This document shows, piece after piece, positions 1 through 64,000 of a stretch of 64,000 bases of DNA. Source of the stretch: Planotetraspora silvatica (lineage in GTDB: Bacteria; Actinomycetota; Actinomycetes; Streptosporangiales; Streptosporangiaceae); contig NZ_BOOQ01000002.1 of NCBI RefSeq assembly GCF_016863315.1, forward strand, positions 310,001 to 374,000. The letters are read 5' to 3'. The notes under the pieces are model-generated. The model saw only the letters and a list, made by a program, of their open reading frames with translations. It was not told the origin of the DNA and searched no databases. Numbering within the stretch: the stretch's first letter is position 1; each line of letters opens with the position of its first letter. The position numbers and the translations under genes were made by a program.

Positions 1-294
1 AACTTCATCAGCCGCCTGCTCCACGACGACGTGCTCGCCCGGGTCCAGGACCTCCAGCCCATCGCCGCGGACCACGGCCTCACGATGGCCCAGCTCGCCG
101 TCGCCTGGGTGCTGCAGAACCCCAACGTCTCGTCGGCCATCGTGGGCGCGAGCCGCCCCGAGCAGGTCCGGGACAACGTCAAGGCGTCGGGCGTCACGCT
201 CGACGCGGACGCCATGAAGAAGATCGACGAGGTCCTCGGCTCCGTGGTGGAACGCGATCCCGCCAAGACCGTGAGCCCCGCCCGGCGTCCGTAA
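1..294 (+). CDS. aldo/keto reductase, C-terminal part (5' end outside window)
   Basis: The reading frame is open from the first base and ends at 294, so only the last 97 residues are present. The visible part carries the C-terminal helices of the aldo/keto reductase barrel: LTMAQLAVAWVLQNPNVSSA, then IVGASRPEQVRDNV, which is the NADP(H) 2'-phosphate-binding loop of this superfamily. These enzymes reduce aldehydes and ketones with NADPH; the substrate cannot be guessed from the tail. The next gene is convergent and only 5 bases away. Confidence 0.85.
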   Translation, partial: NFISRLLHDDVLARVQDLQPIAADHGLTMAQLAVAWVLQNPNVSSAIVGASRPEQVRDNVKASGVTLDADAMKKIDEVLGSVVERDPAKTVSPARRP

Positions 295-299
295 CCCCG

Positions 300-506
300 T
301 CAGGCCTGGCGCAGGGACATCCCCGCATATTCGACGCGCTCGTCCTCCATGAGCGTGACCTGCTCGACACCGGTCTCGAGCAGGTCGCGCCAGGTCTCTC
401 CCAGCCACGACTCGGCGTCGGCCTGGCTGGGGAAGATCTCACGCGGCAGCGGGCGGTCCGTCAGCTCGCCGCCCTTAGCGTCCTCGTAACGCCAACGCCA
501 TGTCAT
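300..506 (-). CDS. small conserved actinobacterial protein, unknown function
   Basis: A 68-residue soluble protein starting MTWRWRYEDAKG and rich in Trp, Glu and Asp (PSQADAESWLGETWRDLL). Short proteins of this make-up, with an aromatic N-terminus and a PSQADAESWLG-like central segment, are common in actinomycetes and resemble SPOR-like or DUF-type small proteins, but no function is known to me. The ATG at 506 gives the natural length. It ends 5 bases from the convergent aldo/keto reductase. The 159 bases upstream, shared with the divergent cobU-like gene, must hold both promoters. Confidence 0.6.
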   Translation of the reverse strand: MTWRWRYEDAKGGELTDRPLPREIFPSQADAESWLGETWRDLLETGVEQVTLMEDERVEYAGMSLRQA

Positions 507-665
507 GCCCGCACGCCCTTTCCGGCCGTCCTCACCACGTGGGTCTCCCCCCGCGGGATGCAGCCGACCCTATATCGGCGTGGGCTCGGCGGGGGGCGAG
601 GCGCGTGCCGGGAACGTCGGTGCGCGGCGCTAAGGTCGGGCACCTCGTGAGGAACCGGAGGTCGC

Positions 666-1727
666 GTGGAGGTCTATCTGGAGGGCACGGCCGGGCCCGA
701 GGGCTGGCCCGCTCCCGGCTGCGGATGCGCGTCCTGCGGACGCCTGGCCCCCGGGCACCGCGGACCGGCGTCGATCCTCCTCGACGGTCATCCATGGCTT
801 CCCGGTCAGGCGCCGCCCGAGGGTTACGCGGTGAGGCGGGGTCCCGACGGCGACGAGATCATCGCGCCCGACGGAGGGCGCCTCCTCCATTCCACCGCCT
901 CCCGGCGGCCCGGCTCGCGGCCGCACGCGCCCGAGCCCTTCGATCTGGTGCTCATCGACCTCCTCGACCGGCCGGAACGCCTCGGCGACCTGCGCCGTCG
1001 CGGGCTGGTGTCCCCTCACACACAGGTGGTCGCCGTGGGCGTCGACCATCGCGTCACCTCGGAGGCCGAGCTGGCCAGGAGGCTCGCGTTCTGGGACGCG
1101 AGAGCCGTACCCGACGGAACCTCGCTCGGCGTCGTCGCCCATGGCCCGCCGGACGAGACTCCTCCCCGCCCCCGTGGCCGCACGCTGCTGCTCGGCGGCT
1201 CCCGTTCGGGCAAGTCGGCGGAGGCCGAGTTACGCGTGGCCGCCGACCCCGACGTGACCTATGTCGCGACGGGGCCATCGGGCGGCGACGACCCGTCCTG
1301 GCTGGCCCGGGTGAAGGCCCATCGGGAGCGCCGGCCCGCGCATTGGCGGACGGTGGAGACCATCGACCTCGCCCCCCTGCTCGCGGACCCGCCGGGCACG
1401 CTCCTGATCGACGGGCTCGGGACCTGGCTGGCGGCGGTCTTCGACGAGTGCGGCGCGTGGCCCGGACAGCCCGGCTCCGCGGACGAGTCCGAGGTTCCCG
1501 CGGCCGACCGAGTCGCCCGGCGTTGCGACGATCTCGTGGCGGCCTGGCGGCGGGCGCCCGGCCGGGTGGTGGCGGTGAGCGACGAGGTCGGGCTCGGGGT
1601 GATCCCCGCCACCGCGAGCGGCCGGCTGTTCCGCGACGCGCTCGGCCGGCTCAACCAGCGGCTCGCGCAGGAATCGGAGGACGTGGCTCTGGTCGTCGCG
1701 GGACGGGTGCTGTCGCTGCCGCTCTGA
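666..1727 (+). CDS. cobU: adenosylcobinamide kinase / adenosylcobinamide-phosphate guanylyltransferase with N-terminal MBL-like domain
   Basis: CobU phosphorylates adenosylcobinamide and transfers GMP to it, preparing the lower-ligand step of coenzyme B12 synthesis. The kinase/guanylyltransferase half begins near residue 170 with the P-loop GGSRSGKS, followed by the HRERRP segment where the guanylylated His lies, and a late DEVGLGVIP motif typical of CobU. The first ~165 residues resemble the short metallo-beta-lactamase-like domain fused to many actinobacterial CobU proteins (GCGCASCGR near the N-terminus), but the usual HxHxDH zinc motif is not visible, so this domain is probably non-catalytic. 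GTG start at 666 with a GGAGG-like site just upstream. cobS follows after 75 bases. The 3' end is part of a tandem duplication. Confidence 0.88.
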   Translation: MEVYLEGTAGPEGWPAPGCGCASCGRLAPGHRGPASILLDGHPWLPGQAPPEGYAVRRGPDGDEIIAPDGGRLLHSTASRRPGSRPHAPEPFDLVLIDLLDRPERLGDLRRRGLVSPHTQVVAVGVDHRVTSEAELARRLAFWDARAVPDGTSLGVVAHGPPDETPPRPRGRTLLLGGSRSGKSAEAELRVAADPDVTYVATGPSGGDDPSWLARVKAHRERRPAHWRTVETIDLAPLLADPPGTLLIDGLGTWLAAVFDECGAWPGQPGSADESEVPAADRVARRCDDLVAAWRRAPGRVVAVSDEVGLGVIPATASGRLFRDALGRLNQRLAQESEDVALVVAGRVLSLPL

Positions 1728-1786
1728 ACCGGGCCGTCACGGTCGGTAGGACGGGTGCTGCCGCCCTGAACCGGGCCGTCCCGGTC
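1701..1786 (+). repeat. imperfect tandem duplication across the cobU stop codon
   Basis: Copy 1 is 1701-1744 and copy 2 is 1749-1786. Both begin GGACGGGTGCTG and end CTGAACCGGGCCGTC plus a few bases; copy 2 lacks 6 bases in the middle. Copy 1 contains the real cobU stop codon and copy 2 repeats the last codons and stop out of use, just before cobS. Confidence 0.85.
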
Positions 1787-1802
1787 AGTACGATCGTCTG
1801 TT

Positions 1803-2735
1803 GTGTCCGGAACGCCGCAACAGCCTGGTCTTCTTTCCGCATGGCGGTTCACGCTCGGCATGCTGACCGTGTTCCCGGTGCGCTTCGGGACCGTCGACCG
1901 GGCGGTCGCCGGCCGTGGCATGACACTGGCGCCCTTCGCCGGCATGTCCCTGGGTCTCGTGGCGGCGGGGGTCCTCCTCGTCGTGCAGTACCTGTCGGGG
2001 TCCGCGCCTCTGGCGGCGGCACTCGCCGTCGGGACGCTGGCCTGGCTGACCCGCGGGCTCCATCTGGACGGCCTGGCCGACCTCGCCGACGGGCTGGGCA
2101 GCCGTGCGTCGTCGCAGCGGGCACTCGACATCATGAAGCAGTCGGACATCGGGCCGTTCGGCGTCGTCACACTGATCTTCACGCTCCTCGTCCAGATCGT
2201 CTCGATCGCACGGGTCCAGGCCACCGCGCCGCATCCGGCGCCCCTGTACGGAGCGCTCGCCCTCGTGGTCGCCTGCACCACGGGCAGACTCGCCGCGACC
2301 TGGGCCTGCCGTGAAGGCGTGCCCCCCGCGCGCCCCGACGGCCTCGGGGCACTCGTCGCCGGCGCCGTACGGCGGGGCCAGGCGATCACGACTACGGCGG
2401 CATCGGCGGCCGTCCTCGCCCTGGCCGCACTCTCGATCCACCTCTGGACGGGACCCGCTCACTACTGGACGGGATCCGCCTGCCCGGCCGTCCCTGGCCT
2501 CCGGGCCGCCGGCGAGGCTTCCGTGGCCGTGGGGCCGGCCCGGCTCTGTGAGGCGATCGGCGTCCCCGGAAGCGTGTTGCTCGTCCTCGTGCTCTCGCTG
2601 ACGGCGGGGCTCGGCGCCGCCGCCCTGCTGCGCCGGCGGGCCGTACGACGGCTGGGCGGCATCACGGGCGACGTGCTCGGCGCGCTGGTCGAGACCGCCA
2701 CGACCGTGAGTCTTCTCGTCTGGGTCCTGATCTGA
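1803..2735 (+). CDS. cobS: adenosylcobinamide-GDP ribazoletransferase (cobalamin synthase)
   Basis: Integral membrane enzyme that joins adenosylcobinamide-GDP, the product of the preceding CobU, to alpha-ribazole, completing the nucleotide loop of B12. The 310 residues show the family hallmarks: an N-terminal TVFPVR segment, then GLHLDGLADLADGLG (the Asp-rich metal/substrate motif of CobS) at about residues 84-98, then DIGPFGV, and several hydrophobic helices through to the C-terminus. GTG start at 1803. A TACGAT hexamer 8 bases upstream suggests a leaderless transcript, unless it is co-transcribed with cobU. There are no other cobalamin genes in the window. Confidence 0.92.
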   Translation: MSGTPQQPGLLSAWRFTLGMLTVFPVRFGTVDRAVAGRGMTLAPFAGMSLGLVAAGVLLVVQYLSGSAPLAAALAVGTLAWLTRGLHLDGLADLADGLGSRASSQRALDIMKQSDIGPFGVVTLIFTLLVQIVSIARVQATAPHPAPLYGALALVVACTTGRLAATWACREGVPPARPDGLGALVAGAVRRGQAITTTAASAAVLALAALSIHLWTGPAHYWTGSACPAVPGLRAAGEASVAVGPARLCEAIGVPGSVLLVLVLSLTAGLGAAALLRRRAVRRLGGITGDVLGALVETATTVSLLVWVLI

Positions 2736-2785
2736 CGGCCGATCTTCCTGTCGATTTCCTGGCAATGCCGCCCTCCCGCGAACTC

Positions 2786-2903
2786 GTGCATGATCACCAA
2801 TCGTGACGTCGCCGGTGAGGCACGTGATCGCCGAATCCGTGCATGATCACGCCTGAAATCAGGGCTGGTCAGGCCGCATAACGCCGAACCTGCGCATGAT
2901 CAC
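2786..2903. repeat. 53-bp-period intergenic repeat, locus A (three copies of a GCATGATCAC core)
   Basis: The 12-mer GTGCATGATCAC occurs at 2786 and 2839, and with one change at 2892: exactly 53 bases apart each time. The sequence before the second and third copies is GCCGAATCC / GCCGAACCT, giving a conserved 21-base core. The same core with the same 53-bp period occurs inverted near 36.8 kb. These copies occupy the cobS-pepA gap, which holds no gene. Confidence 0.85.
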
Positions 2904-2990
2904 CCCACCTTCACCCCACCCTCATCCCACCTTCATCCCACCTCCTGCCGACCGCCTGCCGACCTCCTTCTGACCGCCTGCTGACCGCCT
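2903..2990. repeat. array of eight 11-bp units upstream of pepA
   Basis: Four units of the type CCCCACCTTCA (2903-2946) run directly into four units of the type GCCGACCGCCT (2947-2990). All share ACC at positions 5-7 and keep strict 11-base phase over 88 bases, so the motif falls on one face of the helix. It lies 60 bases upstream of the pepA -10 element. Confidence 0.8.
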
Positions 2991-3050
2991 GGGACCGCGC
3001 GGCCATTCGTAGGACGAACCCTCGTTTATGCGTGGGGGAGTAAGCAGGGC

Positions 3051-3056
3051 TAGCAT
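3051..3056 (+). promoter_or_regulatory. -10 element of pepA (leaderless type)
   Basis: TAGCAT ends 8 bases before the GTG start codon of pepA and there is no ribosome-binding site, so the transcript probably begins at or next to the start codon. No clear -35 hexamer was seen. Confidence 0.5.
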
Positions 3057-3064
3057 CGGCTCAC

Positions 3065-4552
3065 GTGACCACAGTGCGCCTCAACGCCTCTCAATCGGTC
3101 TCCATCGAGACCGATGCATTGATCGTCGGCATCCACGCCTCTCCGGAAGGACCCCGGACGGCCCCAGGTGCGGACGGACTCGACCAGGCCTTCGACGGCC
3201 GGCTCGCCGAAATCCTCACCACCGTGGGGTTCGCGGGCAAGGCCGAGGAAATCGCCAAGATCCCGACGCTCGGGGCGTTGCCCGCACCGGTCGTCATCGC
3301 CGTCGGACTGGGCGCCGCCCCCGAGGGTGACTACGAGCTGGAGACCCTGCGCCGCGCCGCGGGCGCCGCCGCGAGGACCCTCGCCGGCACGGCCTCCGCC
3401 GTCCTGGCCCTGCCCGCCGCCACGGCCGAGCAGGCCGAGGCCGTCGCGACCGGCGGCCTGCTGGGCGCATACGGCTTCTCGAAATACCGCACCAACGGGG
3501 ACAAGAAGGCCCCGGTCGGCGAGCTGGTCGTGACGTCCGCCGCCGCGGGCGCCGAGGAGGCGCTCCAGCGCGCCACCACGGTGGCCGGCGTCGTCGGCCT
3601 GGTCCGCGACCTCGTCAACACGCCCCCGTCCGACCTGTGGCCGGGCAAGTTCGCGGAGATCGCGCAGGAGGTCGGCGGCGAGGCCGGACTGTCCGTCGAC
3701 GTGCTCGACGACTCCGAGCTGCGCGAGCACGGCTATGGCGGCATCGTCGGCGTCGGCCAGGGCTCGGTCAACCCGCCCCGCCTCGTCCGGCTCGGCTACC
3801 GGCACCCCGACGCGACGCGGACGATCGCCTTCGTCGGCAAGGGCATCACGTTCGACTCCGGCGGCCTGTCACTCAAGCCCGCCGCCTCGATGGACTGGAT
3901 GAAGTCCGACATGGGCGGCGCCGCCGCCGTGCTCGGCGCGCTTCTGGCGGTCTCCCGGCTCGGCGTCGCCGTCAACGCCGTCGGCTACCTCTGCCTCGCG
4001 GAGAACATGCCGTCCGGTTCGGCCCAGCGCCCCTCCGACGTGCTCCACACCTACAGCGGCAAGACGGTCGAGGTGCTCGACACCGACGCCGAGGGCCGCC
4101 TGGTGCTGGTCGACGGCATCGCCCGCGCCGCGGAGGACTCCCCCGACCTGATCGTGGACGTCGCCACCCTGACCGGCGCGCAGATCGTCGCCCTCGGATG
4201 GCGTACGGCAGGCGTCATGTCCAACGACGACGCCCTGCGCGAGGAGGTCGTGGAGATCGCCGGCGGCCTGGGCGAGAGCGCCTGGGGCATGCCCCTCCCC
4301 GAGGAGCTGCGCAAGGGCCTCGACTCCCCGGTGGCCGACATCGCCAACCTCCAGCCCGAGCGCTGGGGCAGCATGCTCGCCGCGGGCATCTTCCTGCGGG
4401 AATTCGTGCCGGACGGCATTCGTTGGGCTCATGTCGACATGGCGGGCCCCGCGTTCAACAAGGGTGAGCCGCATGGCTACACGCCCAAGGGCGGCACCGG
4501 CGCGATCACTCGCACGCTGATCGGCATCGCCGAGCGCTACGCCGGCAACTGA
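3065..4552 (+). CDS. pepA: leucyl aminopeptidase (M17 family)
   Basis: Cytosolic hexameric zinc/manganese exopeptidase that removes N-terminal residues from peptides. The 495 residues have the expected two-domain layout: a variable N-terminal domain to about residue 165, then the catalytic domain with VGKGITFDSGGLSLKP, the metal-binding segment DMGGAAAVLGA and the family signature DTDAEGRLVLVDG, whose Asp and Glu bind metal and whose Arg is catalytic. The GTG start at 3065 is backed by a -10 hexamer but no Shine-Dalgarno. It precedes the lipoamide dehydrogenase gene, the same order as in Streptomyces. Confidence 0.96.
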   Translation: MTTVRLNASQSVSIETDALIVGIHASPEGPRTAPGADGLDQAFDGRLAEILTTVGFAGKAEEIAKIPTLGALPAPVVIAVGLGAAPEGDYELETLRRAAGAAARTLAGTASAVLALPAATAEQAEAVATGGLLGAYGFSKYRTNGDKKAPVGELVVTSAAAGAEEALQRATTVAGVVGLVRDLVNTPPSDLWPGKFAEIAQEVGGEAGLSVDVLDDSELREHGYGGIVGVGQGSVNPPRLVRLGYRHPDATRTIAFVGKGITFDSGGLSLKPAASMDWMKSDMGGAAAVLGALLAVSRLGVAVNAVGYLCLAENMPSGSAQRPSDVLHTYSGKTVEVLDTDAEGRLVLVDGIARAAEDSPDLIVDVATLTGAQIVALGWRTAGVMSNDDALREEVVEIAGGLGESAWGMPLPEELRKGLDSPVADIANLQPERWGSMLAAGIFLREFVPDGIRWAHVDMAGPAFNKGEPHGYTPKGGTGAITRTLIGIAERYAGN

Positions 4553-4630
4553 ACCCCGATCTTCACAGACAAATGAAAAGATGCTGTCGGATCGATCCGG
4601 CGGTGCGTGAATCCAGCGAGGAGCATTCCA

Positions 4631-6010
4631 GTGGCTGATGGCAGCGGCCCCTTCGACATAGTGATCCTGGGTGGCGGCAGCGGTGGTTACGCCTGCGCCC
4701 TGCGAGCGGCGGAGCTCGGCCTGAACGTCGTCCTCATCGAGAAGGACAAGGTCGGCGGCACCTGTCTGCACCGGGGCTGTATCCCCACCAAGGCCCTGCT
4801 GCACGCGGCGGAGCTGGCCGACCAGGCTCGTGAAGGCGAAGCCTTCGGCGTCCGCACCAAGTTCGAGGGCATCGACGTCCCCGGCGTCCACTCGTACAAG
4901 GACAAGGTGGTCAGCGGGCTCTACAAGGGCCTCGCCGGCCTCATCAAGAGCAAGAAGATCACCGTGGTCGAGGGCGAGGGCCGTCTGGCCGGCCCGAACC
5001 GCGTCGTGGTCGGCGACCAGGTCTTCGAGGGCCGCCACGTGGTGCTGGCGACCGGGTCCGTGCCGAAGTCGCTGCCCGGCCTCGACATCGACGGCGACAA
5101 GGTCGTCTCCAGCGAGCACGCGCTGGTCCTCGACCGCGTGCCGTCCTCGGTCGTCGTCCTCGGCGGCGGTGTGATCGGCGTCGAGTTCGCCAGCGTGTGG
5201 CGCTCCTTCGGCGCGGAGGTCACGATCGTCGAGGCACTCCCCCACCTGCTCCCGCTCGAGGACGAGTCCAACTCCAAGCTGCTCGAGCGGGCCTTCCGCC
5301 GCCGCGGCATCAAGTCAGAGCTGGGCGCCCGGTTCGAGAGCGTCAAGACCACCGACACCGGCGTGGTCGTCACCCTGCAGAACGGCAAGACCCTCGACGC
5401 GGAGATCATGCTCGTCGCCGTCGGGCGCGGACCGGTCTCCGCCGGCCTCGGTTACGAGGAGGCGGGCGTCGCGATCGACCGCGGTTACGTCCTGGTCGAC
5501 GAGTACTGCCAGACCAACGTGCCGGGCGTGTACGCGGTGGGCGACCTCATCCCCACCCTGCAGCTGGCCCACGTCGGATTCGCCGAGGGCATCCTGGTCG
5601 CCGAGCACATCGCCGGCCTGAACCCGGTGCCGATCGACTACGACGGCGTGCCGCGCATCACCTACTCCGAGCCCGAGGTGGCGTCGGTGGGCATCAGCAC
5701 GGCCGTCGCCCGGGAACGGGGTCACGATGTCGTCGAGCTCGCCTACAACCTCGCGGGGAACGGCCGGAGCAAGATCCTCCAGACTCAGGGCGAGGTCAAG
5801 GTCGTCTCCGAGCGTGACGGCCGGGTCCTGGGCGTGCACATGGTGGGCAGCCGTGTCGGCGAGCTCATCGCGGAGGCTCAGCTGATCTTCAACTGGGAGG
5901 CCACGACCACCGACGTCGCCCAGCTGATCCACCCGCACCCCACTCAGTCCGAGGCTCTCGGCGAGGCGATGCTGGCCCTGGCCGGCAAGCCGCTGCACGT
6001 ACACAACTGA
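4631..6010 (+). CDS. lpdA: dihydrolipoyl dehydrogenase (E3)
   Basis: FAD enzyme that reoxidises the dihydrolipoyl groups of 2-oxoacid dehydrogenase complexes and passes electrons to NAD+. It has an N-terminal FAD-binding GGGSGGY, the redox-active disulfide in GGTCLHRGCIPTK, the NAD-binding GGGVIGVEFA, the second FAD motif GVYAVGDL, and the C-terminal dimer-interface HPHPTQSEA whose His/Glu act as the base. The start is set to GTG 4631: GAGGAG lies 7 bases upstream and the protein then begins VADGSGPFDIVILGGG. A GTG at 4607 is in frame but would place this ribosome site inside the gene. sucB follows 31 bases downstream. Confidence 0.95.
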   Translation: MADGSGPFDIVILGGGSGGYACALRAAELGLNVVLIEKDKVGGTCLHRGCIPTKALLHAAELADQAREGEAFGVRTKFEGIDVPGVHSYKDKVVSGLYKGLAGLIKSKKITVVEGEGRLAGPNRVVVGDQVFEGRHVVLATGSVPKSLPGLDIDGDKVVSSEHALVLDRVPSSVVVLGGGVIGVEFASVWRSFGAEVTIVEALPHLLPLEDESNSKLLERAFRRRGIKSELGARFESVKTTDTGVVVTLQNGKTLDAEIMLVAVGRGPVSAGLGYEEAGVAIDRGYVLVDEYCQTNVPGVYAVGDLIPTLQLAHVGFAEGILVAEHIAGLNPVPIDYDGVPRITYSEPEVASVGISTAVARERGHDVVELAYNLAGNGRSKILQTQGEVKVVSERDGRVLGVHMVGSRVGELIAEAQLIFNWEATTTDVAQLIHPHPTQSEALGEAMLALAGKPLHVHN

Positions 6011-6041
6011 AGCCCTCTAGGAAACGCGAGAGAGAAGGACC

Positions 6042-7517
6042 ATGCCGGTCTCCGTAACAATGCCCCAGCTCGGTGAGAGCGTTACCGAGGGCACCGTCAC
6101 CCGCTGGCTGAAAAGCGAAGGCGACCACGTCGAGGCGGATGAGCCGCTTCTCGAGGTGTCGACCGACAAGGTCGACACCGAGATCCCCTCGCCCTCGGCG
6201 GGTTATCTCACCAAGATCATTGTTGCTGAGGACGAGACCGTCGAGGTCGGCGCCGAACTCGCTCTGATCGACTCCAACGGCGTGGCCGCCGCTCCGGCTC
6301 CCGCCGCGGCGCCGGCTCCGGTCGCCGAGCCCGAGCCCGAGCCGGCTCCCGCCCCGGTCCAGGCCGCGCCGCCCGCGCCCGCCCAGCCCCCGGTGCAGCC
6401 GATCTCCTCGATCCCGCAGCCCGCGCCCGCCGTCGTGACGCCGCCCGCACCGGCTCCCGCGCCGAGCCCGGCTCCGGCCCCCGTCACGCCGATCGCCACC
6501 ACGCCCGCCGTCGAGCCGGCCCCGCTCCCCTCGTCGAGCGAGAGCCCGTACGTCACGCCGCTGGTCCGCAAGCTCGCGGCCGAGCACGGCGTCGACCTGG
6601 ACGCCCTGACCGGCACCGGCGTGGGCGGCCGCATCCGCAAGCAGGACGTCATCGAGGCGGCCCGCGTGCAGCGCGAGCAGGCCGCCGCCGCGGCTCCCGC
6701 TCCCGCACCGCAGGCCGCCGCCGCTCCGGCTCCCGTTCAGGCCGCGGCGGTCACCCCCGCCGCCGCTCCCGAGCCGGTCAAGGTGGACACCACGCTGCGG
6801 GGCACCACCCAGAAGATGACGCGCCTGCGCAAGGTCATCGCCGACCGGATGCTGGAGTCGCTCCAGACCTCCGCGCAGCTCACCACGGTCGTCGAGGTCG
6901 ACGTGACGCGCGTGGCCACGCTGCGCTCGCGCGCCAAGGCGGCCTTCGAGACCCGCGAGGGCGTGAAGCTGTCGTTCATGCCGTTCTTCGCCCTGGCCGC
7001 GGTCGAGGCGCTGAAGGTGCACCCCAAGCTCAACGCCGTGATCAACGACGAGACGAGCGAGGTGACCTACCACGACGTCGAGAACCTCGGCATCGCGGTC
7101 GACACCGAGCGCGGCCTCATCGTCCCGGTCGCCAAGAACGCCGGTGACCTGAACATCGCCGGCCTGGCTCGCAAGATCGCCGACCTCGCGGAGCGCACCC
7201 GCACCAACAAGATCGGCCCGGACGAGCTCACCGGCGGGACGTTCACGCTGACCAACACCGGCAGCCGCGGCGCGCTGTTCGACACGCCGATCCTGAACAA
7301 GCCGCAGGTCGGCATGCTCGGCACCGGCTCGGTAGTGAAGCGCCCCGTCGTCGTGGACACCCCCGACGGCGAGGTCATCGCGGTCCGCTCGATGGTGTAC
7401 CTGGCGCTGACCTACGACCACCGCCTGGTCGACGGCGCCGACGCCGCGCGCTTCCTCACCACGATCAAGCGCCGCCTCGAGGAAGGCCGTTTCGAGGGCC
7501 AGCTCGGGCTCGCCTGA
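6042..7517 (+). CDS. sucB: dihydrolipoamide succinyltransferase, E2 of a 2-oxoacid dehydrogenase complex
   Basis: The E2 core carries acyl groups on a lipoyl arm and transfers them to CoA. The 491 residues show one N-terminal lipoyl domain with the lipoylated Lys in [14 protein letters not shown] (about residue 43), a long Ala-Pro-rich swinging linker (about 85-165), a peripheral-subunit-binding domain ([20 protein letters not shown] ... GRIRKQDV), a second Ala-Pro linker and the catalytic domain ending in the [14 protein letters not shown] active site. Actinobacterial E2 proteins of this type often carry more than one lipoyl domain; here there is one. The good AGAGAAGG ribosome site fixes the ATG. 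It sits directly after lpdA and upstream of lipB/lipA, which make its cofactor. Confidence 0.92.
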
Positions 7518-7556
7518 CACGGTCGCGCCCGCCCGGCACCCGGGCGATCGCCGTCC

Positions 7557-7590
7557 GGAAGCCGCCCCGCCGTCGCGCGGGGCGGCTTCC
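7557..7590 (+). terminator. strong hairpin after sucB
   Basis: A perfect 14-bp stem, GGAAGCCGCCCCGC pairing with GCGGGGCGGCTTCC, with a 6-base loop, 39 bases after the sucB stop. No T-run follows, as is usual in actinomycetes. Confidence 0.8.
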
Positions 7591-7697
7591 GCCGTTTCGC
7601 GGGCCCCTCACCCCCGCCAAGCCCTCCGGGCGGCGTCCTTTCACCCGGAGCCCCGCATCGGCGGGCGGAGTGGGGTACAAGCCCTACCGTGGATGAA

Positions 7698-8591
7698 ATG
7701 ACGATCGCGGTGACCGGCTCGTCCGGCCTGCTCGGCTCGGCCCTGATCGAGTCTCTGCGGGGAGCCGGGGCCCAGATCCTCAGACTCGTACGGCACTGCC
7801 CGCAAAACCCGGATGAGGCCTTCTGGGACCCGGCGGGAGGGGTCCTGGCCCCCGCCGTCCTTGAGGGCGTGGACGCGGTCGTCCATCTCGCCGGCGCGAG
7901 CGTCGGCGACCGCAGATGGACGCCCGAGTACAAGCGCAAGCTCCTCGCCAGCCGGGTGACGGGCACCCGGACCCTCGCGAAGGCCCTGGCCGTACTGGAC
8001 CGGAAGCCGCGCGTCCTGCTGTCCGGCTCCGCGGTGGGGTTCTACGGCGACACCGGGGACCGCGTCGTGGACGAGTCCGCGCCGGCGGGCAAGGGATTCC
8101 TCGCCGGCCTCGCGCGTGAGTGGGAACACGCGGCCGGGCCCGCCGAGAACGCCGGGATCAGGGTCGTGCGCCTGAGGACGGGATTCGTGGTCAGCGGGCA
8201 TGGCGGAGCCCTCGGCCGGATGCTGCCGATCTTCAAGATCGGAGCGGGCGCGGCGCTGGGAAGCGGCAGGCAGTACATGTCGTGGATCTCCCTGCCCGAC
8301 TGGGTGGAGGCCGCCTGCTTCCTGCTGGCGAACGAGGGGATGTCGGGGCCGGTCAACCTGACGGCGCCGGAGCCGGTCACGAACGCCGAGTTCACCAGGG
8401 AACTCGCCAAGGCGCTGCACAGGCCGATCATGCCCGTCCCCGCTCCGGCCTTCGCGCTGCGGCTCGCACTCGGGGAGTTCGCACAGGAGGGACTTCTCAT
8501 CGGCCAGCGCGCCGTCCCCCGGCGCCTGCTCGACGCGGGCCACCGGTTCACCCATCCCACCCTCGGAGAGGCACTGGCGGCCGTACTCTAG
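7698..8591 (+). CDS. TIGR01777-family NAD(P)-binding epimerase-like protein
   Basis: Extended short-chain dehydrogenase fold of the YfcH/TIGR01777 type, function not established. It starts with the Rossmann motif MTIAVTGSSGLLGSAL, has VVHLAGASVGDRRW at about 60-73, SRVTGTRTL, and the SGSAVGFYGDTGDRVVDE segment, where FYG stands at the place of the SDR YxxxK; the C-terminal DUF1731-like part is EFAQEGLLIGQRAVPRRLLDAG. ATG 7698 is preferred over the in-frame GTG at 7689 because TACCGT (7685-7690) lies 7 bases before it, the leaderless arrangement, and the protein then begins exactly at the Rossmann strand. pepE follows after 30 bases. Confidence 0.85.
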   Translation: MTIAVTGSSGLLGSALIESLRGAGAQILRLVRHCPQNPDEAFWDPAGGVLAPAVLEGVDAVVHLAGASVGDRRWTPEYKRKLLASRVTGTRTLAKALAVLDRKPRVLLSGSAVGFYGDTGDRVVDESAPAGKGFLAGLAREWEHAAGPAENAGIRVVRLRTGFVVSGHGGALGRMLPIFKIGAGAALGSGRQYMSWISLPDWVEAACFLLANEGMSGPVNLTAPEPVTNAEFTRELAKALHRPIMPVPAPAFALRLALGEFAQEGLLIGQRAVPRRLLDAGHRFTHPTLGEALAAVL

Positions 8592-8621
8592 TGAGTCCTT
8601 CTTCTGACACTGGAGTGAACA

Positions 8622-9362
8622 ATGAGCCGGATCGGGCAGTCGCACATCGTCGCGATCGGCGGGGGGTCGTTCCGGCAGACGGAACGGTACGGATTCATCG
8701 AGCCGACGGGTCTGATGCGCTACGTGCTGGACCTCACCGGCGAGGACCGGCCGAAGCTGGGCCTCCTCGCGACCGCCACCGGTGACGACGCCGACTGGCT
8801 GCTCAAGATGTACGGCGCGTTCAGCCACTGGGACGTCGAGGTCAGCCACCTGACCGTCTTCCCGATGCCCAATGTCGACGACCCGCGTGAGTGGATCCTC
8901 GAGCAGGACGCCATCTACGTGAGCGGCGGAAGCGTCGCCAACCTCGCCGCCCTGTGGCGGCTGCACGGCCTCGACGAGGCGTTCGCCGAGGCCTGGCGGT
9001 CCGGCATCGTGCTGTCCGGCCAGAGCGCGGGCGCCCTGTGCTGGCACGTCGGCGGCAACACCGACTCCTTCGGTCCCGAGCTGCGGCCCTGGTCCGAGGG
9101 TCTCGGCCTGCTGCCGTACTCCTGCGGCGTGCACTACAACTCCGACGCGCAGCGCCGCAAACTGCTGCACGAGTCCGTGGCGTCCGGCGAGTTGCCCGAG
9201 GGATACGCCGCCGACGAGGGCGTCGCCCTCCACTACGTCGGCACTGAATTCATCCAGGCGGTCACCGTCGATCCCAGCGGTTACGCCTACCGCATCGAGC
9301 GTGACGGCGCGGGAGTCAAGGAGTTCCGTATCGAACCTCGTCAGCTGGCCTCTACCCTGTAG
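8622..9362 (+). CDS. pepE: S51-type peptidase E-like protein (class I glutamine amidotransferase fold)
   Basis: Relative of dipeptidase E and cyanophycinase, serine peptidases with a glutamine-amidotransferase-like fold. The nucleophile Ser lies in LSGQSAGALCWH (about residue 134), preceded by the YVSGGSVANL segment that holds the oxyanion loop; a candidate partner His is in GVHYNSDAQRR. True dipeptidase E cuts N-terminal Asp-X dipeptides; the exact substrate here is unknown. The ATG at 8622 has a GGAG site 8 bases upstream. The gene ends 3 bases before lipB, so the two may share a transcript. Confidence 0.82.
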   Translation: MSRIGQSHIVAIGGGSFRQTERYGFIEPTGLMRYVLDLTGEDRPKLGLLATATGDDADWLLKMYGAFSHWDVEVSHLTVFPMPNVDDPREWILEQDAIYVSGGSVANLAALWRLHGLDEAFAEAWRSGIVLSGQSAGALCWHVGGNTDSFGPELRPWSEGLGLLPYSCGVHYNSDAQRRKLLHESVASGELPEGYAADEGVALHYVGTEFIQAVTVDPSGYAYRIERDGAGVKEFRIEPRQLASTL

Positions 9363-9365
9363 GAC

Positions 9366-10040
9366 GTGAAGGGCTTGGCCATCGTTCGGATGGGTGTCGA
9401 CGTTCCGTACGAGCAGGCGTGGAGCACGCAGCGGCGTGCACACGACCGGCGGGTGGCCGGCGGGGTCTCCGATCTGTGCCTCATGCTGGAGCACGCACCC
9501 GTCTACACGGCGGGCAAGCGGACGCGTCCGGACGACAGGCCCGCCGACGGCACGCCGGTCATCGACGTCGACCGCGGCGGGAACATGACATGGCACGGGC
9601 CCGGGCAGCTCGTCGGTTACCCCATCATCCGGATCGACGACGTCTCCGCCTACGTCCACCTCCTCGAGGAGGTGCTGATCCAGGTCTGCGACGACTTCGG
9701 GGTCGCGGCGAGCCGGGTGAAGGGCCGGGGCGGGGTGTGGGTGCCGGGCGATCCCGGCCGGGGCCTGGACGACCGCCGCGTGGGCAGCATCGGCATCCGG
9801 GTGTCCCGCGGCGTGACCATGCACGGCTTCGCGCTCAACTGCGTCAACGACCTGAGCTGGTACGACCGCATCCGGCCTGCGGGGGCCGGCGAGGGCGGCG
9901 TCACCTCCCTGTCCGCGGAGACCGGACGCCGCATCACCGTCGAGCAGGTCATCCCCTCCGCGGGAAAACGCCTGGCGGAGGCCCTCGGCGCCGAGCCGTA
10001 CGACCTGTACGAGGAAGATTTGGCCGAGGTAATAAGCTGA
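9366..10040 (+). CDS. lipB: octanoyltransferase
   Basis: Moves octanoyl groups from acyl carrier protein to the lipoyl domains of E2 proteins and the glycine cleavage H protein. Family motifs are present in order: [19 protein letters not shown] (substrate binding), [20 protein letters not shown] containing the catalytic Lys-equivalent region, and [13 protein letters not shown] with the active Cys of the acyl-enzyme at about residue 159. The GTG start lies 3 bases after pepE, and TACCCT 7 bases upstream could drive a leaderless transcript of its own. lipA follows after 4 bases. It acts together with lipA on the SucB product encoded 2 kb upstream. Confidence 0.94.
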
Positions 10041-10044
10041 ATGC

Positions 10045-10974
10045 GTGACGGTTGCACCAGAAGGCCGCAAGCTCCTCCGCCTGGAGGTGCGCAACAGCCA
10101 GACCCCCATAGAGAAGAAGCCGCCGTGGATCAAGACACGGCTGCACAACGGCCCCAATTTCAACGAGATCAAATCCCTGGTGCAGGGCGCGGGACTGCAC
10201 ACGGTCTGCCAGGAAGCGGGATGTCCCAACATCTCGGAGTGCTGGGAGGACCGGGAGGCCACCTTCCTCATCGGCGGTGACCAGTGCACCCGGCGCTGCG
10301 ACTTCTGCCAGATCGACACCGGCAAGCCGGCCGAGTACGACAGGGACGAGCCGCGCCGCGTGGCCGAGTCGGTGACCCAGATGGGCCTCCGCTACGCCAC
10401 GGTGACCGGTGTCGCCCGTGACGACCTGCCCGACGGCGGCTCCTGGCTGTACGCGGAGACCGCGCGGCAGATCCACGCGATGGTCCCCGGCTGCGGCGTC
10501 GAGTTGCTCGTGCCGGACTTCAACGGCGACCGCGGGCAGCTCGAGGAGGTCTTCTCCGCCCGGCCCGAGGTCTTCGCCCACAACATCGAGACCGTGCCGC
10601 GGATCTTCAAGCGGATCAGGCCCGCCTTCCGCTACGACCGGTCCATGCAGGTCATCACCATGGCCCGCGAGGCCGGTCTGGTCACCAAGTCGAACCTCAT
10701 CCTCGGCATGGGCGAGGAGCGCGAGGAGATCACCCAGGCCCTCCGCGACCTGCACGACGCCGGATGCGACCTGGTAACGATCACGCAGTACCTCCGGCCC
10801 ACTCCGCGCCACCACCCGGTGGACCGGTGGGTGAAGCCGGAAGAGTTCGTCGAGCTGCAGCGGGAGGCCGAGGAGATCGGCTTCGCCGGCGTCATGTCCG
10901 GGCCGCTCGTCCGCTCGTCCTACCGCGCCGGGCGCCTGTACCAGCAGGCGATCGCCGCGCGGCAGACCCTCTGA
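10045..10974 (+). CDS. lipA: lipoyl synthase
   Basis: Radical SAM enzyme that inserts two sulfurs into protein-bound octanoyl chains. The 309 residues show the auxiliary cluster cysteines in [14 protein letters not shown] (CX4CX5C) and the radical SAM cluster in CTRRCDFCQ (CX3CX2C), followed by [20 protein letters not shown] near the C-terminus holds the Ser that binds the auxiliary cluster. The GTG start is 4 bases after lipB; TAAGCT ends 6 bases upstream of it. No ribosome site is visible, so translation is either coupled to lipB or leaderless. Confidence 0.97.
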
Positions 10975-11009
10975 TCGGTCTCGTTTTCATTAATCCACCC
11001 TGAGATTTG

Positions 11010-11015
11010 TATCCT
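11010..11015 (+). promoter_or_regulatory. -10 element of the DUF4191 gene (leaderless type)
   Basis: TATCCT ends 7 bases before the ATG at 11023, with no Shine-Dalgarno between them, the same arrangement as at several other genes in the window. Confidence 0.5.
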
Positions 11016-11022
11016 TCAGAAC

Positions 11023-11679
11023 ATGGCGAAAGACCCTGCGGCTCCCGGACGGCTCAAGCAGATCCGGATGCTGGTCCAGATCACCAAACAAGGCGATCCC
11101 AAGGCCATGCCGATCGTGTACGCATCGGCCCTCGGGACGCTCGTCGTGTTCGTGGTGCTGGGCCTGTTCTTCGGCTGGACCTGGTACGTCACCGGCGTGT
11201 TCGCCGCCGTCCTGGTCGGCATGTTCCTGTTCGGCCGTAGGTCTCAGAGCGCGCAGTACACGATGATGGACGGCCAGCCCGGCGCGAGCCTCGCGGTCAT
11301 CAAGAACATGCGCGGCAACTGGTACGTCGATGAGAAGCCGGCGGCGTTCAACCGCGACCAGGACTTCGTGTTCCGCGTCGTCGGCTATCCCGGCGTCGTC
11401 CTGGTCTCCGAGGGGCCGGGAACCCGGGTGCAGAAGATGCTCGTCGCGGAGAAGAAGCGCGTCCAGCGGGTCGCCATCGACATCCCGGTGTACGACATCC
11501 AGTGCGGCAACGGTGAGGGTCAGGTGCCGCTGGCCAAGCTCCAGCGGCACCTGATGAAGCTCCCCCGCAACCTGAAGAAGCCGGTCGTCTCCGAGGTCAA
11601 CAACCGCATGCGCGCGCTGACACCGGCGATGCCGATTCCGAAGGGCCCCATGCCGCGCTCACAGCAGCGGCCCCGCTGA
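11023..11679 (+). CDS. DUF4191 membrane protein
   Basis: Conserved actinobacterial membrane protein that almost always follows lipA; function unknown. 218 residues: a basic cytosolic N-terminus (RLKQIRMLVQITKQGDPKAM), two close transmembrane helices (about 32-53 and 57-75), then a soluble basic C-terminal domain rich in Lys/Arg (LMKLPRNLKKPVVSEVNNRM), ending RSQQRPR. The conserved neighbourhood suggests a link to lipoylation or the membrane, but nothing in the sequence shows a catalytic site. Confidence 0.88.
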   Translation: MAKDPAAPGRLKQIRMLVQITKQGDPKAMPIVYASALGTLVVFVVLGLFFGWTWYVTGVFAAVLVGMFLFGRRSQSAQYTMMDGQPGASLAVIKNMRGNWYVDEKPAAFNRDQDFVFRVVGYPGVVLVSEGPGTRVQKMLVAEKKRVQRVAIDIPVYDIQCGNGEGQVPLAKLQRHLMKLPRNLKKPVVSEVNNRMRALTPAMPIPKGPMPRSQQRPR

Positions 11680-11742
11680 TCCGCACGGATCTCGTGGATC
11701 CCGCTCAGGCGGGCCGGCAGAAGGTTCTCGGGGGTTTCCAGG

Positions 11743-12531
11743 ATGGACGTCGGCAGGAGGGCGGTCTCGCGCGCCGAGGCCGCCACGGCCAACCGCGGCT
11801 GGTGGGACGGCGAGGCCGACGACTACCAGGCGGAGCACGGCGAGTTCCTGCGCGACGACGGTTTCATCTGGTGCCCTGAGGGACTGGACGAGGCCGACGC
11901 GCACCTCCTGGGCGAGGTGGCGGGCAGGAACGTCCTGGAGGTGGGCTGCGGAGCCGGGCAGTGTGGCCGGTGGCTGGCCGCCCAGGGCGCCTCGGTCGCC
12001 GGGTTCGACCTCTCCCACCGGCAGTTGCAACACTCCCGCCGCATCGACCTGTCGACCGGCGGGGCGCTGCCCGTCGTCCAGGCCGACGCCGAGGTACTGC
12101 CGTTCGCGGACGGCTCGTTCGATCTCGCCTGCTCGGCCTTCGGGGCGCTGCCGTTCGTGGCGGACGCCGGTGCGGTCCTGTCCGAGGTCCACCGGGTGTT
12201 GCGCCCGGCCGGAAGGTTCGTGTTCTCGGTCAGCCATCCGATCCGGTGGGCGTTCCCCGACGATCCCGGGCCGGGAGGCCTCACGGCCGACCGCTCGTAT
12301 TTCGACCGGACGCCGTACGTCGAGTTCTCCGACGACGGTGTGCCGTCCTATGTGGAGCACCACCGGACGATGAGCGACTGGGTGGGCCTGATCGTGTCCT
12401 CGGGCCTCACCCTGACCGGGCTGGTTGAACCGGAGTGGCCGGAGGGGCACGAGCAGGTCTGGGGCGGCTGGAGCCCTCTTCGCGGCCGACTCTTCCCCGG
12501 GACCGCGATCTTCCAGTGCCGCCGGCCGTAG
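11743..12531 (+). CDS. class I SAM-dependent methyltransferase
   Basis: Rossmann-like methyltransferase of the UbiE/methyltransf_11 type. The SAM-binding glycine motif is VLEVGCGAGQCGRWLAAQGA (about 65-84) with the acidic end of strand 2 in GFDLS, motif II at ADAEVLPFADGSFDLACS, and LSEVHRVLRPAGRFVFS as motif III. The N-terminus (TANRGWWDGEADDYQAEHG) is typical of a widespread actinobacterial group of unknown substrate. The ATG at 11743 is preceded only by a weak GG-rich site. It is convergent with the RDD gene, 31 bases between stops. Confidence 0.85.
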   Translation: MDVGRRAVSRAEAATANRGWWDGEADDYQAEHGEFLRDDGFIWCPEGLDEADAHLLGEVAGRNVLEVGCGAGQCGRWLAAQGASVAGFDLSHRQLQHSRRIDLSTGGALPVVQADAEVLPFADGSFDLACSAFGALPFVADAGAVLSEVHRVLRPAGRFVFSVSHPIRWAFPDDPGPGGLTADRSYFDRTPYVEFSDDGVPSYVEHHRTMSDWVGLIVSSGLTLTGLVEPEWPEGHEQVWGGWSPLRGRLFPGTAIFQCRRP

Positions 12532-12562
12532 AAACCGCCCGCGGCCGTGCCGTACGGGCCCG

Positions 12563-13027
12563 CTAGATCTTGACCACGACCGTGCCGGCGGCACGGTCGT
12601 GCAGGCCGCGGCGGTCCCTGTCCCAGATCAGCGCCGGTACGGCGAGGCACAGCAGGAACGTGCGGATCAGCACGGGCAGGAACGCGGGGCGGCCGCCGCC
12701 CTCGATCGCGGCCACGCGGATCCCGAACAGCCGCATGCCCAGGGTCATCCCCAGGGTGCCGACGAGCAGGACGTACTCCGCGGCGAAGACGGCGAGACCG
12801 ATCCAGCCCTGATCCCGGGGATCGGCGTGCAGCAGGCCCCGGGCGATCCCCACCGTGCACAGCAGCCAGTCGACCACGATCGCGGCGAGCCTCCTGCCGA
12901 AGCCCGAGACGGAGCCGGACCCCTCCTCGGGCAGGCCGAGCCGCCGTCCCGGGTAGCCGAAGTCGACTCCGGCCGCCCGTACGCCTCCGAGCCAGGTCTG
13001 TGTCCATCGGGGCTGCCGGTCACTCAT
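12563..13027 (-). CDS. RDD-family membrane protein
   Basis: 154 residues with a ~35-residue cytosolic lead (YPGRRLGLPEEGSGSV) and about three transmembrane segments. The family mark is GRRLAAIVVDWLLC, with Arg and Asp where the RDD name derives, and the later GMTLGMRLFGIRV and DRRGLHDRAAGTVVV segments. RDD proteins are thought to act in transport or ion handling. An RDD gene beside glnA is a conserved actinobacterial arrangement. Convergent with the methyltransferase and divergent from the anchored hypothetical gene. Confidence 0.87.
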   Translation of the reverse strand: MSDRQPRWTQTWLGGVRAAGVDFGYPGRRLGLPEEGSGSVSGFGRRLAAIVVDWLLCTVGIARGLLHADPRDQGWIGLAVFAAEYVLLVGTLGMTLGMRLFGIRVAAIEGGGRPAFLPVLIRTFLLCLAVPALIWDRDRRGLHDRAAGTVVVKI

Positions 13028-13140
13028 GGTCCCCCAGCGTATCGGGGCCGAAGATCGGTCTTCCGCTCGGAGGCTAAGCCGTTCATCATGGGCACGGCGA
13101 TCGGCTTTTTTCCGCCTGTTTCATCCACGGGGAGGGAACG

Positions 13141-14292
13141 ATGCGGCCGAGGGATCCCGACGACATCGACGCGCGCTTCGAAGCGCTGATCGCCCAGTTC
13201 GACAAGGACGAGATCAGGCGTCTCACCGAGGAGGCCGAAGGCCTCACCGGGGACCCCGCCGAAGATCCCGATGAGACTCCTGTGGTCGCTCCCCGCCGGC
13301 GCTTCGACCGCCGGGGGGCACTCCCGATCGTGGTGATCGTGTTGTCCGGGCTGGTCGTGCTCATCGGCCTCATCATCAGCCTCAGCCCTGACCTGCTCCG
13401 CGATTCCGGCCAGGGCGACACTCCCAGCCCCCGGTACGGCGATGCCCCCACTGTCGCGAGGGCCGATCCGATCCTCACTCCCATCGCGGAAGACGACGCC
13501 GGGCAGGAGTTGCCGCGCCTCGCCGATCCCTTCGCCGGCTCCCCCGCTGCGGCATTCGCCGACGGGGAGGCAGGTCTCGTCATGCCCGCGGCCAAAGCTC
13601 TCGGCGGGCTGACCGAGGAGGAGGTCGGGGCCGCGCTCTCCCGCGTACGGAGCCTGCTCGCCGCCGGGTATCTCGACCCTGCCGCCCTGCGCGGGAAGAG
13701 TCCTGACGCCTTCGTCAAACTGCTCGACCCCGGGCAGCGCAAGTGGTTCGCCCGTCATCTCGACAAGGCGGGCGCGCCCGACACCCGGACATGGGTGTTC
13801 AGTCTTGATCCCCGTACGGCGGAGCCGAACGGGGACACCGTCAAGGTCGACGGCGAGACGACCATCGCCGCGGCCCGTAGCCGGGGCGGGCGGGGCGGCG
13901 CCGGGACGGCAGCGAAGGGGCGGAAGGGCGTCACGATCAAGGCGGACTATCTGTTCGTCTACGCGGTGCGCCCGCACGGTGATCAGGTGACGACGGTGCG
14001 GGTGGTGGCCCACTACGTGGTGAGGATCTCCGCCTACCGCGACGGCGGCCGGCTCGTGATCTGGGTGGACGGCATCGCGCGGAGCACCTTCGGCACCAGG
14101 TGCGATCTTCGCGGCGCCGCCGGGGACGGGTTCGTCCATCCCGACCTTCCCGGCCATCCCGGAGTTCCCGGCCAGCCCCGGGTTTCCGGCCTGTCGGGGG
14201 AGGCCGGGCCCTCAGGCCCACCGGTCGACCCGTACGATCGGAAGGAGAACGAGGCCGGACGCCACGGGTGCCTGCCTACGATGGGCACGTGA
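13141..14292 (+). CDS. single-pass membrane-anchored protein of unknown function
   Basis: 383 residues. The N-terminal ~58 residues are acidic and cytosolic (DPDDIDARFEALIAQFDKDE); one transmembrane helix runs from about 59 to 80 (LPIVVIVLSGLVVLIGLIIS), so the bulk is predicted outside the membrane. The outer domain contains DYLFVYAVRP-like and VVAHYVVRISAYR strands and ends FGTRCDLRG. The last ~50 residues turn into a Gly/Pro-rich, collagen-like stretch and a basic tail. A strong GGGAGGG site precedes the ATG. It lies between RDD and glnA. I do not recognise the family. Confidence 0.68.
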   Translation: MRPRDPDDIDARFEALIAQFDKDEIRRLTEEAEGLTGDPAEDPDETPVVAPRRRFDRRGALPIVVIVLSGLVVLIGLIISLSPDLLRDSGQGDTPSPRYGDAPTVARADPILTPIAEDDAGQELPRLADPFAGSPAAAFADGEAGLVMPAAKALGGLTEEEVGAALSRVRSLLAAGYLDPAALRGKSPDAFVKLLDPGQRKWFARHLDKAGAPDTRTWVFSLDPRTAEPNGDTVKVDGETTIAAARSRGGRGGAGTAAKGRKGVTIKADYLFVYAVRPHGDQVTTVRVVAHYVVRISAYRDGGRLVIWVDGIARSTFGTRCDLRGAAGDGFVHPDLPGHPGVPGQPRVSGLSGEAGPSGPPVDPYDRKENEAGRHGCLPTMGT

Positions 14293-14395
14293 CCTGCGCG
14301 GAGAGTCCTTGCGGGCCGGGACAAGAGTGGGTCAACCGGCGCGGGTCAGCAGGCCTTCGCCCGACCGCCGGGGATAGCGTCAAGGGACGCTCCCC

Positions 14396-14433
14396 TTAAC
14401 ACCCACGAAACAATCGAGACACCGAGCGGAAAC
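14396..14433 (+). promoter_or_regulatory. GlnR operator of glnA (four half-sites in register)
   Basis: The arrangement is TTAAC-n6-GAAAC-n6-GACAC-n6-GAAAC with exact 6-base spacers: 14396-14400, 14407-14411, 14418-14422 and 14429-14433. This matches the GlnR binding pattern gTnAc-n6-GaAAc, repeated twice, known from Streptomyces nitrogen-control promoters. A TATTTT -10-like hexamer at 14444-14449 follows, and the glnA start is 53 bases beyond the last site. Confidence 0.8.
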
Positions 14434-14485
14434 GGCCTCGGCCTATTTTCGGGTCTGCTAGCACATGCCCTTGGGAGGTTCAAGA

Positions 14486-15910
14486 GTGTTTAACTCTGCC
14501 GATGACGTCCTCAAGTTCATCCGTGAGGAGGGTGTGCAGTTCGTCGACGTCAGGTTCACGGACCTGCCGGGTACGACGCACCACTTCACTTTCCCGGTTG
14601 AGAACTTTGGTCCGAACGTCTTCACCGACGGCCTCATGTTCGACGGTTCGTCCATTCGCGGTTTCCAGGCAATTCACGAGTCGGACATGCTGTTGCTGCC
14701 CGACCCGACGACCGCGGTCCTTGACTCGTTCCGCCAGCACAAGACGCTGATCATCAACTTCTTCGTGCACGACCCGCTGACCGGCGAGGCCTACAGCCGC
14801 GACCCGCGCAACGTCGCCCGCAAGGCTGAGGAATACCTCAAGGGGACCGGCATCGCGGACACCGTGTACTTCGGCCCCGAGGCCGAGTTCTACATCTTCG
14901 ACGACGTCCGCTTCGAGACGAAGTCCAACGCGGGCTACTACTACATCGACTCGGTCGAGGGCGCCTGGAACACGGGCAAGGCCTCCGAGGGCGGCAACCT
15001 CGGGTATAAGCCTCGCTACAAGGGCGGTTACTTCCCGGTTCCGCCGATGGACCACTTCACCGACCTGCGCTCGCAGATGGTCCGCAACCTGATCGACGCC
15101 GGCATCGAGACCGAGATGCAGCACCACGAGGTGGGCACCGCGGGCCAGGCCGAGATCGACTTCCGGTTCGGCACGCTGCTGAAGACGGCCGACAACCTGA
15201 TGCTGTACAAGTACATCATCAAGAGCACGGCGATCGAGGCCGGTCACACGGTCACCTTCATGCCGAAGCCGCTCTTCGGTGACAACGGCTCGGGCATGCA
15301 CTGCCACCAGTCGCTCTGGAAGGACGGCGAGCCGCTCTTCTACGACGAGGTGGGCTACGCGGGCCTGTCGGACACCGCTCGCTACTACATCGGCGGTCTG
15401 CTCAAGCACGCGCCCGCGCTGCTGGCATTCACCAACCCGACGGTGAACTCCTACCACCGTCTGGTGCCGGGTTACGAGGCGCCGGTCAACCTGGTCTACT
15501 CCCAGCGCAACCGCTCCGCCTGCATCCGCATCCCGATCACGGGATCGAACCCGAAGGCCAAGCGCATCGAGTTCCGCGTGCCGGACCCGTCGTGCAACCC
15601 GTACTTCGCGTTCGCCGCGCAGCTCATGGCCGGCCTCGACGGCATCCGTAACAAGATCGAGCCGCCGCAGCCGGTCGACAAGGACCTGTACGAGCTTCCT
15701 CCGGAGGAGGCCGGCCAGGTTCCGCAGGTTCCCGGTTCGCTGCCGGAGGTCCTGGCGGCCCTCGAGGCCGACCACGAGTTCCTGCTCGAGGGTGGCGTCT
15801 TCACGCCCGACCTGATCGAGACGTGGATCGCGTACAAGCGCGAGAATGAGATCGACCCGATCCGGCTGCGCCCGCACCCGCACGAGTTCGAGCTGTACTA
15901 CGACGTGTGA
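14486..15910 (+). CDS. glnA: glutamine synthetase type I
   Basis: Dodecameric enzyme making glutamine from glutamate, ammonia and ATP; the main ammonium assimilation enzyme. The start is placed at GTG 14486 ([19 protein letters not shown]) because GGGAGG lies 7 bases upstream; this gives 474 residues, the usual length. Motifs: [10 protein letters not shown], the glutamate/metal-binding [11 protein letters not shown], the ATP-binding [12 protein letters not shown], and the NRSACIRIP segment. The adenylylation site DLYELPPEE is present with its Tyr at residue 402, so it is a target for the GlnE encoded at 31.8-34.8 kb. Expression is probably controlled by GlnR through the upstream box. Confidence 0.97.
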
Positions 15911-15916
15911 TCTCCT

Positions 15917-15950
15917 GAGCCGTTGACCTGGGCGGAAAGCTGTACGGCTC
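15917..15950 (+). terminator. possible hairpin after glnA
   Basis: GAGCCGT (15917-15923) pairs with ACGGCTC (15944-15950) across a 20-base loop, with GCTCAGG/CCTGAGC also able to extend around it. It begins 6 bases after the glnA stop. The long loop makes it only a moderate candidate. Confidence 0.4.
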
Positions 15951-15954
15951 CCGC

Positions 15955-16275
15955 TCAGGGCGCATCAGGGGCACACACGTCCGAAGGAAGGCCATTGGCC
16001 GGCGCCACACCGAAGGCGCGGTCGATGGCCTTTCGCATGCGTTCTTACTCAGACGGCATCAGGTATACGTCCGGGGAGCGAACCCGGGGTCATGGTGGCC
16101 CAGGAACTCGGCGAGGCTCCGGGCATCAACACGGTCCGCAAGCAGAACGCTCGCAAAGTAATGCTGGAGGGCATGGAAACCGTCCTCCCGGCTCTCCACC
16201 CACTTTCGTGACGGCCCGAGCCGTTCCTGGATCACTCCAACCGCCTCCGAACGAGTAACTTGGCCCCTCTCGCAG
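15955..16275 (-). pseudogene. decayed tyrosine recombinase (integrase) C-terminus
   Basis: Only the last ~105 codons of an actinomycete-type phage/ICE integrase remain. Recognisable stretches are HALQHYFASVLLADRVDA, LAEFLGHHDPGFAPRTYT and, in another frame, LMPSE, a stop, then ERMRKAIDRAFGVAPANG to a natural stop at 15955. The active-site Arg of the HxLRH box is Gln, four bases are missing between the catalytic Tyr codon and LMP, and a stop interrupts the tail. It was therefore a tyrosine recombinase and is now dead. The rest of the 15911-16415 gap holds no gene. Confidence 0.8.
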
Positions 16276-16415
16276 CAGATCATGGATCCGATCCACAAGG
16301 GCGATGCCACGGGTACTCAAGCACTACTTGCACTGTGCGACCGCGGCCCGACATGCATGTGCCGACCGTCGGGTTCGGGAAGCCTCCGCTAGGACCTGGA
16401 TGGTCCCGCGGCGGG

Positions 16416-17729
16416 TCAGCAAGGCAATGGTCGCGCGTCCGAGTCCATGTTGCTGTCTGGAGCTACCGGATTGTCGGGAGTCAGGGAGTGGATGCGTGGT
16501 ATCGGCGAGGGCAACAACCAGAGCAGCGACAGCGCTCCGCCGACGGCAGCGATGAGGAGGGTCACCCGGAGGCCGATGAGGGTAGCGAGGAGGCCGCCGA
16601 GGACGGCGCCCACAGGGCGTAAGCCGTAATTGATCGTGCTGAACGCACCGGCCACTCGACTGCGCATGCCATCGGGGATCACGGCCGCCTGAAGTGAGTT
16701 GAGGTTGACGTCGAACAGCATGACGCCGACCCCCGAGAGGAACTCGGCCAGGGCCAAGGCTCCCGCGCGAGCCCAGAGGGGGCCGCCCGCAGCAGCGGCG
16801 ATGGCGATCGGTGCCGGGAACAACACAGCGCCCACGACGATGCTGCGGCCCACGCCAAGCCTTCGCGAGACCTTCGGGGCGATCACCGCGCCAAGGAGCG
16901 AGCCGGTGGCGCCGATCCCGAACGCCATGCCGATGACTCCCGCGGTCAGTCCGAGGTTCCGGCTGGCGAACAGCACGACCAGTCCGCTGCCCGCGACAAA
17001 GGTGAAGAAGTTGACGGTCGCCGCGCACCCGAGGCTCGCCCGCAGCACCGGGTGACGGATGACGAACACCAGACCCTCCCTGGCACGCCGCAGCAGCGGG
17101 GGTGCCGCTTGGTCATGGGCGGCCGGCGGTTCGTCGATCGATACCCGACCGACCAGAACCGCAGACGCCAGGAACGTCAGGGCGTCGACGACGATGGCGA
17201 CGGGAGCGGTCAGCGCCTGGACCAGAACGCCACCGATCGCCGGGCCGGCGACGTTTGACACGGAACGGCTGGCACTGAGCTTGCTGTTAGCGTCAACGTA
17301 GGATGACCGAGGCACCAGGTGGGCGAAGAACGGCGGATAGGCGGTGTTGAACAGCACCCCTGCGGCGCCGGTCAGCAACGCCACGGCATACAACTGACTC
17401 AGCGTCACTGCCCCCAGCAGATAGGCGACCGGGATGGAGAGCAGTACTGCGGCGCGCACCAGGTCGGCGAGAACCATCAGGCGCCGCTTGTGGACGCGGT
17501 GGTCGACCCAGGCACCGAGGACGATCGCGAGCAGGTTCGGGGTCCAGATGAGCGCGGTCAGCCACGCCACCTGATTGGCCGAAGCGTGCAGCGCCCCCAC
17601 AGCGATCAGCGGCAGGGCCAGTTCGGTGATCCGGTCGCCGAACTGCGAGACCGACTGGCCGGCCCAGAAACGACGGAACCGCCGATCACGCCACAGCGAT
17701 CCGGCTATGGCCTGGTCGGCAGCGCTCAT
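16416..17729 (-). CDS. MFS transporter, EntS/MFS_3 type
   Basis: Twelve-helix proton-driven exporter of the group that includes enterobactin exporters and macrolide efflux relatives. It begins RDRRFRRFWAGQSVSQFGDRI, which is the usual MFS_3 opening, has the loop 2-3 motif GAWVDHRVHKRRLM (about residues 72-85) and a second one, SRRLGVGRSI, at mid-protein; the C-terminal 30 residues are hydrophilic. Its ATG overlaps the stop of the upstream regulator gene by 4 bases (ATGA), so the two are translationally coupled and the regulator very likely controls this pump. The substrate is unknown. It lies between the two integrase remnants. Confidence 0.88.
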   Translation of the reverse strand: MSAADQAIAGSLWRDRRFRRFWAGQSVSQFGDRITELALPLIAVGALHASANQVAWLTALIWTPNLLAIVLGAWVDHRVHKRRLMVLADLVRAAVLLSIPVAYLLGAVTLSQLYAVALLTGAAGVLFNTAYPPFFAHLVPRSSYVDANSKLSASRSVSNVAGPAIGGVLVQALTAPVAIVVDALTFLASAVLVGRVSIDEPPAAHDQAAPPLLRRAREGLVFVIRHPVLRASLGCAATVNFFTFVAGSGLVVLFASRNLGLTAGVIGMAFGIGATGSLLGAVIAPKVSRRLGVGRSIVVGAVLFPAPIAIAAAAGGPLWARAGALALAEFLSGVGVMLFDVNLNSLQAAVIPDGMRSRVAGAFSTINYGLRPVGAVLGGLLATLIGLRVTLLIAAVGGALSLLWLLPSPIPRIHSLTPDNPVAPDSNMDSDARPLPC

Positions 17730-18334
17730 GGCGTCCCGCCGGTCTGATCCTCGGCACCCTCCGGCAGGGCGTAACGCAACAGCCGGACGCCACGGCCATC
17801 GGCCGGACGCGCGGCCTCGTCACGCGTCACATAGGGCGCGAGGATGCGTTCGATCGCGTCCTCGATGGCGGCGAGTTCGTCAGCGGAGACGACGACGCGG
17901 GTGTTGGCCAGACCCGCAAGCCGCCGCCATACCGGTTCGAGCTTGGGCTCGACCTCGGCAGCCCACCGGTTCGGCAGGTCCCCAGAGCGCAGGAACATCT
18001 CCCGGGACAGGACCCGCGCAGCCGACCTGCCCGCCTCGTCGTCCGGGTCCTCCGGCATCTCGAACCGGAAGCCGCGCGCCACCGCCTCCCACCGCCGCTG
18101 GCGACGGTCCGGGCCGGGCTCGGCATCGCGGACCAGGCCGAAGCCCGCCAGATGCCGCAGATGCCAGCTCGTCACTGACGGGGTTGCTCCCACATCGGGC
18201 GCGAGTTGCGTCGCCGTCGCCGGCCCGTACCGCTGAAGGCGTTCGAGGATCGCCAGCCGCACTGGATGCGCCAACGCCCGCATCGCCTGCGGATCAGTGA
18301 TCTCGATATCGCTCAGACGATTACTGGAATCCAT
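17726..18334 (-). CDS. winged-helix (ArsR-like) transcriptional regulator
   Basis: Cytosolic DNA-binding protein with an N-terminal winged helix (DPQAMRALAHPVRLAILERL ... TATQLAPDVGATPSVTSWHL), then a ~110-residue helical effector domain seen in MFS-linked ArsR-like regulators. No metal-binding Cys cluster is present, so a small organic ligand is more likely than a metal. The start is placed at ATG 18334 (MDSSNRLSD); a longer frame to 18355 would run through the operator palindromes that sit just upstream. It overlaps the exporter gene by 4 bases and probably represses its own operon. Confidence 0.85.
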   Translation of the reverse strand: MDSSNRLSDIEITDPQAMRALAHPVRLAILERLQRYGPATATQLAPDVGATPSVTSWHLRHLAGFGLVRDAEPGPDRRQRRWEAVARGFRFEMPEDPDDEAGRSAARVLSREMFLRSGDLPNRWAAEVEPKLEPVWRRLAGLANTRVVVSADELAAIEDAIERILAPYVTRDEAARPADGRGVRLLRYALPEGAEDQTGGTP

Positions 18335-18336
18335 AA

Positions 18337-18379
18337 TGTGAGAGTTTCCTCTCACATATTGTGAGAGTCAAGTCTCACA
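18337..18379. promoter_or_regulatory. double palindromic operator of the ArsR-like/MFS operon
   Basis: Two adjacent inverted repeats: TGTGAGAG-TTTC-CTCTCACA (18337-18356) and TGTGAGAG-TCAAG-TCTCACA (18360-18379), their left edges 23 bases apart. The first ends 2 bases before the regulator's start codon, so a bound repressor would block transcription of the operon. Confidence 0.8.
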
Positions 18380-18427
18380 TCTCCAGCGCCAGGCCGCCTG
18401 ATGCGCGTCCCAGCGGAGCAGGCCTGA

Positions 18428-19243
18428 TCAAGCGCTGGCGGCGGCCTGCCAACGGGCCTTGGTGTGGGTGAGGCGGCAGGAGTCGCCGGCCCGGCCGAGG
18501 TGCCGGACCAGGAACTCGTCGTCGACCCCGAACCAGCGGATGGTGCGGTGATCGCCCGGGTTGGCGTGTAACGTCTTCTCCTTCGACGCGAAGGCATCGA
18601 ACAACGCGAGAGCGGATTGGCGGTCGACGTGCTCGTCGTCCCACGGGAGCAGGAACTGGACCGGGACGGTGATTCGCCTCGCCGCCTCGAGCAGGGCCTC
18701 CCGCACGACAAACCCGCCGCCGAAGATCGCGGCGGTGATCCTGGGTTCGATCGCCGTCAGCGGTATCTCGATCCCGGTACCCAACGTGATGCCACCGCCG
18801 TAGCCGATCGGCGCCTCGGTGCCGATCTCCGGCAGTTGCTGGAGGGCGTCCAGGGTCGCCTGCCATTCCGGCACGGCACGCTCCGCCAGTGCGGTGCCGT
18901 ACCGGACAGTGATCGACTCGACGCGCTCGGTCTCGCCCGCCGCCATCGCCTGCCGGAGGTCGGCGCGGGCCTGCTCGTCCTCCACCGTGCGCGGGCGGTC
19001 GCCGTGTCCGGGCGCGTCGATGGCGGCCACGGTGAAACCGTGGGTGGTCACCGCGTCGTGGGCGCGGGCCATGAGCGCCGGCGTCTTCTTGTGCAGGCCG
19101 CCGCCGTGACTCATCAGCACCAGCGGGGCGTGATCGGAACCGGATACGGGCGACCAGAGCACGCCGGGGACTTCGCCCACCATGAAGTCACGTTCGAGGA
19201 CACCGTTCGACGATGTCTCCGTGGTGAAACGCACAGAATGCAT
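18428..19243 (-). CDS. alpha/beta hydrolase-fold protein (dienelactone hydrolase-like) with atypical nucleophile
   Basis: 271 residues with the fold's features: SHGGGLHKKTP oxyanion loop (about 45-55), AAIDAPGHGDRP, a late strand ending LLPWDDEHVDRQ with the acid residue, and NPGDHRTI with the His. The nucleophile elbow, where relatives have GxSxG, reads GITLG at residues 151-155, so Thr153 takes the Ser place. It may be a weak or non-hydrolytic member. It lies upstream of the regulator/pump operon on the same strand, 93 bases before the regulator start, and its own 5' region carries a short leader ORF. Confidence 0.8.
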   Translation of the reverse strand: MHSVRFTTETSSNGVLERDFMVGEVPGVLWSPVSGSDHAPLVLMSHGGGLHKKTPALMARAHDAVTTHGFTVAAIDAPGHGDRPRTVEDEQARADLRQAMAAGETERVESITVRYGTALAERAVPEWQATLDALQQLPEIGTEAPIGYGGGITLGTGIEIPLTAIEPRITAAIFGGGFVVREALLEAARRITVPVQFLLPWDDEHVDRQSALALFDAFASKEKTLHANPGDHRTIRWFGVDDEFLVRHLGRAGDSCRLTHTKARWQAAASA

Positions 19244-19295
19244 AGGTTTGTTGCCTTTCGAGAGTGCCTTGTTGTTGCGGCGCTCCCGGCGACAC

Positions 19296-19355
19296 CTACG
19301 TCAATCGCCCGACCGTAACGAAGCGAGGGAGCACCCATGTGCGTACAGCGTTCAT
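19296..19355 (-). CDS. short leader ORF (19 codons) before the hydrolase gene
   Basis: ATG at 19355 has an excellent ribosome site (GAGGAGG, 8 bases upstream) and encodes MNAVRTWVLPRFVTVGRLT before a TAG stop. It ends 52 bases before the hydrolase start, which itself has only a poor ribosome site. It could be a regulatory leader peptide, or the surviving start of a lost gene. Confidence 0.45.
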   Translation of the reverse strand: MNAVRTWVLPRFVTVGRLT

Positions 19356-19383
19356 GGGTCTCACCTCCTCGGGCGGTGTCACG

Positions 19384-19409
19384 GTTCGGGGAACGCTATC
19401 AACCCGAAC
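19384..19409. promoter_or_regulatory. inverted repeat upstream of the leader ORF
   Basis: GTTCGGG (19384-19390) and CCCGAAC (19403-19409) are separated by 12 bases. It lies just upstream of the leader ORF's ribosome site, where a repressor or the promoter would be expected. Confidence 0.35.
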
Positions 19410-19445
19410 GCGGCCCCGCCTAACCGTTTTTCTCCCGACCGACGT

Positions 19446-19496
19446 GGCACGACCGATGGCTTTTCGCACGCGCTACTCCCCTGACGGCATCAGGTG
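19446..19496 (-). pseudogene. second integrase tail remnant
   Basis: On the minus strand the frame reads HLMPSGE, stop, RVRKAIGRA, which is the extreme C-terminus of the same kind of tyrosine recombinase as the remnant at 15955-16275. Over 48 bases the two tails agree at roughly three quarters of positions and lie in the same orientation. Upstream of His the similarity ends. The remaining bases to 19575 show no gene. Confidence 0.65.
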
Positions 19497-19575
19497 CGCG
19501 CCCCTGTTGTCGCGATGCGACGGGGCGTCCGATCCGTTCAAGACGGCCGTCCCCTGATCAGCCCATGCTTGGGGG

Positions 19576-20019
19576 ATGGAACAACGGATCCACTTCATCA
19601 CCTTGTCGACGCCCGACCTCGACGCCGCCCGCGCCTTCTACTGCGAAGGGCTGGGCTGGACGGCGCTGCTGGACGTTCCTGGCGAGATCGTCTTCTTCCA
19701 GGTGGGCCCCGGCATGGTCCTCGGCCTCTTCGACAGGGCGCAGTTCGTCGCCGACATGCGGGGAACGACGGCTGACGGCGAACTCGGAGGTCTCACCCTC
19801 TCGCACAACGTGCCGACCCCCGCCGACGTCGACGCCACCGTACGTCGCGCGGTCGAGGCGGGCGGCACGCTCGTCAAGAGTCCTCAGATCGCGGCTTTCG
19901 GGGGCTATCACGGCCATGTCGCCGATCCGAACGGTGTGATCTGGGAGATCTGCCACAACCCCGGCTGGCGGGTCGACGAGAGCGGCCAGGTGCACCTCGG
20001 GCCGGTCGAGGAGGGGTAG
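19576..20019 (+). CDS. VOC-family (glyoxalase/dioxygenase fold) protein
   Basis: 147 residues forming two beta-alpha-beta-beta-beta modules. The first starts IHFITLSTPDLDAARAFYCE, and the second has DVDATVRRAVEAGGTLVKSP and GYHGHVADPNGVIWEI, where His and the final Glu are typical metal ligands. Such proteins act as isomerases, dioxygenases or antibiotic-binding resistance proteins; the substrate is not evident. It lies between the integrase tail and the lanthipeptide cluster, so a role in self-protection is possible but unsupported. The ATG at 19576 gives the full family length. Confidence 0.85.
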   Translation: MEQRIHFITLSTPDLDAARAFYCEGLGWTALLDVPGEIVFFQVGPGMVLGLFDRAQFVADMRGTTADGELGGLTLSHNVPTPADVDATVRRAVEAGGTLVKSPQIAAFGGYHGHVADPNGVIWEICHNPGWRVDESGQVHLGPVEEG

Positions 20020-20228
20020 ACACATCGGCCCCCGGCGAGGTGGAGACGGCCGGCTCACCGCTGCTCGACCGGCGTCGCACGCCGCCCGCGATGCCGTACA
20101 TGACGTTCTGTGCGCGCAACTGGACAGAACTCGCGCAACGGTAGCCGTACGTGGCGGTACAGGGGCTTGCCGGTGACTAAGTAGTTCAACGGATGTTGAC
20201 GGCCAGAGGCCGATTCATGCTGATCTCG

Positions 20229-20262
20229 CCCCCAGACCGGACCCCGCGTCCTGGTCTGGGGC
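20229..20262 (+). terminator. hairpin before the lanthipeptide cluster
   Basis: GCCCCAGACC pairs with GGTCTGGGGC, extended inside by GGAC/GTCC with one bulge. It lies 36 bases before lanM and 209 bases after the VOC gene; it could end the VOC transcript or act as an attenuator in the lanM leader. The rest of the 20020-20297 gap holds no supported gene. Confidence 0.6.
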
Positions 20263-20297
20263 TTCAGCCCTGCTGGATCGATCAGTGAGGAATCACC

Positions 20298-23200
20298 ATG
20301 CCCCCGGCTGGTTCTGTCGACGCGCAGTCACCCGCTTCCGCCGCGCCAACGCTCGGCACGACGGCCGGGCTCCCGCCGCACTGGTGGGCGGCGGGGCTCT
20401 CACTCGCGGAGCGGCTCCGGCTGCCGGGATACCCTGTGCAACCGGCCGGAGAGGAACGCCTGGCTAGGGCACAGCGCCGGCTGGAGCGGTGGAGGGACTC
20501 TCACGGTCTCGGGAAGGACGGGCATTTCGCACGGCTCCTGGCCGAACGCGACCTCGACACCGACCGACTCCTGGCGCTACTCGCAGAGGACCCGGAGGAT
20601 CTGGCCACGCGGGCGGCGGCAGCGACCGGCCGCCCCGCCTGGGCGGGGATCGTCGAGGCCGTGCTCGAGGCGATGCCCGCGGAGCCGGACGGCCATCGTC
20701 ACCATCACGCGCCACAGCCCGAGGGTTGGGAAGGGCTGGCCGGCTTCGTAATGATCATCTCGCCGTTCGTGCGGTTCGCCGTCAAACGGTTCGACTCCGC
20801 CGTGCGCGAGGACGCGCTGGACCACCTGGGTGACGTAGCCGGGCTCGGTCATCAAATGGCCGAAGTACTGGCGGAACGGCTGGCGACGCTGGCCTCCCGC
20901 ACGCTGGTTCTCGAGCTCAACGTGCATCGCGTCACCGGACGGCTGCACGGTGACACGCCTGAGGAGCGTTTCTGGTCGTTCGTGCAGCATTTCTCCAGCA
21001 GGGACGCACTGGCCGAGCTCATGTCCGAGTACGTGGTCCTCGCACGGCTGCTGGCCCAGGCCTGCGACCAGGCGATCGAGACCCACCACGAACTGCTGGC
21101 ACGGCTGGCCGGTGACCGGGACGAGATCATGGCATCGATCTTCCACGGCGAGGATCCCGGCGCGCTCGTGGAGATTCAGATGGGCGGCGGAGTCGGCGAC
21201 GCCCACCAGGGCGGCCGGTCGGTCGCCCTTCTCCGCTTCGCCGGCGGAGCCCGACTCGTGTACAAGCCCAGGCCGCTGTCGGTGCACCGGCACGTCAACG
21301 ACGCCATCGGCTGGCTCGACGAACGTCTGCCCGGCTACGACCTGCGATCTCTCAACGTCCTGGACCGCCGGCGGTACGGGTGGGTGGAGTTCGTCGACTA
21401 CGCCTCCTGCGCGGACGACGACGAGACCCGGTGGTTCTATCGCCGCCAGGGCGCGCTGCTGGCGCTTCTGTACGCGCTGGACGGGGCCGACTTCCACTAC
21501 GAGAACCTCATCGCCGCCGGCGACCAGCCGGTCCTGGTGGATCTCGAGGCGGTCTTTCACCCGGAGGTCCGCCGGCCGTCCCGCCTGGGCTGGATGAACG
21601 ACGACCCGGCTGCCTTCGTTCTGGGGAAGTCGGTCTCCCGTATAGGGCTGCTGCCGGCCATCGTGTGGAACGAGGACGGCGACGTCCTGGACATGGGCGG
21701 CATCGGAGGCGACGCCGGTCAGACGATGCCGTTCAAGGTCCCCGGCTGGTCGGGCTCCGGGACCGACGAGATGCGCCTGACGCGTGAGAACGCCGCCTTC
21801 CCCGGAAGCCGGAACCGCCCCAGTGTCGGCGGGCAGGTGGCCGACCCCACGCATTTCATCGATGACCTCATGACGGGCTTCCGGGCCGGATACCAGGCCA
21901 TCGCCGCTCATCGTGACGACCTACTCGAGCACGGCGGCCTGCTCGGGCGCTTCGCCGACGACGAGATCCGCGTGGTGATGCGGGCGACGCGGCTCTACGG
22001 CAGCGTCCTCATGGAGTCCACTCATCCGGACGTGCTGCGCGACGCCCTCGACCGCGACCGGATCTTCGACTTCCTGTGGGCGCTCGCCGCCCTCGACCCG
22101 GTCCGCCGCAGCCTGGTGCCGATGGAGCTCGAGGAGTTGTGGGCCGGTGACATCCCTCTGTTCACGACTCGTCCGGCGTCACGAGACCTGTGGAGCGGCC
22201 GCGGCACGCGGGCCCGCGACCTGCTGGACCGCGACAGCCTGTCCCGCTCGACCGGCAAGATCCGCGGGATGGGCCCGCAGGACCTCACCCAGCAGGAGTG
22301 GATCATTCAGGCGTCGATGGCCACCCGTCCGGACCGGGCGGCGATCATCGGCGCCCCGTCATCGGCCCGCCACAGCACTCCCCCGTCTCCACGACTCGAC
22401 CCCGAACGGGTCGTCGCCGCCGTACGGCGCATCGCCGACCAGCTGGCCGAGCAGGCACTTGGAGACGGCGAACGCGTCAGCTGGCTGGGTGTCGACCAGG
22501 CGCAGGCGTCCCAGTCCCGGTGGGAGGTCAACCCGCTGGGGACCGACCTGTACAACGGCATCCCCGGCGTCGCGGTGTTCCTCGTCCAGGCCGCGGCCGT
22601 CACCGGCGACGACCGGTACGCGGACCTGGCGCGCCGCGCCATGACGCCGCTTCCGCAGATCGTGGATTCACTCGTGGACCCGGCGCCGGGCTCTCTCACG
22701 CCCACGTGCGGGGCCTTTTTCGGGCACAGCGGCCTGGCGTACTCGTTGACGCATCTGTCCGGGGCGCTCGGAGATCCCGCGCTTCGGGACATGATCGAGC
22801 CGTTGGTGAACGCGCTGGCCGCTTCCATCCCGGCAGACGAGACGCTCGACGTCGTCGGCGGCGCTGCCGGCGCCCTCGCGGCGCTGCTGGCCGTACATGA
22901 GTCGACCGGCCTGCCTGTCGCTCTGCGGCTGGCCGGCGCGTGCGGCGACCGGCTGGTCGAGACGGCCGGGCCGCAGGAGCAGGGCGTCGCCTGGCCGGGC
23001 ACGGCGCGAGGCGGGCCGCCTCTCAGCGGCTTCTCGCATGGGACGGCAGGCATCGGCTGGGCGCTGGCACGGCTCGCCGCGGTCGCCGGCGACTCCGCCG
23101 CGCAGGCGCGCTATGCCGCCACCGCGCATGCCGCCTTCGCCTACGAACGCGGCCAGTACGACTCCCGTATCGGCAACTGGCCGGATCATCGCAGCCTTCC

Positions 23201-23651
23201 CGGCAGGCCGACCAGGGACGACGGCCTGCCCGATCACATGCAGGCGTGGTGTCACGGCGCACCGGGCATCGGCCTGGCCCGGGCGGACGTGCTCCGGCGC
23301 GGAGCCGCCGGAGCCGAGGCCCTGAACGGTGATCTCGACCTCGCGCTGGCGTCGTTCCTGGCCGGCCCGGTGGCCGACAACGGGCACAGCCTCTGCCACG
23401 GCGAGCTCGGCAACCTCGAGCTGCTCACCACGGCGATCGACGCCGGCCGCACACACCTGACGGAGGCACGCGACCGCCGGTTGGGCGTGGTACTGGACCA
23501 GCTCGACGCGGGCCCACGCTGCGGCACGCCTGGAGGGGTGCCCACCCCGAGCCTGATGTGCGGCCTGGCGGGCATCGGGCACGGCCTCCTGCGCCACACC
23601 TTCCCCGACCGGGTGCCGTCGCTGCTCCTGCTCCAGCCTCCGATCGATTGA
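20298..23651 (+). CDS. lanM: class II lanthipeptide synthetase (dehydratase-cyclase)
   Basis: Single enzyme that phosphorylates and dehydrates Ser/Thr of a precursor peptide and then adds Cys to the dehydro residues to form (methyl)lanthionine rings. The N-terminal dehydratase (DUF4135) spans about residues 150-680, with RLVYKPRPLSVHRHVNDAIG and GADFHYENLIAAGDQPVLVD as kinase-like motifs. The C-terminal LanC domain runs from about 740, with HGTAGIGWAL (His914), WCHGAPGIG (Cys985/His986) and LCHGELGN (Cys1033/His1034), which provide the zinc ligands and acid/base. At 1117 residues it is full length. The ATG has a GAGGAATC site. It works on the LanA encoded 2.3 kb downstream. Confidence 0.96.
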   Translation: MPPAGSVDAQSPASAAPTLGTTAGLPPHWWAAGLSLAERLRLPGYPVQPAGEERLARAQRRLERWRDSHGLGKDGHFARLLAERDLDTDRLLALLAEDPEDLATRAAAATGRPAWAGIVEAVLEAMPAEPDGHRHHHAPQPEGWEGLAGFVMIISPFVRFAVKRFDSAVREDALDHLGDVAGLGHQMAEVLAERLATLASRTLVLELNVHRVTGRLHGDTPEERFWSFVQHFSSRDALAELMSEYVVLARLLAQACDQAIETHHELLARLAGDRDEIMASIFHGEDPGALVEIQMGGGVGDAHQGGRSVALLRFAGGARLVYKPRPLSVHRHVNDAIGWLDERLPGYDLRSLNVLDRRRYGWVEFVDYASCADDDETRWFYRRQGALLALLYALDGADFHYENLIAAGDQPVLVDLEAVFHPEVRRPSRLGWMNDDPAAFVLGKSVSRIGLLPAIVWNEDGDVLDMGGIGGDAGQTMPFKVPGWSGSGTDEMRLTRENAAFPGSRNRPSVGGQVADPTHFIDDLMTGFRAGYQAIAAHRDDLLEHGGLLGRFADDEIRVVMRATRLYGSVLMESTHPDVLRDALDRDRIFDFLWALAALDPVRRSLVPMELEELWAGDIPLFTTRPASRDLWSGRGTRARDLLDRDSLSRSTGKIRGMGPQDLTQQEWIIQASMATRPDRAAIIGAPSSARHSTPPSPRLDPERVVAAVRRIADQLAEQALGDGERVSWLGVDQAQASQSRWEVNPLGTDLYNGIPGVAVFLVQAAAVTGDDRYADLARRAMTPLPQIVDSLVDPAPGSLTPTCGAFFGHSGLAYSLTHLSGALGDPALRDMIEPLVNALAASIPADETLDVVGGAAGALAALLAVHESTGLPVALRLAGACGDRLVETAGPQEQGVAWPGTARGGPPLSGFSHGTAGIGWALARLAAVAGDSAAQARYAATAHAAFAYERGQYDSRIGNWPDHRSLPGRPTRDDGLPDHMQAWCHGAPGIGLARADVLRRGAAGAEALNGDLDLALASFLAGPVADNGHSLCHGELGNLELLTTAIDAGRTHLTEARDRRLGVVLDQLDAGPRCGTPGGVPTPSLMCGLAGIGHGLLRHTFPDRVPSLLLLQPPID

Positions 23652-23692
23652 CCACTCGATCGACCACTCGATCGACCACTCGATCGACCACG
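23645..23692 (+). repeat. four 12-bp tandem repeats at the lanM stop codon
   Basis: Units of CGATCGACCACT: the first has CGATTGACCACT and contains the lanM TGA stop, the next two are identical, the fourth ends CACG. They fill half of the lanM-lanT gap. Confidence 0.9.
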
Positions 23693-23742
23693 AGTCGCAT
23701 CGCCCGTAGCCGCAGTTCCGCATGTCCCTCCGAGGAGAAGCC

Positions 23743-25923
23743 GTGCGTCATCGTGTTCCCGTCCGTCTGCAGATGACCCGTACCGAATGCGGTGCGGCGT
23801 GCCTCGCGATGGTGCTCAGCCACCATGGCCGGGACACGCTCGTCTCCGAGTGCCGTGACCTGATCCAGCCGGGGCGCGACGGCGTTTCGCCGTCCAGTCT
23901 CATCGCGGCGGCCGAGCGTCAAGGGATGCGGGCCTCCGCCAGACGCGTTGAAGACCTGCCGGAGACCGGGCCGGACCGGCCTCTCATCGCCTACTTGGCC
24001 AAGCATCACTACGTCGTGGTGGAGCGGAACGGTCGCGGCCGGGTGCGCCTCGCGGATCCGGCGAAGGGCCGGCGCACGCTCTCCGCCGAGAAGTTCGCCG
24101 CCGAATACGGCGGGGTGGTGATCGAGATGGAGCCGGGTCAGGGGTTCGTCCAGCGCCGCATTCCCCTGCGGGAGAGCATGCTCGTCCGCTACATGCGCGA
24201 GTTCGTCGGCGTGCCCGGCGGTCGCCGGCTGCTGCTCTGGATCCTGCTGCTCGCGGCCGGGCTGCAGGTGCTCGGGCTCTCTCTGCCGCTGGCCACCAAG
24301 GTCGTCGTCGACTACCTGGTTCCCGCCGGGCGCCTCGACCTGCTGGGGATGCTCGGGGCGGGAATCGCGGGGATCGTCATCCTCCAGGGGGCTGTGAACG
24401 TCGTCCGGAGCAGGACGCTGCTCAAGCTCCGCGCCCTCGCGGACCGGCGGCTGATCGGCCGGTTCGTCACCCACCTGCTGCGGCTGCCGCTCGGCTTCTT
24501 CCTCCAGCGCACCCGGGGAGACCTGCTGATGCGGCTCAGCAGCGTGTCGTCCGGCCGCGAGGCCCTCACCCAGCAACTGCTGACGGTGGCCCTGGACGGC
24601 GTGCTGCTGATCGGCTACGTCACGGCCCTGACCTTCATCAGCCCTTGGTACACGCTGGTCGTCGCCGTGCTCGCCGTGCTGCAGGTCAGTTTGATGCTCA
24701 GCTCGTACAACAGGATGCGGGTGCTCTCGCAGCAGGAACTGACCACCCGCGCCGAGGAGCAGAGCTATCTGATCGAGGCCCTCCAGGCGATGCTGCCCGT
24801 GAAGGCGAACGGCGTGGAGGAGCAGGCACGGCTCCGCTGGAGCACGCTGTTCGACACCTACCAGACGGCCATGGTGCGCCGGGGCCGGGCCAGTTCATGG
24901 TACGAGGGCGGCCAGGCGGCACTGTCCGTGCTCGCCCCGCTGGCGCTGTTGTGGTGCGGTGTGTGGCTGGTGCTCGGCGGCCGGATGACCCTGGGCTCCA
25001 TGCTCGCGGCCAACACCCTGGCCATGTCGGTGTTGTCACCGCTGATGGCGTTCGTGGGCGTCATCCAGCTCCTCTCCATGCTGCGCGGGCAGATCGAGCG
25101 TGTCTATGACGTCCTCGACTCGGCCCCCGAGACGAGCGGCGACCAGGAGCTCCCTGGCCGCCGGCCGGTTTCCGTGTGGATGCGTGACGTCACCTTCCGG
25201 TACGCGGCCGAGGCGCCTCCGGTGATCAAGAACGTCTCCTTCACTGTGGCCGCCGGAGCCAAGCTGGGCGTCGTCGGGCGAACCGGCTCGGGAAAGAGCA
25301 CACTGGCGCTCCTCGTGCTCGGCCTCCTGCGGGCCGAGGCCGGCGTGGTGGCCCACGACGGCGTCTCCATCGACGATCTCGACATCGGCGATCTGCGCCG
25401 GGGCTGTGGCGCGGTCCTTCAGGAGCTGTCCCTGTTCAACGGCCCGATCCGCGACAACATCACGATGGGCAGCCCGGACGCCACGGACGCCGCCGTCATC
25501 GAGGCGGCGACCATCGCGGGGCTGCATGACGACGTGCTGCGCCTTCCGATGGGCTACGAGACCAACGTGGGCGAGGGCGGGGCCTCCCTGTCGGCGGGTC
25601 AGCGTCAGCGTGTGGCCCTCGCCCGCGCCCTGGTCCACAGGCCCCGGCTGCTCATCCTCGACGAGGCCACGAGTCATCTCGACCCGGAGACCGAGCGCCG
25701 GGTCGACGAAGCTCTGTCGGCCCTGCGGGTGACCCGGATCGTCGTCTCGCATCGGCTCAGCGCCATCCGGAACGCCGACGAGATCGTGGCCATGCACGAC
25801 GGCCGCATCGCCGATCGCGGGACGCACGAGGAACTCGTGATCCGGCCCGGCGTCTACCGCGAGCTTTTCGGCGGCACGGCGGCCTTCGAACGGGCCGGGG
25901 TGGCGCACCCGGCCCTCCCCTAG
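23743..25923 (+). CDS. lanT: bifunctional lanthipeptide ABC transporter with C39 leader peptidase
   Basis: Cuts the leader peptide after a double glycine and exports the mature peptide. Order: N-terminal C39 peptidase (about 1-135) with MTRTECGAACLAM holding the catalytic Cys16, HHYVVVE the His and LADPAKG the Asp; six transmembrane helices (about 155-430); C-terminal ATPase with Walker A GRTGSGKST, signature LSAGQRQRVALARAL, Walker B LLILDEATSHLD and H-loop RIVVSHRL. GTG 23743 is chosen because GAGGAG lies 5 bases upstream; an in-frame ATG at 23722 has no site. It stands between lanM and lanA, whose leader ends in Gly-Gly as this peptidase requires. Confidence 0.95.
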   Translation: MRHRVPVRLQMTRTECGAACLAMVLSHHGRDTLVSECRDLIQPGRDGVSPSSLIAAAERQGMRASARRVEDLPETGPDRPLIAYLAKHHYVVVERNGRGRVRLADPAKGRRTLSAEKFAAEYGGVVIEMEPGQGFVQRRIPLRESMLVRYMREFVGVPGGRRLLLWILLLAAGLQVLGLSLPLATKVVVDYLVPAGRLDLLGMLGAGIAGIVILQGAVNVVRSRTLLKLRALADRRLIGRFVTHLLRLPLGFFLQRTRGDLLMRLSSVSSGREALTQQLLTVALDGVLLIGYVTALTFISPWYTLVVAVLAVLQVSLMLSSYNRMRVLSQQELTTRAEEQSYLIEALQAMLPVKANGVEEQARLRWSTLFDTYQTAMVRRGRASSWYEGGQAALSVLAPLALLWCGVWLVLGGRMTLGSMLAANTLAMSVLSPLMAFVGVIQLLSMLRGQIERVYDVLDSAPETSGDQELPGRRPVSVWMRDVTFRYAAEAPPVIKNVSFTVAAGAKLGVVGRTGSGKSTLALLVLGLLRAEAGVVAHDGVSIDDLDIGDLRRGCGAVLQELSLFNGPIRDNITMGSPDATDAAVIEAATIAGLHDDVLRLPMGYETNVGEGGASLSAGQRQRVALARALVHRPRLLILDEATSHLDPETERRVDEALSALRVTRIVVSHRLSAIRNADEIVAMHDGRIADRGTHEELVIRPGVYRELFGGTAAFERAGVAHPALP

Positions 25924-25981
25924 CCGCGCGGCGCCTGTCGCGCGAACCCGGCACACCCCCACCTCAGAAAGGAATTCCGTC

Positions 25982-26230
25982 ATGTCGATGGAAGAAGCCA
26001 ACAACCTGGTCCGGTCCTGGAAGGACCCCGACTTCCGAGACGGCGCCGCGGCACACCCCGCCGGTGACATCGACTTCGGCATCGTCGGAGGCGAGAGCGA
26101 CACGAGCGGTCCCTGCATCGGCGGGCTGACCCTGCTGGCGAGCTGCTTGCCGATCTGCGACGGCACGCTCTGGAACGGCACCTGCGCGCTGTCCCAGTGC
26201 AAGCCTCACATCGAACCCATCTGGGCCTGA
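25982..26230 (+). CDS. lanA: class II lanthipeptide precursor, mersacidin-type leader
   Basis: 82 residues. The leader (1-37) carries the mersacidin-family marks LVRSWKDPDFR and HPAG and ends IVGG, the double-glycine site for the LanT peptidase. The predicted core, residues 38-82, starts ESDTSGPCIGG and ends KPHIEPIWA; it has Cys at 45, 55, 59, 68 and 73 and Ser/Thr at 39, 41, 42, 50, 54, 62, 67 and 71, so up to five thioether rings are possible. An AAGGA site lies 8 bases before the ATG. The gene is last in the lanM-lanT-lanA order. I do not recognise the core as any known lantibiotic. Confidence 0.92.
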   Translation: MSMEEANNLVRSWKDPDFRDGAAAHPAGDIDFGIVGGESDTSGPCIGGLTLLASCLPICDGTLWNGTCALSQCKPHIEPIWA

Positions 26231-26251
26231 CCTGTCGAGCACGTGAAACCC

Positions 26252-26278
26252 GCGGGTGGCGGCCCGGCCGTCACCCGC
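26252..26278. terminator. terminator hairpin between lanA and the LuxR-type regulator
   Basis: GCGGGTGGCGG pairs with CCGTCACCCGC through an 11-bp stem (one G-T pair) and a 5-base loop. It lies between two converging genes and can serve both. Confidence 0.75.
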
Positions 26279-26293
26279 TTGGGTGCCAGGGGT

Positions 26294-29134
26294 TCACCCC
26301 GAGGACTCGGCCAGGCGGTGGGCCAGCGCCGTGCGCGTGCTCACCCCGAGTTTCTGGAACACCTTGGCCAGGTGCGTCTCCACCGTGCGGGGGCTGAGGA
26401 ACAGACGCTCGGCGATCTGCCGGTTGGTCAGCCCCTGGGTGGCGAGTTCGGCAATCTCCCGCTCTCTGCCCGACAGGCCCGCGGGCTGCGACCCGCGTTT
26501 CCCCCGGGCCCCCGCGCGGCGCTGCTCACGCCCGACCTGCCGGGCCAGCCATGACGCCCCGCAATCGGTGAACAGCTCCCTGGCCGCCCCGAGGTGACGC
26601 TGGGCGGCACGGCTGTCGCCCAGCCGCGAGGTGAGCTCCGCCAGGAGCATCCATGCCAGTCCCTCGTCGATCGGCAGTGACTCGGCCGCGAAGCAGTTCA
26701 CCGCGTTCCGCGCGGCGGCCGCCCCGGCTGCGTGGTCACCGCGGGCCTGCGCGATGACCGCCCGGGCGCGGGCCACGGAGCCGAGCTGCGCCCGCGGCGC
26801 GCCTCTCTCCGCTACGGCCGCGGCGCGCGCGTACCATTCCCAGCCGGTCTTCAGGTCGCCGCAGGCGACCTCGGCCTGTGATCTCAGCGCGTACACCGAC
26901 GGCGCGTGCGGCCCGAGATCGCCGGTGCCGGATCCGGAGCCGGAACCGGGCCGTCCCGCGAGCAGGGCCCGGCATCCGTCCGGGTCGCCCGCGAGGAAAC
27001 GCGCCTCCGCCATGGCCTGGTCGGCGATGTCGCGCCACCACACCGAGCGCAGGGTGTGGCCGTCCCGCGCGTCCGCGATCGCCGGCAGTGCCGCGACAGG
27101 GCCTTCCCGCCACAACAGGGGAAGCGACTTGACCGCCTGAACGAACGTGCGCAGCTCCGCACTGTCCAGATGCCGGGCGATCTCCTCACCGTCCTCGGCG
27201 TCGGCGAGGGCCTGGGACGCCATGCCCAGCCGCGCGTGGACGACCGAACGCACCACGTAGAGCTGGGGCACGACATCGTCGTGGCCGTACCGGCGGGCGG
27301 TGCGGAGCCCGCGTTCCACATGACGCAGCGCGTCGCGGTGTTCGTCGACCAGGAACTCGCCCCAGGCGAGCACCGCCATGATGTCCAGGTCGTCGCACAG
27401 CTCCAGGTCGTTCAGTGCGTCGGCGGCCCGCCGTGCCTCCTCCAGCCGGGTCAGCCCTCGGCCGAATCGGCACCGGTAGAGCTCGGCGAGCGCCGTCATC
27501 GCGGTCGCGACGGCCGAGAGGCCGGGGCGGCTGCCGGGGCCGGCGCACCGCAACGCCTCCGCGGCGTTCTCGGCTCCCGCCCTCCAGTCGCCGCCGAGCA
27601 TGTCGACGGCCGCGAGCTCGACCAGCAGCCCGACCCGCGCACGCGGCCCGGCGCCGGCCGTCCTGTCCAGCTCCGCGCTGAGCAGGGCTCTGGCCTCGGG
27701 CAACCGCCCGAGGGCCCGCTCGGCCGCTCCGAGGCATTCCAGGGCGGCGTAACGGCTGGGACCGTCACCCGCGACCAGTTCGTGGAGGATGGCCCTGCCC
27801 TCGTTGAACCGGCCGGACGCGTTGAGCGCCTTGGCCAGGGCCAGCCGCAGGTGGCACCTGCGCTCCGCGTTCCCCGGGTCGTCGGGCAACGCCCACAGGG
27901 CTGCCCGCAGCCACCGGGCCGCGGCCGCGGGGGCGACGCTCAGCGACTCCAGGGCCGCCGTCGCGAGGAGCCGCGAACCGTCGAGGTCGCCGGGGAATAT
28001 CCCGTGGCGGAGGTGCTCCGCGCGCAGGGACAGCGGCGCGTTCTGCCCGGCCAGATGACCGGCCGCGCGGTGATGGGCCGCCGTCCGCCAGGAGTGCCCG
28101 GTCATGCGGTACGCGGCGGCGCGGACGAGGGGATGGCGGAACAGGAGCCGTCCGTCCGAGGCTCGCAGGACGTCCCGCGCGACGAGCTCGTCCAGTGCCC
28201 CCCTGACCTCGTCCTCCGTCATCTCGGCGACCACGGCGACCAGCGCGGAATCGAGAGGCTCGCCGACCACGGACGCGGCCTGGACGACCGTGGCGAGTGG
28301 CGCCCTGAGCGTGGCCAGCTCTCTGGCGATCAGGGCGCCGAGACCGACTCGGGCGCCGTCCGCGACGGCCGCCACGTCACTCAGCTGGTCGACCGCGCGC
28401 GGAGGCAACTGGCCGAGGATCTCCAGGTAGAGCGGGTTGCCCCGGCCGATCTCGTACAGCCTGCGCCCAGCGGCGGGCGACGTGCCCGGCATCAGCGATC
28501 TCGCGTCCTCGAGTGACAGCGGGCCCAGCGACATGGGGAACACGGGTGCGACGGACGCGGCGAGCGAGCGGTCCAGCATCGTGGGGAGGCGGCCGGTGCG
28601 GACGCTGATCACGACGACGGTCGAGCGGGCCGGATGCCGCACCAGGTAGTCGATCAGCTCCGCGGACGCCGCGTCGGCCCAGTGGACGTCGTCCAGCAGC
28701 AGAAGGAGCCCGGAACGCGCCGCGGCCGCCTCCACCAGAGCGCGGGACCGGCGGTGCGTCCGATGCCGCTCCACCCCCGTCACCGCGGCGGCCGGCGTGC
28801 GCGCGGCCAGCCGCGCTCGCAGCCGGTCGGCGTGGGGGGCCAGTTCCGGGCGCATCTCCGCGTCGTCCAGCGCGTCGACGAGCAGGGCCCACGGTATGCC
28901 GCTCGCCATCTCCGTGGCCCTCCCCGACAGGGCGGGTACGCCGTGATGCTCGGCCGCGGCGGCGAAGGCGGACAACAACCGGGACTTCCCGATGCCCGGC
29001 TCTCCGCTCACCAGCACGAAGGCCGCGGCGGGGCCGCCCGCGAGCAGGGTCCGCAGCCGCGCCACTTCGGCCTCACGGCCTGGCGGCGCCCCGACGCTCG
29101 TCCCTGAGGCTCGGTCGTCGGCCCGCCGGATCAT
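26294..29134 (-). CDS. large ATP-binding LuxR-family (LAL) transcriptional regulator
   Basis: 946 residues. The N-terminal AAA-type ATPase has Walker A GEPGIGKSRLL (about 47-57) and Walker B LLLLLDDVHWAD (about 145-156); the middle is a long helical TPR-like array; the C-terminus is a LuxR/GerE helix-turn-helix, SGREREIAELATQGLTNRQI then RTVETHLAKVFQKLGV. LAL proteins usually activate antibiotic or catabolic gene clusters. The start at ATG 29134 is backed by GGAG 8 bases upstream. It converges on lanA and is the best candidate for the cluster-linked activator, though its position alone does not prove this. A TetR gene lies 63 bases upstream on the same strand. Confidence 0.9.
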   Translation of the reverse strand: MIRRADDRASGTSVGAPPGREAEVARLRTLLAGGPAAAFVLVSGEPGIGKSRLLSAFAAAAEHHGVPALSGRATEMASGIPWALLVDALDDAEMRPELAPHADRLRARLAARTPAAAVTGVERHRTHRRSRALVEAAAARSGLLLLLDDVHWADAASAELIDYLVRHPARSTVVVISVRTGRLPTMLDRSLAASVAPVFPMSLGPLSLEDARSLMPGTSPAAGRRLYEIGRGNPLYLEILGQLPPRAVDQLSDVAAVADGARVGLGALIARELATLRAPLATVVQAASVVGEPLDSALVAVVAEMTEDEVRGALDELVARDVLRASDGRLLFRHPLVRAAAYRMTGHSWRTAAHHRAAGHLAGQNAPLSLRAEHLRHGIFPGDLDGSRLLATAALESLSVAPAAAARWLRAALWALPDDPGNAERRCHLRLALAKALNASGRFNEGRAILHELVAGDGPSRYAALECLGAAERALGRLPEARALLSAELDRTAGAGPRARVGLLVELAAVDMLGGDWRAGAENAAEALRCAGPGSRPGLSAVATAMTALAELYRCRFGRGLTRLEEARRAADALNDLELCDDLDIMAVLAWGEFLVDEHRDALRHVERGLRTARRYGHDDVVPQLYVVRSVVHARLGMASQALADAEDGEEIARHLDSAELRTFVQAVKSLPLLWREGPVAALPAIADARDGHTLRSVWWRDIADQAMAEARFLAGDPDGCRALLAGRPGSGSGSGTGDLGPHAPSVYALRSQAEVACGDLKTGWEWYARAAAVAERGAPRAQLGSVARARAVIAQARGDHAAGAAAARNAVNCFAAESLPIDEGLAWMLLAELTSRLGDSRAAQRHLGAARELFTDCGASWLARQVGREQRRAGARGKRGSQPAGLSGREREIAELATQGLTNRQIAERLFLSPRTVETHLAKVFQKLGVSTRTALAHRLAESSG

Positions 29135-29197
29135 CGCTGGGTCTCCATGCGTGGTGGGTGGCGAAGATGCTCCCTCGCCACGTGGCACCGCGGCGGG

Positions 29198-29851
29198 TCA
29201 CCCCCCGGCTTCGGCGGCTCGCATACGGCCGACGGGCGGCGGGTCGTCCTGGATGAGCGCGGACTCCGGAGCGGGGAGCCCGTACATGTCATGCACGCGG
29301 CGGCGCACGCGTTCCAGGGGGTACTGGTCCTGGTAGACGGCGGCTTTGAAGATCACGCCTTCCAGGACGCTGCGGAACAGCACTTCCTCCAGGGCCGGGT
29401 CGTCCGCACCCCGGGCGGCGAAGATTCCGCGCAGGCCGTCCTCCAAGTCGGCGACCTGGTCTTCCTTCCTGGCCTCCGCGCGGGCGAAGAGCGGATGCGT
29501 GGAAGGGTGGATCACCAGACTGAGCGTCATCCGCTGTATGGGGAGGGTCTGGGCGACGGTGAGCAGGACACCGTCGATGATCGCCGCCAGACGCTCGTCG
29601 GGCGTGCCCGTCACATCCAGGATGGCGGTCACACTGTCGATGTAACGGTCGAGGAGATTGTCCACGAGATTCTGCTTGCCTGGGAAGTAGTAGGTGATCA
29701 GGCCACGAGAGACCCCGGCGCGGGCGGTGATGTCCGAGATCGTGGCGTTGTGGTAGCCCTTCTCGGTGAAGACCTCCAGCGCGGCGGCGAGGATCCTTTC
29801 CCGCGATTGCTCGCGCATCTCTTCGTTGGCCTGTGCCGATCGTGGCGACAC
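29198..29851 (-). CDS. TetR-family transcriptional regulator
   Basis: N-terminal TetR helix-turn-helix: RERILAAALEVFTEKGYHNA then ISDITARAGVSRGLITYYF (about residues 17-55), followed by a ligand-binding helical domain ending around MYGLPAPE. GTG 29851 is preferred (GAGG 9 bases upstream) over GTG 29866; both are in frame. It could form a transcript with the LAL gene, since only 63 bases separate them. Its ligand and targets are unknown; the nearest candidates are the lanthipeptide cluster and itself. Confidence 0.85.
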   Translation of the reverse strand: MSPRSAQANEEMREQSRERILAAALEVFTEKGYHNATISDITARAGVSRGLITYYFPGKQNLVDNLLDRYIDSVTAILDVTGTPDERLAAIIDGVLLTVAQTLPIQRMTLSLVIHPSTHPLFARAEARKEDQVADLEDGLRGIFAARGADDPALEEVLFRSVLEGVIFKAAVYQDQYPLERVRRRVHDMYGLPAPESALIQDDPPPVGRMRAAEAGG

Positions 29852-30001
29852 CCTTGTCCACCTCACTGGCTCGCGTCATGGCTCATCTGAGGCGGTGGCC
29901 GCCCCGAAGCCATTCTCGCGCGAGCCGCCCTGTCGGTGGCTCGGTGGCTTGTGATCGCGCATGTACCTTCGTTCGCCGCGCTGACGGAAAGTCAGAGGGT
30001 G

Positions 30002-30048
30002 CCTCGTGACGAGGTTGACTGTACATGCATCCAATGAAAAATGATCAA
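30002..30048 (-). promoter_or_regulatory. candidate promoter with palindromic operator for the TetR gene
   Basis: Read on the minus strand, TTGATC (30048-30043) and TACAGT (30023-30018) are 19 bases apart, and the palindrome CCTCG-TGA-CGAGG (30002-30014) would cover the start of transcription. This places a 150-base leader before the TetR start. The region is clearly richer in A/T than its surroundings. The 29867-30141 gap otherwise holds only a doubtful 28-codon frame (29876-29962). Confidence 0.4.
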
Positions 30049-30092
30049 CTGCGGGATGAACATCACAGCGGGGTCCCGTACGGCACGGCGAA

Positions 30093-30128
30093 ACGGCCGC
30101 CCTCCCCCACACGGGAGAAGACGGCCGT
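30093..30128 (-). terminator. terminator hairpin after the membrane-protein gene
   Basis: ACGGCCG (30093-30099) pairs with CGGCCGT (30122-30128) and TCCC with GGGA inside. It lies 14 bases beyond the stop of the minus-strand gene at 30142. Confidence 0.65.
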
Positions 30129-30141
30129 CAGGCGGGATGAC

Positions 30142-31635
30142 CTACTGCTTGGTGGAGCCTGTGACGCGGGACTTGAGGCCGGTGACGCGCCGGAACATGT
30201 CCCACCAGAAGGGGGCTCCGAAGAGGACGGCCACCAGGGTGAGGAGGAATCCGGGCCAGTGGCCCGGCGACGAGAGACGGTCCCACCAGCCGCCGCCGTG
30301 CCACTCCCACTGCGGACTGGCGTCGCCGCTGCTCATGGTCACGCTCACCGGAGCGTTCGTGAAGATCTTGACGAAGGCCGGGGTGCTCAGCACGTCGGTC
30401 ACGCACGTGTAGGTGTCCTGGCCCGGCGCGCACTGGTCCTGGAAGGGCTTGAGGGCGTCCTCCCCCGACTGGGCGAAGGCCGTCACCGCGCTCCGGTAGG
30501 CGTTGTCGTTGAGCAGCGTCTTGCCGTACTCGAGGGCGTCCATGCTGAACACGAGCGTCACGATCAGCGAGAGCAGCGCGACCACCCAGCGGACGTAACG
30601 CTTGTAGAGCATGGAGAGCCGCTGCATCTCGCCGTCGAACCACTCCTCGACGCCGCGGCGGAAGGCCTCCATGTCGTCGTTCGCCTTGTCCCACACGGCC
30701 TTGAGCGGCCGGTAGAGGGGGCTCTTGAGCTGGTCGAGGTCGCGCATCAGCGGCTCGACGCCGCCGTGCTCGGTGGCGATCTCCATGAGCGCAACGGCGA
30801 AGCGCGCCGGCGGGATGTCGGCGATGCTGGTCTTGCCACGCCTAGAGTGGTCGATCTCCTGAAGCCGCTCGTGGAGCAACTCGGCCATCGACTTGCCCTC
30901 GCCGGGTGGCACCACCTCGGTGGGCGGCTCGGCGGCCGACTCGGAGATCGCCTCGGCGGTCGTGGCGACGCCCTCCTGCCCCGGCTCCGCCGCCGACGCC
31001 CGCTCCTCGTCGTCGGCCTGGTCGGCCCCGTGCGCGGGATCCGCGGGGTCGATCTCGGCGGTGACGCCGCCGTCGCCGGCGCCGTCCGCCGGCACGGCCT
31101 GCGCGGGGCCGGCCGCAGGCGGGGCGGCACCCGCCGGTGCGCCCGCGGGAACGGGATCCGGCTGGACGGCCTGACCGGCGTTCGCGGCGGGGACGGCCTG
31201 TTCGGCGGCGACCGAGTCAGGCGCGGCGGCGAGCGGCGGGCTCACGGAAGGCGCGGGCAGCGGGCTGAAGGCGGGCCTCGGGTCCGCGCCGAAGGGCAGC
31301 TTGGCGAACACGCCGAGCACCGTCGCGGGCAGCCGGGAACGTCCCTCGCTCGACGGCGGCAGCAGGTCGATCAGCGGGGCCCGCAGCCTGCGCCCGAGGC
31401 CCTTCAGCATGTCGAGCAGCCGCTCCAGCATCCGGATGAAGAGCGAGGCCTGCTTCCCGGTCTCGGCACCGTCGAGCGTGTCGCGAAGGTAGGCCCATAA
31501 GAACTTGCTGCGAATTCCGAGCAGCCTGACGATGCCCTCGTTGAGTCCGCTGACCAGTAGCGACAACAACAGGAAGGCGAGAATGAGACCGATTGCCAGG
31601 TCTACGTAATACGAGATCAATGAGATCACCCGCAC
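30142..31635 (-). CDS. large membrane protein of unknown function
   Basis: 497 residues. One N-terminal helix (LAIGLILAFLLLSLLVSGLN, about 13-33) followed by EGIVRLLGIRSKFL resembles the opening of a widespread but uncharacterised family of bacterial membrane proteins. Residues ~115-240 form a long Ala/Pro/Asp/Glu-rich linker with little structure; then a helical domain (IADIPPARFAVALMEIATEH) and two more transmembrane segments around 350-370 and 455-475, with an exported loop containing two Cys (QCAPGQDTYTC) between them. GTG at 31635, or 31629, starts it. No partner gene is obvious; glnE lies 186 bases upstream with nothing seen between. Confidence 0.7.
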   Translation of the reverse strand: MRVISLISYYVDLAIGLILAFLLLSLLVSGLNEGIVRLLGIRSKFLWAYLRDTLDGAETGKQASLFIRMLERLLDMLKGLGRRLRAPLIDLLPPSSEGRSRLPATVLGVFAKLPFGADPRPAFSPLPAPSVSPPLAAAPDSVAAEQAVPAANAGQAVQPDPVPAGAPAGAAPPAAGPAQAVPADGAGDGGVTAEIDPADPAHGADQADDEERASAAEPGQEGVATTAEAISESAAEPPTEVVPPGEGKSMAELLHERLQEIDHSRRGKTSIADIPPARFAVALMEIATEHGGVEPLMRDLDQLKSPLYRPLKAVWDKANDDMEAFRRGVEEWFDGEMQRLSMLYKRYVRWVVALLSLIVTLVFSMDALEYGKTLLNDNAYRSAVTAFAQSGEDALKPFQDQCAPGQDTYTCVTDVLSTPAFVKIFTNAPVSVTMSSGDASPQWEWHGGGWWDRLSSPGHWPGFLLTLVAVLFGAPFWWDMFRRVTGLKSRVTGSTKQ

Positions 31636-31821
31636 CGTTGATACACCGTGGCAACCGCTGGGCGCAACGCTTCAGATAATCACGATCTGGCCCATGAAGC
31701 CCTACGGCCACAGGGGTTCGCCGCAAATATGACGAATCGTCCGGCGGGCGCGCGAACACCTCGTGACGATTTCCCGAAAAATGCGTATTGGAGAAAGACT
31801 TATGTGGCGGATCGCGGCTAA

Positions 31822-34800
31822 TCAGTCCTCGTACAGCAGGCGTTCGGCGACGACCCTCGCTCTGCGGGTGACGCGGCGATAGTCGTCGATGAAGTCCTCG
31901 GATCCGTCGGGCGGGTATCCGAGCGCCCGGGAGATCAGGGCACGCTCCTTGACGAGCCCGGGAATGCTGTCGGCCGCTCGCCCGCGCACCAGCATGATGG
32001 CGTCGCGGACGCGTGAGGCGAATCGCCACGCCTCGCCGAGCACGGCCTCGTCCGCCTGCTCCAGCAGGCCCTCCGCGACCGCCGCCCGCAGCGCGCCGAC
32101 GGTCCGCGTCGTCCGCAGGGCCGGTACGGCGCCCGCGTGCCTGAGCTGGATGAGCTGGGCCACCCACTCGACATCGGTGAGCCCGCCCCTGCCGAGCTTG
32201 GTGTGGAGGGTCGGGTCGGCACCCCTGGGCAGCCGCTCGGCCTCCATCCGGGCCTTGAGCTTGCGCATCTCCCTGACCGCCTCCGGGGAGATGCCCTCCG
32301 GCGAGTACCGCAGCGGATCGATGAGATCCATGAACTCGGCCCCGAGGTCGGCGTCCCCGGCGCAGAACCTGGCCCGCATGAGGGCCTGCGCCTCCCAATG
32401 GGACGACCAGCGCTCGTAGTAGGCCCGGTAGGAGGCGATCGTGCGGACCAGCGGCCCCTGCCGTCCCTCCGGCCGGAGGCCGGCGTCGATCTGGAGCGGC
32501 GGATCGGGGGCGGGCTGGGCGAGCAGCCTGCGCATCTCCTCGGCCACCGTCTGGGCCGCGATCGTGGCGTCGCGTTCGGAGACCCCCGGTCGCGGCGCGT
32601 GGACGAACATCACGTCGGCGTCGCTGGCGTACGAGCTCTCCATCCCGCCCAGCCGGCCCATCGCGATCACCGAGAGCCGGGTGGGGAAGTCCTCCCGCCT
32701 CCCCCGGCAGACCTTGTTGATGGTCGCGTCCAGGGCGGCCTGAACGGTCACGTCGTTCAGGGACGACAGCGCCCGGCCGACCTCCTCGATGTCGATCAGC
32801 CCGAACAGGTCGGCGCACGCCGTACGCAACAGTTCCTTGCGGCGCAGCGCGCGGATGGCGGTGACGGCGGTCTCGGCCTCGGCGCCGTGGCGGTTGACGG
32901 CGGCCGCCGCCTCCCCCGCCAGCGTCGACACGGGCCGTACGGCGAGCTCGCTGGTCTCGCCGAGCATCCCGACCGCTTCGGGGGCGTGGAGCAGCAGCCC
33001 GGTGACGTAGCGGCTGGTCCCGAGGACCCGGGCGAGCCGCTCCGCCACGGCGGTCTCGTCCCGGAGCAGCCGCAGGTACCAGGGCGTGCTCCCGAGCTTG
33101 TCGCTGACCTGCCGGAAGCCGAGGAGGCCGGCGTCCGGGTCGGGGGCGTCGGCGAACCAGCCGAGCATGACCGGCAACAACGTGCGCTGGATGGCCGCCC
33201 GCCGGGAGACGCCACTGGTCAGCCCGGCGATGTGGCGCAGCGCGCCGTCCGGATCGGCGTAGCCGAGGGCTTCGAGCCGAGCCTGCGCGGCGGCGGTCGA
33301 CAGGCGAGCCTCGGATTCGGGCAGGCGGGCGACGGCCTGCAGGAGCGGCCGGTAGAACAACTTCTCGTGCAGCCGCCGCACCTCGAGCGCGTGCCGCTTC
33401 CAGGTCGTGGTGAACTCTCCGACCGGGTCGGTGGTCATGCCGAGGCCCCGGCCGATCCTGCGGAGGTCCGCGGTGTCGGAGGGCACCACGTGTGTACGGC
33501 GCAGCCGATAGAGCTGGATCATGTGCTCGACCTGGCGGAGGAAGGTGTACGCCTCGGCCAGGGCCTTGGCGTCGTCGCGTCCGACGAATCCGCCTCTGGA
33601 CAGGGCGGCCAGGGCGGAGAGCGTCGCGCGGCGCCGGAGCAGGGGCTCAGAACGGCCGTGCACGAGCTGGAGCAGCTGCACGGCGAACTCGATGTCCCGC
33701 AGGCCTCCCGGCCCGAGCTTGATCTGCCGCTCCGCCTCGCTCGCCCGGACGTGGGCCTCGACGCGGCGGCGCATCGCCTGGACGTCCTCGACGAAGTGGG
33801 GACGTGCCGCGGCCTGCCACACCATCTCGTTGACGGCCGCGACGTACTCCTGCCCGAGCTCCAGATCACCCGCGATCGGCCTGGCCTTCAGCAGAGCCTG
33901 GAACTCCCAGGTCTTGGCCCATCGGCGGTAGTACACGAGGTGGCTGTCGAGGGTCCGCACGAGGGGACCCAGCTTCCCCTCGGGACGCAGACCCGCGTCC
34001 ACCTCCCAGAGGGATCCCTCCGGCGTGCTGGTCGAGCAGGCCTTCATCATCGCCTGGGCCAGCCGGGTGGCGGTCTGCAGCGCCTTGGTCTCGTCGACGC
34101 CCTCCCTGGGCTCCGCCACGAAGACGACGTCCACGTCGGAGATGTAGTTCAGCTCACGTGCGCCGCACTTGCCCATCCCGATCACGGCCAGCCGTACGTC
34201 GCCGGACTCGGGAGTCTCCGCCCTCGCGATGGCGAGGGCCGCGTCGAGGGCCGCGCCCGCCAGGTCGGCCAGCGCGGCGGCGGTCTCCGCGAGCGTCGCG
34301 TCCCCCGCCACGTCCCGTCCGGCGATGTGCAGGAGCCTGCTCCGGTAGGCCACGCGCAGCGCGTCCAGGGCGGCTCCCCTCTCACCGGGTCCGGCCCCGG
34401 GCGCCGACGGAACCGGGCCGTCGGCGATCGGTTCCGCGGCCTCCGGGTCGGCGCCGACGGCGAGCAGCAGCTCCTCCCGGAGCTCCTGGTCGCCAGGCCG
34501 TCCCTGCGCCTGGATGAACGGCAGGCAGCCGGGATGCCGGACGACATGGTCGCCGAGGGCGGCGCTCAGCCCGAACACGCCGGACAGTCTGCGGCGCAGC
34601 ACAGGGTCGTCCCTGAACGCGCCGAGCACGCTCGGGTCGCGCTCGACGAGACGCGACAGTGAACTCAGCGCGAGATCGGGGTCGGCCGCCGCCGCGAGGT
34701 CGTCGAGCAGGTCGAAGTCGCCGACGGCCTCGGGGCCGAGCGCGTCGAGCAGCCGCTCGGCCCTCGCTCCGTCGGCGAAGCCGAGGGCGGCCAGGCGGCC

Positions 34801-34833
34801 GGCTGTGGTCTGGATCCGGGGCGCCGTGTTCAC
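31822..34833 (-). CDS. glnE: glutamine synthetase adenylyltransferase / adenylyl-removing enzyme
   Basis: Adds or removes AMP on the tyrosine of GlnA to switch it off or on with nitrogen supply. 1003 residues hold two nucleotidyltransferase domains in tandem: the N-terminal one (de-adenylylase) with GMGKCGARELNYISDVDVV, and the C-terminal one (adenylylase) with AMGRLGGMESSYASDADVMF, each with the paired Asp that bind metal. The start is GTG 34833 (VNTAPRIQTTAGRLAALGF): GAGGAAGGA lies just upstream, and the frame extending to 34950 looks non-coding. Its substrate GlnA is encoded 16 kb away in the same window. Confidence 0.95.
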   Translation of the reverse strand: MNTAPRIQTTAGRLAALGFADGARAERLLDALGPEAVGDFDLLDDLAAAADPDLALSSLSRLVERDPSVLGAFRDDPVLRRRLSGVFGLSAALGDHVVRHPGCLPFIQAQGRPGDQELREELLLAVGADPEAAEPIADGPVPSAPGAGPGERGAALDALRVAYRSRLLHIAGRDVAGDATLAETAAALADLAGAALDAALAIARAETPESGDVRLAVIGMGKCGARELNYISDVDVVFVAEPREGVDETKALQTATRLAQAMMKACSTSTPEGSLWEVDAGLRPEGKLGPLVRTLDSHLVYYRRWAKTWEFQALLKARPIAGDLELGQEYVAAVNEMVWQAAARPHFVEDVQAMRRRVEAHVRASEAERQIKLGPGGLRDIEFAVQLLQLVHGRSEPLLRRRATLSALAALSRGGFVGRDDAKALAEAYTFLRQVEHMIQLYRLRRTHVVPSDTADLRRIGRGLGMTTDPVGEFTTTWKRHALEVRRLHEKLFYRPLLQAVARLPESEARLSTAAAQARLEALGYADPDGALRHIAGLTSGVSRRAAIQRTLLPVMLGWFADAPDPDAGLLGFRQVSDKLGSTPWYLRLLRDETAVAERLARVLGTSRYVTGLLLHAPEAVGMLGETSELAVRPVSTLAGEAAAAVNRHGAEAETAVTAIRALRRKELLRTACADLFGLIDIEEVGRALSSLNDVTVQAALDATINKVCRGRREDFPTRLSVIAMGRLGGMESSYASDADVMFVHAPRPGVSERDATIAAQTVAEEMRRLLAQPAPDPPLQIDAGLRPEGRQGPLVRTIASYRAYYERWSSHWEAQALMRARFCAGDADLGAEFMDLIDPLRYSPEGISPEAVREMRKLKARMEAERLPRGADPTLHTKLGRGGLTDVEWVAQLIQLRHAGAVPALRTTRTVGALRAAVAEGLLEQADEAVLGEAWRFASRVRDAIMLVRGRAADSIPGLVKERALISRALGYPPDGSEDFIDDYRRVTRRARVVAERLLYED

Positions 34834-35058
34834 CGTTCCTTCCTCGACACCGACGTCGATCACGCCGGCCTCCCGCGGTGGGCCTTTCCCGTAACGGTAC
34901 ACATGGGACGAAGGCCTCCCGCCTAGATCAGCCGCACTGGCACCGCGCACACGGTAACCCGTGAGCTTGTGCGTCGTCCTTAGCGGTTTCTCAGCGTAAT
35001 CAGCCCATCACGCGGATTGCACGCGCACTCGGAGCGTGTCCGCGGCGACGCGCTGAGC

Positions 35059-35802
35059 TCATGGCGAGGGGGTGGCGGCGGCGGTGCGCTCCCCCGCGGC
35101 GGAGCGCCGGAGCACCTGCCCGGCGAACGCCTCCGCGAGCGGGCGCCACGTCGCGCGCAACTCCTCCTCGCCCGCTCCCACCTGGTCGTTCAGCTCGCCG
35201 GCCTGGGACGGCGGCAGGCCGCCGCCACTGGTCCAGGATTCGAATATCGCGGCCGTGGCCTCCGGGTGGAACTGCACGGCCCACGCGCTCGCCCCCAGCC
35301 GGTAGGCCTGGTTGGGGTACTGCCCGCCGGCCGCCAGCCGTACGGCGCCGGGGGGCAGGGCGGTCATCGCGTCGTAGTGATACTGCACCGCGCGCAGGGG
35401 CCGGGCGGGCAGCGCGGAGAACAGGGGATCGTCCGCGGCCTCGGGAAGGGGCACCACGTCGCACAGGCCGATCTCGAGGCCGGCGCCGCCCCGCTCGACC
35501 GTGCCGCCGCAGGCGATGGTCATGAGCTGGGCGCCCAGGCAGATGCCGAGCGTCGGCACGCCGTCCGCGACCGACCGGGCGAGCAGAGCCCGCGTCGCCG
35601 GCAGCCAGCCGTACCCCTCGTCGTCCCACGCGGACGCCTCGCCGCCGAGGACCACCAGCCCGCGCTCGGCGGTCTCCGGGACGGGGTCCCCCTTGTACGG
35701 CCGGACCACCGCGCAGTCGACTCCGGCGTCCCGCAACCACCCGGCGAAGAACCCGAGACCGGCCTCGGCCTCGTGCTCGATGACAGTGACTCGTTCCCGC
35801 AT
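35059..35802 (-). CDS. class I glutamine amidotransferase-like protein
   Basis: 247 residues with the GMP-synthase-type amidotransferase fold: the nucleophile Cys is in GICLGAQLMT (about residue 88), the catalytic His-Pro-Glu is in AVQFHPEAT (about residue 175), and VLGGEASAWDDEGYGWLP is the usual lead-in. No synthetase domain is attached, so it acts as a free amidase/GATase or gamma-glutamyl hydrolase; neighbours do not reveal the acceptor, though genes of glutamine metabolism surround it. TAAGCT ends 6 bases before the ATG with no ribosome site, so it is probably leaderless. Its promoter region is shared with the divergent hydrolase. Confidence 0.85.
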   Translation of the reverse strand: MRERVTVIEHEAEAGLGFFAGWLRDAGVDCAVVRPYKGDPVPETAERGLVVLGGEASAWDDEGYGWLPATRALLARSVADGVPTLGICLGAQLMTIACGGTVERGGAGLEIGLCDVVPLPEAADDPLFSALPARPLRAVQYHYDAMTALPPGAVRLAAGGQYPNQAYRLGASAWAVQFHPEATAAIFESWTSGGGLPPSQAGELNDQVGAGEEELRATWRPLAEAFAGQVLRRSAAGERTAAATPSP

Positions 35803-35808
35803 GAGGCG

Positions 35809-35862
35809 AGCTTAGAGACACGGCTCACCGCACGACACTCCGGGAACGCCGTACCGTAAAGT
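35809..35862. promoter_or_regulatory. divergent leaderless promoters
   Basis: The 67-base gap holds two opposed -10 elements: TAAGCT on the minus strand (35814-35809), 6 bases before the amidotransferase ATG, and TAAAGT on the plus strand (35857-35862), 7 bases before the hydrolase ATG. Confidence 0.45.
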
Positions 35863-35869
35863 CCGAATC

Positions 35870-36739
35870 ATGGAATTTGATGATGTAGCCGTTCCGGGGG
35901 GCCACCTGCGGATCGCCAGGTTCGGCGAGGGACCGCGCCTGATCATCGCCGCGCACGGCATCACCGCGTCCCTCATGGCCTGGCGAACGGTGGCCGACGC
36001 GCTCCCGCCCGGCTGGTCCCTCATCACTCCCGACCTGCGCGGGCGTGGTCACAGCGCGGACGTCTCCGGCCCGTACGGCCTGCCCGTGCACGCCGAGGAC
36101 CTCGAACTGATCGCCCGGCACGTGGGGGCGGACGAGACGAGCGTGCTCACCGGCCACTCCATGGGGGCGTACATCGCGGCCCTGCACGGTGCGATGCGCC
36201 GCTACGCCCGGGTCGTGCTGGTCGACGGAGGGCTGCCACTGCCCTTTCCGCCGGGCGCGGATGCTGACGAGGTACTCGAGGCCACCCTTGGCCCGGCGCT
36301 CGCGCGGCTCAGCCAGACCTACCCGAACGTCGAGGCCTATCTGGACTTCTTCCGCGCCCATCCCGCCTTCGTCGGCCACTGGACGCCCGACGTGGAGGAG
36401 TACGTCCGCTATGACGCCGACGGCGAAGGCCTCGGCGGCGGCGCCGTCCGGTCGCGGGCGCGCGAGGAGGCGGTGCGGCAGGACGGGCGCTGGCTCCGGG
36501 TCGAGACCGAAGCGATCGGGGCGGCCCTGGAGGCGGTCAAGTCGCCGCTGTCCCTCCTGCGCGCACCCCGCGGCCTGCTGAACGAGGCGGTCGGCCTGCT
36601 TCCCGGCGACCTCACCGCCACGTGGCTCGCCCGAATGCCCGAGATCCGGCATGAGCTGATCGAGGACTGCAACCACTACACGATCATCTTCGAACAGCGG
36701 TGCGCGGCCGTGGTGGCCGGCCACCTCACCGCCGGCTGA
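35870..36739 (+). CDS. alpha/beta hydrolase
   Basis: 289 residues of the canonical fold: HGITASLMAW oxyanion region (about 29-38), DLRGRGHS after strand 4, and the nucleophile elbow VLTGHSMGAYIAAL with Ser at about residue 96; DCNHYTIIF near the C-terminus holds the His. The lid domain is long and acidic. Substrate unknown; close in type to actinobacterial epoxide hydrolase/esterase relatives. It converges on the hotdog-fold gene across a repeat-filled gap. Confidence 0.86.
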   Translation: MEFDDVAVPGGHLRIARFGEGPRLIIAAHGITASLMAWRTVADALPPGWSLITPDLRGRGHSADVSGPYGLPVHAEDLELIARHVGADETSVLTGHSMGAYIAALHGAMRRYARVVLVDGGLPLPFPPGADADEVLEATLGPALARLSQTYPNVEAYLDFFRAHPAFVGHWTPDVEEYVRYDADGEGLGGGAVRSRAREEAVRQDGRWLRVETEAIGAALEAVKSPLSLLRAPRGLLNEAVGLLPGDLTATWLARMPEIRHELIEDCNHYTIIFEQRCAAVVAGHLTAG

Positions 36740-36752
36740 ACCGCGCCCTAAC

Positions 36753-36964
36753 CTGCATGATCACGCACAGCGAAGGCGCAGGCAGGACGACCCGCACCCC
36801 TTCCATCCGTGATCATGCACAGATTCGGCCGCGGGTGGTGTGACCTGCACTCCCACTGCCCGTGATCATGCACAGGTTCGGCCGCAGGTGGTGTGACCTG
36901 CACCCTCACTGCCCGTGATCATGCACGGGCAGTGAGGGTGCACGGGTTCAGCCGCAGGTTCGGC
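36753..36964. repeat. 53-bp-period intergenic repeat, locus B
   Basis: GTGATCATGCAC occurs at 36809, 36862 and 36915, exactly 53 bases apart, and once inverted (CTGCATGATCAC) at 36753. The intervening sequence is also repeated (CAGGTTCGGCCGCAGGTGG). It is the inverse of the array at 2786-2903, sharing the 21-base core. The array fills the 36740-36989 gap between two convergent genes. Confidence 0.88.
36899..36942. terminator. perfect 19-bp hairpin within repeat locus B
   Basis: 36899-36917 is an exact inverted copy of 36924-36942 (arms begin TGCACCCTCACTGCC) with the 6-base loop ATCATG. It sits between convergent genes and should terminate transcription from both sides. Confidence 0.75.
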
Positions 36965-36989
36965 GATTTGCGCCTTCTGGCGAGGTTTT

Positions 36990-37784
36990 TCAGGCGGGGC
37001 GGGGGGTGATCCAGGTGGCCTTGGCGGCGGCGACCAGTGTGCCGTCGACCTCGTACACCGCGCTCACTCCGTGGAGCTTGCGGCCCTCACGGCCGATCGC
37101 CCGCGCCACGACGGAGTAGCTGCCGAGGGGGTACACCCGGCGGAACACCTGGCCGGTCAACCTGCCGAGCAGCGCGGACCCCACCGGCTGCACGGAACCG
37201 GCCCCGGGCTCCTCGGAGGATCCGTACTGAACCCAGCCCGTGGCGCAGTCGAGAGCCGCCCAGATGATCGAGTCGGGGACGACCCCGTGCTCGTCGGTCA
37301 CCCCAACGGGGACACGCCACCCGGCCGCCACGAGATCCGTGCCCTCGACCGGGCCCGGGAAGATCCGCAGCCCGTCGCCGGGCTCGCGCAGGCCGCACGC
37401 GAAGCAGCCCGCGATGGGGTGCCGGTGCCGTCCGAGGAACCCGTCCTCCGCCCTCGCGGCATCGTTGAAGGGCACGAACGGCGGCGGCGTCAGCGCCTCG
37501 GCCGAGCCGTCTCCCGCCTGCCGGTGCAGCGCGACCGGTATCGCCTCCGCCAAATGCTGGTCACCGAGGTTCAGCGTGACGGCGTTGCCGACATGCTCGA
37601 TCGTGACGTCGGTCCTCAAGGGGACCGGTTTGTGCAGGGTGACCTCCACCGCCGAGTCATGCCCACCACCGGTGAGCGAACTCGCCAGCGTCCCCGCGAT
37701 CCACCCGCCGTTGGCGGTGCCCTCGGGTCCTCGGAAGCGCTCCGGCACGGACAACACTGTCCGCAGCCCCGCAGCTGCCGTCAT
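36990..37784 (-). CDS. tandem hotdog-fold (thioesterase-like) protein
   Basis: 264 residues in two halves. The second half has HPIAGCFACGLREPGDGLRI, the usual PaaI/thioesterase-like signature, then ALDCATGWVQYG; the first half shows a TANGGWIAGTLASSL helix like the hot-dog sausage helix. Proteins of this kind hydrolyse or bind acyl-CoA. The conserved Asp/Asn catalytic residue cannot be assigned with confidence. Upstream (37785-38041) the DNA is A/T-richer and holds a hairpin and a 14-bp duplication but no gene. Confidence 0.72.
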   Translation of the reverse strand: MTAAAGLRTVLSVPERFRGPEGTANGGWIAGTLASSLTGGGHDSAVEVTLHKPVPLRTDVTIEHVGNAVTLNLGDQHLAEAIPVALHRQAGDGSAEALTPPPFVPFNDAARAEDGFLGRHRHPIAGCFACGLREPGDGLRIFPGPVEGTDLVAAGWRVPVGVTDEHGVVPDSIIWAALDCATGWVQYGSSEEPGAGSVQPVGSALLGRLTGQVFRRVYPLGSYSVVARAIGREGRKLHGVSAVYEVDGTLVAAAKATWITPRPA

Positions 37785-37891
37785 TAGGCCACACTCTCCC
37801 CACGTAAGTCTTATTACGGTCCATCCGTATCAGGCATAACAAACGCCCATGTTTTACTCTTCCATCTGAAGACACCTAAACAGCCACGAAT

Positions 37892-37916
37892 GTCACAGCC
37901 GTTAGCGGGCTGTGAC
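37892..37916. terminator. hairpin between the SnoaL-like and hotdog genes
   Basis: GTCACAGCC (37892-37900) pairs perfectly with GGCTGTGAC (37908-37916) over a 7-base loop. It probably ends the minus-strand SnoaL-like transcript, though a palindromic operator for the hotdog gene is also possible. Confidence 0.5.
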
Positions 37917-38016
37917 GCGGCGATGACAGCTCGGCGCCAGAGGCGGATCGAAGCCGGGGACGGCCGTATCAGGGGACGCGGCTCTGGCCCCAGTCCGGAG
38001 GGGCAAGCCCGGGTAC

Positions 38017-38044
38017 GCGGACGGTGATCAGCGGACGGTGATCA
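38017..38044. repeat. perfect 14-bp tandem duplication at the SnoaL-like stop codon
   Basis: GCGGACGGTGATCA occurs twice in a row (38017-38030, 38031-38044). The inner copy contains the stop codon of the minus-strand gene at 38042. Confidence 0.9.
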
Positions 38045-38476
38045 GGGGCGTTGGACCACGAGTTCGGCGCCGAGTTGGGCGTACAGCTCGAGCTGGTCGT
38101 AGAAGACGCAGTGGGCGGCGATGCGATCGCCGTCCATGGTGCGCAACGAGCATCCGCGTACGTTGACGCACCGGCCGGTGGCCTCGACGATCTCGCCGTT
38201 CGGCAACATGAACGGGCCGTCGTGAGTGCCGGTGATGGCCCACTGCGTGATCACGAGGTTGCCGCAGACGACGGCCGTGCTCCAAGGCGTCCAGCGTACG
38301 TCGGGGAAACCTGTGAGGAACGCGCCCAGGAACGAGGCGATCTCGTCGCGGCCCTCACCCACGCCGCACGGCGACACGTAGACGGCTCCGTCGGTGTAGC
38401 ACTGCAGGGCGGCCTCCAGGTCATGCGCGTTCATCGCGTTGACCAGGTCGTCCTTCACGTTGGTCACGTTCGACAT
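38042..38476 (-). CDS. SnoaL-like / NTF2-fold protein
   Basis: 144 residues of the cone-shaped NTF2-like fold: the first helix VKDDLVNAMNAHDLEAALQC, then GRDEIASFLGAFLTGFPDVR, and strands HDGPFMLPNGEIVEATGRCV and DGDRIAAHCVFYDQLELYAQ. Members of this polyketide-cyclase-like ester-cyclase group act as cyclases, hydratases or ligand binders; the function here is unknown. Starts at ATG 38476 (MSNVTNVKDD). glnA2 lies 103 bases downstream in genome order, on the same strand and upstream in transcription. Confidence 0.8.
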   Translation of the reverse strand: MSNVTNVKDDLVNAMNAHDLEAALQCYTDGAVYVSPCGVGEGRDEIASFLGAFLTGFPDVRWTPWSTAVVCGNLVITQWAITGTHDGPFMLPNGEIVEATGRCVNVRGCSLRTMDGDRIAAHCVFYDQLELYAQLGAELVVQRP

Positions 38477-38579
38477 GCGCGAGTCCCCCTTCTCGCGGTC
38501 TGTGGCCGACCATGACCAGGCTATCGGGACGCCGGAAATCCCCGCAGCTGAGGGGCCGTACGGGCAGCGTTTCGGCGGC

Positions 38580-39941
38580 TCAGAGCACCGGCAGGTAGCG
38601 GCCGAGTTCGAACTCGGTCACCTGACGGCGGTACTCCGACCACTCGGCCCGCTTGTTGCGGAGGAAGAAGTCGAAGACATGCTCCCCCAGCGTCTCGGCG
38701 ACCAGTTCGCTGTGCTCCATCACCGAGATCGCCTCGTCGAGCGACTGCGGCAGCGGCTGGATGCCCAGGGCGCGCCGCTCTCCGCTGGTCAGCGCCCAGA
38801 CGTCGTCCTCGGCGCCGGGAGGCATCTCGTAGCCCTCCTCGATGCCCTTCAGCCCGGCCGCCAGGATCACGGCGAACGCCAGATAGGGGTTGCACGAGGA
38901 GTCGAGCGAGCGGAACTCGATCCGGGTCGAGCCCCCCTTGTGGGGCTTGTACATCGGCACCCGCACCAGCGCCGAGCGGTTGTTGTGTCCCCAGCAGACG
39001 TACGAGGGGGCCTCGCCGCCCGCTCCCGCAATGGCCTCCGCGCCGCCCCAGAGCCTCTTGTAGGAGTTGACCCACTGGTTGCAGACGGCCGTGACCTCGG
39101 GGGCATGCCTCAGCAGCCCTCCGATGAAGGAACGGCCGATCTTGGAGAGCTGGTAGTCGGCGCCGGGCTCGTAGAAAGCGTTGCGGTCGCCCTCGAACAG
39201 CGACATGTGCGTGTGCATGCCGGAGCCGGGGAACTCCGTGAACGGCTTGGGCATGAACGAGGCCCAGACGCCCTGCTCCAGCGCGACCTCCTTCATGACC
39301 AGGCGGAAGGTCATGATGTTGTCGGCGGTCGTCAGCGCGTCGGCGTAGCGGAGGTCGATCTCCTGCTGGCCGGGGGCGCCCTCGTGGTGGCTGAACTCCA
39401 CCGAGATCCCCATCGACTCCAGCATCATGATCGCGTGGCGGCGGAAGTCGTGCCCGGCGCTGTGCGGGGTGTGGTCGAAGTAGCCGCCCTCGTCGATCGG
39501 CTGCGGCTTGTCGCCCTTCTCCGGTCGCTGACGGAGGAGGAAGAACTCCACCTCGGGGTGCGTGTAGAAGGTGAAGCCCATGTCCGCCGCCTTGGCCAGC
39601 GTGCGCTTGAGCACCCAGCGGGGGTCGGCGTGCGACGGCGAGCCGTCCGGCATGAGGATGTCGCAGAACATCCGCGCCGTGCCCGGCGACTCGCTCCGCC
39701 AGGGCAGGACCTGGAACGTCGACGGGTCGGGCTTGGCCAGCATGTCCGACTCGTAGACCCGGGAGAAGCCCTCGATCGACGAGCCGTCGAACCCGATGCC
39801 CTCGGCGAAGGCGCCCTCGAGTTCGGCCGGGGCGATCGCGACCGATTTCAGGAAGCCGAGCACATCCGAGAACCACAGCCGAATGAATCGGATATCGCGC
39901 TCTTCGAGCGTGCGGAGGACGAACTCCTGCTGGCGGTCCAA
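38580..39941 (-). CDS. glnA2: glutamine synthetase-like enzyme GlnA2 (possible gamma-glutamylpolyamine synthetase)
   Basis: Class I glutamine synthetase fold: GIGFDGSSIEGFSRV, PEVEFFLL (metal site), PKPFTEFPGSGMHTHMS (ATP site) and NNRSALVRVP. The start is TTG 39941 (LDRQQEFVLRTLEERDIRF), set by GAGAGG 6 bases upstream; it gives 453 residues, the length of Streptomyces GlnA2. At the adenylylation position the sequence is DVWALTSGE, with Trp where GlnA has Tyr, so GlnE cannot control it. In Streptomyces coelicolor the GlnA2 counterpart is reported to act on polyamines rather than ammonium. A GlnR-type site lies upstream. Confidence 0.9.
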   Translation of the reverse strand: MDRQQEFVLRTLEERDIRFIRLWFSDVLGFLKSVAIAPAELEGAFAEGIGFDGSSIEGFSRVYESDMLAKPDPSTFQVLPWRSESPGTARMFCDILMPDGSPSHADPRWVLKRTLAKAADMGFTFYTHPEVEFFLLRQRPEKGDKPQPIDEGGYFDHTPHSAGHDFRRHAIMMLESMGISVEFSHHEGAPGQQEIDLRYADALTTADNIMTFRLVMKEVALEQGVWASFMPKPFTEFPGSGMHTHMSLFEGDRNAFYEPGADYQLSKIGRSFIGGLLRHAPEVTAVCNQWVNSYKRLWGGAEAIAGAGGEAPSYVCWGHNNRSALVRVPMYKPHKGGSTRIEFRSLDSSCNPYLAFAVILAAGLKGIEEGYEMPPGAEDDVWALTSGERRALGIQPLPQSLDEAISVMEHSELVAETLGEHVFDFFLRNKRAEWSEYRRQVTEFELGRYLPVL

Positions 39942-39994
39942 GGCATACCTCTCGAAAACACAGGTCGGGTCGACTACCAGTGTGCCTCTTGTGT

Positions 39995-40010
39995 GTTTCA
40001 CAGGCGTTAC
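39995..40010 (-). promoter_or_regulatory. GlnR-type site upstream of glnA2
   Basis: On the minus strand, GTAAC (40010-40006), 6 bases GCCTGT, then GAAAC (39999-39995): an exact fit to gTnAc-n6-GaAAc. It ends 53 bases before the glnA2 TTG start, the same distance as the last half-site from the glnA start. A second pair of half-sites is not convincing. Confidence 0.65.
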
Positions 40011-40096
40011 GCGGGATTGTGAGCGGGCCTTCCGTACAAGTGCGCGGGGGACGGCAGGCCGCCCTGCCGGACCGGGCCCCGAGTACGGCAGAGGAG

Positions 40097-41080
40097 CTAC
40101 GGGCCGTACGCGAGGGTGTCGCCCACGGGCGTGCGGCGGTAGAGCACCTCACGCCCCAGCCGCTGCCGGGTCACCAGGCCGCCGTCGGACAGGACGGTCA
40201 GGTGCTGGCTCACGGCGCCGGGGGTGAGATCGAGCCGCCGGGCGAGGGCGGTCGTGGAGGCCGGATCCTCCAGCGCCACCAGGACCCGGGCCCGGGAACG
40301 GCCGATGAGGGCCGACAGCGCGTGGGGCGTGCAGGGGGCGCCGGCCGACCAGAGGGTGCCGACCCCCCGCGCCGGATAGCTCAGCATCGGCTGGTACGGC
40401 TCGTACATGATCGAGACGGCCCGCCAGTTGAACGCGCTGGGGACGAGCACCAGGCCGTCCCCGGTGATGTCGCCCGAGTAGTCGTGGTTGTGATTTTCGG
40501 TGACCAGCCGGTCCCCGCGCCAGACGACCGACGGGTGGAGGTCCTCGAACAGTTCGCGCACGCCCCCTACGGCGAGCCTGCGTGAGCGCCACATCACGTC
40601 GCCCTCCAGCACGCCGTGGATCGCCGGCCAGAACTCCTCGAACCCGGCCGTCCAGTAGTCGTGCAGGCGGTCGGCCACCCGCTGGACGCCCGCGGCGGGA
40701 TCCTCCCGGAACCGGGCGGCCACCTCCGGATCGGGGCTCTGCACCCAGGCCACCTCATCGGCCGCCATGTCCGGAGGGGTGGCCCTGACCCGGTCGAGTT
40801 CGGCCATGAAGTCCGGCAGCGGCGTGTCCGGCGGCGGCGTGAGGAAATCGGGCATGTAGCCGGTGAGCGGCACCAGCGCGAACAGTTCCGACAGGTCCAC
40901 TCGGCGCAGGCGGGGCAGTACGACCCGCAGCCACGGCAGGTGCAGCGAGTGGCGCGCGGGGGCCCGCAACACGCGCAGGCTCGTGACCAGCTCCCACATC
41001 GGGGAGAACGCGAACCGCAGCCGGGCCAGGTCATCCGGCGCGAACCGCCACTCGATCGCCACGACCGACCCCCAACCCAT
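40097..41080 (-). CDS. DUF5937/ArsR-type transcriptional regulator
   Basis: 327 residues. An N-terminal ~240-residue sensor region opens FAPDDLARLRFAFSPMWELV, typical of DUF5937 proteins; the C-terminal winged helix reads RSRARVLVALEDPASTTALA then LTPGAVSQHLTVLSDGGLV. It is divergent from an MFS transporter gene and a perfect palindrome lies next to its start, so it most likely represses itself and the transporter. Start ATG 41080; an alternative GTG at 41062 is possible. Confidence 0.82.
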   Translation of the reverse strand: MGWGSVVAIEWRFAPDDLARLRFAFSPMWELVTSLRVLRAPARHSLHLPWLRVVLPRLRRVDLSELFALVPLTGYMPDFLTPPPDTPLPDFMAELDRVRATPPDMAADEVAWVQSPDPEVAARFREDPAAGVQRVADRLHDYWTAGFEEFWPAIHGVLEGDVMWRSRRLAVGGVRELFEDLHPSVVWRGDRLVTENHNHDYSGDITGDGLVLVPSAFNWRAVSIMYEPYQPMLSYPARGVGTLWSAGAPCTPHALSALIGRSRARVLVALEDPASTTALARRLDLTPGAVSQHLTVLSDGGLVTRQRLGREVLYRRTPVGDTLAYGP

Positions 41081-41085
41081 CGGAC

Positions 41086-41105
41086 CTTTTAGCCAGCGCT
41101 AAAAG
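41086..41105. promoter_or_regulatory. palindromic operator between the ArsR-type gene and the MFS gene
   Basis: CTTTTAGC-CAGC-GCTAAAAG: perfect 8-bp arms with a 4-base centre, 5 bases upstream of the regulator start and 38 bases before the MFS start. Confidence 0.75.
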
Positions 41106-41143
41106 ATTGGCACGTCCCCGGGCCGATGGCAAAGGCTTGACCT

Positions 41144-42364
41144 GTGACTACTGTTACCGGAAGACCCGGGTTCCTCCAGTCCGCGACGGGCGGGCTGCCG
41201 CGGCCGTTCTGGGTGCTCTTCGCCGGGACGCTCGTGAACCGTCTCGGCACGATGGTGGAACCGTTCATCGGCATCTACCTGACGCAGGCCCGCGGCATGT
41301 CGCTCGCCGCCGCCGGCCTGGTGATGACGGTGTTCGGCGTCGGGTCGCTGTTGTCGCAGCCCTTCGCGGGCTGGCTGGCCGACCACTTCGGCCGGCGGGT
41401 GACGCTGAGCGGCTCCATGATCGCCACTGCCGTCACGTTCATCGCCCTCGGGTACACCACCAGCCTCCACGGCATCACGGCGGCGATGCTCGTGCTCGGC
41501 CTGGTCGTCGACGCCTACCGGCCTGCGTCCCAGGCCCTGGTCGCCGACCTCGTCTCCCCGGAGGACCGGCCGCGGGCGTTCGGGCTGCTGTTCTGGGCCG
41601 TCAACCTCGGCTTCTCGATCGCGATGATCGCGGGTGGCTGGCTCGCCCAGACGGGGTTCACCACGCTCTTCTGGATCGACGCCGTCACCTGCCTGATCTT
41701 CGGGGTGCTGGTGTGGCGGGCGATCCCCGAGACGCGGCCCGACCGGTCGGAGGACACCCCCGGCCGGTTCGCCGACGTGCTGCGGGACCGCGTGATGGTG
41801 ACCTACGTCGTCATCTCGCTGACCTTCACATTCGTCTACCTGCAGGCCTACACGACCCTGCCGCTCGCCATGACCGGCGAGGGCCTGCCCACCAGCGCGT
41901 ACGGCATGGCGATGGCGGTCAACGGGGCGCTGATCGTCGTCGTCCAGCCGCTGACGAACCGATGGATGTCGCGGCGGGACCCCAGCGCCGTTCTGGCCGC
42001 CGGGTTCGCCGTCGTCGGCCTCGGTCTCGCGCTCACCGCGGTCGTCTCCTCCACACTCGGCTATGCCGTGACCGTCGCGGTCTGGACGCTGGGCGAGGTC
42101 GTCACCGCGGGCGTGGCCGGCTCGATCGTCGCCTCGCTCGCCCCCGCCCACCTGCGCGGCCGCTATTCGGGCCTGTACGGCCTGGCCTGGTCGGCCGGGG
42201 GCATGCTGGCGCCGCTCATCGGAACCCGTCTGCTCGCGGTGAGTTCGACGCTCCTCTGGCTGGTCATCGGGGGGCTGGGGCTGCTCGCCGCGGTGGGTCA
42301 GCTCGCGCTCGGCCCGGCCATCCGGCGCCGGTCCCGCACCCAGGAGACCGCTCCGGCGGGGTGA
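41144..42364 (+). CDS. MFS transporter (probable drug efflux)
   Basis: 406 residues, about twelve helices. The loop 2-3 motif is GWLADHFGRRVTL (about residues 75-87), and AGWLAQTGFTTLFWIDA resembles motif C of drug-proton antiporters. Relatives are annotated as MDR-type permeases. It is divergent from the DUF5937/ArsR regulator, a typical repressor-pump pair. GTG start at 41144 (MTTVTGRPGFLQSATGG). nadE follows 74 bases downstream with its own promoter. Confidence 0.86.
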   Translation: MTTVTGRPGFLQSATGGLPRPFWVLFAGTLVNRLGTMVEPFIGIYLTQARGMSLAAAGLVMTVFGVGSLLSQPFAGWLADHFGRRVTLSGSMIATAVTFIALGYTTSLHGITAAMLVLGLVVDAYRPASQALVADLVSPEDRPRAFGLLFWAVNLGFSIAMIAGGWLAQTGFTTLFWIDAVTCLIFGVLVWRAIPETRPDRSEDTPGRFADVLRDRVMVTYVVISLTFTFVYLQAYTTLPLAMTGEGLPTSAYGMAMAVNGALIVVVQPLTNRWMSRRDPSAVLAAGFAVVGLGLALTAVVSSTLGYAVTVAVWTLGEVVTAGVAGSIVASLAPAHLRGRYSGLYGLAWSAGGMLAPLIGTRLLAVSSTLLWLVIGGLGLLAAVGQLALGPAIRRRSRTQETAPAG

Positions 42365-42401
42365 CCATTCACATCGGCGGATAAATCCCCTTATCGTCGC
42401 T

Positions 42402-42431
42402 TTGACGACAACAAACGGGACGTTCTAGGCT
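42402..42431 (+). promoter_or_regulatory. nadE promoter
   Basis: TTGACG (42402-42407) and TAGGCT (42426-42431) with an 18-base spacer, followed after 7 bases by the GTG start: a housekeeping-sigma promoter of the leaderless type. Confidence 0.7.
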
Positions 42432-42438
42432 GGTCACC

Positions 42439-44190
42439 GTGGCTCAACTCCGTATCGCCCTCGCCCAGACCAATCCCGTTGTCGGCGATCTCTCCGGCAA
42501 CGCGGACAAGCTCCTCGAGTGGACTCGGCGGGCCTCTGATCGGGGCGCCCATCTCGTGGTCTTCACGGAGCTGTTCCTGACCGGGTATCCGGCGGAGGAC
42601 CTGATGTTGCGCTCGTCGTTCGTCGAGGCGTCGGTCGCGACGTTGTCCTCGGTGGCGGAGCGGCTCGCCGGCGAGGGCCTCGGAGAGCTGCCCGTGGTGG
42701 TGGGCTACCTCGACCGGGCCGGCGTCGCCCCCCGGGCGGGCCAGCCCAAGGGCGCGCCGCTCGACGCCGCGGCCGTGCTGTACCAGGGCAAGGTCGTCAT
42801 CAAGTCCGCCAAGCACCACCTGCCCAACTACGGCGTCTTCGACGAGTACCGCTACTTCGTGCGCGGCGACCGCATGCCCGTCATCCGGCTGCGCGGGGTC
42901 GACGTGGCCATCGCCATCTGCGAGGACCTCTGGCAGGAGGGCGGCCCGGTGTCGGTCGTGGCCGAGACCGGCGCGGGGCTGCTCGTGGTCCCCAACGGCT
43001 CGCCGTACGAGATGGACAAGGACGACGTGCGGCTGGAACTGTGCGCGCGCCGCGCCCGCGAGGCCGGTTGCGCCCTCGCCTACGTCAACATGGTCGGCGG
43101 GCAGGACGAGCTGGTCTTCGACGGCGACTCCCTCATCGTGGACGCCTCGGGCGAGCTCGTCGCCCGCGCCGCGCAGTTCACCGAGGAACTCCTGGTGACC
43201 GACCTCGAACTGCCCGCCGCCACCGCCGAGCTCGGCGAGCTGCGGGTCGACGCCCACGACGGCACGATCATCACCGTGGACCGCCTGCTGCTGTCGGACA
43301 CGCCCGTCGAGCCGTACGAGCCGGAGCCGCCGGTGATCGCCGAGCGGCTGGACGACCTGGCCGAGGTCTACAACGCGCTCGTCCTCGGCGTGCGCGACTA
43401 CGTCACGAAGAACGGGTTCCGGTCGGTCATCCTCGGCCTGTCCGGCGGCATCGACTCCGCGCTGACGGCGACGATCGCCGCCGACGCCGTCGGCGCCTCG
43501 CGCGTGCACGTGGTGCTGATGCCCTCGCGCTACTCCTCGGACCACTCGATCACCGACGCCGAGGAGCTGGTGCGCCGCCAGGGACTGAACGCGCAGGTCG
43601 TGCCGATCGCCGACGTCGTCACCGCCTTCGAGAAGGAGGTCGAGCTCCACGGCCTCGCGGCGGAGAACCTGCAGGCACGCGTGCGCGGCATGTTGCTGAT
43701 GAGCCTGTCGAACGAGCACGGCCATCTGGTGCTGACGACCGGCAACAAGAGCGAACTGGCCACCGGCTACTCCACGCTCTACGGCGACTCCGCCGGCGGG
43801 TACGCGCCGATCAAGGACCTGCTCAAGACGATGGTGTGGCGGCTGTCGGAGTGGCGCAACGCCCAGCCGGGGCCGCCGCCGATCCCGGAGAACTCCATCA
43901 CCAAGGAGCCCAGCGCCGAGCTGCGCCCGGACCAGCGGGACACCGACTCGCTTCCGGAGTACGACGTGCTCGACCGGCTGCTGAGCGACTACGTGGAAAA
44001 GGACATGGGCCGGGACGAGCTGATCGCCGCCGGACACGACCCCGAACTGGTCACGCGGATCATCCGGCTGGTGGACCTGGCCGAGTACAAGCGCAGGCAG
44101 TATCCGCCGGGTCCGAAGATCACGCCCAAGAACTTCGGGCGCGACCGCCGTCTCCCGATCACCAACCGCTGGCGCGAGACCCTGGGCTGA
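42439..44190 (+). CDS. nadE: glutamine-dependent NAD+ synthetase
   Basis: Converts nicotinic acid adenine dinucleotide to NAD+ using ammonia from glutamine. N-terminal nitrilase-type amidase domain with the catalytic Glu in FTELFLTGYP, Lys in SAKHHLPNYGVF and Cys in AICEDLWQEG; the C-terminal synthetase domain starts near residue 300 with the pyrophosphatase loop LGLSGGIDSALTA, followed by ATP/NaAD-binding TTGNKSELATGYSTLYGD. 583 residues, complete. The promoter leaves no room for a ribosome site before GTG 42439, so it is read as a leaderless mRNA. A strong terminator follows. Confidence 0.96.
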   Translation: MAQLRIALAQTNPVVGDLSGNADKLLEWTRRASDRGAHLVVFTELFLTGYPAEDLMLRSSFVEASVATLSSVAERLAGEGLGELPVVVGYLDRAGVAPRAGQPKGAPLDAAAVLYQGKVVIKSAKHHLPNYGVFDEYRYFVRGDRMPVIRLRGVDVAIAICEDLWQEGGPVSVVAETGAGLLVVPNGSPYEMDKDDVRLELCARRAREAGCALAYVNMVGGQDELVFDGDSLIVDASGELVARAAQFTEELLVTDLELPAATAELGELRVDAHDGTIITVDRLLLSDTPVEPYEPEPPVIAERLDDLAEVYNALVLGVRDYVTKNGFRSVILGLSGGIDSALTATIAADAVGASRVHVVLMPSRYSSDHSITDAEELVRRQGLNAQVVPIADVVTAFEKEVELHGLAAENLQARVRGMLLMSLSNEHGHLVLTTGNKSELATGYSTLYGDSAGGYAPIKDLLKTMVWRLSEWRNAQPGPPPIPENSITKEPSAELRPDQRDTDSLPEYDVLDRLLSDYVEKDMGRDELIAAGHDPELVTRIIRLVDLAEYKRRQYPPGPKITPKNFGRDRRLPITNRWRETLG

Positions 44191-44226
44191 ACCCGGGCCT
44201 GAAACCCCCGGCCCGCCGTACGCCAC

Positions 44227-44256
44227 GGGCCCGGCCGCGTCGAGCGGACCGGGCCC
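44227..44256 (+). terminator. terminator after nadE
   Basis: GGGCCCGGCCGC pairs with GCGGACCGGGCCC through a 12-bp stem with one bulged A and a 5-base loop. It can also serve the convergent TetR gene. Confidence 0.8.
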
Positions 44257-44313
44257 GGAGGGTCGTGCCAGGCGTAGAGCCTCACATCAGGTGGAGCTCA
44301 CTTCAGCCGGACC

Positions 44314-44922
44314 TCAGCGAGGGCGGAAGCCGCGGAGGGCCTCGTCGACGATACGTTCGGCGAGGTCCGGCGGCAGGTCGTCGTCCGACGACCACTTCGT
44401 CCGCCACATCATCGTGCCGGACAGGATGGCCATCGCCATCTCGACGTCGAGATCGGCGCGCAGCTCGCCGTTCGCCATGCCCCGCTCCATGACGGCGCGC
44501 AGAGCGGCCTGGCGTGGCTTGATGGCGATCTCGTGGAACCTCTCGGCCACACGGGGGTGCCGGTCCGACTGGCTCATCGCGATGTTCATGATGCAGCGGG
44601 TGCGCACGTGGATGGACTCCGACTGGACCACCTGTAGATAGGTGACCAGGTCGTCGCGCACGGACGCGCCCTTGAGCGGGGGTATCGGCGGCTTGAGCGA
44701 CGCCAGCGCGTCGACCACCAGGTCCTCCTTGTTGGACCAGCGCCGGTAGATCGTCGTCTTGCCGACGCCCGCCCTGGCGGCGATCGCCTCGATGGAGAGC
44801 TCGGACACGCCGCTGCCCTCACCGAGGATGTCGAGGGCGGCCTCGATGATCGCCTTCTCCGCCTTCTCGCTGCGGGGGCGGCCCGCCGGACGGGCCGCCC
44901 CTTCCGTCTGCTGCATCGTCAT
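44314..44922 (-). CDS. TetR-family regulator of the adjacent DHA2 pump
   Basis: 202 residues. The TetR helix-turn-helix is KAIIEAALDILGEGSGVSEL then IEAIAARAGVGKTTIYRRW (about 24-62); the C-terminal domain contains RTRCIMNIAMSQSDRHPRVA. The N-terminus is rich in basic residues. Its start is 7 bases after the stop of the upstream pump gene on the same strand, so the two form an operon and this regulator likely represses it. TAGTGT lies 9 bases upstream of the ATG, but co-transcription seems likelier. Confidence 0.9.
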   Translation of the reverse strand: MTMQQTEGAARPAGRPRSEKAEKAIIEAALDILGEGSGVSELSIEAIAARAGVGKTTIYRRWSNKEDLVVDALASLKPPIPPLKGASVRDDLVTYLQVVQSESIHVRTRCIMNIAMSQSDRHPRVAERFHEIAIKPRQAALRAVMERGMANGELRADLDVEMAMAILSGTMMWRTKWSSDDDLPPDLAERIVDEALRGFRPR

Positions 44923-44929
44923 CGCCCGC

Positions 44930-46495
44930 TCACACTACTGCCGCTTCCTTCTTCTCCGGCTCGCCCGCCGTAACCGGAGCGGCCTCAGCGGAGCGGCCTG
45001 GCATCCACAGTCCTACAACGATCACCCCCACGAGCGCCACCACTGCCGACCCGAGAGCCGCCCAGTGCATGCCGGTGACGAAGGCGGCGTCGGCCGCCTT
45101 CATGAGGCCCGCGCCCTGCGCGCCCAGGTGCTCGGCCACCCCGGCCGCGCCGGAGATCGACTCGCTGACCGGGCCGCGAAGCTGCTCGGGCAGGGCCGAG
45201 ACCTTGTCCTCCATGTCGCCGCGGTAGCTGGCCGACAGGGCCGCGCCGAGGACGGCGATGCCCAGCGTGCCGCCGACCTGCCGCACGACGTTGCTCATCG
45301 AGGAGCCGACGCCGGCCTTCTCCCTGGGGAGGGAGTTCATGATCGCGGTGGTCGCCGGCGGAAGGATGTTCGCCATCGCGGCGCCCTGGACGAAGCCGAG
45401 GATGAGGATGAGCCAGACGGGGGTGTCCACGTCGACCAGCGCGTAGCAGGCGAGCGCGGCGGCGATGACGAGCATCGCCGTGGTCCCGACCGCCTTGGAG
45501 CCGTACTTCTGCACCATCTTCGCGCTCTGCGGGGCGAAGATCAGCTGCGCGGCCGCGAACGGCAGCACCAGCGCGCCGGACTGCAACGGGGTGTATCCCC
45601 GGACGATCTGCCAGTAGAAGGCGAGGAAGAACATCACGCCCATGGCGGCGAAGAAGACCAGGCCGACACTGGCGATCGCGGTGGAGAAGCCCGCGTTCCT
45701 GAAGTTCCGCACGTCGAAGGCGGGATGGGTGATCTTCTTCTCGTACCAGACGAAGCCGGCGAGGATCGCGACGCCCACCAGGGTCGGCACGATGACCGAG
45801 ACGTCGGCGACGGTGCCGAGGTCGCTGATCCTGACGATGCCGTAGACGAGGGCGATGAGGCCAACGATCGACAGCAGGACGCCGACGGGGTCGAGGCCGC
45901 TCCTGTTCGGGTCCTTGGAGTCCGGGACGAGCACGGTGTTGAGCACCAGGGCGATCAGCACGATCGGGACGTTGACCAGGAAGACCGAGCCCCACCAGAA
46001 GTGCGCGAGGAGGATGCCGCCGGTGATCGGGCCGATCGCGACCGCGATGCCGACGCCGCCCGCCCAGATGCCGATCGCCTTGCCGCGCTCATGGATGGGG
46101 AAGACGTTCGAGATGATCGCCAGGGTCGCCGGCATGATCGCGGCGCCGCCGAGACCCATGAGCGCCCTCGCGGCGATCAGCTGCGTCGGGTCCTGCGAGT
46201 ACGCGCTGGCGAGCGAGGCGAGGCCGAACAGCACCATGCCGATCAGCAACATCTTCTTGCGGCCGAACCGGTCGCCGAGCACCCCGAAGGTGAACAGCAG
46301 CCCGGCGAAGACCAGGGTGTAGGAGTTCATCGCCCATTCCAGCTGGCTCTGGCTCGCGCCCAGGCCCTGGACCGGGTCGGCGATCGTCTTGATCGCCACG
46401 TTGAGAATGGTGTTGTCCAGAACCACGGCCAGAAGGCTGAAGACCATCACGCCGAGGATCTGCCAGCGGCGCGGATGGCCCGCGTTTGCGTCCAC
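44930..46495 (-). CDS. DHA2-family MFS drug efflux transporter (14 helices)
   Basis: 521 residues of the EmrB/QacA group. The opening RWQILGVMVFSLLAVVLDNT carries motif D1 (LDNTILNVA), the loop 2-3 motif is GDRFGRKKMLL, and motif C is seen in AIGPITGGILLAHFWWGSVF. Fourteen hydrophobic segments can be counted. Such pumps expel lipophilic cations or antibiotics by proton exchange. It heads an operon with the TetR gene. The 129 bases upstream hold direct and inverted repeats that look like a repressor site. Confidence 0.91.
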   Translation of the reverse strand: MDANAGHPRRWQILGVMVFSLLAVVLDNTILNVAIKTIADPVQGLGASQSQLEWAMNSYTLVFAGLLFTFGVLGDRFGRKKMLLIGMVLFGLASLASAYSQDPTQLIAARALMGLGGAAIMPATLAIISNVFPIHERGKAIGIWAGGVGIAVAIGPITGGILLAHFWWGSVFLVNVPIVLIALVLNTVLVPDSKDPNRSGLDPVGVLLSIVGLIALVYGIVRISDLGTVADVSVIVPTLVGVAILAGFVWYEKKITHPAFDVRNFRNAGFSTAIASVGLVFFAAMGVMFFLAFYWQIVRGYTPLQSGALVLPFAAAQLIFAPQSAKMVQKYGSKAVGTTAMLVIAAALACYALVDVDTPVWLILILGFVQGAAMANILPPATTAIMNSLPREKAGVGSSMSNVVRQVGGTLGIAVLGAALSASYRGDMEDKVSALPEQLRGPVSESISGAAGVAEHLGAQGAGLMKAADAAFVTGMHWAALGSAVVALVGVIVVGLWMPGRSAEAAPVTAGEPEKKEAAVV

Positions 46496-46510
46496 TGATC
46501 CCCCAATTAG

Positions 46511-46580
46511 GTTTCGATACGCTAGAGTTTCGCAACGGCAGCGTAGCGTTGTTTATTTCGATACGCAACGGTCGCGTTTC
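46511..46580. promoter_or_regulatory. repeat-rich operator region before the DHA2/TetR operon
   Basis: TTTCGATACGC occurs at 46512 and 46556; CAACGG follows TTTCG at 46528-46538 and closes the second copy (to 46571); inverted AACG/CGTT pairs occur at 46533-46551 and 46567-46577. The pattern fits a TetR-type operator overlapping the pump promoter. Confidence 0.5.
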
Positions 46581-46624
46581 ATAATATGGATCCGACCGGG
46601 CCGGCCCACTCGGGGACCCCCTGA

Positions 46625-47818
46625 TCAGGCGGGCATCGGGTCCGTGGCGGTGTGACCGGAATCACGCCAGAACGGCAGGGCGGCCAGGACCAGCACGACT
46701 CCCACCACGCCGGAGGCGGCGAAGGCCCAGCCCGGGCCGTAGGAGTCGACGATGGCTCCCGCGATCGGCCCCGCGCAGGCGACGCCGATGGTCAGCGCGG
46801 TGCTGTGGAGGCCCATCGCCTCGCCTCGGGCCGCGGCGGGCACGCGCTGGTTGACCGCGTCGACGCTGGCGGACAGGGCCGGCGCGCACAGGAACCCGGC
46901 CGGGACCAGCGCGAGGCACAACCACCACCACCCGCCGCCCACGAGCCCGAGGGGCGCGGTCAGCGCGCACAGGCCGCCGATCAGCCCCAGTGGCGAGAAC
47001 CCCCGTGAGAGCCCGCCGTAGACGAAGCCGCCGACCAGGGAGTAGGCGCACCACAGGGCGATCACCAGCCCGGTCCACGACGTGGCGCCGCTTTCCTGCA
47101 TCGTCGCGACCAGCGACAACTCGGTCGAGGTGAGGACGAACGTCAGTGCGGACACCATCACCAGCAGCGTGATCAGACCGGCTCCGACCCACTGCCGGTA
47201 GGGGACCGACTTCCTCGTCTCCCGGTCCGCCTCCTCCGGCGACCGCGTCGGCGGGTCGAGCAGGAACAACGCGACCCCGGAGCCGACCAGCCCGACGCCC
47301 ACCGCGTACATCGTGGCGGTGCTGGAGAAGGCCGTCACCGCGGCCGCCGCGACGGCGGGTCCCACCATGAAGGACAACTCCACGGCCATCGAGTCCAGGG
47401 CGAAACCGGTCCTGTGGTCCTCCGCCGGGACCATCGCCGCCACGCACTGCCGGATCGCCCCGAAGACCGGCTGGCTGAACACCCCCGCGATCGCCGCTCC
47501 CGCGAGCAGCGCGTGATAGGGCAACGAGGGGGCGACGCACCAAAAGCACAACTGGATGACGGTGGTGACGGCGATGACCGGCCGCAGCCCCCGCCTGTCG
47601 ACGATCCGCCCCGCGAGCGGAGAGCCGAGCGCGGCCCCGACCATGCTGGCCGCACCCACGAGTCCCGCCTCGAGGAAACCGAGCTTCAGGCTGTTGACCA
47701 CGTGCAGCGTCAGCGTGATTCCCGTCCCGGTCAACGGGATCCTGGCCACCAGGCCCACCAGCATCAACGCGCGCACGCCCGGCAGTGCGAGCACCCGCCG
47801 GTAAGGTTCGATCGCCAT
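46625..47818 (-). CDS. MFS transporter
   Basis: 397 residues, about twelve helices. Begins MAIEPYRRVLALPGVRALM; the loop 2-3 motif is AGRIVDRRGLRPV (about residues 72-84), and a second cytosolic loop is LLDPPTRSPEEADRETRK. Members of this actinobacterial group are uncharacterised exporters. A GGAGGTAAG ribosome site lies upstream of the ATG, though at 12 bases it is distant. It precedes the DHA2 gene on the same strand after a 129-base gap and is divergent from panB. Confidence 0.86.
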   Translation of the reverse strand: MAIEPYRRVLALPGVRALMLVGLVARIPLTGTGITLTLHVVNSLKLGFLEAGLVGAASMVGAALGSPLAGRIVDRRGLRPVIAVTTVIQLCFWCVAPSLPYHALLAGAAIAGVFSQPVFGAIRQCVAAMVPAEDHRTGFALDSMAVELSFMVGPAVAAAAVTAFSSTATMYAVGVGLVGSGVALFLLDPPTRSPEEADRETRKSVPYRQWVGAGLITLLVMVSALTFVLTSTELSLVATMQESGATSWTGLVIALWCAYSLVGGFVYGGLSRGFSPLGLIGGLCALTAPLGLVGGGWWWLCLALVPAGFLCAPALSASVDAVNQRVPAAARGEAMGLHSTALTIGVACAGPIAGAIVDSYGPGWAFAASGVVGVVLVLAALPFWRDSGHTATDPMPA

Positions 47819-48056
47819 CTTGGTTGCTTACCTCCGGATGGCATTGTGCCCTGCGCCTCCGACATTTCCGACACCGGATCCCTGACCGGACACCCGGGCG
47901 GCCACCGGACTCACAGGCGGCCTCCACCCGCCCCGCACCGAACCGGAACGGCCGGGATTACAGGGCACGGCCGGGGGTGTTCCAGGCAATGGCGACATGC
48001 GATGATCTGACTGTCCGGGGACGCCATAGGGGCGCCACGAGGCCTTGGAGGTAGCC

Positions 48057-48923
48057 ATGTCCTCTGTTTCCGCTGTACCCAACCCATCCACGTCCGGCTC
48101 GGCCGCCATGCTCTACGGCGGCGCGTCCGGCAGAAGAGTCACCGTCCGCGACATCGCGGCCGCCAAGGAGCGGCACGAGAAGTGGCCGATGGTCACCGCG
48201 TACGACGCGATGACCGCGAAGGTCTTCGACGAGGCGGGCATCCCGGTGATGCTCGTCGGCGACTCGGCCGCCATGGTCGTGTACGGCTACGACTCGACGT
48301 TGCCCGTCACGGTCGACGACCTGCTCCCGCTGACCGCGGCCGTGGTCCGCGGGTCGTCACGGGCGATGGTGGTCGCCGATCTGCCGTTCGGCTCCTATCA
48401 GGCCTCGCCGCAGCAGGCCCTGGAGACGGCCGCCCGCTTCATGAAGGAGGCGGGGGCGCACGCCGTGAAGCTCGAGGGCGGCCGCCGGGTGCTCCCCCAG
48501 GTGGAGATGCTCGTGTCGGCCGGGATCCCGGTCATGGCCCACCTCGGCCTGACGCCGCAGTCGGTCAACGTGCTCGGCGGCTACCGCGTCCAGGGCCGCG
48601 GCCAGTCGGGCGACGAACTGATGGCCGACGCCAAGGCGCTGGAACACGCGGGCGCCTTCTCCGTGGTGCTGGAATGCGTGCCGAGCGAGCTGGCCCAGCG
48701 GGTCACCGCCTCGCTGAGCGTTCCGACCATCGGCATCGGGGCCGGCCCCGACACCGACGCGCAGGTGCTGGTCTGGCAGGACCTCATGGGTCTCACGCCC
48801 CACCCGGCCAAGTTCGTGAAGAAGTACTTCGACCTGGCCGGTGAGATGGACCGCGCGGTGCGCAGCTTCGCCGACGAGGTGGCCGCCGGCGTCTTCCCCG
48901 CGCCCGAGCACAGCTACCGCTGA
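48057..48923 (+). CDS. panB: 3-methyl-2-oxobutanoate hydroxymethyltransferase
   Basis: First step of pantothenate (CoA) synthesis: adds a hydroxymethyl group from methylene-tetrahydrofolate to 2-oxoisovalerate. The TIM-barrel motifs are present: [40 protein letters not shown] with metal-binding Asp, [18 protein letters not shown] and [20 protein letters not shown]. 288 residues from ATG 48057, which has GGAGG 7 bases upstream; an in-frame TTG at 48045 precedes that site and is not used. panC and panD are not in the window. Confidence 0.96.
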
Positions 48924-48975
48924 ACCGCATCCGTGCCGCGGCCACACGCCTGACCCCCGGCACGGGCCGCTCCCC

Positions 48976-49002
48976 CGCCCCCGGGCTTCCCGCCCGGGGC
49001 GC
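48976..49002. terminator. bidirectional terminator between panB and the dehydratase gene
   Basis: CGCCCCCGGGC pairs with GCCCGGGGCG (one bulged C), loop TTCCC, between the two convergent stops. Confidence 0.75.
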
Positions 49003-49004
49003 GG

Positions 49005-49922
49005 TCAGCCGGCCAACGTCGCCGGATCGGTGTTGGCTCCGCACACGATGACCGCGACCCGCTCGTCCGCCGCCGGCACGTACGCACCGGACCTGAGCGC
49101 GGCGAGCGCCGCGGCTCCGGCGTATTCGGCGGCGACCCGGAACTCCCGCCACAGCGCGTGGCGCGCCTCGACGATGACGTCGTCGGACACCAGCACACCG
49201 GAGACCCTCCCGGCCACGGTGTCGAAGGCCACCTGCCCGATCTGGCTCGCCCCGAGGGCGTCGGCGCCCACACCGCTCACGCCCACGCGGACCGGCTCGC
49301 CCGCCTCCAGGGCGGCGTGCAGCGTGGGGATGCGCTCGGGCTCGACCGCCACGACCCCGGCCCTGCCGTCCAGCGCCGCCACGACTCCCGCGACCAGGCC
49401 TCCCCCACCGACCGCCACGAGGACGGTGTCGACGTCGGCCTGCTCGAGCAGCTCCACGGCGACCGTGCCCTGACCCGCCACCACGTCCGGCTGGTCGTAC
49501 GCGTGGATCTCCAGCGCGCCGGTCTCGGCCGCGCGTTTCCTCGACGCCTCGTACGCCTCGGAGTAGATCGCCCCCACCTGTGTGACGTGGGCGCCCAGCA
49601 GGCGCAGTCCCTCCACCTTCACCGGGGCGCACACCTCCGGCACGAAGATCTCCGCCCGCACGCCGAGCGCGCGGGCGGCGTACGCCACGGCCATGCCGTG
49701 GTTGCCGCCGCTCGCCGCGATGACGCCGGCGGCGGGAAGGGGCCCGGCCTGCCTGGCCGTGAGGATGCGGTTGAAGCCGCCACGCGCCTTGAAGGAGCCC
49801 GAGTGCTGCAGCGTCTCGAGCTTCAGGACGAGGCGGGGCTCCGCCTGGAGGAGGGGCGTCCTGCGGATGTGCGGAGCGATCCGCACGGCGGCCTTCTCGA
49901 CGTCCTCTCGCGCGACGACCAT
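49005..49922 (-). CDS. PLP-dependent serine/threonine dehydratase-like protein
   Basis: Fold-type II PLP enzyme related to threonine/serine dehydratases and serine racemase, which turn Ser/Thr into 2-oxoacids and ammonia. The PLP lysine is in HSGSFKARGGF (about residue 50), phosphate-binding SGGNHGMAVAYAA follows, the glycine loop is AVGGGGLVAGVVAAL, and the C-terminal Ser/Cys that faces the PLP ring lies in IVCGANTD. No regulatory ACT domain is attached. ATG 49922 has GAGGAGA just upstream, which rules out the longer frame to 50033. 305 residues. Confidence 0.87.
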   Translation of the reverse strand: MVVAREDVEKAAVRIAPHIRRTPLLQAEPRLVLKLETLQHSGSFKARGGFNRILTARQAGPLPAAGVIAASGGNHGMAVAYAARALGVRAEIFVPEVCAPVKVEGLRLLGAHVTQVGAIYSEAYEASRKRAAETGALEIHAYDQPDVVAGQGTVAVELLEQADVDTVLVAVGGGGLVAGVVAALDGRAGVVAVEPERIPTLHAALEAGEPVRVGVSGVGADALGASQIGQVAFDTVAGRVSGVLVSDDVIVEARHALWREFRVAAEYAGAAALAALRSGAYVPAADERVAVIVCGANTDPATLAG

Positions 49923-50074
49923 CGATGTCTCCTCGCTTCTCACGATCCCCCGGCGGAGTGCGGGCACCGCGGTGCGGGACGCCGCTCCCCGGTAGGCCTG
50001 CCAGTGAAGCATCAGGCCGTGCGGCACCGCCACCCGGCCCCGGCCGGGTGGCCTGTGCGCGACGTCCTCTCAGG

Positions 50075-51259
50075 TCACTGCGGCAGGCCGTCGAGGGCCT
50101 GCTCGAAGTCGGCCCACAGGTCCTCGTGGTGCTCGATGCCCACCGCCACCCGGACGGTGCCCTCGCCGATGCCGGCCGCGGCCAGCCCCTCCGCGTCGAG
50201 GCCCCGGTGCGAGGTGGTGGCCGGGTGCAGGATCAGCGTCTCCACGCCCCCGAGCGACGGCGCCAGCAGCGCGAGCTTCACGGCCTTCATGAAGCTTTCT
50301 CCGGCGGGGCGGCCGCCCTTCAGGTCGAAGGAGAAGACGCCGCCGAACTCGGGCATCAGCTTGGCCGCCACGTCGTAGGAGGGGTGCGACGGCAACCCCG
50401 GCCAGTGCACGGCGGCGACGGCGGGGTGCTCGGCCAGCCTGGTCGCGAGCAGCCGGGTGTTGGAGCAGTGGCGCTCCATCCGCAGCGGCAGCGTCTGGAT
50501 GCCGCGCAGCGTCAGCCACGCGGCGAAAGGGTCGGCGGTCGCGCCCAGTTCGACCGCGTACGACCAGATCCTGCGGTGCAGCTCGTCGGTGGCGGCGACG
50601 GCGATCCCGCCCAGCACGTCGGCGTGGCCGGACAGGTACTTGGTGGTGGAGTGCACGACCACGTCCGCGCCGAGCTCGATCGGGCGGCACAACACGGGCG
50701 AGGCGAAGGTGTTGTCCACGACGGTGATCAGCCCGGCCTCGCGCGCGGCAGCGCTCATCCCCGGAAGGTCGGCGACCTGCGTCATCGGGTTGGCGATCGT
50801 CTCCAGATAGAGCAGCTTCGTCTCGGGCCGCACCGCCGCGCGCACCGCGGCGGGGTCGGCTTCGGGCACATAGGTGACCGCGATGCCGTACCTCGCCTCC
50901 AGGTCCTTGAACACGGTGTCGGTGCCGCCGTACAGGGCCGTCTGGGCGATCACGTGGTCGCCCGACCGGAGCAGCCCCAGCAGCACCGTGTTGATGGCGC
51001 CCATCCCCGAGCCGGTCGCCACCGCGCCCACGCCTCCTTCGAGTCCGGCGACGGCCTCCTCGAGCGAGCGGACGGTCGGGTTCGACAGCCGCCCGTACAC
51101 GAATGCGCCGTCGGGGCGGCCCATTCCGTCGGCGAAGACGGCCGGGTCGTCGAAGACGAACCCGGAGGTCTGGTAGATCGGCACCGAGATCGGCCTGCTG
51201 CCGTTCAGTTCCGGCCGGGGAAGGTGGACCACTCGGGTTTCCGGGTGAAGTGAGCTCAT
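50075..51259 (-). CDS. Cys/Met-metabolism PLP enzyme (cystathionine gamma-lyase/synthase type)
   Basis: 394 residues of fold-type I: YGRLSNPTVRSLEEAVAGLE at the N-terminal side, ATGSGMGAINT (cofactor phosphate), YGGTDTVF, LETIANPMTQVADLP, DNTFASPVL, and the PLP lysine in VVHSTTKYLSGHADV (about residue 200). Such enzymes make or cleave cystathionine, or split methionine or homocysteine; the sequence does not settle which. It starts at ATG 51259 and ends 152 bases before the dehydratase start, on the same strand. The pair could work together in transsulfuration and 2-oxobutyrate formation (inference). Confidence 0.86.
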   Translation of the reverse strand: MSSLHPETRVVHLPRPELNGSRPISVPIYQTSGFVFDDPAVFADGMGRPDGAFVYGRLSNPTVRSLEEAVAGLEGGVGAVATGSGMGAINTVLLGLLRSGDHVIAQTALYGGTDTVFKDLEARYGIAVTYVPEADPAAVRAAVRPETKLLYLETIANPMTQVADLPGMSAAAREAGLITVVDNTFASPVLCRPIELGADVVVHSTTKYLSGHADVLGGIAVAATDELHRRIWSYAVELGATADPFAAWLTLRGIQTLPLRMERHCSNTRLLATRLAEHPAVAAVHWPGLPSHPSYDVAAKLMPEFGGVFSFDLKGGRPAGESFMKAVKLALLAPSLGGVETLILHPATTSHRGLDAEGLAAAGIGEGTVRVAVGIEHHEDLWADFEQALDGLPQ

Positions 51260-51477
51260 AGCGACCAGAATGACCCAAGAAGGTGAGAATTGTCAGATCC
51301 AATCCGGTGGGATCGGCCACGCGGAAGCGACCGCCCGGACGGCCGGGCCGCTTGCCCCTCAGCGCTCCCGAAGGCGCCCGGACCCGGGGCCGCGGGCTGA
51401 TCACGGGCTCTGGATCAGGGGTTACGCCTGGAGCGCAGCGGGGGCCGCGTGCTCGCGACGGTGGCGAGGATGAGGTG

Positions 51478-52092
51478 ATGGACATCACCTTCCTGCTCGT
51501 GCACAGTCCCTCCGTCGGCCCCTCGACATGGACGCCCGTCGGCGAGGTGCTGCGATCGCGGGGTCACAGGGCCGTCGTTCCGTCACTCGTCGACGTCACC
51601 GCGGGCCCCGGGCCGTACTGGCCGCGCGTGGTGGAGCGGGTGACGGCCGCCGTGCCGTCCGGAGGCCCCGTCGCGATCGTGGCGCACAGCAACGCGGGAC
51701 TGTTCGTGCCGCTCATCGCGCAGGCGCTGGGCGGGCGCGTCTCCCGCTGCCTGTTCGTCGACGCCGCCCTGCCGTCACGGCGAGGTACGACGACCGCGGC
51801 TGAGCCGGAGTTCCTCCCGTTCCTGCGGTCGATCGCCGACGAATCGGGCGTCCTCCCCCGCTGGACGGACTGGTGGGACGAGGACGACGTGGCCGCGCTC
51901 TTCCCCGACGACGCCACCCGCCGGGTCGTCGTGGCCGAACAGGCCCGGCTGCCGCTCGCGTACTACCAGGAGGAGATCCCGGTGCCCGCGGGCTGGGACC
52001 ACGCCGGAGGAACGCGGACGGCCGCCGGGCCCGTCGAGGGTCCCGGCGGCCGCCGGCGGCTCAGTGCAGGTCGAGTGGCTTGGCGAGCTTGA
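51478..52092 (+). pseudogene. 3'-truncated alpha/beta hydrolase
   Basis: The frame from ATG 51478 (GAGGA 9 bases upstream) reads MDITFLLVHSPSVGPSTWTP and the nucleophile elbow AIVAHSNAGLFVPLIAQ, which are typical of a small actinobacterial hydrolase. After EEIPVPAGWDHAG (about residue 180) similarity to the family stops: the expected strand and the loop with the catalytic His are absent and the frame runs on through a GC-rich tail into the terminator of the opposing gene. It is 204 residues, against ~230 for relatives. Probably a remnant. Confidence 0.6.
52020..52051. terminator. terminator of the phytase-like gene
   Basis: GGCCGCCGGG (52020-52029) pairs with CCCGGCGGCC (52042-52051), with CCC/GGG continuing inside. 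It follows the minus-strand gene's stop by 9 bases. Confidence 0.75.
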
Positions 52093-53374
52093 TGGTGACG
52101 AGCCTGCTGGGCACGCCCGTGTCGATCAGCTTGCCGTCCGGGCCGAAGTCGCCGAGGCCGAAGTCGTTGTCGTTTGCCAGCGCGACGGTCCACCGGTCGA
52201 GCACCGCGAGACCCTCGAGCTTGCCGGGCAGCGACGGGATCAGCGCGTTCGGCTCCAGGACGAGCGACTTGGCCGGGAGCCTGACGGCGGACGGGCCGGT
52301 CGCGGCCTCGAGCGAGGGCGTGGTCTTCGGGTCGTCGTACCGGCCCTTGAGCAGGTTGGTCGCCCGGGACAGGTCGATCTGGTAGATCCGCGTGACGTTG
52401 TCCGTCCGCTCGTCGACCAGCAGACGGTCACGTCCCGCGTAGGCCAGACCGGAGATCTTCATCTGGCTCTGGTCGCCGTTCACCTTCGGGTCGAAGGTCG
52501 TGACGTCCTCGAACTTGTAGGCGTACTCGCCCGTGACCTTGCGCGAGCGCAGGTCGAAGGTCAGGATGCGGGAGATCCTGGAGGTCTTGGCCGTCGCCGT
52601 GTCGGGGTTGGCGAGCGGGCTCTGCACGGCGAGGTACAGCGTGCGCTCGTCGGAGGACATGGCGAGACCCTCGAAGCCGCGGTTCTGCTGACGCGAGGCC
52701 AGGATCGCGGGCAGCGTGTCCTTGACGGGGTAGTCCGCTCCCTTGAGGCCGAGGCCCTTGGGGACGTAGCGCTCCAGGACCCGGCCGGTCCGCGACACGC
52801 GCAGCAGCGAGGGGCTGTACTCGTCGACGAGCCAGAAGTCGCCGCCACGCGTACGGACCAGGTCCTCGGTGTCGAGCCCGCTGGGGTTGAACGGCAGCTT
52901 CGTCAGGCCGTCCCACGTGAACGGGGTCTCGTCGTGGACGTTCTGGTTGGACATTCCCGTCACGGGCTTGCCGTGCGCGCCCACGATCGGCATGTAGTTC
53001 TTGATCGAGGCCTTGCCGTGCTTCACGGTGACGTTGACGATCGCCGGGGCGAATTCGGGCACGGGGAACGTCCGGACCTTCACGCCGTTGACGGTGGGCT
53101 GGCCGTTCGGGCCGCGGTCGGTGACCATCCAGAACTCACCCGGCTTGTCGCCGGGGAAAAGGCCGCTGCCGACGCCGCCGAGCTTGATGCCGTGGTCGTC
53201 GGCGATGGAGCGCTGTATCTGCTTGAGAGCGGGGGCGGGGATCGTCACGTCGGAGACGACGACCGGGCCCTTGGGCCCCTTCGGGGAGTGGTGATACGCC
53301 GAGGCGGCCGCCCCGGTGGCGGGGATGACGAGTGCCGCGGCGAGGGCCAGACCGGCAGATACGTGACGTAGCAC
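52061..53374 (-). CDS. secreted esterase-like/phytase-like beta-propeller protein
   Basis: 437 residues. A signal peptide is clear (MLRHVSAGLALAAALVIPAT, cleavage near ASA-YHH). The mature part is the phytase-like domain (DUF after esterase-like activity of phytase family): KLGGVGSGLFPGDKPGEFWM, TDRGPNGQPTVNG, LDTEDLVRTRGGDFWLVDEY, NRGFEGLAMSSDERTLYLA and a terminal ANDNDFGLGD, an acidic metal-binding stretch. Such proteins are extracellular; phosphate-ester hydrolysis is the likely activity but is rarely shown. GTG start at 53374. Confidence 0.86.
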   Translation of the reverse strand: MLRHVSAGLALAAALVIPATGAAASAYHHSPKGPKGPVVVSDVTIPAPALKQIQRSIADDHGIKLGGVGSGLFPGDKPGEFWMVTDRGPNGQPTVNGVKVRTFPVPEFAPAIVNVTVKHGKASIKNYMPIVGAHGKPVTGMSNQNVHDETPFTWDGLTKLPFNPSGLDTEDLVRTRGGDFWLVDEYSPSLLRVSRTGRVLERYVPKGLGLKGADYPVKDTLPAILASRQQNRGFEGLAMSSDERTLYLAVQSPLANPDTATAKTSRISRILTFDLRSRKVTGEYAYKFEDVTTFDPKVNGDQSQMKISGLAYAGRDRLLVDERTDNVTRIYQIDLSRATNLLKGRYDDPKTTPSLEAATGPSAVRLPAKSLVLEPNALIPSLPGKLEGLAVLDRWTVALANDNDFGLGDFGPDGKLIDTGVPSRLVTIKLAKPLDLH

Positions 53375-53474
53375 TAGATGCCTTTCAGACTGGGCAACAG
53401 GGCCTGAAAGTAATGAACGCCGACGTCTCCTCGGTGAAGATCAGGTGAATGCCCGCCGTCGGCATCTCGCGCGG

Positions 53475-54149
53475 CTACACGTCCGTGACCCGCAGCCCGG
53501 CGTGGGACTTGTAGCGGCGGTTGATCGAGATCAGGTTGGCCGTCAGCGACTCGACCTGGCCCGCGTTGCGGAGCCGGCCCGCGTAGACGCCGCGTGCGCC
53601 GGGGATGCGGGAGGCCAGCGCCTGGACGACGTCGGTGGCCTCGCGGTCGTCACCGAGCACGAACACGTCGAGGTCGACCGACTCCACCGAGGGGTCGAGC
53701 AGGAGCACCGCCGACACATGGTGGAAGGCGGCGACGACGCGGCTCCCCGTGAGGACGGCCGCCGCCTGCTGGGCGGCGCTCCCCTCCTCCACCGGCAGGG
53801 CGAAGGCGCCCTGCTTGTCGAAGCCGAGCGGGTTCACGCAGTCCACGACGATCTTGCCGTCGAGGTGCTCCTTGAGCGACTCGAGCAGATCCTTGTGGCC
53901 CTCCCACGGCACCGCGACAATCACGATGTCGGCCTCCGCGGCGACCACGGCGTTCTCCGCGCCCCGCACGCCGATGCCCTCGGCGGCCTCCTGCGCGCGC
54001 TGGGCGCTGCGGGAGCCGATCAGCACGGTGTGCCCGGCGAGGGCGAACCGGCGGGCCAGGCCTCTGCCCTGGTCCCCCGTGCCGCCCAGGATGCCGATCG
54101 ACAGCGCGGAGACCTCGGGAACCTGCGGAGAATCGGTGTGCTCAGCCAT
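53475..54149 (-). CDS. npdG: NADPH:F420 oxidoreductase-like protein
   Basis: 224 residues of a Rossmann fold that transfers hydride between NADP(H) and deazaflavin F420. The NADP motif ILGGTGDQGRGLARRFALAG lies at about 18-37, SRSAQRAQEAAEGIG follows, then IVIVAVPWEGHKDLLESL and VVDCVNPLGFDKQGAF. These last two are the family marks. ATG 54149 (MAEHTDSPQ) is chosen; longer frames have no ribosome site. It indicates that the host makes F420, as many actinomycetes do. Its neighbours are unrelated. Confidence 0.87.
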   Translation of the reverse strand: MAEHTDSPQVPEVSALSIGILGGTGDQGRGLARRFALAGHTVLIGSRSAQRAQEAAEGIGVRGAENAVVAAEADIVIVAVPWEGHKDLLESLKEHLDGKIVVDCVNPLGFDKQGAFALPVEEGSAAQQAAAVLTGSRVVAAFHHVSAVLLLDPSVESVDLDVFVLGDDREATDVVQALASRIPGARGVYAGRLRNAGQVESLTANLISINRRYKSHAGLRVTDV

Positions 54150-54245
54150 GAGACAGATCATGCCAGCCCGCCGATCCCGCCGGGTCCCCCGGGTCCGTGT
54201 CCCCGGTCCGGTGCCGTACGGGACGTGCACGGCACCGGACGCGGC

Positions 54246-55394
54246 TCAGCAGTTGGTCACGACGGGGAGTCCGAGGACGCGGCCGGCCAGCCACGCGACG
54301 GCGAGCGGGCCGCCCTCGACCGCGCCGACGACGTGGCTGCCCGCGGGAAGCCCGGTCCAGAGCACCCGGACACCCCGTGCGCAGTACTCCTTCCTGAGCG
54401 TGCCGCCCACGCCGTACGGGATGATCTCGTCGCCCTTCGCGTGGTACAGGAACATCGGCACCCGGGGCGCGGTCCCGCCGAGGCGGTTCTCCTGGAGCCG
54501 GGCCCGCCAGTCCGGCCGGTGCATCACGTCGGTCGTGGTGAGCTCGCTCAGGCGCCTGCCGGCGAGCGCGGACCGCAACTCCGCGACGCAGTCGTCACGG
54601 GCGCCGGCGAACAGCGCCGCGCCCTCGGGGGTCAGGTAGCTCGCCAGCGACAACTCCGGGTAGGCCGCGTCCAGGCCGAGCCCCGCGGCCGCCGCCAGAC
54701 CGAAGTCGGAGGTCCCGTCGAGGTTGTCGGCGACCGCCTGCAGGTCGGCGGGCACGCCACCGGCCGCGACCCCCTTGAGCCGGAGTTCGGGCGCGTACGA
54801 CGGCTGGAGTTGCGCCGCCCAGGCGGCCCCCGAGCCGCCCTGTGAGTAGCCCATCACCACGACGGGCGCGTCCTCGGACAGGTTCGCCTCGCCCACACGC
54901 GTCGCGGCCCTGATCGAGTCCAGTACGGCATGGCCCTGCGAGATGCCGGCCATGTACGTGTGATCGCCCGGCGTGCCGAGGCCCTCGTAGTCCGTCACGG
55001 CGACGGCCCAGCCCTTGAGCAACATCAGGCTCATGATCGCCAACTCGGCCTCGGTGCCCTTGGCCATCGCGTTCGAGGGGGCGCACTGGTCGCCCATGCC
55101 GTGGGAGCCCACGGCGTATCCGGCGATGGGCCGTCTGCCGAGCAGATAGGGGGTCCTGGGGACGAGCAACGTCCCCGACACCACGTTGGCCGCGCCCGTG
55201 GCCGACGTCGACCGGTAGCGGAGGTGCCACGCCTTGACCGGCACCTTCAGGAGCTTGCCCGGCGCGAGATAGACCGTCGTCGGGCTCGCCTCGACGATCT
55301 CACCGGCCGCGGTCGACCGGGCGGTCCCGCCCAGCACGGGCAGCAGGAGAAGAGCCCCGATCACGGACATGGTGGCACGAACACGCAAGTTCAT
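54246..55394 (-). CDS. secreted lipase/esterase (secretory lipase family)
   Basis: 382 residues. A signal peptide occupies the first ~30 (VRATMSVIGALLLLPVLGGT). The LIP-type hydrolase fold carries the nucleophile in VVVMGYSQGGSGAAWAAQLQ (Ser at about residue 182), DYEGLGTPGDHTYM before it, and the acid/His in YHAKGDEIIPY and GLPAGSHVVGAVEG. Three Cys (GDQCAPSN, RDDCVAEL, KEYCARG) may form disulfides outside the cell. Such enzymes cleave acylglycerols or esters. ATG 55394 has an AAGGGCGG site. Confidence 0.88.
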   Translation of the reverse strand: MNLRVRATMSVIGALLLLPVLGGTARSTAAGEIVEASPTTVYLAPGKLLKVPVKAWHLRYRSTSATGAANVVSGTLLVPRTPYLLGRRPIAGYAVGSHGMGDQCAPSNAMAKGTEAELAIMSLMLLKGWAVAVTDYEGLGTPGDHTYMAGISQGHAVLDSIRAATRVGEANLSEDAPVVVMGYSQGGSGAAWAAQLQPSYAPELRLKGVAAGGVPADLQAVADNLDGTSDFGLAAAAGLGLDAAYPELSLASYLTPEGAALFAGARDDCVAELRSALAGRRLSELTTTDVMHRPDWRARLQENRLGGTAPRVPMFLYHAKGDEIIPYGVGGTLRKEYCARGVRVLWTGLPAGSHVVGAVEGGPLAVAWLAGRVLGLPVVTNC

Positions 55395-55448
55395 TGAGCC
55401 GCCCTTCGCCTATTGGATCAATTTCCAAGAACGGCGCCGTGGGCAGAT

Positions 55449-55466
55449 CGTTACCCGCAAGTAACG
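55449..55466. promoter_or_regulatory. palindrome CGTTAC-n6-GTAACG in a divergent promoter region
   Basis: Perfect 6-bp arms with a 6-base centre (CCGCAA), lying 55 bases before the lipase start and 59 before the hypothetical gene start. The AC-n9-AC spacing resembles GlnR half-sites, but other regulators use such sites too. Confidence 0.4.
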
Positions 55467-55524
55467 GACTGTCAAGGACCTGAATCACGGGACTTCACCA
55501 GCGGGTGTCAGGCACCATTGCGGA

Positions 55525-56103
55525 ATGAACAGCGCGTCGGTGGACCTGCTCCGCGAGATGCTCGCCTCGACGGGGTGGCTCGAGCAGACCCGGCAGCTCG
55601 GCATGGCCCTCAGGACCACCCGCTCCCCCGGCGGCCTGCTCGTCGTCGGCACCCCCGACGAAGAGCCGTGGCACGTGGCGGCGCATCTCTCCGATGAGGC
55701 GCGACTGTCGGGGCTCGCCCAGCTGGCCCCCACCCTGCTCCGCTGGGCTCCTCCGGAGACCGCGCCCGCCCACCTGCGGGTGGGGATGGACCGGCTCCTC
55801 GAGGCGGGCCGCGGCGAGACCCTGTTCGTCGTCGCCGAGCAGCGGGCGCCCGACACGTTGCTTGAACGGGTCGACGACGCCCGGCGCACCGGTGTCACCA
55901 TCCTCGCCGTCGACGGGGGCGACCCCGACCTCGAGGCGCTGGCGCACGACGCGATAGCCGTACGGCCCGATGACGCGCTCGTCAGCTTCGACGCGGCGCA
56001 ACATCTGGTGAGCGCCGCGGCCGGCGACATCCGGCGCCCCGGGCTGCGGGAACGGCTCGCCCGCTTCGCCGAGCGGGTGACCGGCCCCCGGGTGAGCGAC
56101 TAG
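55525..56103 (+). CDS. conserved hypothetical protein with SIS-like features
   Basis: 192 residues, soluble. Starts MNSASVDLLREMLASTGWLE and contains GETLFVVAEQRAPDTLLERV followed by GVTILAVDGGDPDLEALAHD, which looks like the strand-helix-strand of a sugar isomerase (SIS) domain, although the Ser/Thr-rich phosphosugar loop is not evident. I do not recognise a characterised family. Its stop codon shares bases with the stop of the convergent LysR gene. It is divergent from the lipase, with a palindrome between them. Confidence 0.6.
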   Translation: MNSASVDLLREMLASTGWLEQTRQLGMALRTTRSPGGLLVVGTPDEEPWHVAAHLSDEARLSGLAQLAPTLLRWAPPETAPAHLRVGMDRLLEAGRGETLFVVAEQRAPDTLLERVDDARRTGVTILAVDGGDPDLEALAHDAIAVRPDDALVSFDAAQHLVSAAAGDIRRPGLRERLARFAERVTGPRVSD

Positions 56104-57068
56104 CCGAGCGCCTGACCCGCGTGCGGCTCCTGACGCCGGCTGAGCTCTCCGACGTGCTGGGCCACCTCGCCGGCGGCCTCGCGCAGGACCTCGATGACGG
56201 CGCCCTGCACCGGGTCGGGCTCCCCCGACGTCGTACGGCTCACGCGGGTGAGCGCCTCGATCCGGCGTGAGCCCACCCCGTGGATCTCGGTGACCACGAC
56301 CTCGCCGGGAGGCACGTCGAGCAGGGCGAGGGACGGCACGATCGCCACTCCGTGCCCGGCCGACACGAGCCCGAGGGTCGGGGGAAACTCGGCGATGACG
56401 TGGACCCGGCGGGGCTCGAACCCGTGCAGCTGGGCCAGCCGCTCCAGCGCCTGCCCGCAGGCCTGGTCCGGCACGCCCGCGACCCAGGGCAGCCCGGCCA
56501 GGTCGTCGACGGTCTCCGGGATCGTGGTCCAGCCGGGCGGGGCGACGATCCGGTACTCGTCGTCGTACAGCCGGTGCCGTGACATCGAGGGCAGCGACGC
56601 GGCCGGCTGGCTCATGTCCCGCTCGGTGACGACGAGGTCGACGCCGCCCAGGCGGAGCTCCTGCACGGCGACCGCCCCGAACAGCTCGTGGATGATCGGG
56701 GTGATGCGCGGATGCCGTACGGCCAGCGTGCGCAGGGCGGAGATGAGCAGGTGGCGGATCACGGTGGGGAAGGCGGCGATCGTCACAGGACCCGACAGGC
56801 GTTCGGTGAAGCGGTTGAGCTCCTGCCTGGCCTCGACGAGCTGCTCCTCGATCCGCTCGGCGTAGGCCGCGAGCACCCGGCCCGCCGGGGTCAGCGTCAC
56901 CCGGCGCTGCGACCGGTCGACGAGCGCGAGGCCGACCTCCCGCTCGAGCTGGGCGAGTTGCTGGGAGACCGCGGAAGGCGTGAGGTGGAGCGCCTCCGCC
57001 GCCTTCATGACACCCCCTCTGCGGGACACCTCGTGCAGGACCCGCAGACGCCGGGGGTCGATCTCCAT
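56100..57068 (-). CDS. LysR-family transcriptional regulator
   Basis: 322 residues from ATG 57068 (MEIDPRRLRVLHEV); the frame extending to 57089 adds only seven residues without a ribosome site. The N-terminal winged helix is GGVMKAAEALHLTPSAVSQQ then LAQLEREVGLALVDRSQRRV (about 16-56), followed by a linker helix and the periplasmic-binding-protein-like effector domain. It is divergent from a CBU_0592 membrane gene across 105 A/T-richer bases with CACTTAAG and CACTTGAA direct repeats, the likely target. Confidence 0.9.
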   Translation of the reverse strand: MEIDPRRLRVLHEVSRRGGVMKAAEALHLTPSAVSQQLAQLEREVGLALVDRSQRRVTLTPAGRVLAAYAERIEEQLVEARQELNRFTERLSGPVTIAAFPTVIRHLLISALRTLAVRHPRITPIIHELFGAVAVQELRLGGVDLVVTERDMSQPAASLPSMSRHRLYDDEYRIVAPPGWTTIPETVDDLAGLPWVAGVPDQACGQALERLAQLHGFEPRRVHVIAEFPPTLGLVSAGHGVAIVPSLALLDVPPGEVVVTEIHGVGSRRIEALTRVSRTTSGEPDPVQGAVIEVLREAAGEVAQHVGELSRRQEPHAGQALG

Positions 57069-57173
57069 ACAGCAGAGCTTACGCCCCACTTAAGATTTCT
57101 TCACTTGAACTTCATTGCCCACAAACGGGATTATTGACGCATGAACCACCTTGCTGATGGCGAGTAGCACGAT

Positions 57174-57497
57174 ATGTCCACCTTCATCACCATCATCGGC
57201 ACCATCGGTGCCGTCGCCCTGCTGTACGGCTATGCCATGGTGTCGGCCGGGAAGATGTCCGGCGACGGCCTGCCGTACCAGGCCCTGAACTTCGGCGGCG
57301 CCGCGACCTTGATGATCAACAGCGGCTTCCACTCGGCGTGGCCGTCCGCCATTCTCAACATGGTCTGGAGCGGCATCGGGGTCGTGACACTCGGCCGGCT
57401 CGTCGCCGTCCGGGCGGTGGCCCGCAGGAAGAAGGAGTCCGCCGAACCTGAGCCGGCCGCGGAGCCCGGGCGCCCGCTGCTGGAGCCGGCGCCCTGA
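57174..57497 (+). CDS. CBU_0592-family membrane protein
   Basis: 107 residues with three hydrophobic segments: IIGTIGAVALLYGYAMVSAG (about 7-26), LNFGGAATLMINSGFHSAW and AILNMVWSGIGVVTLGRLVA, then a charged cytosolic tail rich in Lys, Glu and Pro. Segment layout and NSGFHSAWPSAILNMVW fit the CBU_0592 family, whose function is unknown. Starts at ATG 57174 after a divergent promoter region shared with the LysR gene, which probably controls it. Confidence 0.8.
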   Translation: MSTFITIIGTIGAVALLYGYAMVSAGKMSGDGLPYQALNFGGAATLMINSGFHSAWPSAILNMVWSGIGVVTLGRLVAVRAVARRKKESAEPEPAAEPGRPLLEPAP

Positions 57498-57516
57498 CCG
57501 CGGTCGGCCCGGCGGG

Positions 57517-57696
57517 TCAGTCGTCCTCCCACTCCTTGTCCTGCTTCCTCCAGGCCTCGTTCCGCTCGGACGCGGTCTGGAGGGCGTGCTCAGCGGCCTC
57601 CTTGGACTCGTAGGGGCCGAGCCGGTCCTTGTTCGGACAGCCCTTCTCCCCCTCGACGCGCATGTGCTTGAGGCAGAACCACCATTGATCGCTCAC
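57517..57696 (-). CDS. small conserved SPOR-like actinobacterial protein
   Basis: 59 residues from GTG 57696 ([20 protein letters not shown]), which is too short to be obvious in a scan. It has two Cys and ends in an acidic [26 protein letters not shown] is the helix-forming signature shared by actinobacterial relatives beside map. No function is known. The longer frame upstream overlaps map antisense and is rejected. It converges on CBU_0592 and diverges from map across 43 bases. Confidence 0.72.
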
Positions 57697-57726
57697 GCCG
57701 CTAATGGTGCCCCGTCGAAGCGCAAC

Positions 57727-57732
57727 TAGACT
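57727..57732 (+). promoter_or_regulatory. -10 element of map (leaderless type)
   Basis: TAGACT ends 7 bases before the ATG of map; no ribosome site lies between. It supports ATG 57740 over the in-frame GTG at 57704. Confidence 0.55.
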
Positions 57733-57739
57733 TGCCGGC

Positions 57740-58588
57740 ATGACGACGCTGCTCCGGCCCGGGCGTATCTCGCCCACGCGCAAGGTTCCCGCCCACATCA
57801 AGCGCCCGGAGTACGTGGGAAGATCCGAGCCCAAGAAGGGCGGCTCCGACGTCCAGACCCCCGAGACCATCGAGAAGATGCGGATCGCGGGGCGGATCGC
57901 CGCCCAGGCCCTGGAAGAGGTCGGCAAGCACGTCGCGCCCGGCGTGACCACCGACGAACTGGACCGCATCGGTCACGAGTTCCTCTGTGACCATGACGCC
58001 TACCCGTCCACCCTCGGCTACCGGGGTTACCCCAAGTCGTTGTGCACCTCGATCAACGAGGTCATCTGCCACGGCATCCCCGACGACACGGTCCTGCGGG
58101 ACGGCGACATCGTCAACGTCGACATCACCGCCTTCATCGGCGGGGTGCACGGAGACACCGACGCGACGTACCTGGTGGGCGACGTCGACGAGGAGTCCCG
58201 CCTGCTGGTCGAGCGCACCCACGAGGCCACCATGCGGGCCATCAAGGCGGTCGCCCCCGGCAGGCAGCTCAACATCGTCGGCCGTGTGATCGAGGCCTAC
58301 GCCCGGCGATTCGGCTACGGCGTGGTCCGCGACTTCACCGGCCACGGCATCTCGACGTCGTTCCACTCGGGCCTGATCGTCCCCCACTACGACGACCCGT
58401 CGCTGTCGGTCACCCTGGTGCCCGGCATGACGTTCACGATCGAGCCGATGCTCACCCTCGGCACGATCGACTACGACGTCTGGCCCGACGGCTGGACCGC
58501 GGTGACCAAGGACCGCAAGCGGACCGCCCAGTTCGAGCACACGATCGTGGTCACCGACTCGGGCCACGAGATCCTGACGCTCCCCTGA
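57740..58588 (+). CDS. map: methionine aminopeptidase type I
   Basis: Removes the first Met from new proteins. 282 residues: the N-terminal ~40-residue extension ([20 protein letters not shown], with PxxP motifs) marks the actinobacterial MetAP1c kind, which binds the ribosome. The metal ligands are Asp in VNVDITAFI and DTDATYLVG, His in [11 protein letters not shown], and Glu in FTIEPML and QFEHTIVV; the substrate-side His is in GIPDDTVL's preceding ICHG. Likely leaderless. It ends 17 bases from the convergent copD/ctaG stop. Confidence 0.95.
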
Positions 58589-58604
58589 CCCGCCCCCGGC
58601 CCGG

Positions 58605-60599
58605 CTACTCGGCTGCCGCGTCCCGCTTGTTCAGCTTGGTGAGGTAGTCGTTGTAGGCGTCCAGCTCGGCGTTGCCGGTGCCGCCGGTCTTCGCCGCGAC
58701 GACATCGGCCCGCCTGTCGTCGCGGCGGGCCTTGCGGTCGTCGTCGCGCCACCACTGGATCGCGAGCGCGAGCAGCACGATGAGCGTCGGGACCTCGCCG
58801 AAGGACCAGGCGATCCCTCCGCCGGTCACCTGGTCGGCCAGCGACGACGCCCCCCACGTACGGCCCAGCTGGTCGTACCACTCGGAGGCGAGCACCGTGC
58901 CCATGCTCATCAGCGCCACCCCGAAGAAGGCGTGGAACGGCATGGTCACCAGGAGCAGCACCAGGCGCGCGACATAGGGCAGCCGGTGCGGCCCGGGATC
59001 GACCCCGATGATCACGTAGAAGAACAGGCAGCCGCTGAGCAGGAAGTGCAGCGTCATCGCGATGTGCCCGATGTGCTCCTCCATCGCGGAGGCGAACAGC
59101 GGCGTGAAGTACAGGGCGTACGTCGACGCGATGAAGATCGCCGTGGCGATCGCGGGGTGGGCGACGACCTTCATGACCCGGCTGTGCAGGATCACCGTGA
59201 TCCACTCACGCGGCCCGCGGTCGCCTCGCCGTACGGCCGGCTTGAGCGCGCGCAGCGCGAGCGTGACCGGGGCGCCCAGCACCAGGAAGATCGGCACCAG
59301 CATGGAGAGGATCATGTGCTCGGTCATGTGGACGCTGAACAGGACCGGCGCGTAGCGCGCGACGCCGCTCTGCGTCGCCAGGACCAGGATCACGATGCCC
59401 GTGAACCACAGGACCGTGCGCCCCCACGGCCACGAGTCGCCTCGGCGGCGCAGCCGGATCACGCCCACGGCGTAGAGCCCTGCCAGCGTGGCGGCGATCG
59501 CGGCGAAGAACAGGTCGAACCACCACAGCGTGAGCAGATTCGCCAGAGAGACCGGGGGCGGCATCAGATAGCCGAGCAGGTCGAAGGCCCGGTCGACCGG
59601 GACGTTCGCCGGCGGCGGCGCGGTGCGCGACAGCGCGACGGCGATCCCGACGGTCGCCGACATGAGCACGATCTCGCCGAGGGCCAGGCGCAGGAACGAG
59701 CGCGACTCCCCCGACGCGAGCCCGGGCAGCGTGCGCTCGCGATGGCGCCAGCCGATCACGCCGAGCACGACGAAGGCGGCGGTCTTGGCGAGCAGCATGA
59801 GCCCGTAGGCCGAGGTCCACAGCTCGTCGACGGACGACAGGCGGGCCAGCACGCTCGCGACGCCCGAGATCCCCACCCCGACGAAGCACCACAGCGCCAT
59901 CCGGGAGAACCGGGCGGCGGCGACGTCGAGCTGGCGCTCGCCGCGCACGGCGTGGACGCAGAGCATGCCGAGCCCGCCGACCCACAACGCCAGGAAGAGC
60001 AGGTGGAAGGCCACCGAGGTCGTCGCCAGGCCGTGGTTGGGCGAGGAGGACGAGTGGCCGGTCAGAGCGGGCGGCAGCAGGGTCGCCAGGGCGAACACCA
60101 GGAGCCCCGCGGCGGTTCCCGAGGTGATCGCGCCCCGGGCGAAAAGGGCGATCGCGACGGCGAAGAGCACCACCAGCGTCAGCGCGATGCCCTGGGGCAC
60201 CTGGCTCGCATAGCTGGTCAGCTCATTGCCGCCGAGGATCTCGCTCACCGGCGCGCCCAGCGTCTCCGACAGGCTGAAGATCAGCGCGGAGGCCGCGGCG
60301 ACGGCCCAGGCGAGGGCGGACCAGGAGGCGGCCTTCACATATCCCTGCGCGGACTTGCCGAGCAGCCCCTTGTCACTGGGCAGCAGGGCCGCGCCGATGG
60401 CCAGCAGGCCCACGGTCAGCACGCCGGCGACGTCCATCCCCAGCTTCGAGAAGGGGAGCATCCAGCGCGTCAGCGTGCCCTGGTCGGGCAGGCCCGGGAT
60501 GAGACGGGGGGTGGCCGCGCCTCCGGCGACCATCCCGATGACGAGGGCTCCGGCCGCCGCGCAGAGGGCGGCGACGGTCAGACGCAGTGTCCTGTTCAC
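58605..60599 (-). CDS. fused copper resistance (CopD) / cytochrome c oxidase assembly (CtaG) membrane protein
   Basis: 664 residues, about fourteen to sixteen transmembrane helices. The N-terminal half (to about 320) is CopD-like, ending with ALWCFVGVGISGVASVLARL; the C-terminal half is the CtaG caa3-type assembly domain with HMTEHMILSMLVPIFLVLGA and HIGHIAMTLHFLLSGCLFFY, whose His residues should bind copper. It takes copper across the membrane and hands it to respiratory oxidase. Its start overlaps the copC stop by 4 bases, so the two are coupled. Confidence 0.92.
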   Translation of the reverse strand: MNRTLRLTVAALCAAAGALVIGMVAGGAATPRLIPGLPDQGTLTRWMLPFSKLGMDVAGVLTVGLLAIGAALLPSDKGLLGKSAQGYVKAASWSALAWAVAAASALIFSLSETLGAPVSEILGGNELTSYASQVPQGIALTLVVLFAVAIALFARGAITSGTAAGLLVFALATLLPPALTGHSSSSPNHGLATTSVAFHLLFLALWVGGLGMLCVHAVRGERQLDVAAARFSRMALWCFVGVGISGVASVLARLSSVDELWTSAYGLMLLAKTAAFVVLGVIGWRHRERTLPGLASGESRSFLRLALGEIVLMSATVGIAVALSRTAPPPANVPVDRAFDLLGYLMPPPVSLANLLTLWWFDLFFAAIAATLAGLYAVGVIRLRRRGDSWPWGRTVLWFTGIVILVLATQSGVARYAPVLFSVHMTEHMILSMLVPIFLVLGAPVTLALRALKPAVRRGDRGPREWITVILHSRVMKVVAHPAIATAIFIASTYALYFTPLFASAMEEHIGHIAMTLHFLLSGCLFFYVIIGVDPGPHRLPYVARLVLLLVTMPFHAFFGVALMSMGTVLASEWYDQLGRTWGASSLADQVTGGGIAWSFGEVPTLIVLLALAIQWWRDDDRKARRDDRRADVVAAKTGGTGNAELDAYNDYLTKLNKRDAAAE

Positions 60600-61186
60600 G
60601 GTTTCTTCCGCATGCTGATGACCATGCCGATGCCGATCCCTCCGACGCCGAAGACCACGACCCAGAGCCAGCCGGGGATCCTCGGCTCGTCCTGGGTGTC
60701 TGCGGCGGGGGTGGCGGCGGTGACGGCCGTGGGGGTGGCGGACGGGGTCGCGGTGGCAGGCGCGGCGGCGGTGGGCGTCGCGGCCGCGGTGGGCGTGCCG
60801 GCCGTGGGGGTCGGGGACGGCTTGTCGATCACGGTGAAGGGGATCTCCCCGGTCAGCGGGTGTCCGTCCTCGGAGACGACCCGCCAGGCGATGGTGTAGC
60901 CGCCGGTGGGGATCGCCGCGTCGACATCCACACTCACCTTCAGCCCGTTGACCACGGGCTGACCGTTCTCGTAGCGCTTGCCGTCCGCGCCGCGCACCAG
61001 CAGGGTCGGGAACCGCACCGACTCGGAGAACTCGAGGGTCACCTTACGGAGGCTCTCGACCTTGGCGTTCTTCTCCGGTGTGCTGCTCTTCAGCGTGGTG
61101 TGCGCCTGAGCGGGAGCGGCGAGGCCCAGACCCAGCACGAAGGTCACGAGCAGCGCGGCCATTCCGGCGATCGGGGATTTTTTCAT
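60596..61186 (-). CDS. copC: copper-binding protein CopC with C-terminal anchor
   Basis: 196 residues. A signal peptide (MAALLVTFVLGLGLAAPAQA) is followed directly by AHTTLKSSTP, where the N-terminal His of the mature protein binds Cu(II). The CopC beta-barrel continues with VTLEFSESVRFPTLLVRGAD and ends AWRVVSEDGHPLTGEI, with the second His. A Thr/Ala/Pro-rich linker then leads to a membrane helix (WLWVVVFGVGGIGIGMVIS) and a short basic tail. The 4-base overlap with copD/ctaG indicates a copper delivery operon. Confidence 0.92.
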   Translation of the reverse strand: MKKSPIAGMAALLVTFVLGLGLAAPAQAHTTLKSSTPEKNAKVESLRKVTLEFSESVRFPTLLVRGADGKRYENGQPVVNGLKVSVDVDAAIPTGGYTIAWRVVSEDGHPLTGEIPFTVIDKPSPTPTAGTPTAAATPTAAAPATATPSATPTAVTAATPAADTQDEPRIPGWLWVVVFGVGGIGIGMVISMRKKP

Positions 61187-61207
61187 AGCAGCACCAAGGC
61201 TACCGAC

Positions 61208-61231
61208 GCGGGGTGCCGGTCCACACCCCGC
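61208..61231. terminator. hairpin between the XRE-TPR gene and copC
   Basis: GCGGGGTG pairs perfectly with CACCCCGC over an 8-base loop, 109 bases after the XRE-TPR gene in its direction and 22 before copC. Two related stretches, AGGCCGGCTACATC and AGGCCGGCTACGTC, lie between. Confidence 0.5.
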
Positions 61232-61339
61232 TCCGCCAAGGCGCCCCCGGCCGGAGCCCGGCGGGCCCGCGGCCTGGGAGAAGCAGTCGTGTCAGAGGCC
61301 GGCTACATCTGAGGCCGACCATGCCAAAGGCCGGCTACG

Positions 61340-62626
61340 TCAGAGACCGGCGCAGGCGAGGGCCCGCTTGTACGCGTCCACGCTCAGATCCTGATCGCCC
61401 GCGCGGTCACGGAGTTCGGCGACGGCCATCCACTTGTCGGCCAGCTTCCTCGTCTGCGGAGCGTCCTTCAGCCAGGAGCTCACCTTGCTCAGCTCCGCAT
61501 CCGACTCCTCGTCCCGGTGGAGGAGGTGGTGGGCCTGGCTGAGCAGCAGGTAGGCGTCCATGTGCATGCCGCCGCTGCTCTCACCGATCAGGTCCCGCGC
61601 CGCGCTCGCGTGCTCGGCCGCGTCCTCCGGGTGATCCATGGTCAGCTCCGCGTAGGCGAGCGACAGGGAGCACCGCGCCTTGTCCGACGTGCTGGTGGAG
61701 GTCTCGTCGTAATCACGCGCGGCACGCAGAAGCAGGTCCCGGGCCTTCTCCACGTCGCTCGGACGCACCCGCAGCATCGTGAAGGCGTAGGCCTGGTGCA
61801 ACCGGGCCAGGTTGCGCTGGTCGCCGGTCTCGGAATGGATGGCCAGCGCCCGCTCGATCAGCGACATGGCCTCCTCGCCGCGGCCCGCCTTCTCCGCGAC
61901 GAGCGCGGCGTTCCAGCACGAGGCGACGGTCGCCCGCGGGCTGCCCAGCCCCTCGGCGGCGGCGAGCAGCTCGTTCGCGAAGTGCCCGGCCCGCAGCAGG
62001 TCGCCGCGTACCAGGTAGGCCAGCAGGAGAGTGGCACCGAGCTCGACCAGGCCGTCGGTCCAGGCACCGGAGCCGACGTCGGCGAGCACGGCCTCACCGA
62101 CCTCCACCGCGGCGGAGAAGTCGCCCCGCTCCCTGTGGCACCGGCACATCGCGAGCGCCACGGCGATCTTCCGCTCGGCCGTCACGGCCTCGGATTCGCT
62201 GAGCTCGGACAGTACGGCGATCGCCTCACCCAGCTCGCCGCAGGCCTCGAGGGCGAGGGCGAAGCCGTACTGGGCGTCCTGCCGGAGCGACGCGAGTCCG
62301 GCGAGGCTGTTGTCGGCCAACAGCTCCGCGTAACGCCGTCTGGCCTCGGCGACCTCGCCGTTCTCGAGAGCCATGCGTGCGAAGCTCAGCCCGACCTCGA
62401 GCTCCTGCATCTGCTCGGCGGTCACGCCGTTGACGAGATAGGTCAGCGAGCAGTCCAGTTTCTGCGCGAGCAGCTCCAGGACGGCGGGGGTCGGCGTCCG
62501 CTTGCCACTTTCGATCAGGGACACGTAGCTATCCGAAAGTTCCGGGTGTGCTAGTTGTGCCTGGGAAAGACCACGCTGACGGCGTATCGCCTTGATTCGC
62601 TGACCAACGAGATCTTGCGCAACCAT
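61340..62626 (-). CDS. XRE-type regulator with C-terminal TPR domain
   Basis: 428 residues. The XRE helix-turn-helix is IKAIRRQRGLSQAQLAHPEL then SDSYVSLIESGKRTPTPAVL (about 10-50). From about 75 to the end runs an all-helical TPR array: SFARMALENGEVAEARRRYA, ALALEACGELGEAIAVLSEL and similar pairs. ATG 62626 has an AAGAGG site 7 bases upstream. HTH plus TPR is the build of peptide-sensing RRNPP regulators (PlcR, NprR, Rgg), and a small secreted-peptide gene starts 53 bases away on the other strand. Without that partner it would be called simply an XRE regulator. Confidence 0.88.
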   Translation of the reverse strand: MVAQDLVGQRIKAIRRQRGLSQAQLAHPELSDSYVSLIESGKRTPTPAVLELLAQKLDCSLTYLVNGVTAEQMQELEVGLSFARMALENGEVAEARRRYAELLADNSLAGLASLRQDAQYGFALALEACGELGEAIAVLSELSESEAVTAERKIAVALAMCRCHRERGDFSAAVEVGEAVLADVGSGAWTDGLVELGATLLLAYLVRGDLLRAGHFANELLAAAEGLGSPRATVASCWNAALVAEKAGRGEEAMSLIERALAIHSETGDQRNLARLHQAYAFTMLRVRPSDVEKARDLLLRAARDYDETSTSTSDKARCSLSLAYAELTMDHPEDAAEHASAARDLIGESSGGMHMDAYLLLSQAHHLLHRDEESDAELSKVSSWLKDAPQTRKLADKWMAVAELRDRAGDQDLSVDAYKRALACAGL

Positions 62627-62679
62627 GGGCACCTCTTGAGACAATGTGGGCCTACAGCCGAACCGAACGGAGAACCCCC

Positions 62680-62817
62680 GTGCGACGCCGCCGCCTTGCC
62701 CTATCCGTACTTGCCGTAATCATTTCGACCACAGTGGTCGTAGTCGGCAATGGTACGACGACCACTGCTAGTTCGTCTCCTATGCGATCATATGAGTTTG
62801 CGGCCGGATGCTGCTGA
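62680..62817 (+). CDS. small secreted peptide gene divergent from the XRE-TPR regulator
   Basis: GTG 62680 with GGAG 7 bases upstream; 45 codons. The product begins MRRRRLALSVLAVIISTTVV, a textbook short signal sequence (four Arg, then a hydrophobic core), continues through a Thr/Ser-rich stretch and ends SYEFAAGCC. Its codons use more A/T than those of its neighbours. It is too short for most gene finders. The 53-base gap to the regulator must hold both promoters. It could be a pro-peptide signal; a chance frame is the alternative. Confidence 0.5.
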   Translation: MRRRRLALSVLAVIISTTVVVVGNGTTTTASSSPMRSYEFAAGCC

Positions 62818-62899
62818 TCTCCGACCGCCGCCCGTGCCCGTCCGCGTCCGCGTCCGGGCCCAGGGGGGCTCGGGCTCGGCCGCCGGCCTGAGACCTGAG

Positions 62900-64000
62900 T
62901 CAGCCGGCGCGCAGCGCAAGGAAGAGGTCGACCCGGTCGGCCATGGATGAGAGGTCCTTACCGGTCAGCTCCTCGATCCGGCGGACCCGGTAACGAACAG
63001 TGTTCACGTGGACGTGCAGGCGCTCGGCGCAGCCGTTCCACGAACCCACGCAATCCAGGAAGGTCCCCAGCGTCCGCACCAGTTCGGCCTGGTGCTCACG
63101 GTCGTAGTCGAACAGCGGCCCGAGCAGCCGGTCGGCGAAGGACCTGCGGACATCTCCTGGCACCGTCGCCAGCACAAGCGCGTGAGTGTAGATCTCGTCG
63201 CTGGTGACCACCCCCCCACCACGAGCGTCGGCCATCCGCCGCGCGTGTCCCGCCTCCTCCACGCCGCCGCGTATGGCCGTGGCACCCGTGAGCGCCCCGC
63301 TCACGCCGATGGAGACCCGGGTGCCCGGCAGGCCTTCCGCGAGCAGTTCCGTCCGATCCCGCAGCCGCGCGGCGACCGCGTCGGCCGTCTCCCCGCGGAG
63401 CGGGACCAGGGACACCGCGCCGTCCGCGCCCGCGGCGGCGACCACGCGGCGGTCGAGCAACTCCTCCAGCACCTGACCGCCGAGCGCGGACAGGTCCGGG
63501 CCGTCGGTGGCCCCCCGTCTCGTCGCCGTCGCCGTCACCACGGTGTAAGGCTCGGCGGTGTCGATCCCGCAGGTCCGCAGGCGTGCCGACAGCTCGGACG
63601 GGTCCGTCTGCCCCGCACAGGCGAGGGCGATGAGCTGCTCGGCCAGCCGCCGCTCGACCCGGCGTCCCCCCTCCGTCCGGGTTCGTTCCATGGCCACGCA
63701 CGAGGCCAGCTCGAAGCCGGTCTCGGCGTCGATCTCCCCACGGCACACCAGGGCCCATCCGGACGCGCGGTGGGAGCGATCCACCGTGAAGAGCGTGAAG
63801 ACCTCCTCCCCCGCTTTCCCGACCAGCGTGGGTAGCCGGACGGCGCCGAGATACTCGCGCGCGAGCCGTACGGCATGGGCCTTGGTCAGGTCGCCGGCGA
63901 CGACGGAACCCGCGGCGTTGATCACGGCGGCGGAGATGCCCAGCTCGGCCGAGGTGAGGGTGAGCAGTTCGTCCAGGCCCGCCCCCTCGGCGACGGCGGC
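62900..64000 (-). CDS. PucR/CdaR-type transcriptional regulator, N-terminus beyond the window
   Basis: The open frame continues through the right edge, so 367 C-terminal residues are present. It ends with the PucR-type HTH, RLHVHVNTVRYRVRRIEELT, preceded by LGPLFDYDREHQAELVRTLG, and has an upstream GGDEF-like/CdaR region (GTRVSIGVSGALTGATAIRG) and a GAF-like start (GISAAVINAAGSVVAGD). Such proteins are activators responding to metabolites such as purines or sugar acids. Its 3' end lies 82 bases from the small peptide stop. Confidence 0.82.
   Translation of the reverse strand, partial: AAVAEGAGLDELLTLTSAELGISAAVINAAGSVVAGDLTKAHAVRLAREYLGAVRLPTLVGKAGEEVFTLFTVDRSHRASGWALVCRGEIDAETGFELASCVAMERTRTEGGRRVERRLAEQLIALACAGQTDPSELSARLRTCGIDTAEPYTVVTATATRRGATDGPDLSALGGQVLEELLDRRVVAAAGADGAVSLVPLRGETADAVAARLRDRTELLAEGLPGTRVSIGVSGALTGATAIRGGVEEAGHARRMADARGGGVVTSDEIYTHALVLATVPGDVRRSFADRLLGPLFDYDREHQAELVRTLGTFLDCVGSWNGCAERLHVHVNTVRYRVRRIEELTGKDLSSMADRVDLFLALRAG

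Follow-up and report, generated by a model that had tools for sequence, protein, structure and literature searches.

The window analysed here, a stretch of 64,000 nucleotides from Planotetraspora silvatica, carries at positions 25982-26230 of the forward strand an 82-residue ORF, lanA, which is a genuine precursor gene for a class II lanthipeptide and the last gene of a lanM-lanT-lanA cassette. Comparison with related cassettes gives a slightly better than even chance, in our judgement, that its product is a single-component lanthipeptide derived from the beta-like member of a roseocin-type pair whose alpha partner genes are gone. The gene is ordinary in kind; it is noteworthy because it is solo though two of its four orthologues are paired, because the GCC end of the paired peptides is missing in all three solo genomes, and because its core changes fast. 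The cassettes bear on how two-component lantibiotic pairs arise or dissolve, and form a natural series in one actinomycete family: a beta-like peptide with three alpha-like ones, a beta-like with an alpha-like one, and a peptide alone. Within the single genus Planotetraspora, moreover, a paired and a solo cassette have the same neighbouring genes. The series makes partner loss directly testable by comparison of solo with paired peptides, and lends itself to the question of how a peptide weapon of two parts turns into one of a single part.

A class II lanthipeptide cassette

LanA, which was aligned to four orthologues, consists of a leader of 37 residues (MSMEEANNLVRSWKDPDFRDGAAAHPAGDIDFGIVGG; 25982-26092) and a core of 45 residues, E38-A82 (ESDTSGPCIGGLTLLASCLPICDGTLWNGTCALSQCKPHIEPIWA; 26093-26230 with the stop codon), both on the forward strand, as is a Shine-Dalgarno-like AGAAAGGA (25966-25973) 8 nt 5' of the ATG. 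The features named in an earlier, sequence-only reading of this DNA are all present: RSWKDP (residues 11-16), HPAG (25-28) and Gly36-Gly37 in the leader, and in the core five Cys, eight Ser/Thr, a CLPIC stretch (55-59) and the tail KPHIEPIWA (74-82). A lone ORF of this kind is little proof of a gene, because this GC-rich DNA is full of ORFs (103 of at least 40 residues in 14 kb). What places lanA beyond chance is that intact lanM and lanT genes lie directly upstream on the same strand, that orthologues occur in four other genomes, each beside orthologues of lanM and lanT, and that dN is lower than dS in the leader in all six pairs of the four orthologues.

LanM (20298-23651, forward strand; 1117 residues) is a type 2 lanthipeptide synthetase with a DUF4135 dehydratase and a LanC-like, CHG-type cyclase domain (TIGR03897, PF13575, PF05147), scoring 881.1 bits against TIGR03897, whose cut-off is 304. 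Its residues 148-1115 align with LicM2 (6st5), with WCHG and SLCHG matched, and it has the CHG motif of the roseocin-family LanM, RosM, at residues 1033-1035. It is the one LanM above cut-off in the whole genome; three further matches, considered as a possible second LanM, all fall below it. LanT (23722-25923, forward strand; 733 residues) combines a C39 peptidase, a transmembrane domain and an ABC ATPase (PF03412, PF00664, PF00005), and its Gln17, Cys23, His96 and Asp112, which we take to be catalytic, align with the C39 domain 6mpz, consistent with a role in leader cleavage and export. The proposed class II (LanM-type) assignment is thus borne out by a precursor with leader, double-glycine site and Ser/Thr- and Cys-rich core, next to a C39-type LanT and directly downstream of lanM and lanT.

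The epithet mersacidin-type, applied in the same reading, is weak for the leader and does not extend to the core. TIGR03898, the mersacidin/lichenicidin leader family, shows a weak likeness to leader residues 8-26 only, its 18.9 bits falling short of the cut-off at 23.5. The 45-residue core lacks the CTxTx[DE]C motif that is given for mersacidin-type lipid II binders in PMC10027976, CALSQC being found at residues 68-73. LanA matched no Pfam family and no library model at its cut-off, found nothing among the PHROGs and nothing better than E 0.2 among PDB chains, and was its own sole match in a search of its 8.66 Mb genome at E up to 10.

The cassette is flanked by a glutamine synthetase gene (14465-15907) and, on the other side, by an ORF (31822-34950) that we take from its sequence to be glnE. 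Convergent with lanA is the gene for a LAL/LuxR-type regulator with AAA_16 and GerE domains (26294-29188, reverse strand), and the gap between the two holds a strong hairpin (26237-26295, forward strand; -39.6 kcal/mol, z -2.3, equalled in 5 of 200 shuffles), the last two bases of which overlap the luxR ORF. The hairpin is a possible two-way terminator, one without a U-tract and missed by a terminator scan; neither a U-tailed terminator nor a sigma-70-like promoter was found in the scan. By position the LuxR protein is a possible cluster regulator, its gene adjoining the lan genes also in Planotetraspora thailandica and Nonomuraea jabiensis. In two Streptosporangium genomes the LuxR match (74 and 72%) lies together with a TetR match away from the lan genes, so that a LuxR dedicated to the cassette is disfavoured, and LuxR and TetR may be long-standing neighbours that do not belong to the cassette. 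The TetR gene of the window (29198-29866, reverse strand) is a flanking gene that is kept in a near relative, G203, where the lan genes are absent. Between it and glnE lies a gene for a 497-residue, Pro/Ala-rich protein (30142-31635, reverse strand) that is 70% identical in P. thailandica and is without significant Pfam or NCBIfam match. A scan of nine window proteins near lanA brought up no recognizable immunity gene.

Paired and solo cassettes in the family

Among 341 genomes of the same family, that of the window included, 21 have LanA matches at E 0.01 or better. Orthologues (E 4.9e-27 to 2.6e-11), so labelled where LanM is also closest, are found in four of the 340 others: P. thailandica (NZ_BOOR01000025.1), Streptosporangium subroseum (NZ_FZOD01000009.1), N. 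jabiensis (NZ_JACHMB010000001.1) and a second Streptosporangium genome (G306). All four have lanM-lanT upstream of lanA. Identity to the window in P. thailandica, S. subroseum and N. jabiensis, in this order, amounts to 62, 70 and 56% for LanM and to 57, 56 and 43% for LanA. A five-member LanM profile, which favours its own members, scored the five above 1900 bits and the next protein at 1152. Some LanM at 1e-100 is present in 66 of the 341 genomes.

The cassettes differ in what follows lanA. In P. thailandica three further precursor genes, alpha-like as shown below, lie 3' of lanA, between it and luxR, an interval of 63 bp in the window; the downstream genes are syntenic with those of the window (GlnE 87%, TetR 93%, LuxR 76%). 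N. jabiensis has one additional precursor adjacent to its orthologue and another beyond luxR. The latter (locus L034, 13022-13250), with the core TQEMPTLGTTFIICTLPGCNPTVFFGCNY, is unlike both the alpha- and the beta-like ones of that genome. In S. subroseum we saw no extra precursor, and no alpha-like gene was found beside lanA in the window or in either Streptosporangium genome.

On a separate LanM branch, G084, G168 and G080 (E 1.1e-10 to 1.0e-8) encode precursors that have the leader and the first core half in common with LanA and then end, without GCC; an example is EGQTTSFPCLVALSLLLRCFPG from G084. Their cores alone are similar to that of the window (p = 0.0005, 0.0005 and 0.0055). The shared half thus predates the supposed beta state. 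The rest of the 21 matches are weaker. When the core is compared with its relatives in this way, the earlier description of it as unrecognized stands in so far as no close characterized match came out of the searches made; it does have four orthologous cores, and three others share half of it.

Relationship to roseocin

Mersacidin and actagardine had served as yardsticks for the core. The nearest characterized system that we found is instead the two-component lantibiotic roseocin (RosA1-beta and RosA2-alpha, with RosM; Streptomyces roseosporus), because two of the orthologues adjoin roseocin-alpha-like precursors and end in a GCC motif. Roseocin is described by Chaudhary et al. (2023; PMC10027976) as antibacterial through the synergy of two peptides, with S/TxxxxTxGCC as alpha motif. 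We found a counterpart in genome G647, a weak match to the LanA profile, whose alpha core holds SGVLGTLGCC and SGWTVCGLAC, with Cys at 13 and 33, just as that paper gives them for roseocin alpha. From these sequences we take the G647 cluster to be roseocin itself or something very close to it; the beta core of the cluster is TTWACATVTLTVTVCSPTGTLCGSCSMGTRGCC.

All four precursors adjoining paired orthologues, three in P. thailandica and the adjacent one in N. jabiensis, carry [ST]xxxx[ST]xGCC 8-9 residues into the core. The orthologues themselves have GSCQIMSVGCC, 8 residues from the C-terminus, in P. thailandica and GTCRFSSIGCC, 0 residues from it, in N. jabiensis, as compared with GSCSMGTRGCC, likewise 0 residues from the C-terminus, in the roseocin-type beta of G647. 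Shuffled cores match G[ST]xxxx[ST]xGCC at 2.8e-4 (P. thailandica) and 8e-5 (N. jabiensis). Alpha and beta are told apart by motif position only, because this pattern also matches roseocin alpha and the N. jabiensis alpha-like peptide near their N-termini. The gene order of both paired cassettes, beta followed by alpha, is that of the roseocin-type cluster. The peptides of the window and of the two Streptosporangium genomes have a C-terminal part that is three residues shorter than in the paired orthologues and is without GCC, so the window core lacks the G[ST]xxxx[ST]xGCC end of roseocin beta. A KPHxEP tail is common to the window, P. thailandica and S. subroseum (Arg for Lys in the last), altered in G306 and absent from N. 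jabiensis.

Core-only alignments (2000 shuffles each; 18 tests, uncorrected) place the paired orthologues of P. thailandica and N. jabiensis with roseocin beta (p = 0.0095 and 0.0195) as against alpha (0.44 and 0.38), and their alpha-like peptides with roseocin alpha (0.0005 to 0.0375) as against beta (0.16 to 0.69). The corresponding values for the window, S. subroseum and G306 are 0.29, 0.19 and 0.53 against beta and, again uncorrected for 18 tests, 0.073, 0.009 and 0.017 against alpha. The window core alone has no significant beta likeness, and its link to beta therefore runs via the orthologues. A profile of all five orthologues matched roseocin beta with 95.9% probability over residues 8-58, which take in most of the leader and the start of the core. 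Walker et al. (2020; PMC7268733) list roseocin beta in their family II 2, in which by their account leaders are conserved and cores are not, and roseocin alpha in II 29.

Roseocin is likewise class II, with a CHG-type LanM and a peptidase-containing LanT (PMC10027976), and a WKDP...PAG-type leader is found in the window too; the C-terminal motif, the adjoining alpha-like precursors and the gene order extend the likeness through the two paired orthologues. Unlike roseocin, the window has one precursor and no alpha that we found, has lost the GCC and has an added Pro-containing tail. Its LanM is some 35% identical to the LanM beside the roseocin-type precursors, and its leader stays below the TIGR03898 cut-off that both G647 precursors pass. 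A literature search, in which supplementary tables were outside the text covered, gave by title nothing on-topic for Planotetraspora with lanthipeptide or lantibiotic, and nothing for Streptosporangium with lanthipeptide and LanM.

Evolution of the cassette

The LanM tree groups P. thailandica with the Streptosporangium pair (95/93), the LanT tree the window with P. thailandica (96/94). A single clade of the three solo genomes has p-AU values of 0.11 (LanM), 0.048 (LanT) and 0.24 (joined); the window with P. thailandica has 0.046 (LanM) and 0.42 (joined), and 0.016 in a 16-row LanM tree, and P. thailandica with the Streptosporangium pair has 0.022 for LanT. One shared loss of alpha, two losses, or a gain in P. 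thailandica are possible histories.

Descent of the window peptide from a beta-like half of a pair is suggested by an intact and adjacent lanM-lanT-lanA set with the sole LanM above cut-off, by the two paired orthologues that end in GCC as roseocin beta does and share its gene order, by the presence in the window, within otherwise kept synteny, of 63 bp at the place of the three P. thailandica alpha-like genes, and by a core that changes fast next to a constrained leader, LanM and LanT. This descent is made less secure by the weak leaning of the solo cores to roseocin alpha (uncorrected for 18 tests), by the disagreement of the LanM and LanT trees on the order of loss, and by the GCC-less cores of G084, G168 and G080 that share the first half.

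Several of these points agree with a different history, possible if doubtful, in which the ancestor was a one-peptide lanthipeptide, P. thailandica and N. jabiensis each acquired alpha-like genes on their own, and the GCC end arose by convergence. Three of the five cassettes are solo, the cores of these lean to roseocin alpha and do not resemble beta, three cassettes on a different LanM branch have the first half of the core but no GCC, the LanM beside roseocin-type precursors is only 35% identical, and the number of alpha-like genes varies from three in P. thailandica to one adjacent in N. jabiensis. Such a history would have to accommodate an outgroup cassette, that of N. jabiensis, with both a GCC-ending peptide and an alpha, a C-terminal motif improbable by chance in both paired genomes, and a gene order that agrees with the roseocin-type cluster.

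The core evolves fast while leader, LanM and LanT are constrained, as seen in one pair, S. subroseum and G306. These two are 96.1% identical in LanM, 95.6% in LanT and 97% in the leader, as against 63% in the core. Nonsynonymous to synonymous differences number 21/4 in the core, 1/4 in the leader, 45/44 in LanM and 34.5/35.5 in LanT (core versus the other three combined, 80.5/83.5; Fisher p 0.001), and NG86 dN/dS pairs are 0.285/0.134 (core), 0.012/0.179 (leader), 0.019/0.050 (LanM; ratio 0.38) and 0.022/0.062 (LanT; ratio 0.35). The support that this lends to the beta-derived reading is weakened because the contrast comes from a single pair picked after the sequences had been seen. Among the six pairs of the four orthologues, core dN exceeds dS in four.

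Search for an alpha partner

An alpha-profile search of the window, S. subroseum and G306 genomes, in which 150 of 186, 150 of 254 and 150 of 263 first-look candidates, respectively, were scored, returned only the lanA leader and weak matches. As controls, the P. thailandica and N. jabiensis alpha genes were found at 3.3e-31 or better, which follows from the construction of the profile, and an N. jabiensis precursor outside the profile was found at 8.1e-9. The weak matches in the window genome had E values of 0.22, 0.37, 0.67 and 3.7 among the 150 of 186 candidates scored. That at 0.37 was rejected, being antisense to a 538-residue ORF beside another ORF, presumably integrase-like. Also set aside was an alpha supposedly hidden in both G306 and S. 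subroseum (E 0.16 and 0.21), which is antisense to another gene, one that we take to be YajC-like. The window genome thus yielded, among the scored candidates and beyond these weak matches, no peptide with the [ST]xxxx[ST]xGCC motif near the core N-terminus that marks the roseocin-family alpha; that the count covers 150 of the 186 candidates weakens the case for absence.

That the peptide still works as a beta, with an alpha partner from a gene elsewhere or from strains nearby, is rather improbable. The halves of known two-component lantibiotics are reported in PMC13060208 to have little or no activity alone, and roseocin itself works by synergy of its two peptides (PMC10027976), as such a peptide would. 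Against this, the 150 of 186 candidates scored in the 8.66 Mb genome included no alpha other than weak matches, the best at E 0.22, and none of the three genomes in which no alpha-like gene was found retains the C-terminal motif.

Predicted product

On the preferred, beta-derived reading, LanM would bind the SWKDP...HPAG leader, dehydrate Ser/Thr of the core and close thioether rings, and LanT would cut after Gly36-Gly37, a site that is Gly-Ala in both Streptosporangium genomes, and export the product. Each of the five core Cys has a Ser/Thr upstream, so that the five rings envisaged at the outset are possible by count. The likeliest would be Thr41 or Ser42 to Cys45, Thr50 to Cys55, Ser54 to Cys59, Thr62 to Cys68, and Thr67 or Ser71 to Cys73, with the KPHIEPIWA tail remaining linear. 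T50, S54, C55, C59, C68 and C73 are invariant in the five aligned LanA sequences, residue 62 is Thr/Ser in all five and residue 67 in four (Ile in G306). Cys45 is kept in four of the five; N. jabiensis lacks both it and any core Ser/Thr before Thr50, a joint absence that supports a ring there. With five dehydrations the computed neutral monoisotopic mass is 4580.15 Da, as compared with 4670.20 Da before any water is lost.

The product is probably antibacterial, acting without an alpha partner; the finding of no recognized immunity gene among the nine proteins scanned weakens this. A fuller version, in which the beta-like peptide was rebuilt after alpha loss so as to bind the target and kill alone, the rebuilding consisting in removal of the GCC end, fast core change and a weak drift toward alpha-like sequence, we regard as unlikely.

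A signalling or developmental lanthipeptide is a poor prospect, on a par with the missing partner. It would agree with the regulator genes adjoining lanA, with the absence of CTxTx[DE]C and with the same want of a recognized immunity gene nearby, but a fast core behind a fixed leader is easier to explain by an arms race than by a conserved signal, and roseocin is antibacterial (PMC10027976).

In the near relative G203, another Planotetraspora, flanking DNA is 93-97% identical to the window and the TetR protein 99%, and the block from 20389 to 29175 is missing: at one contig end a match to 18485-20078 is followed by a 39-bp match to lanM 20350-20388, and on another contig the match begins at 29176. 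G203 has no LanM at 1e-100 and no close LuxR copy (36% at best). These positions fit a recent deletion of the whole lanM-luxR block, with the caveat that the contig break falls at the same place. That the window cassette is itself decaying, its alpha genes lost first and the remainder on the way out, is very unlikely despite this deletion with its leftover lanM piece and the presence of LanM at 1e-100 in only two of five Planotetraspora genomes, since lanM, lanT and lanA all have open frames, the Streptosporangium pair shows constraint on LanM and LanT, and all five sequences retain every Cys but Cys45, which is kept in four.

More distant relatives

Against 394 genomes drawn evenly from the class, a LanA profile brought up no new orthologue and reached E 0.001 in four, the window's own and three weak ones. 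A single-sequence LanA scan of genome contigs returned no relative; whole-genome searches did find relatives. A plasmid search for named relatives gave LanM genes (187 records) with identities all below 60%. At three Streptomyces places with a LanM about 40% identical, two of which adjoin NRPS genes, a motif scan showed no precursor of the window type. On Streptomyces plasmids (L114 6710-10207; L115 6716-10076), NRPS genes and a gene annotated as lantibiotic dehydratase adjoin a LanM of about 40% identity, and a small hypothetical single-Cys peptide follows.

TIGR03898 reached its cut-off with none of the eight precursors scanned from five cassettes (two more being outside the scan), as compared with both roseocin-type precursors of G647; there is thus a clade of class II precursors that this model misses at its cut-off. 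Five other Streptosporangiaceae LanM cassettes encode one to five short precursors each, mostly with TExxxSxGCC or a close variant and few residues after the two Cys, and motif scans of these showed no beta-type partner. A set of three related LanM-LanT cassettes encodes several precursors with only one or two Cys in the core; one of them has the first half of the window core and then ends.
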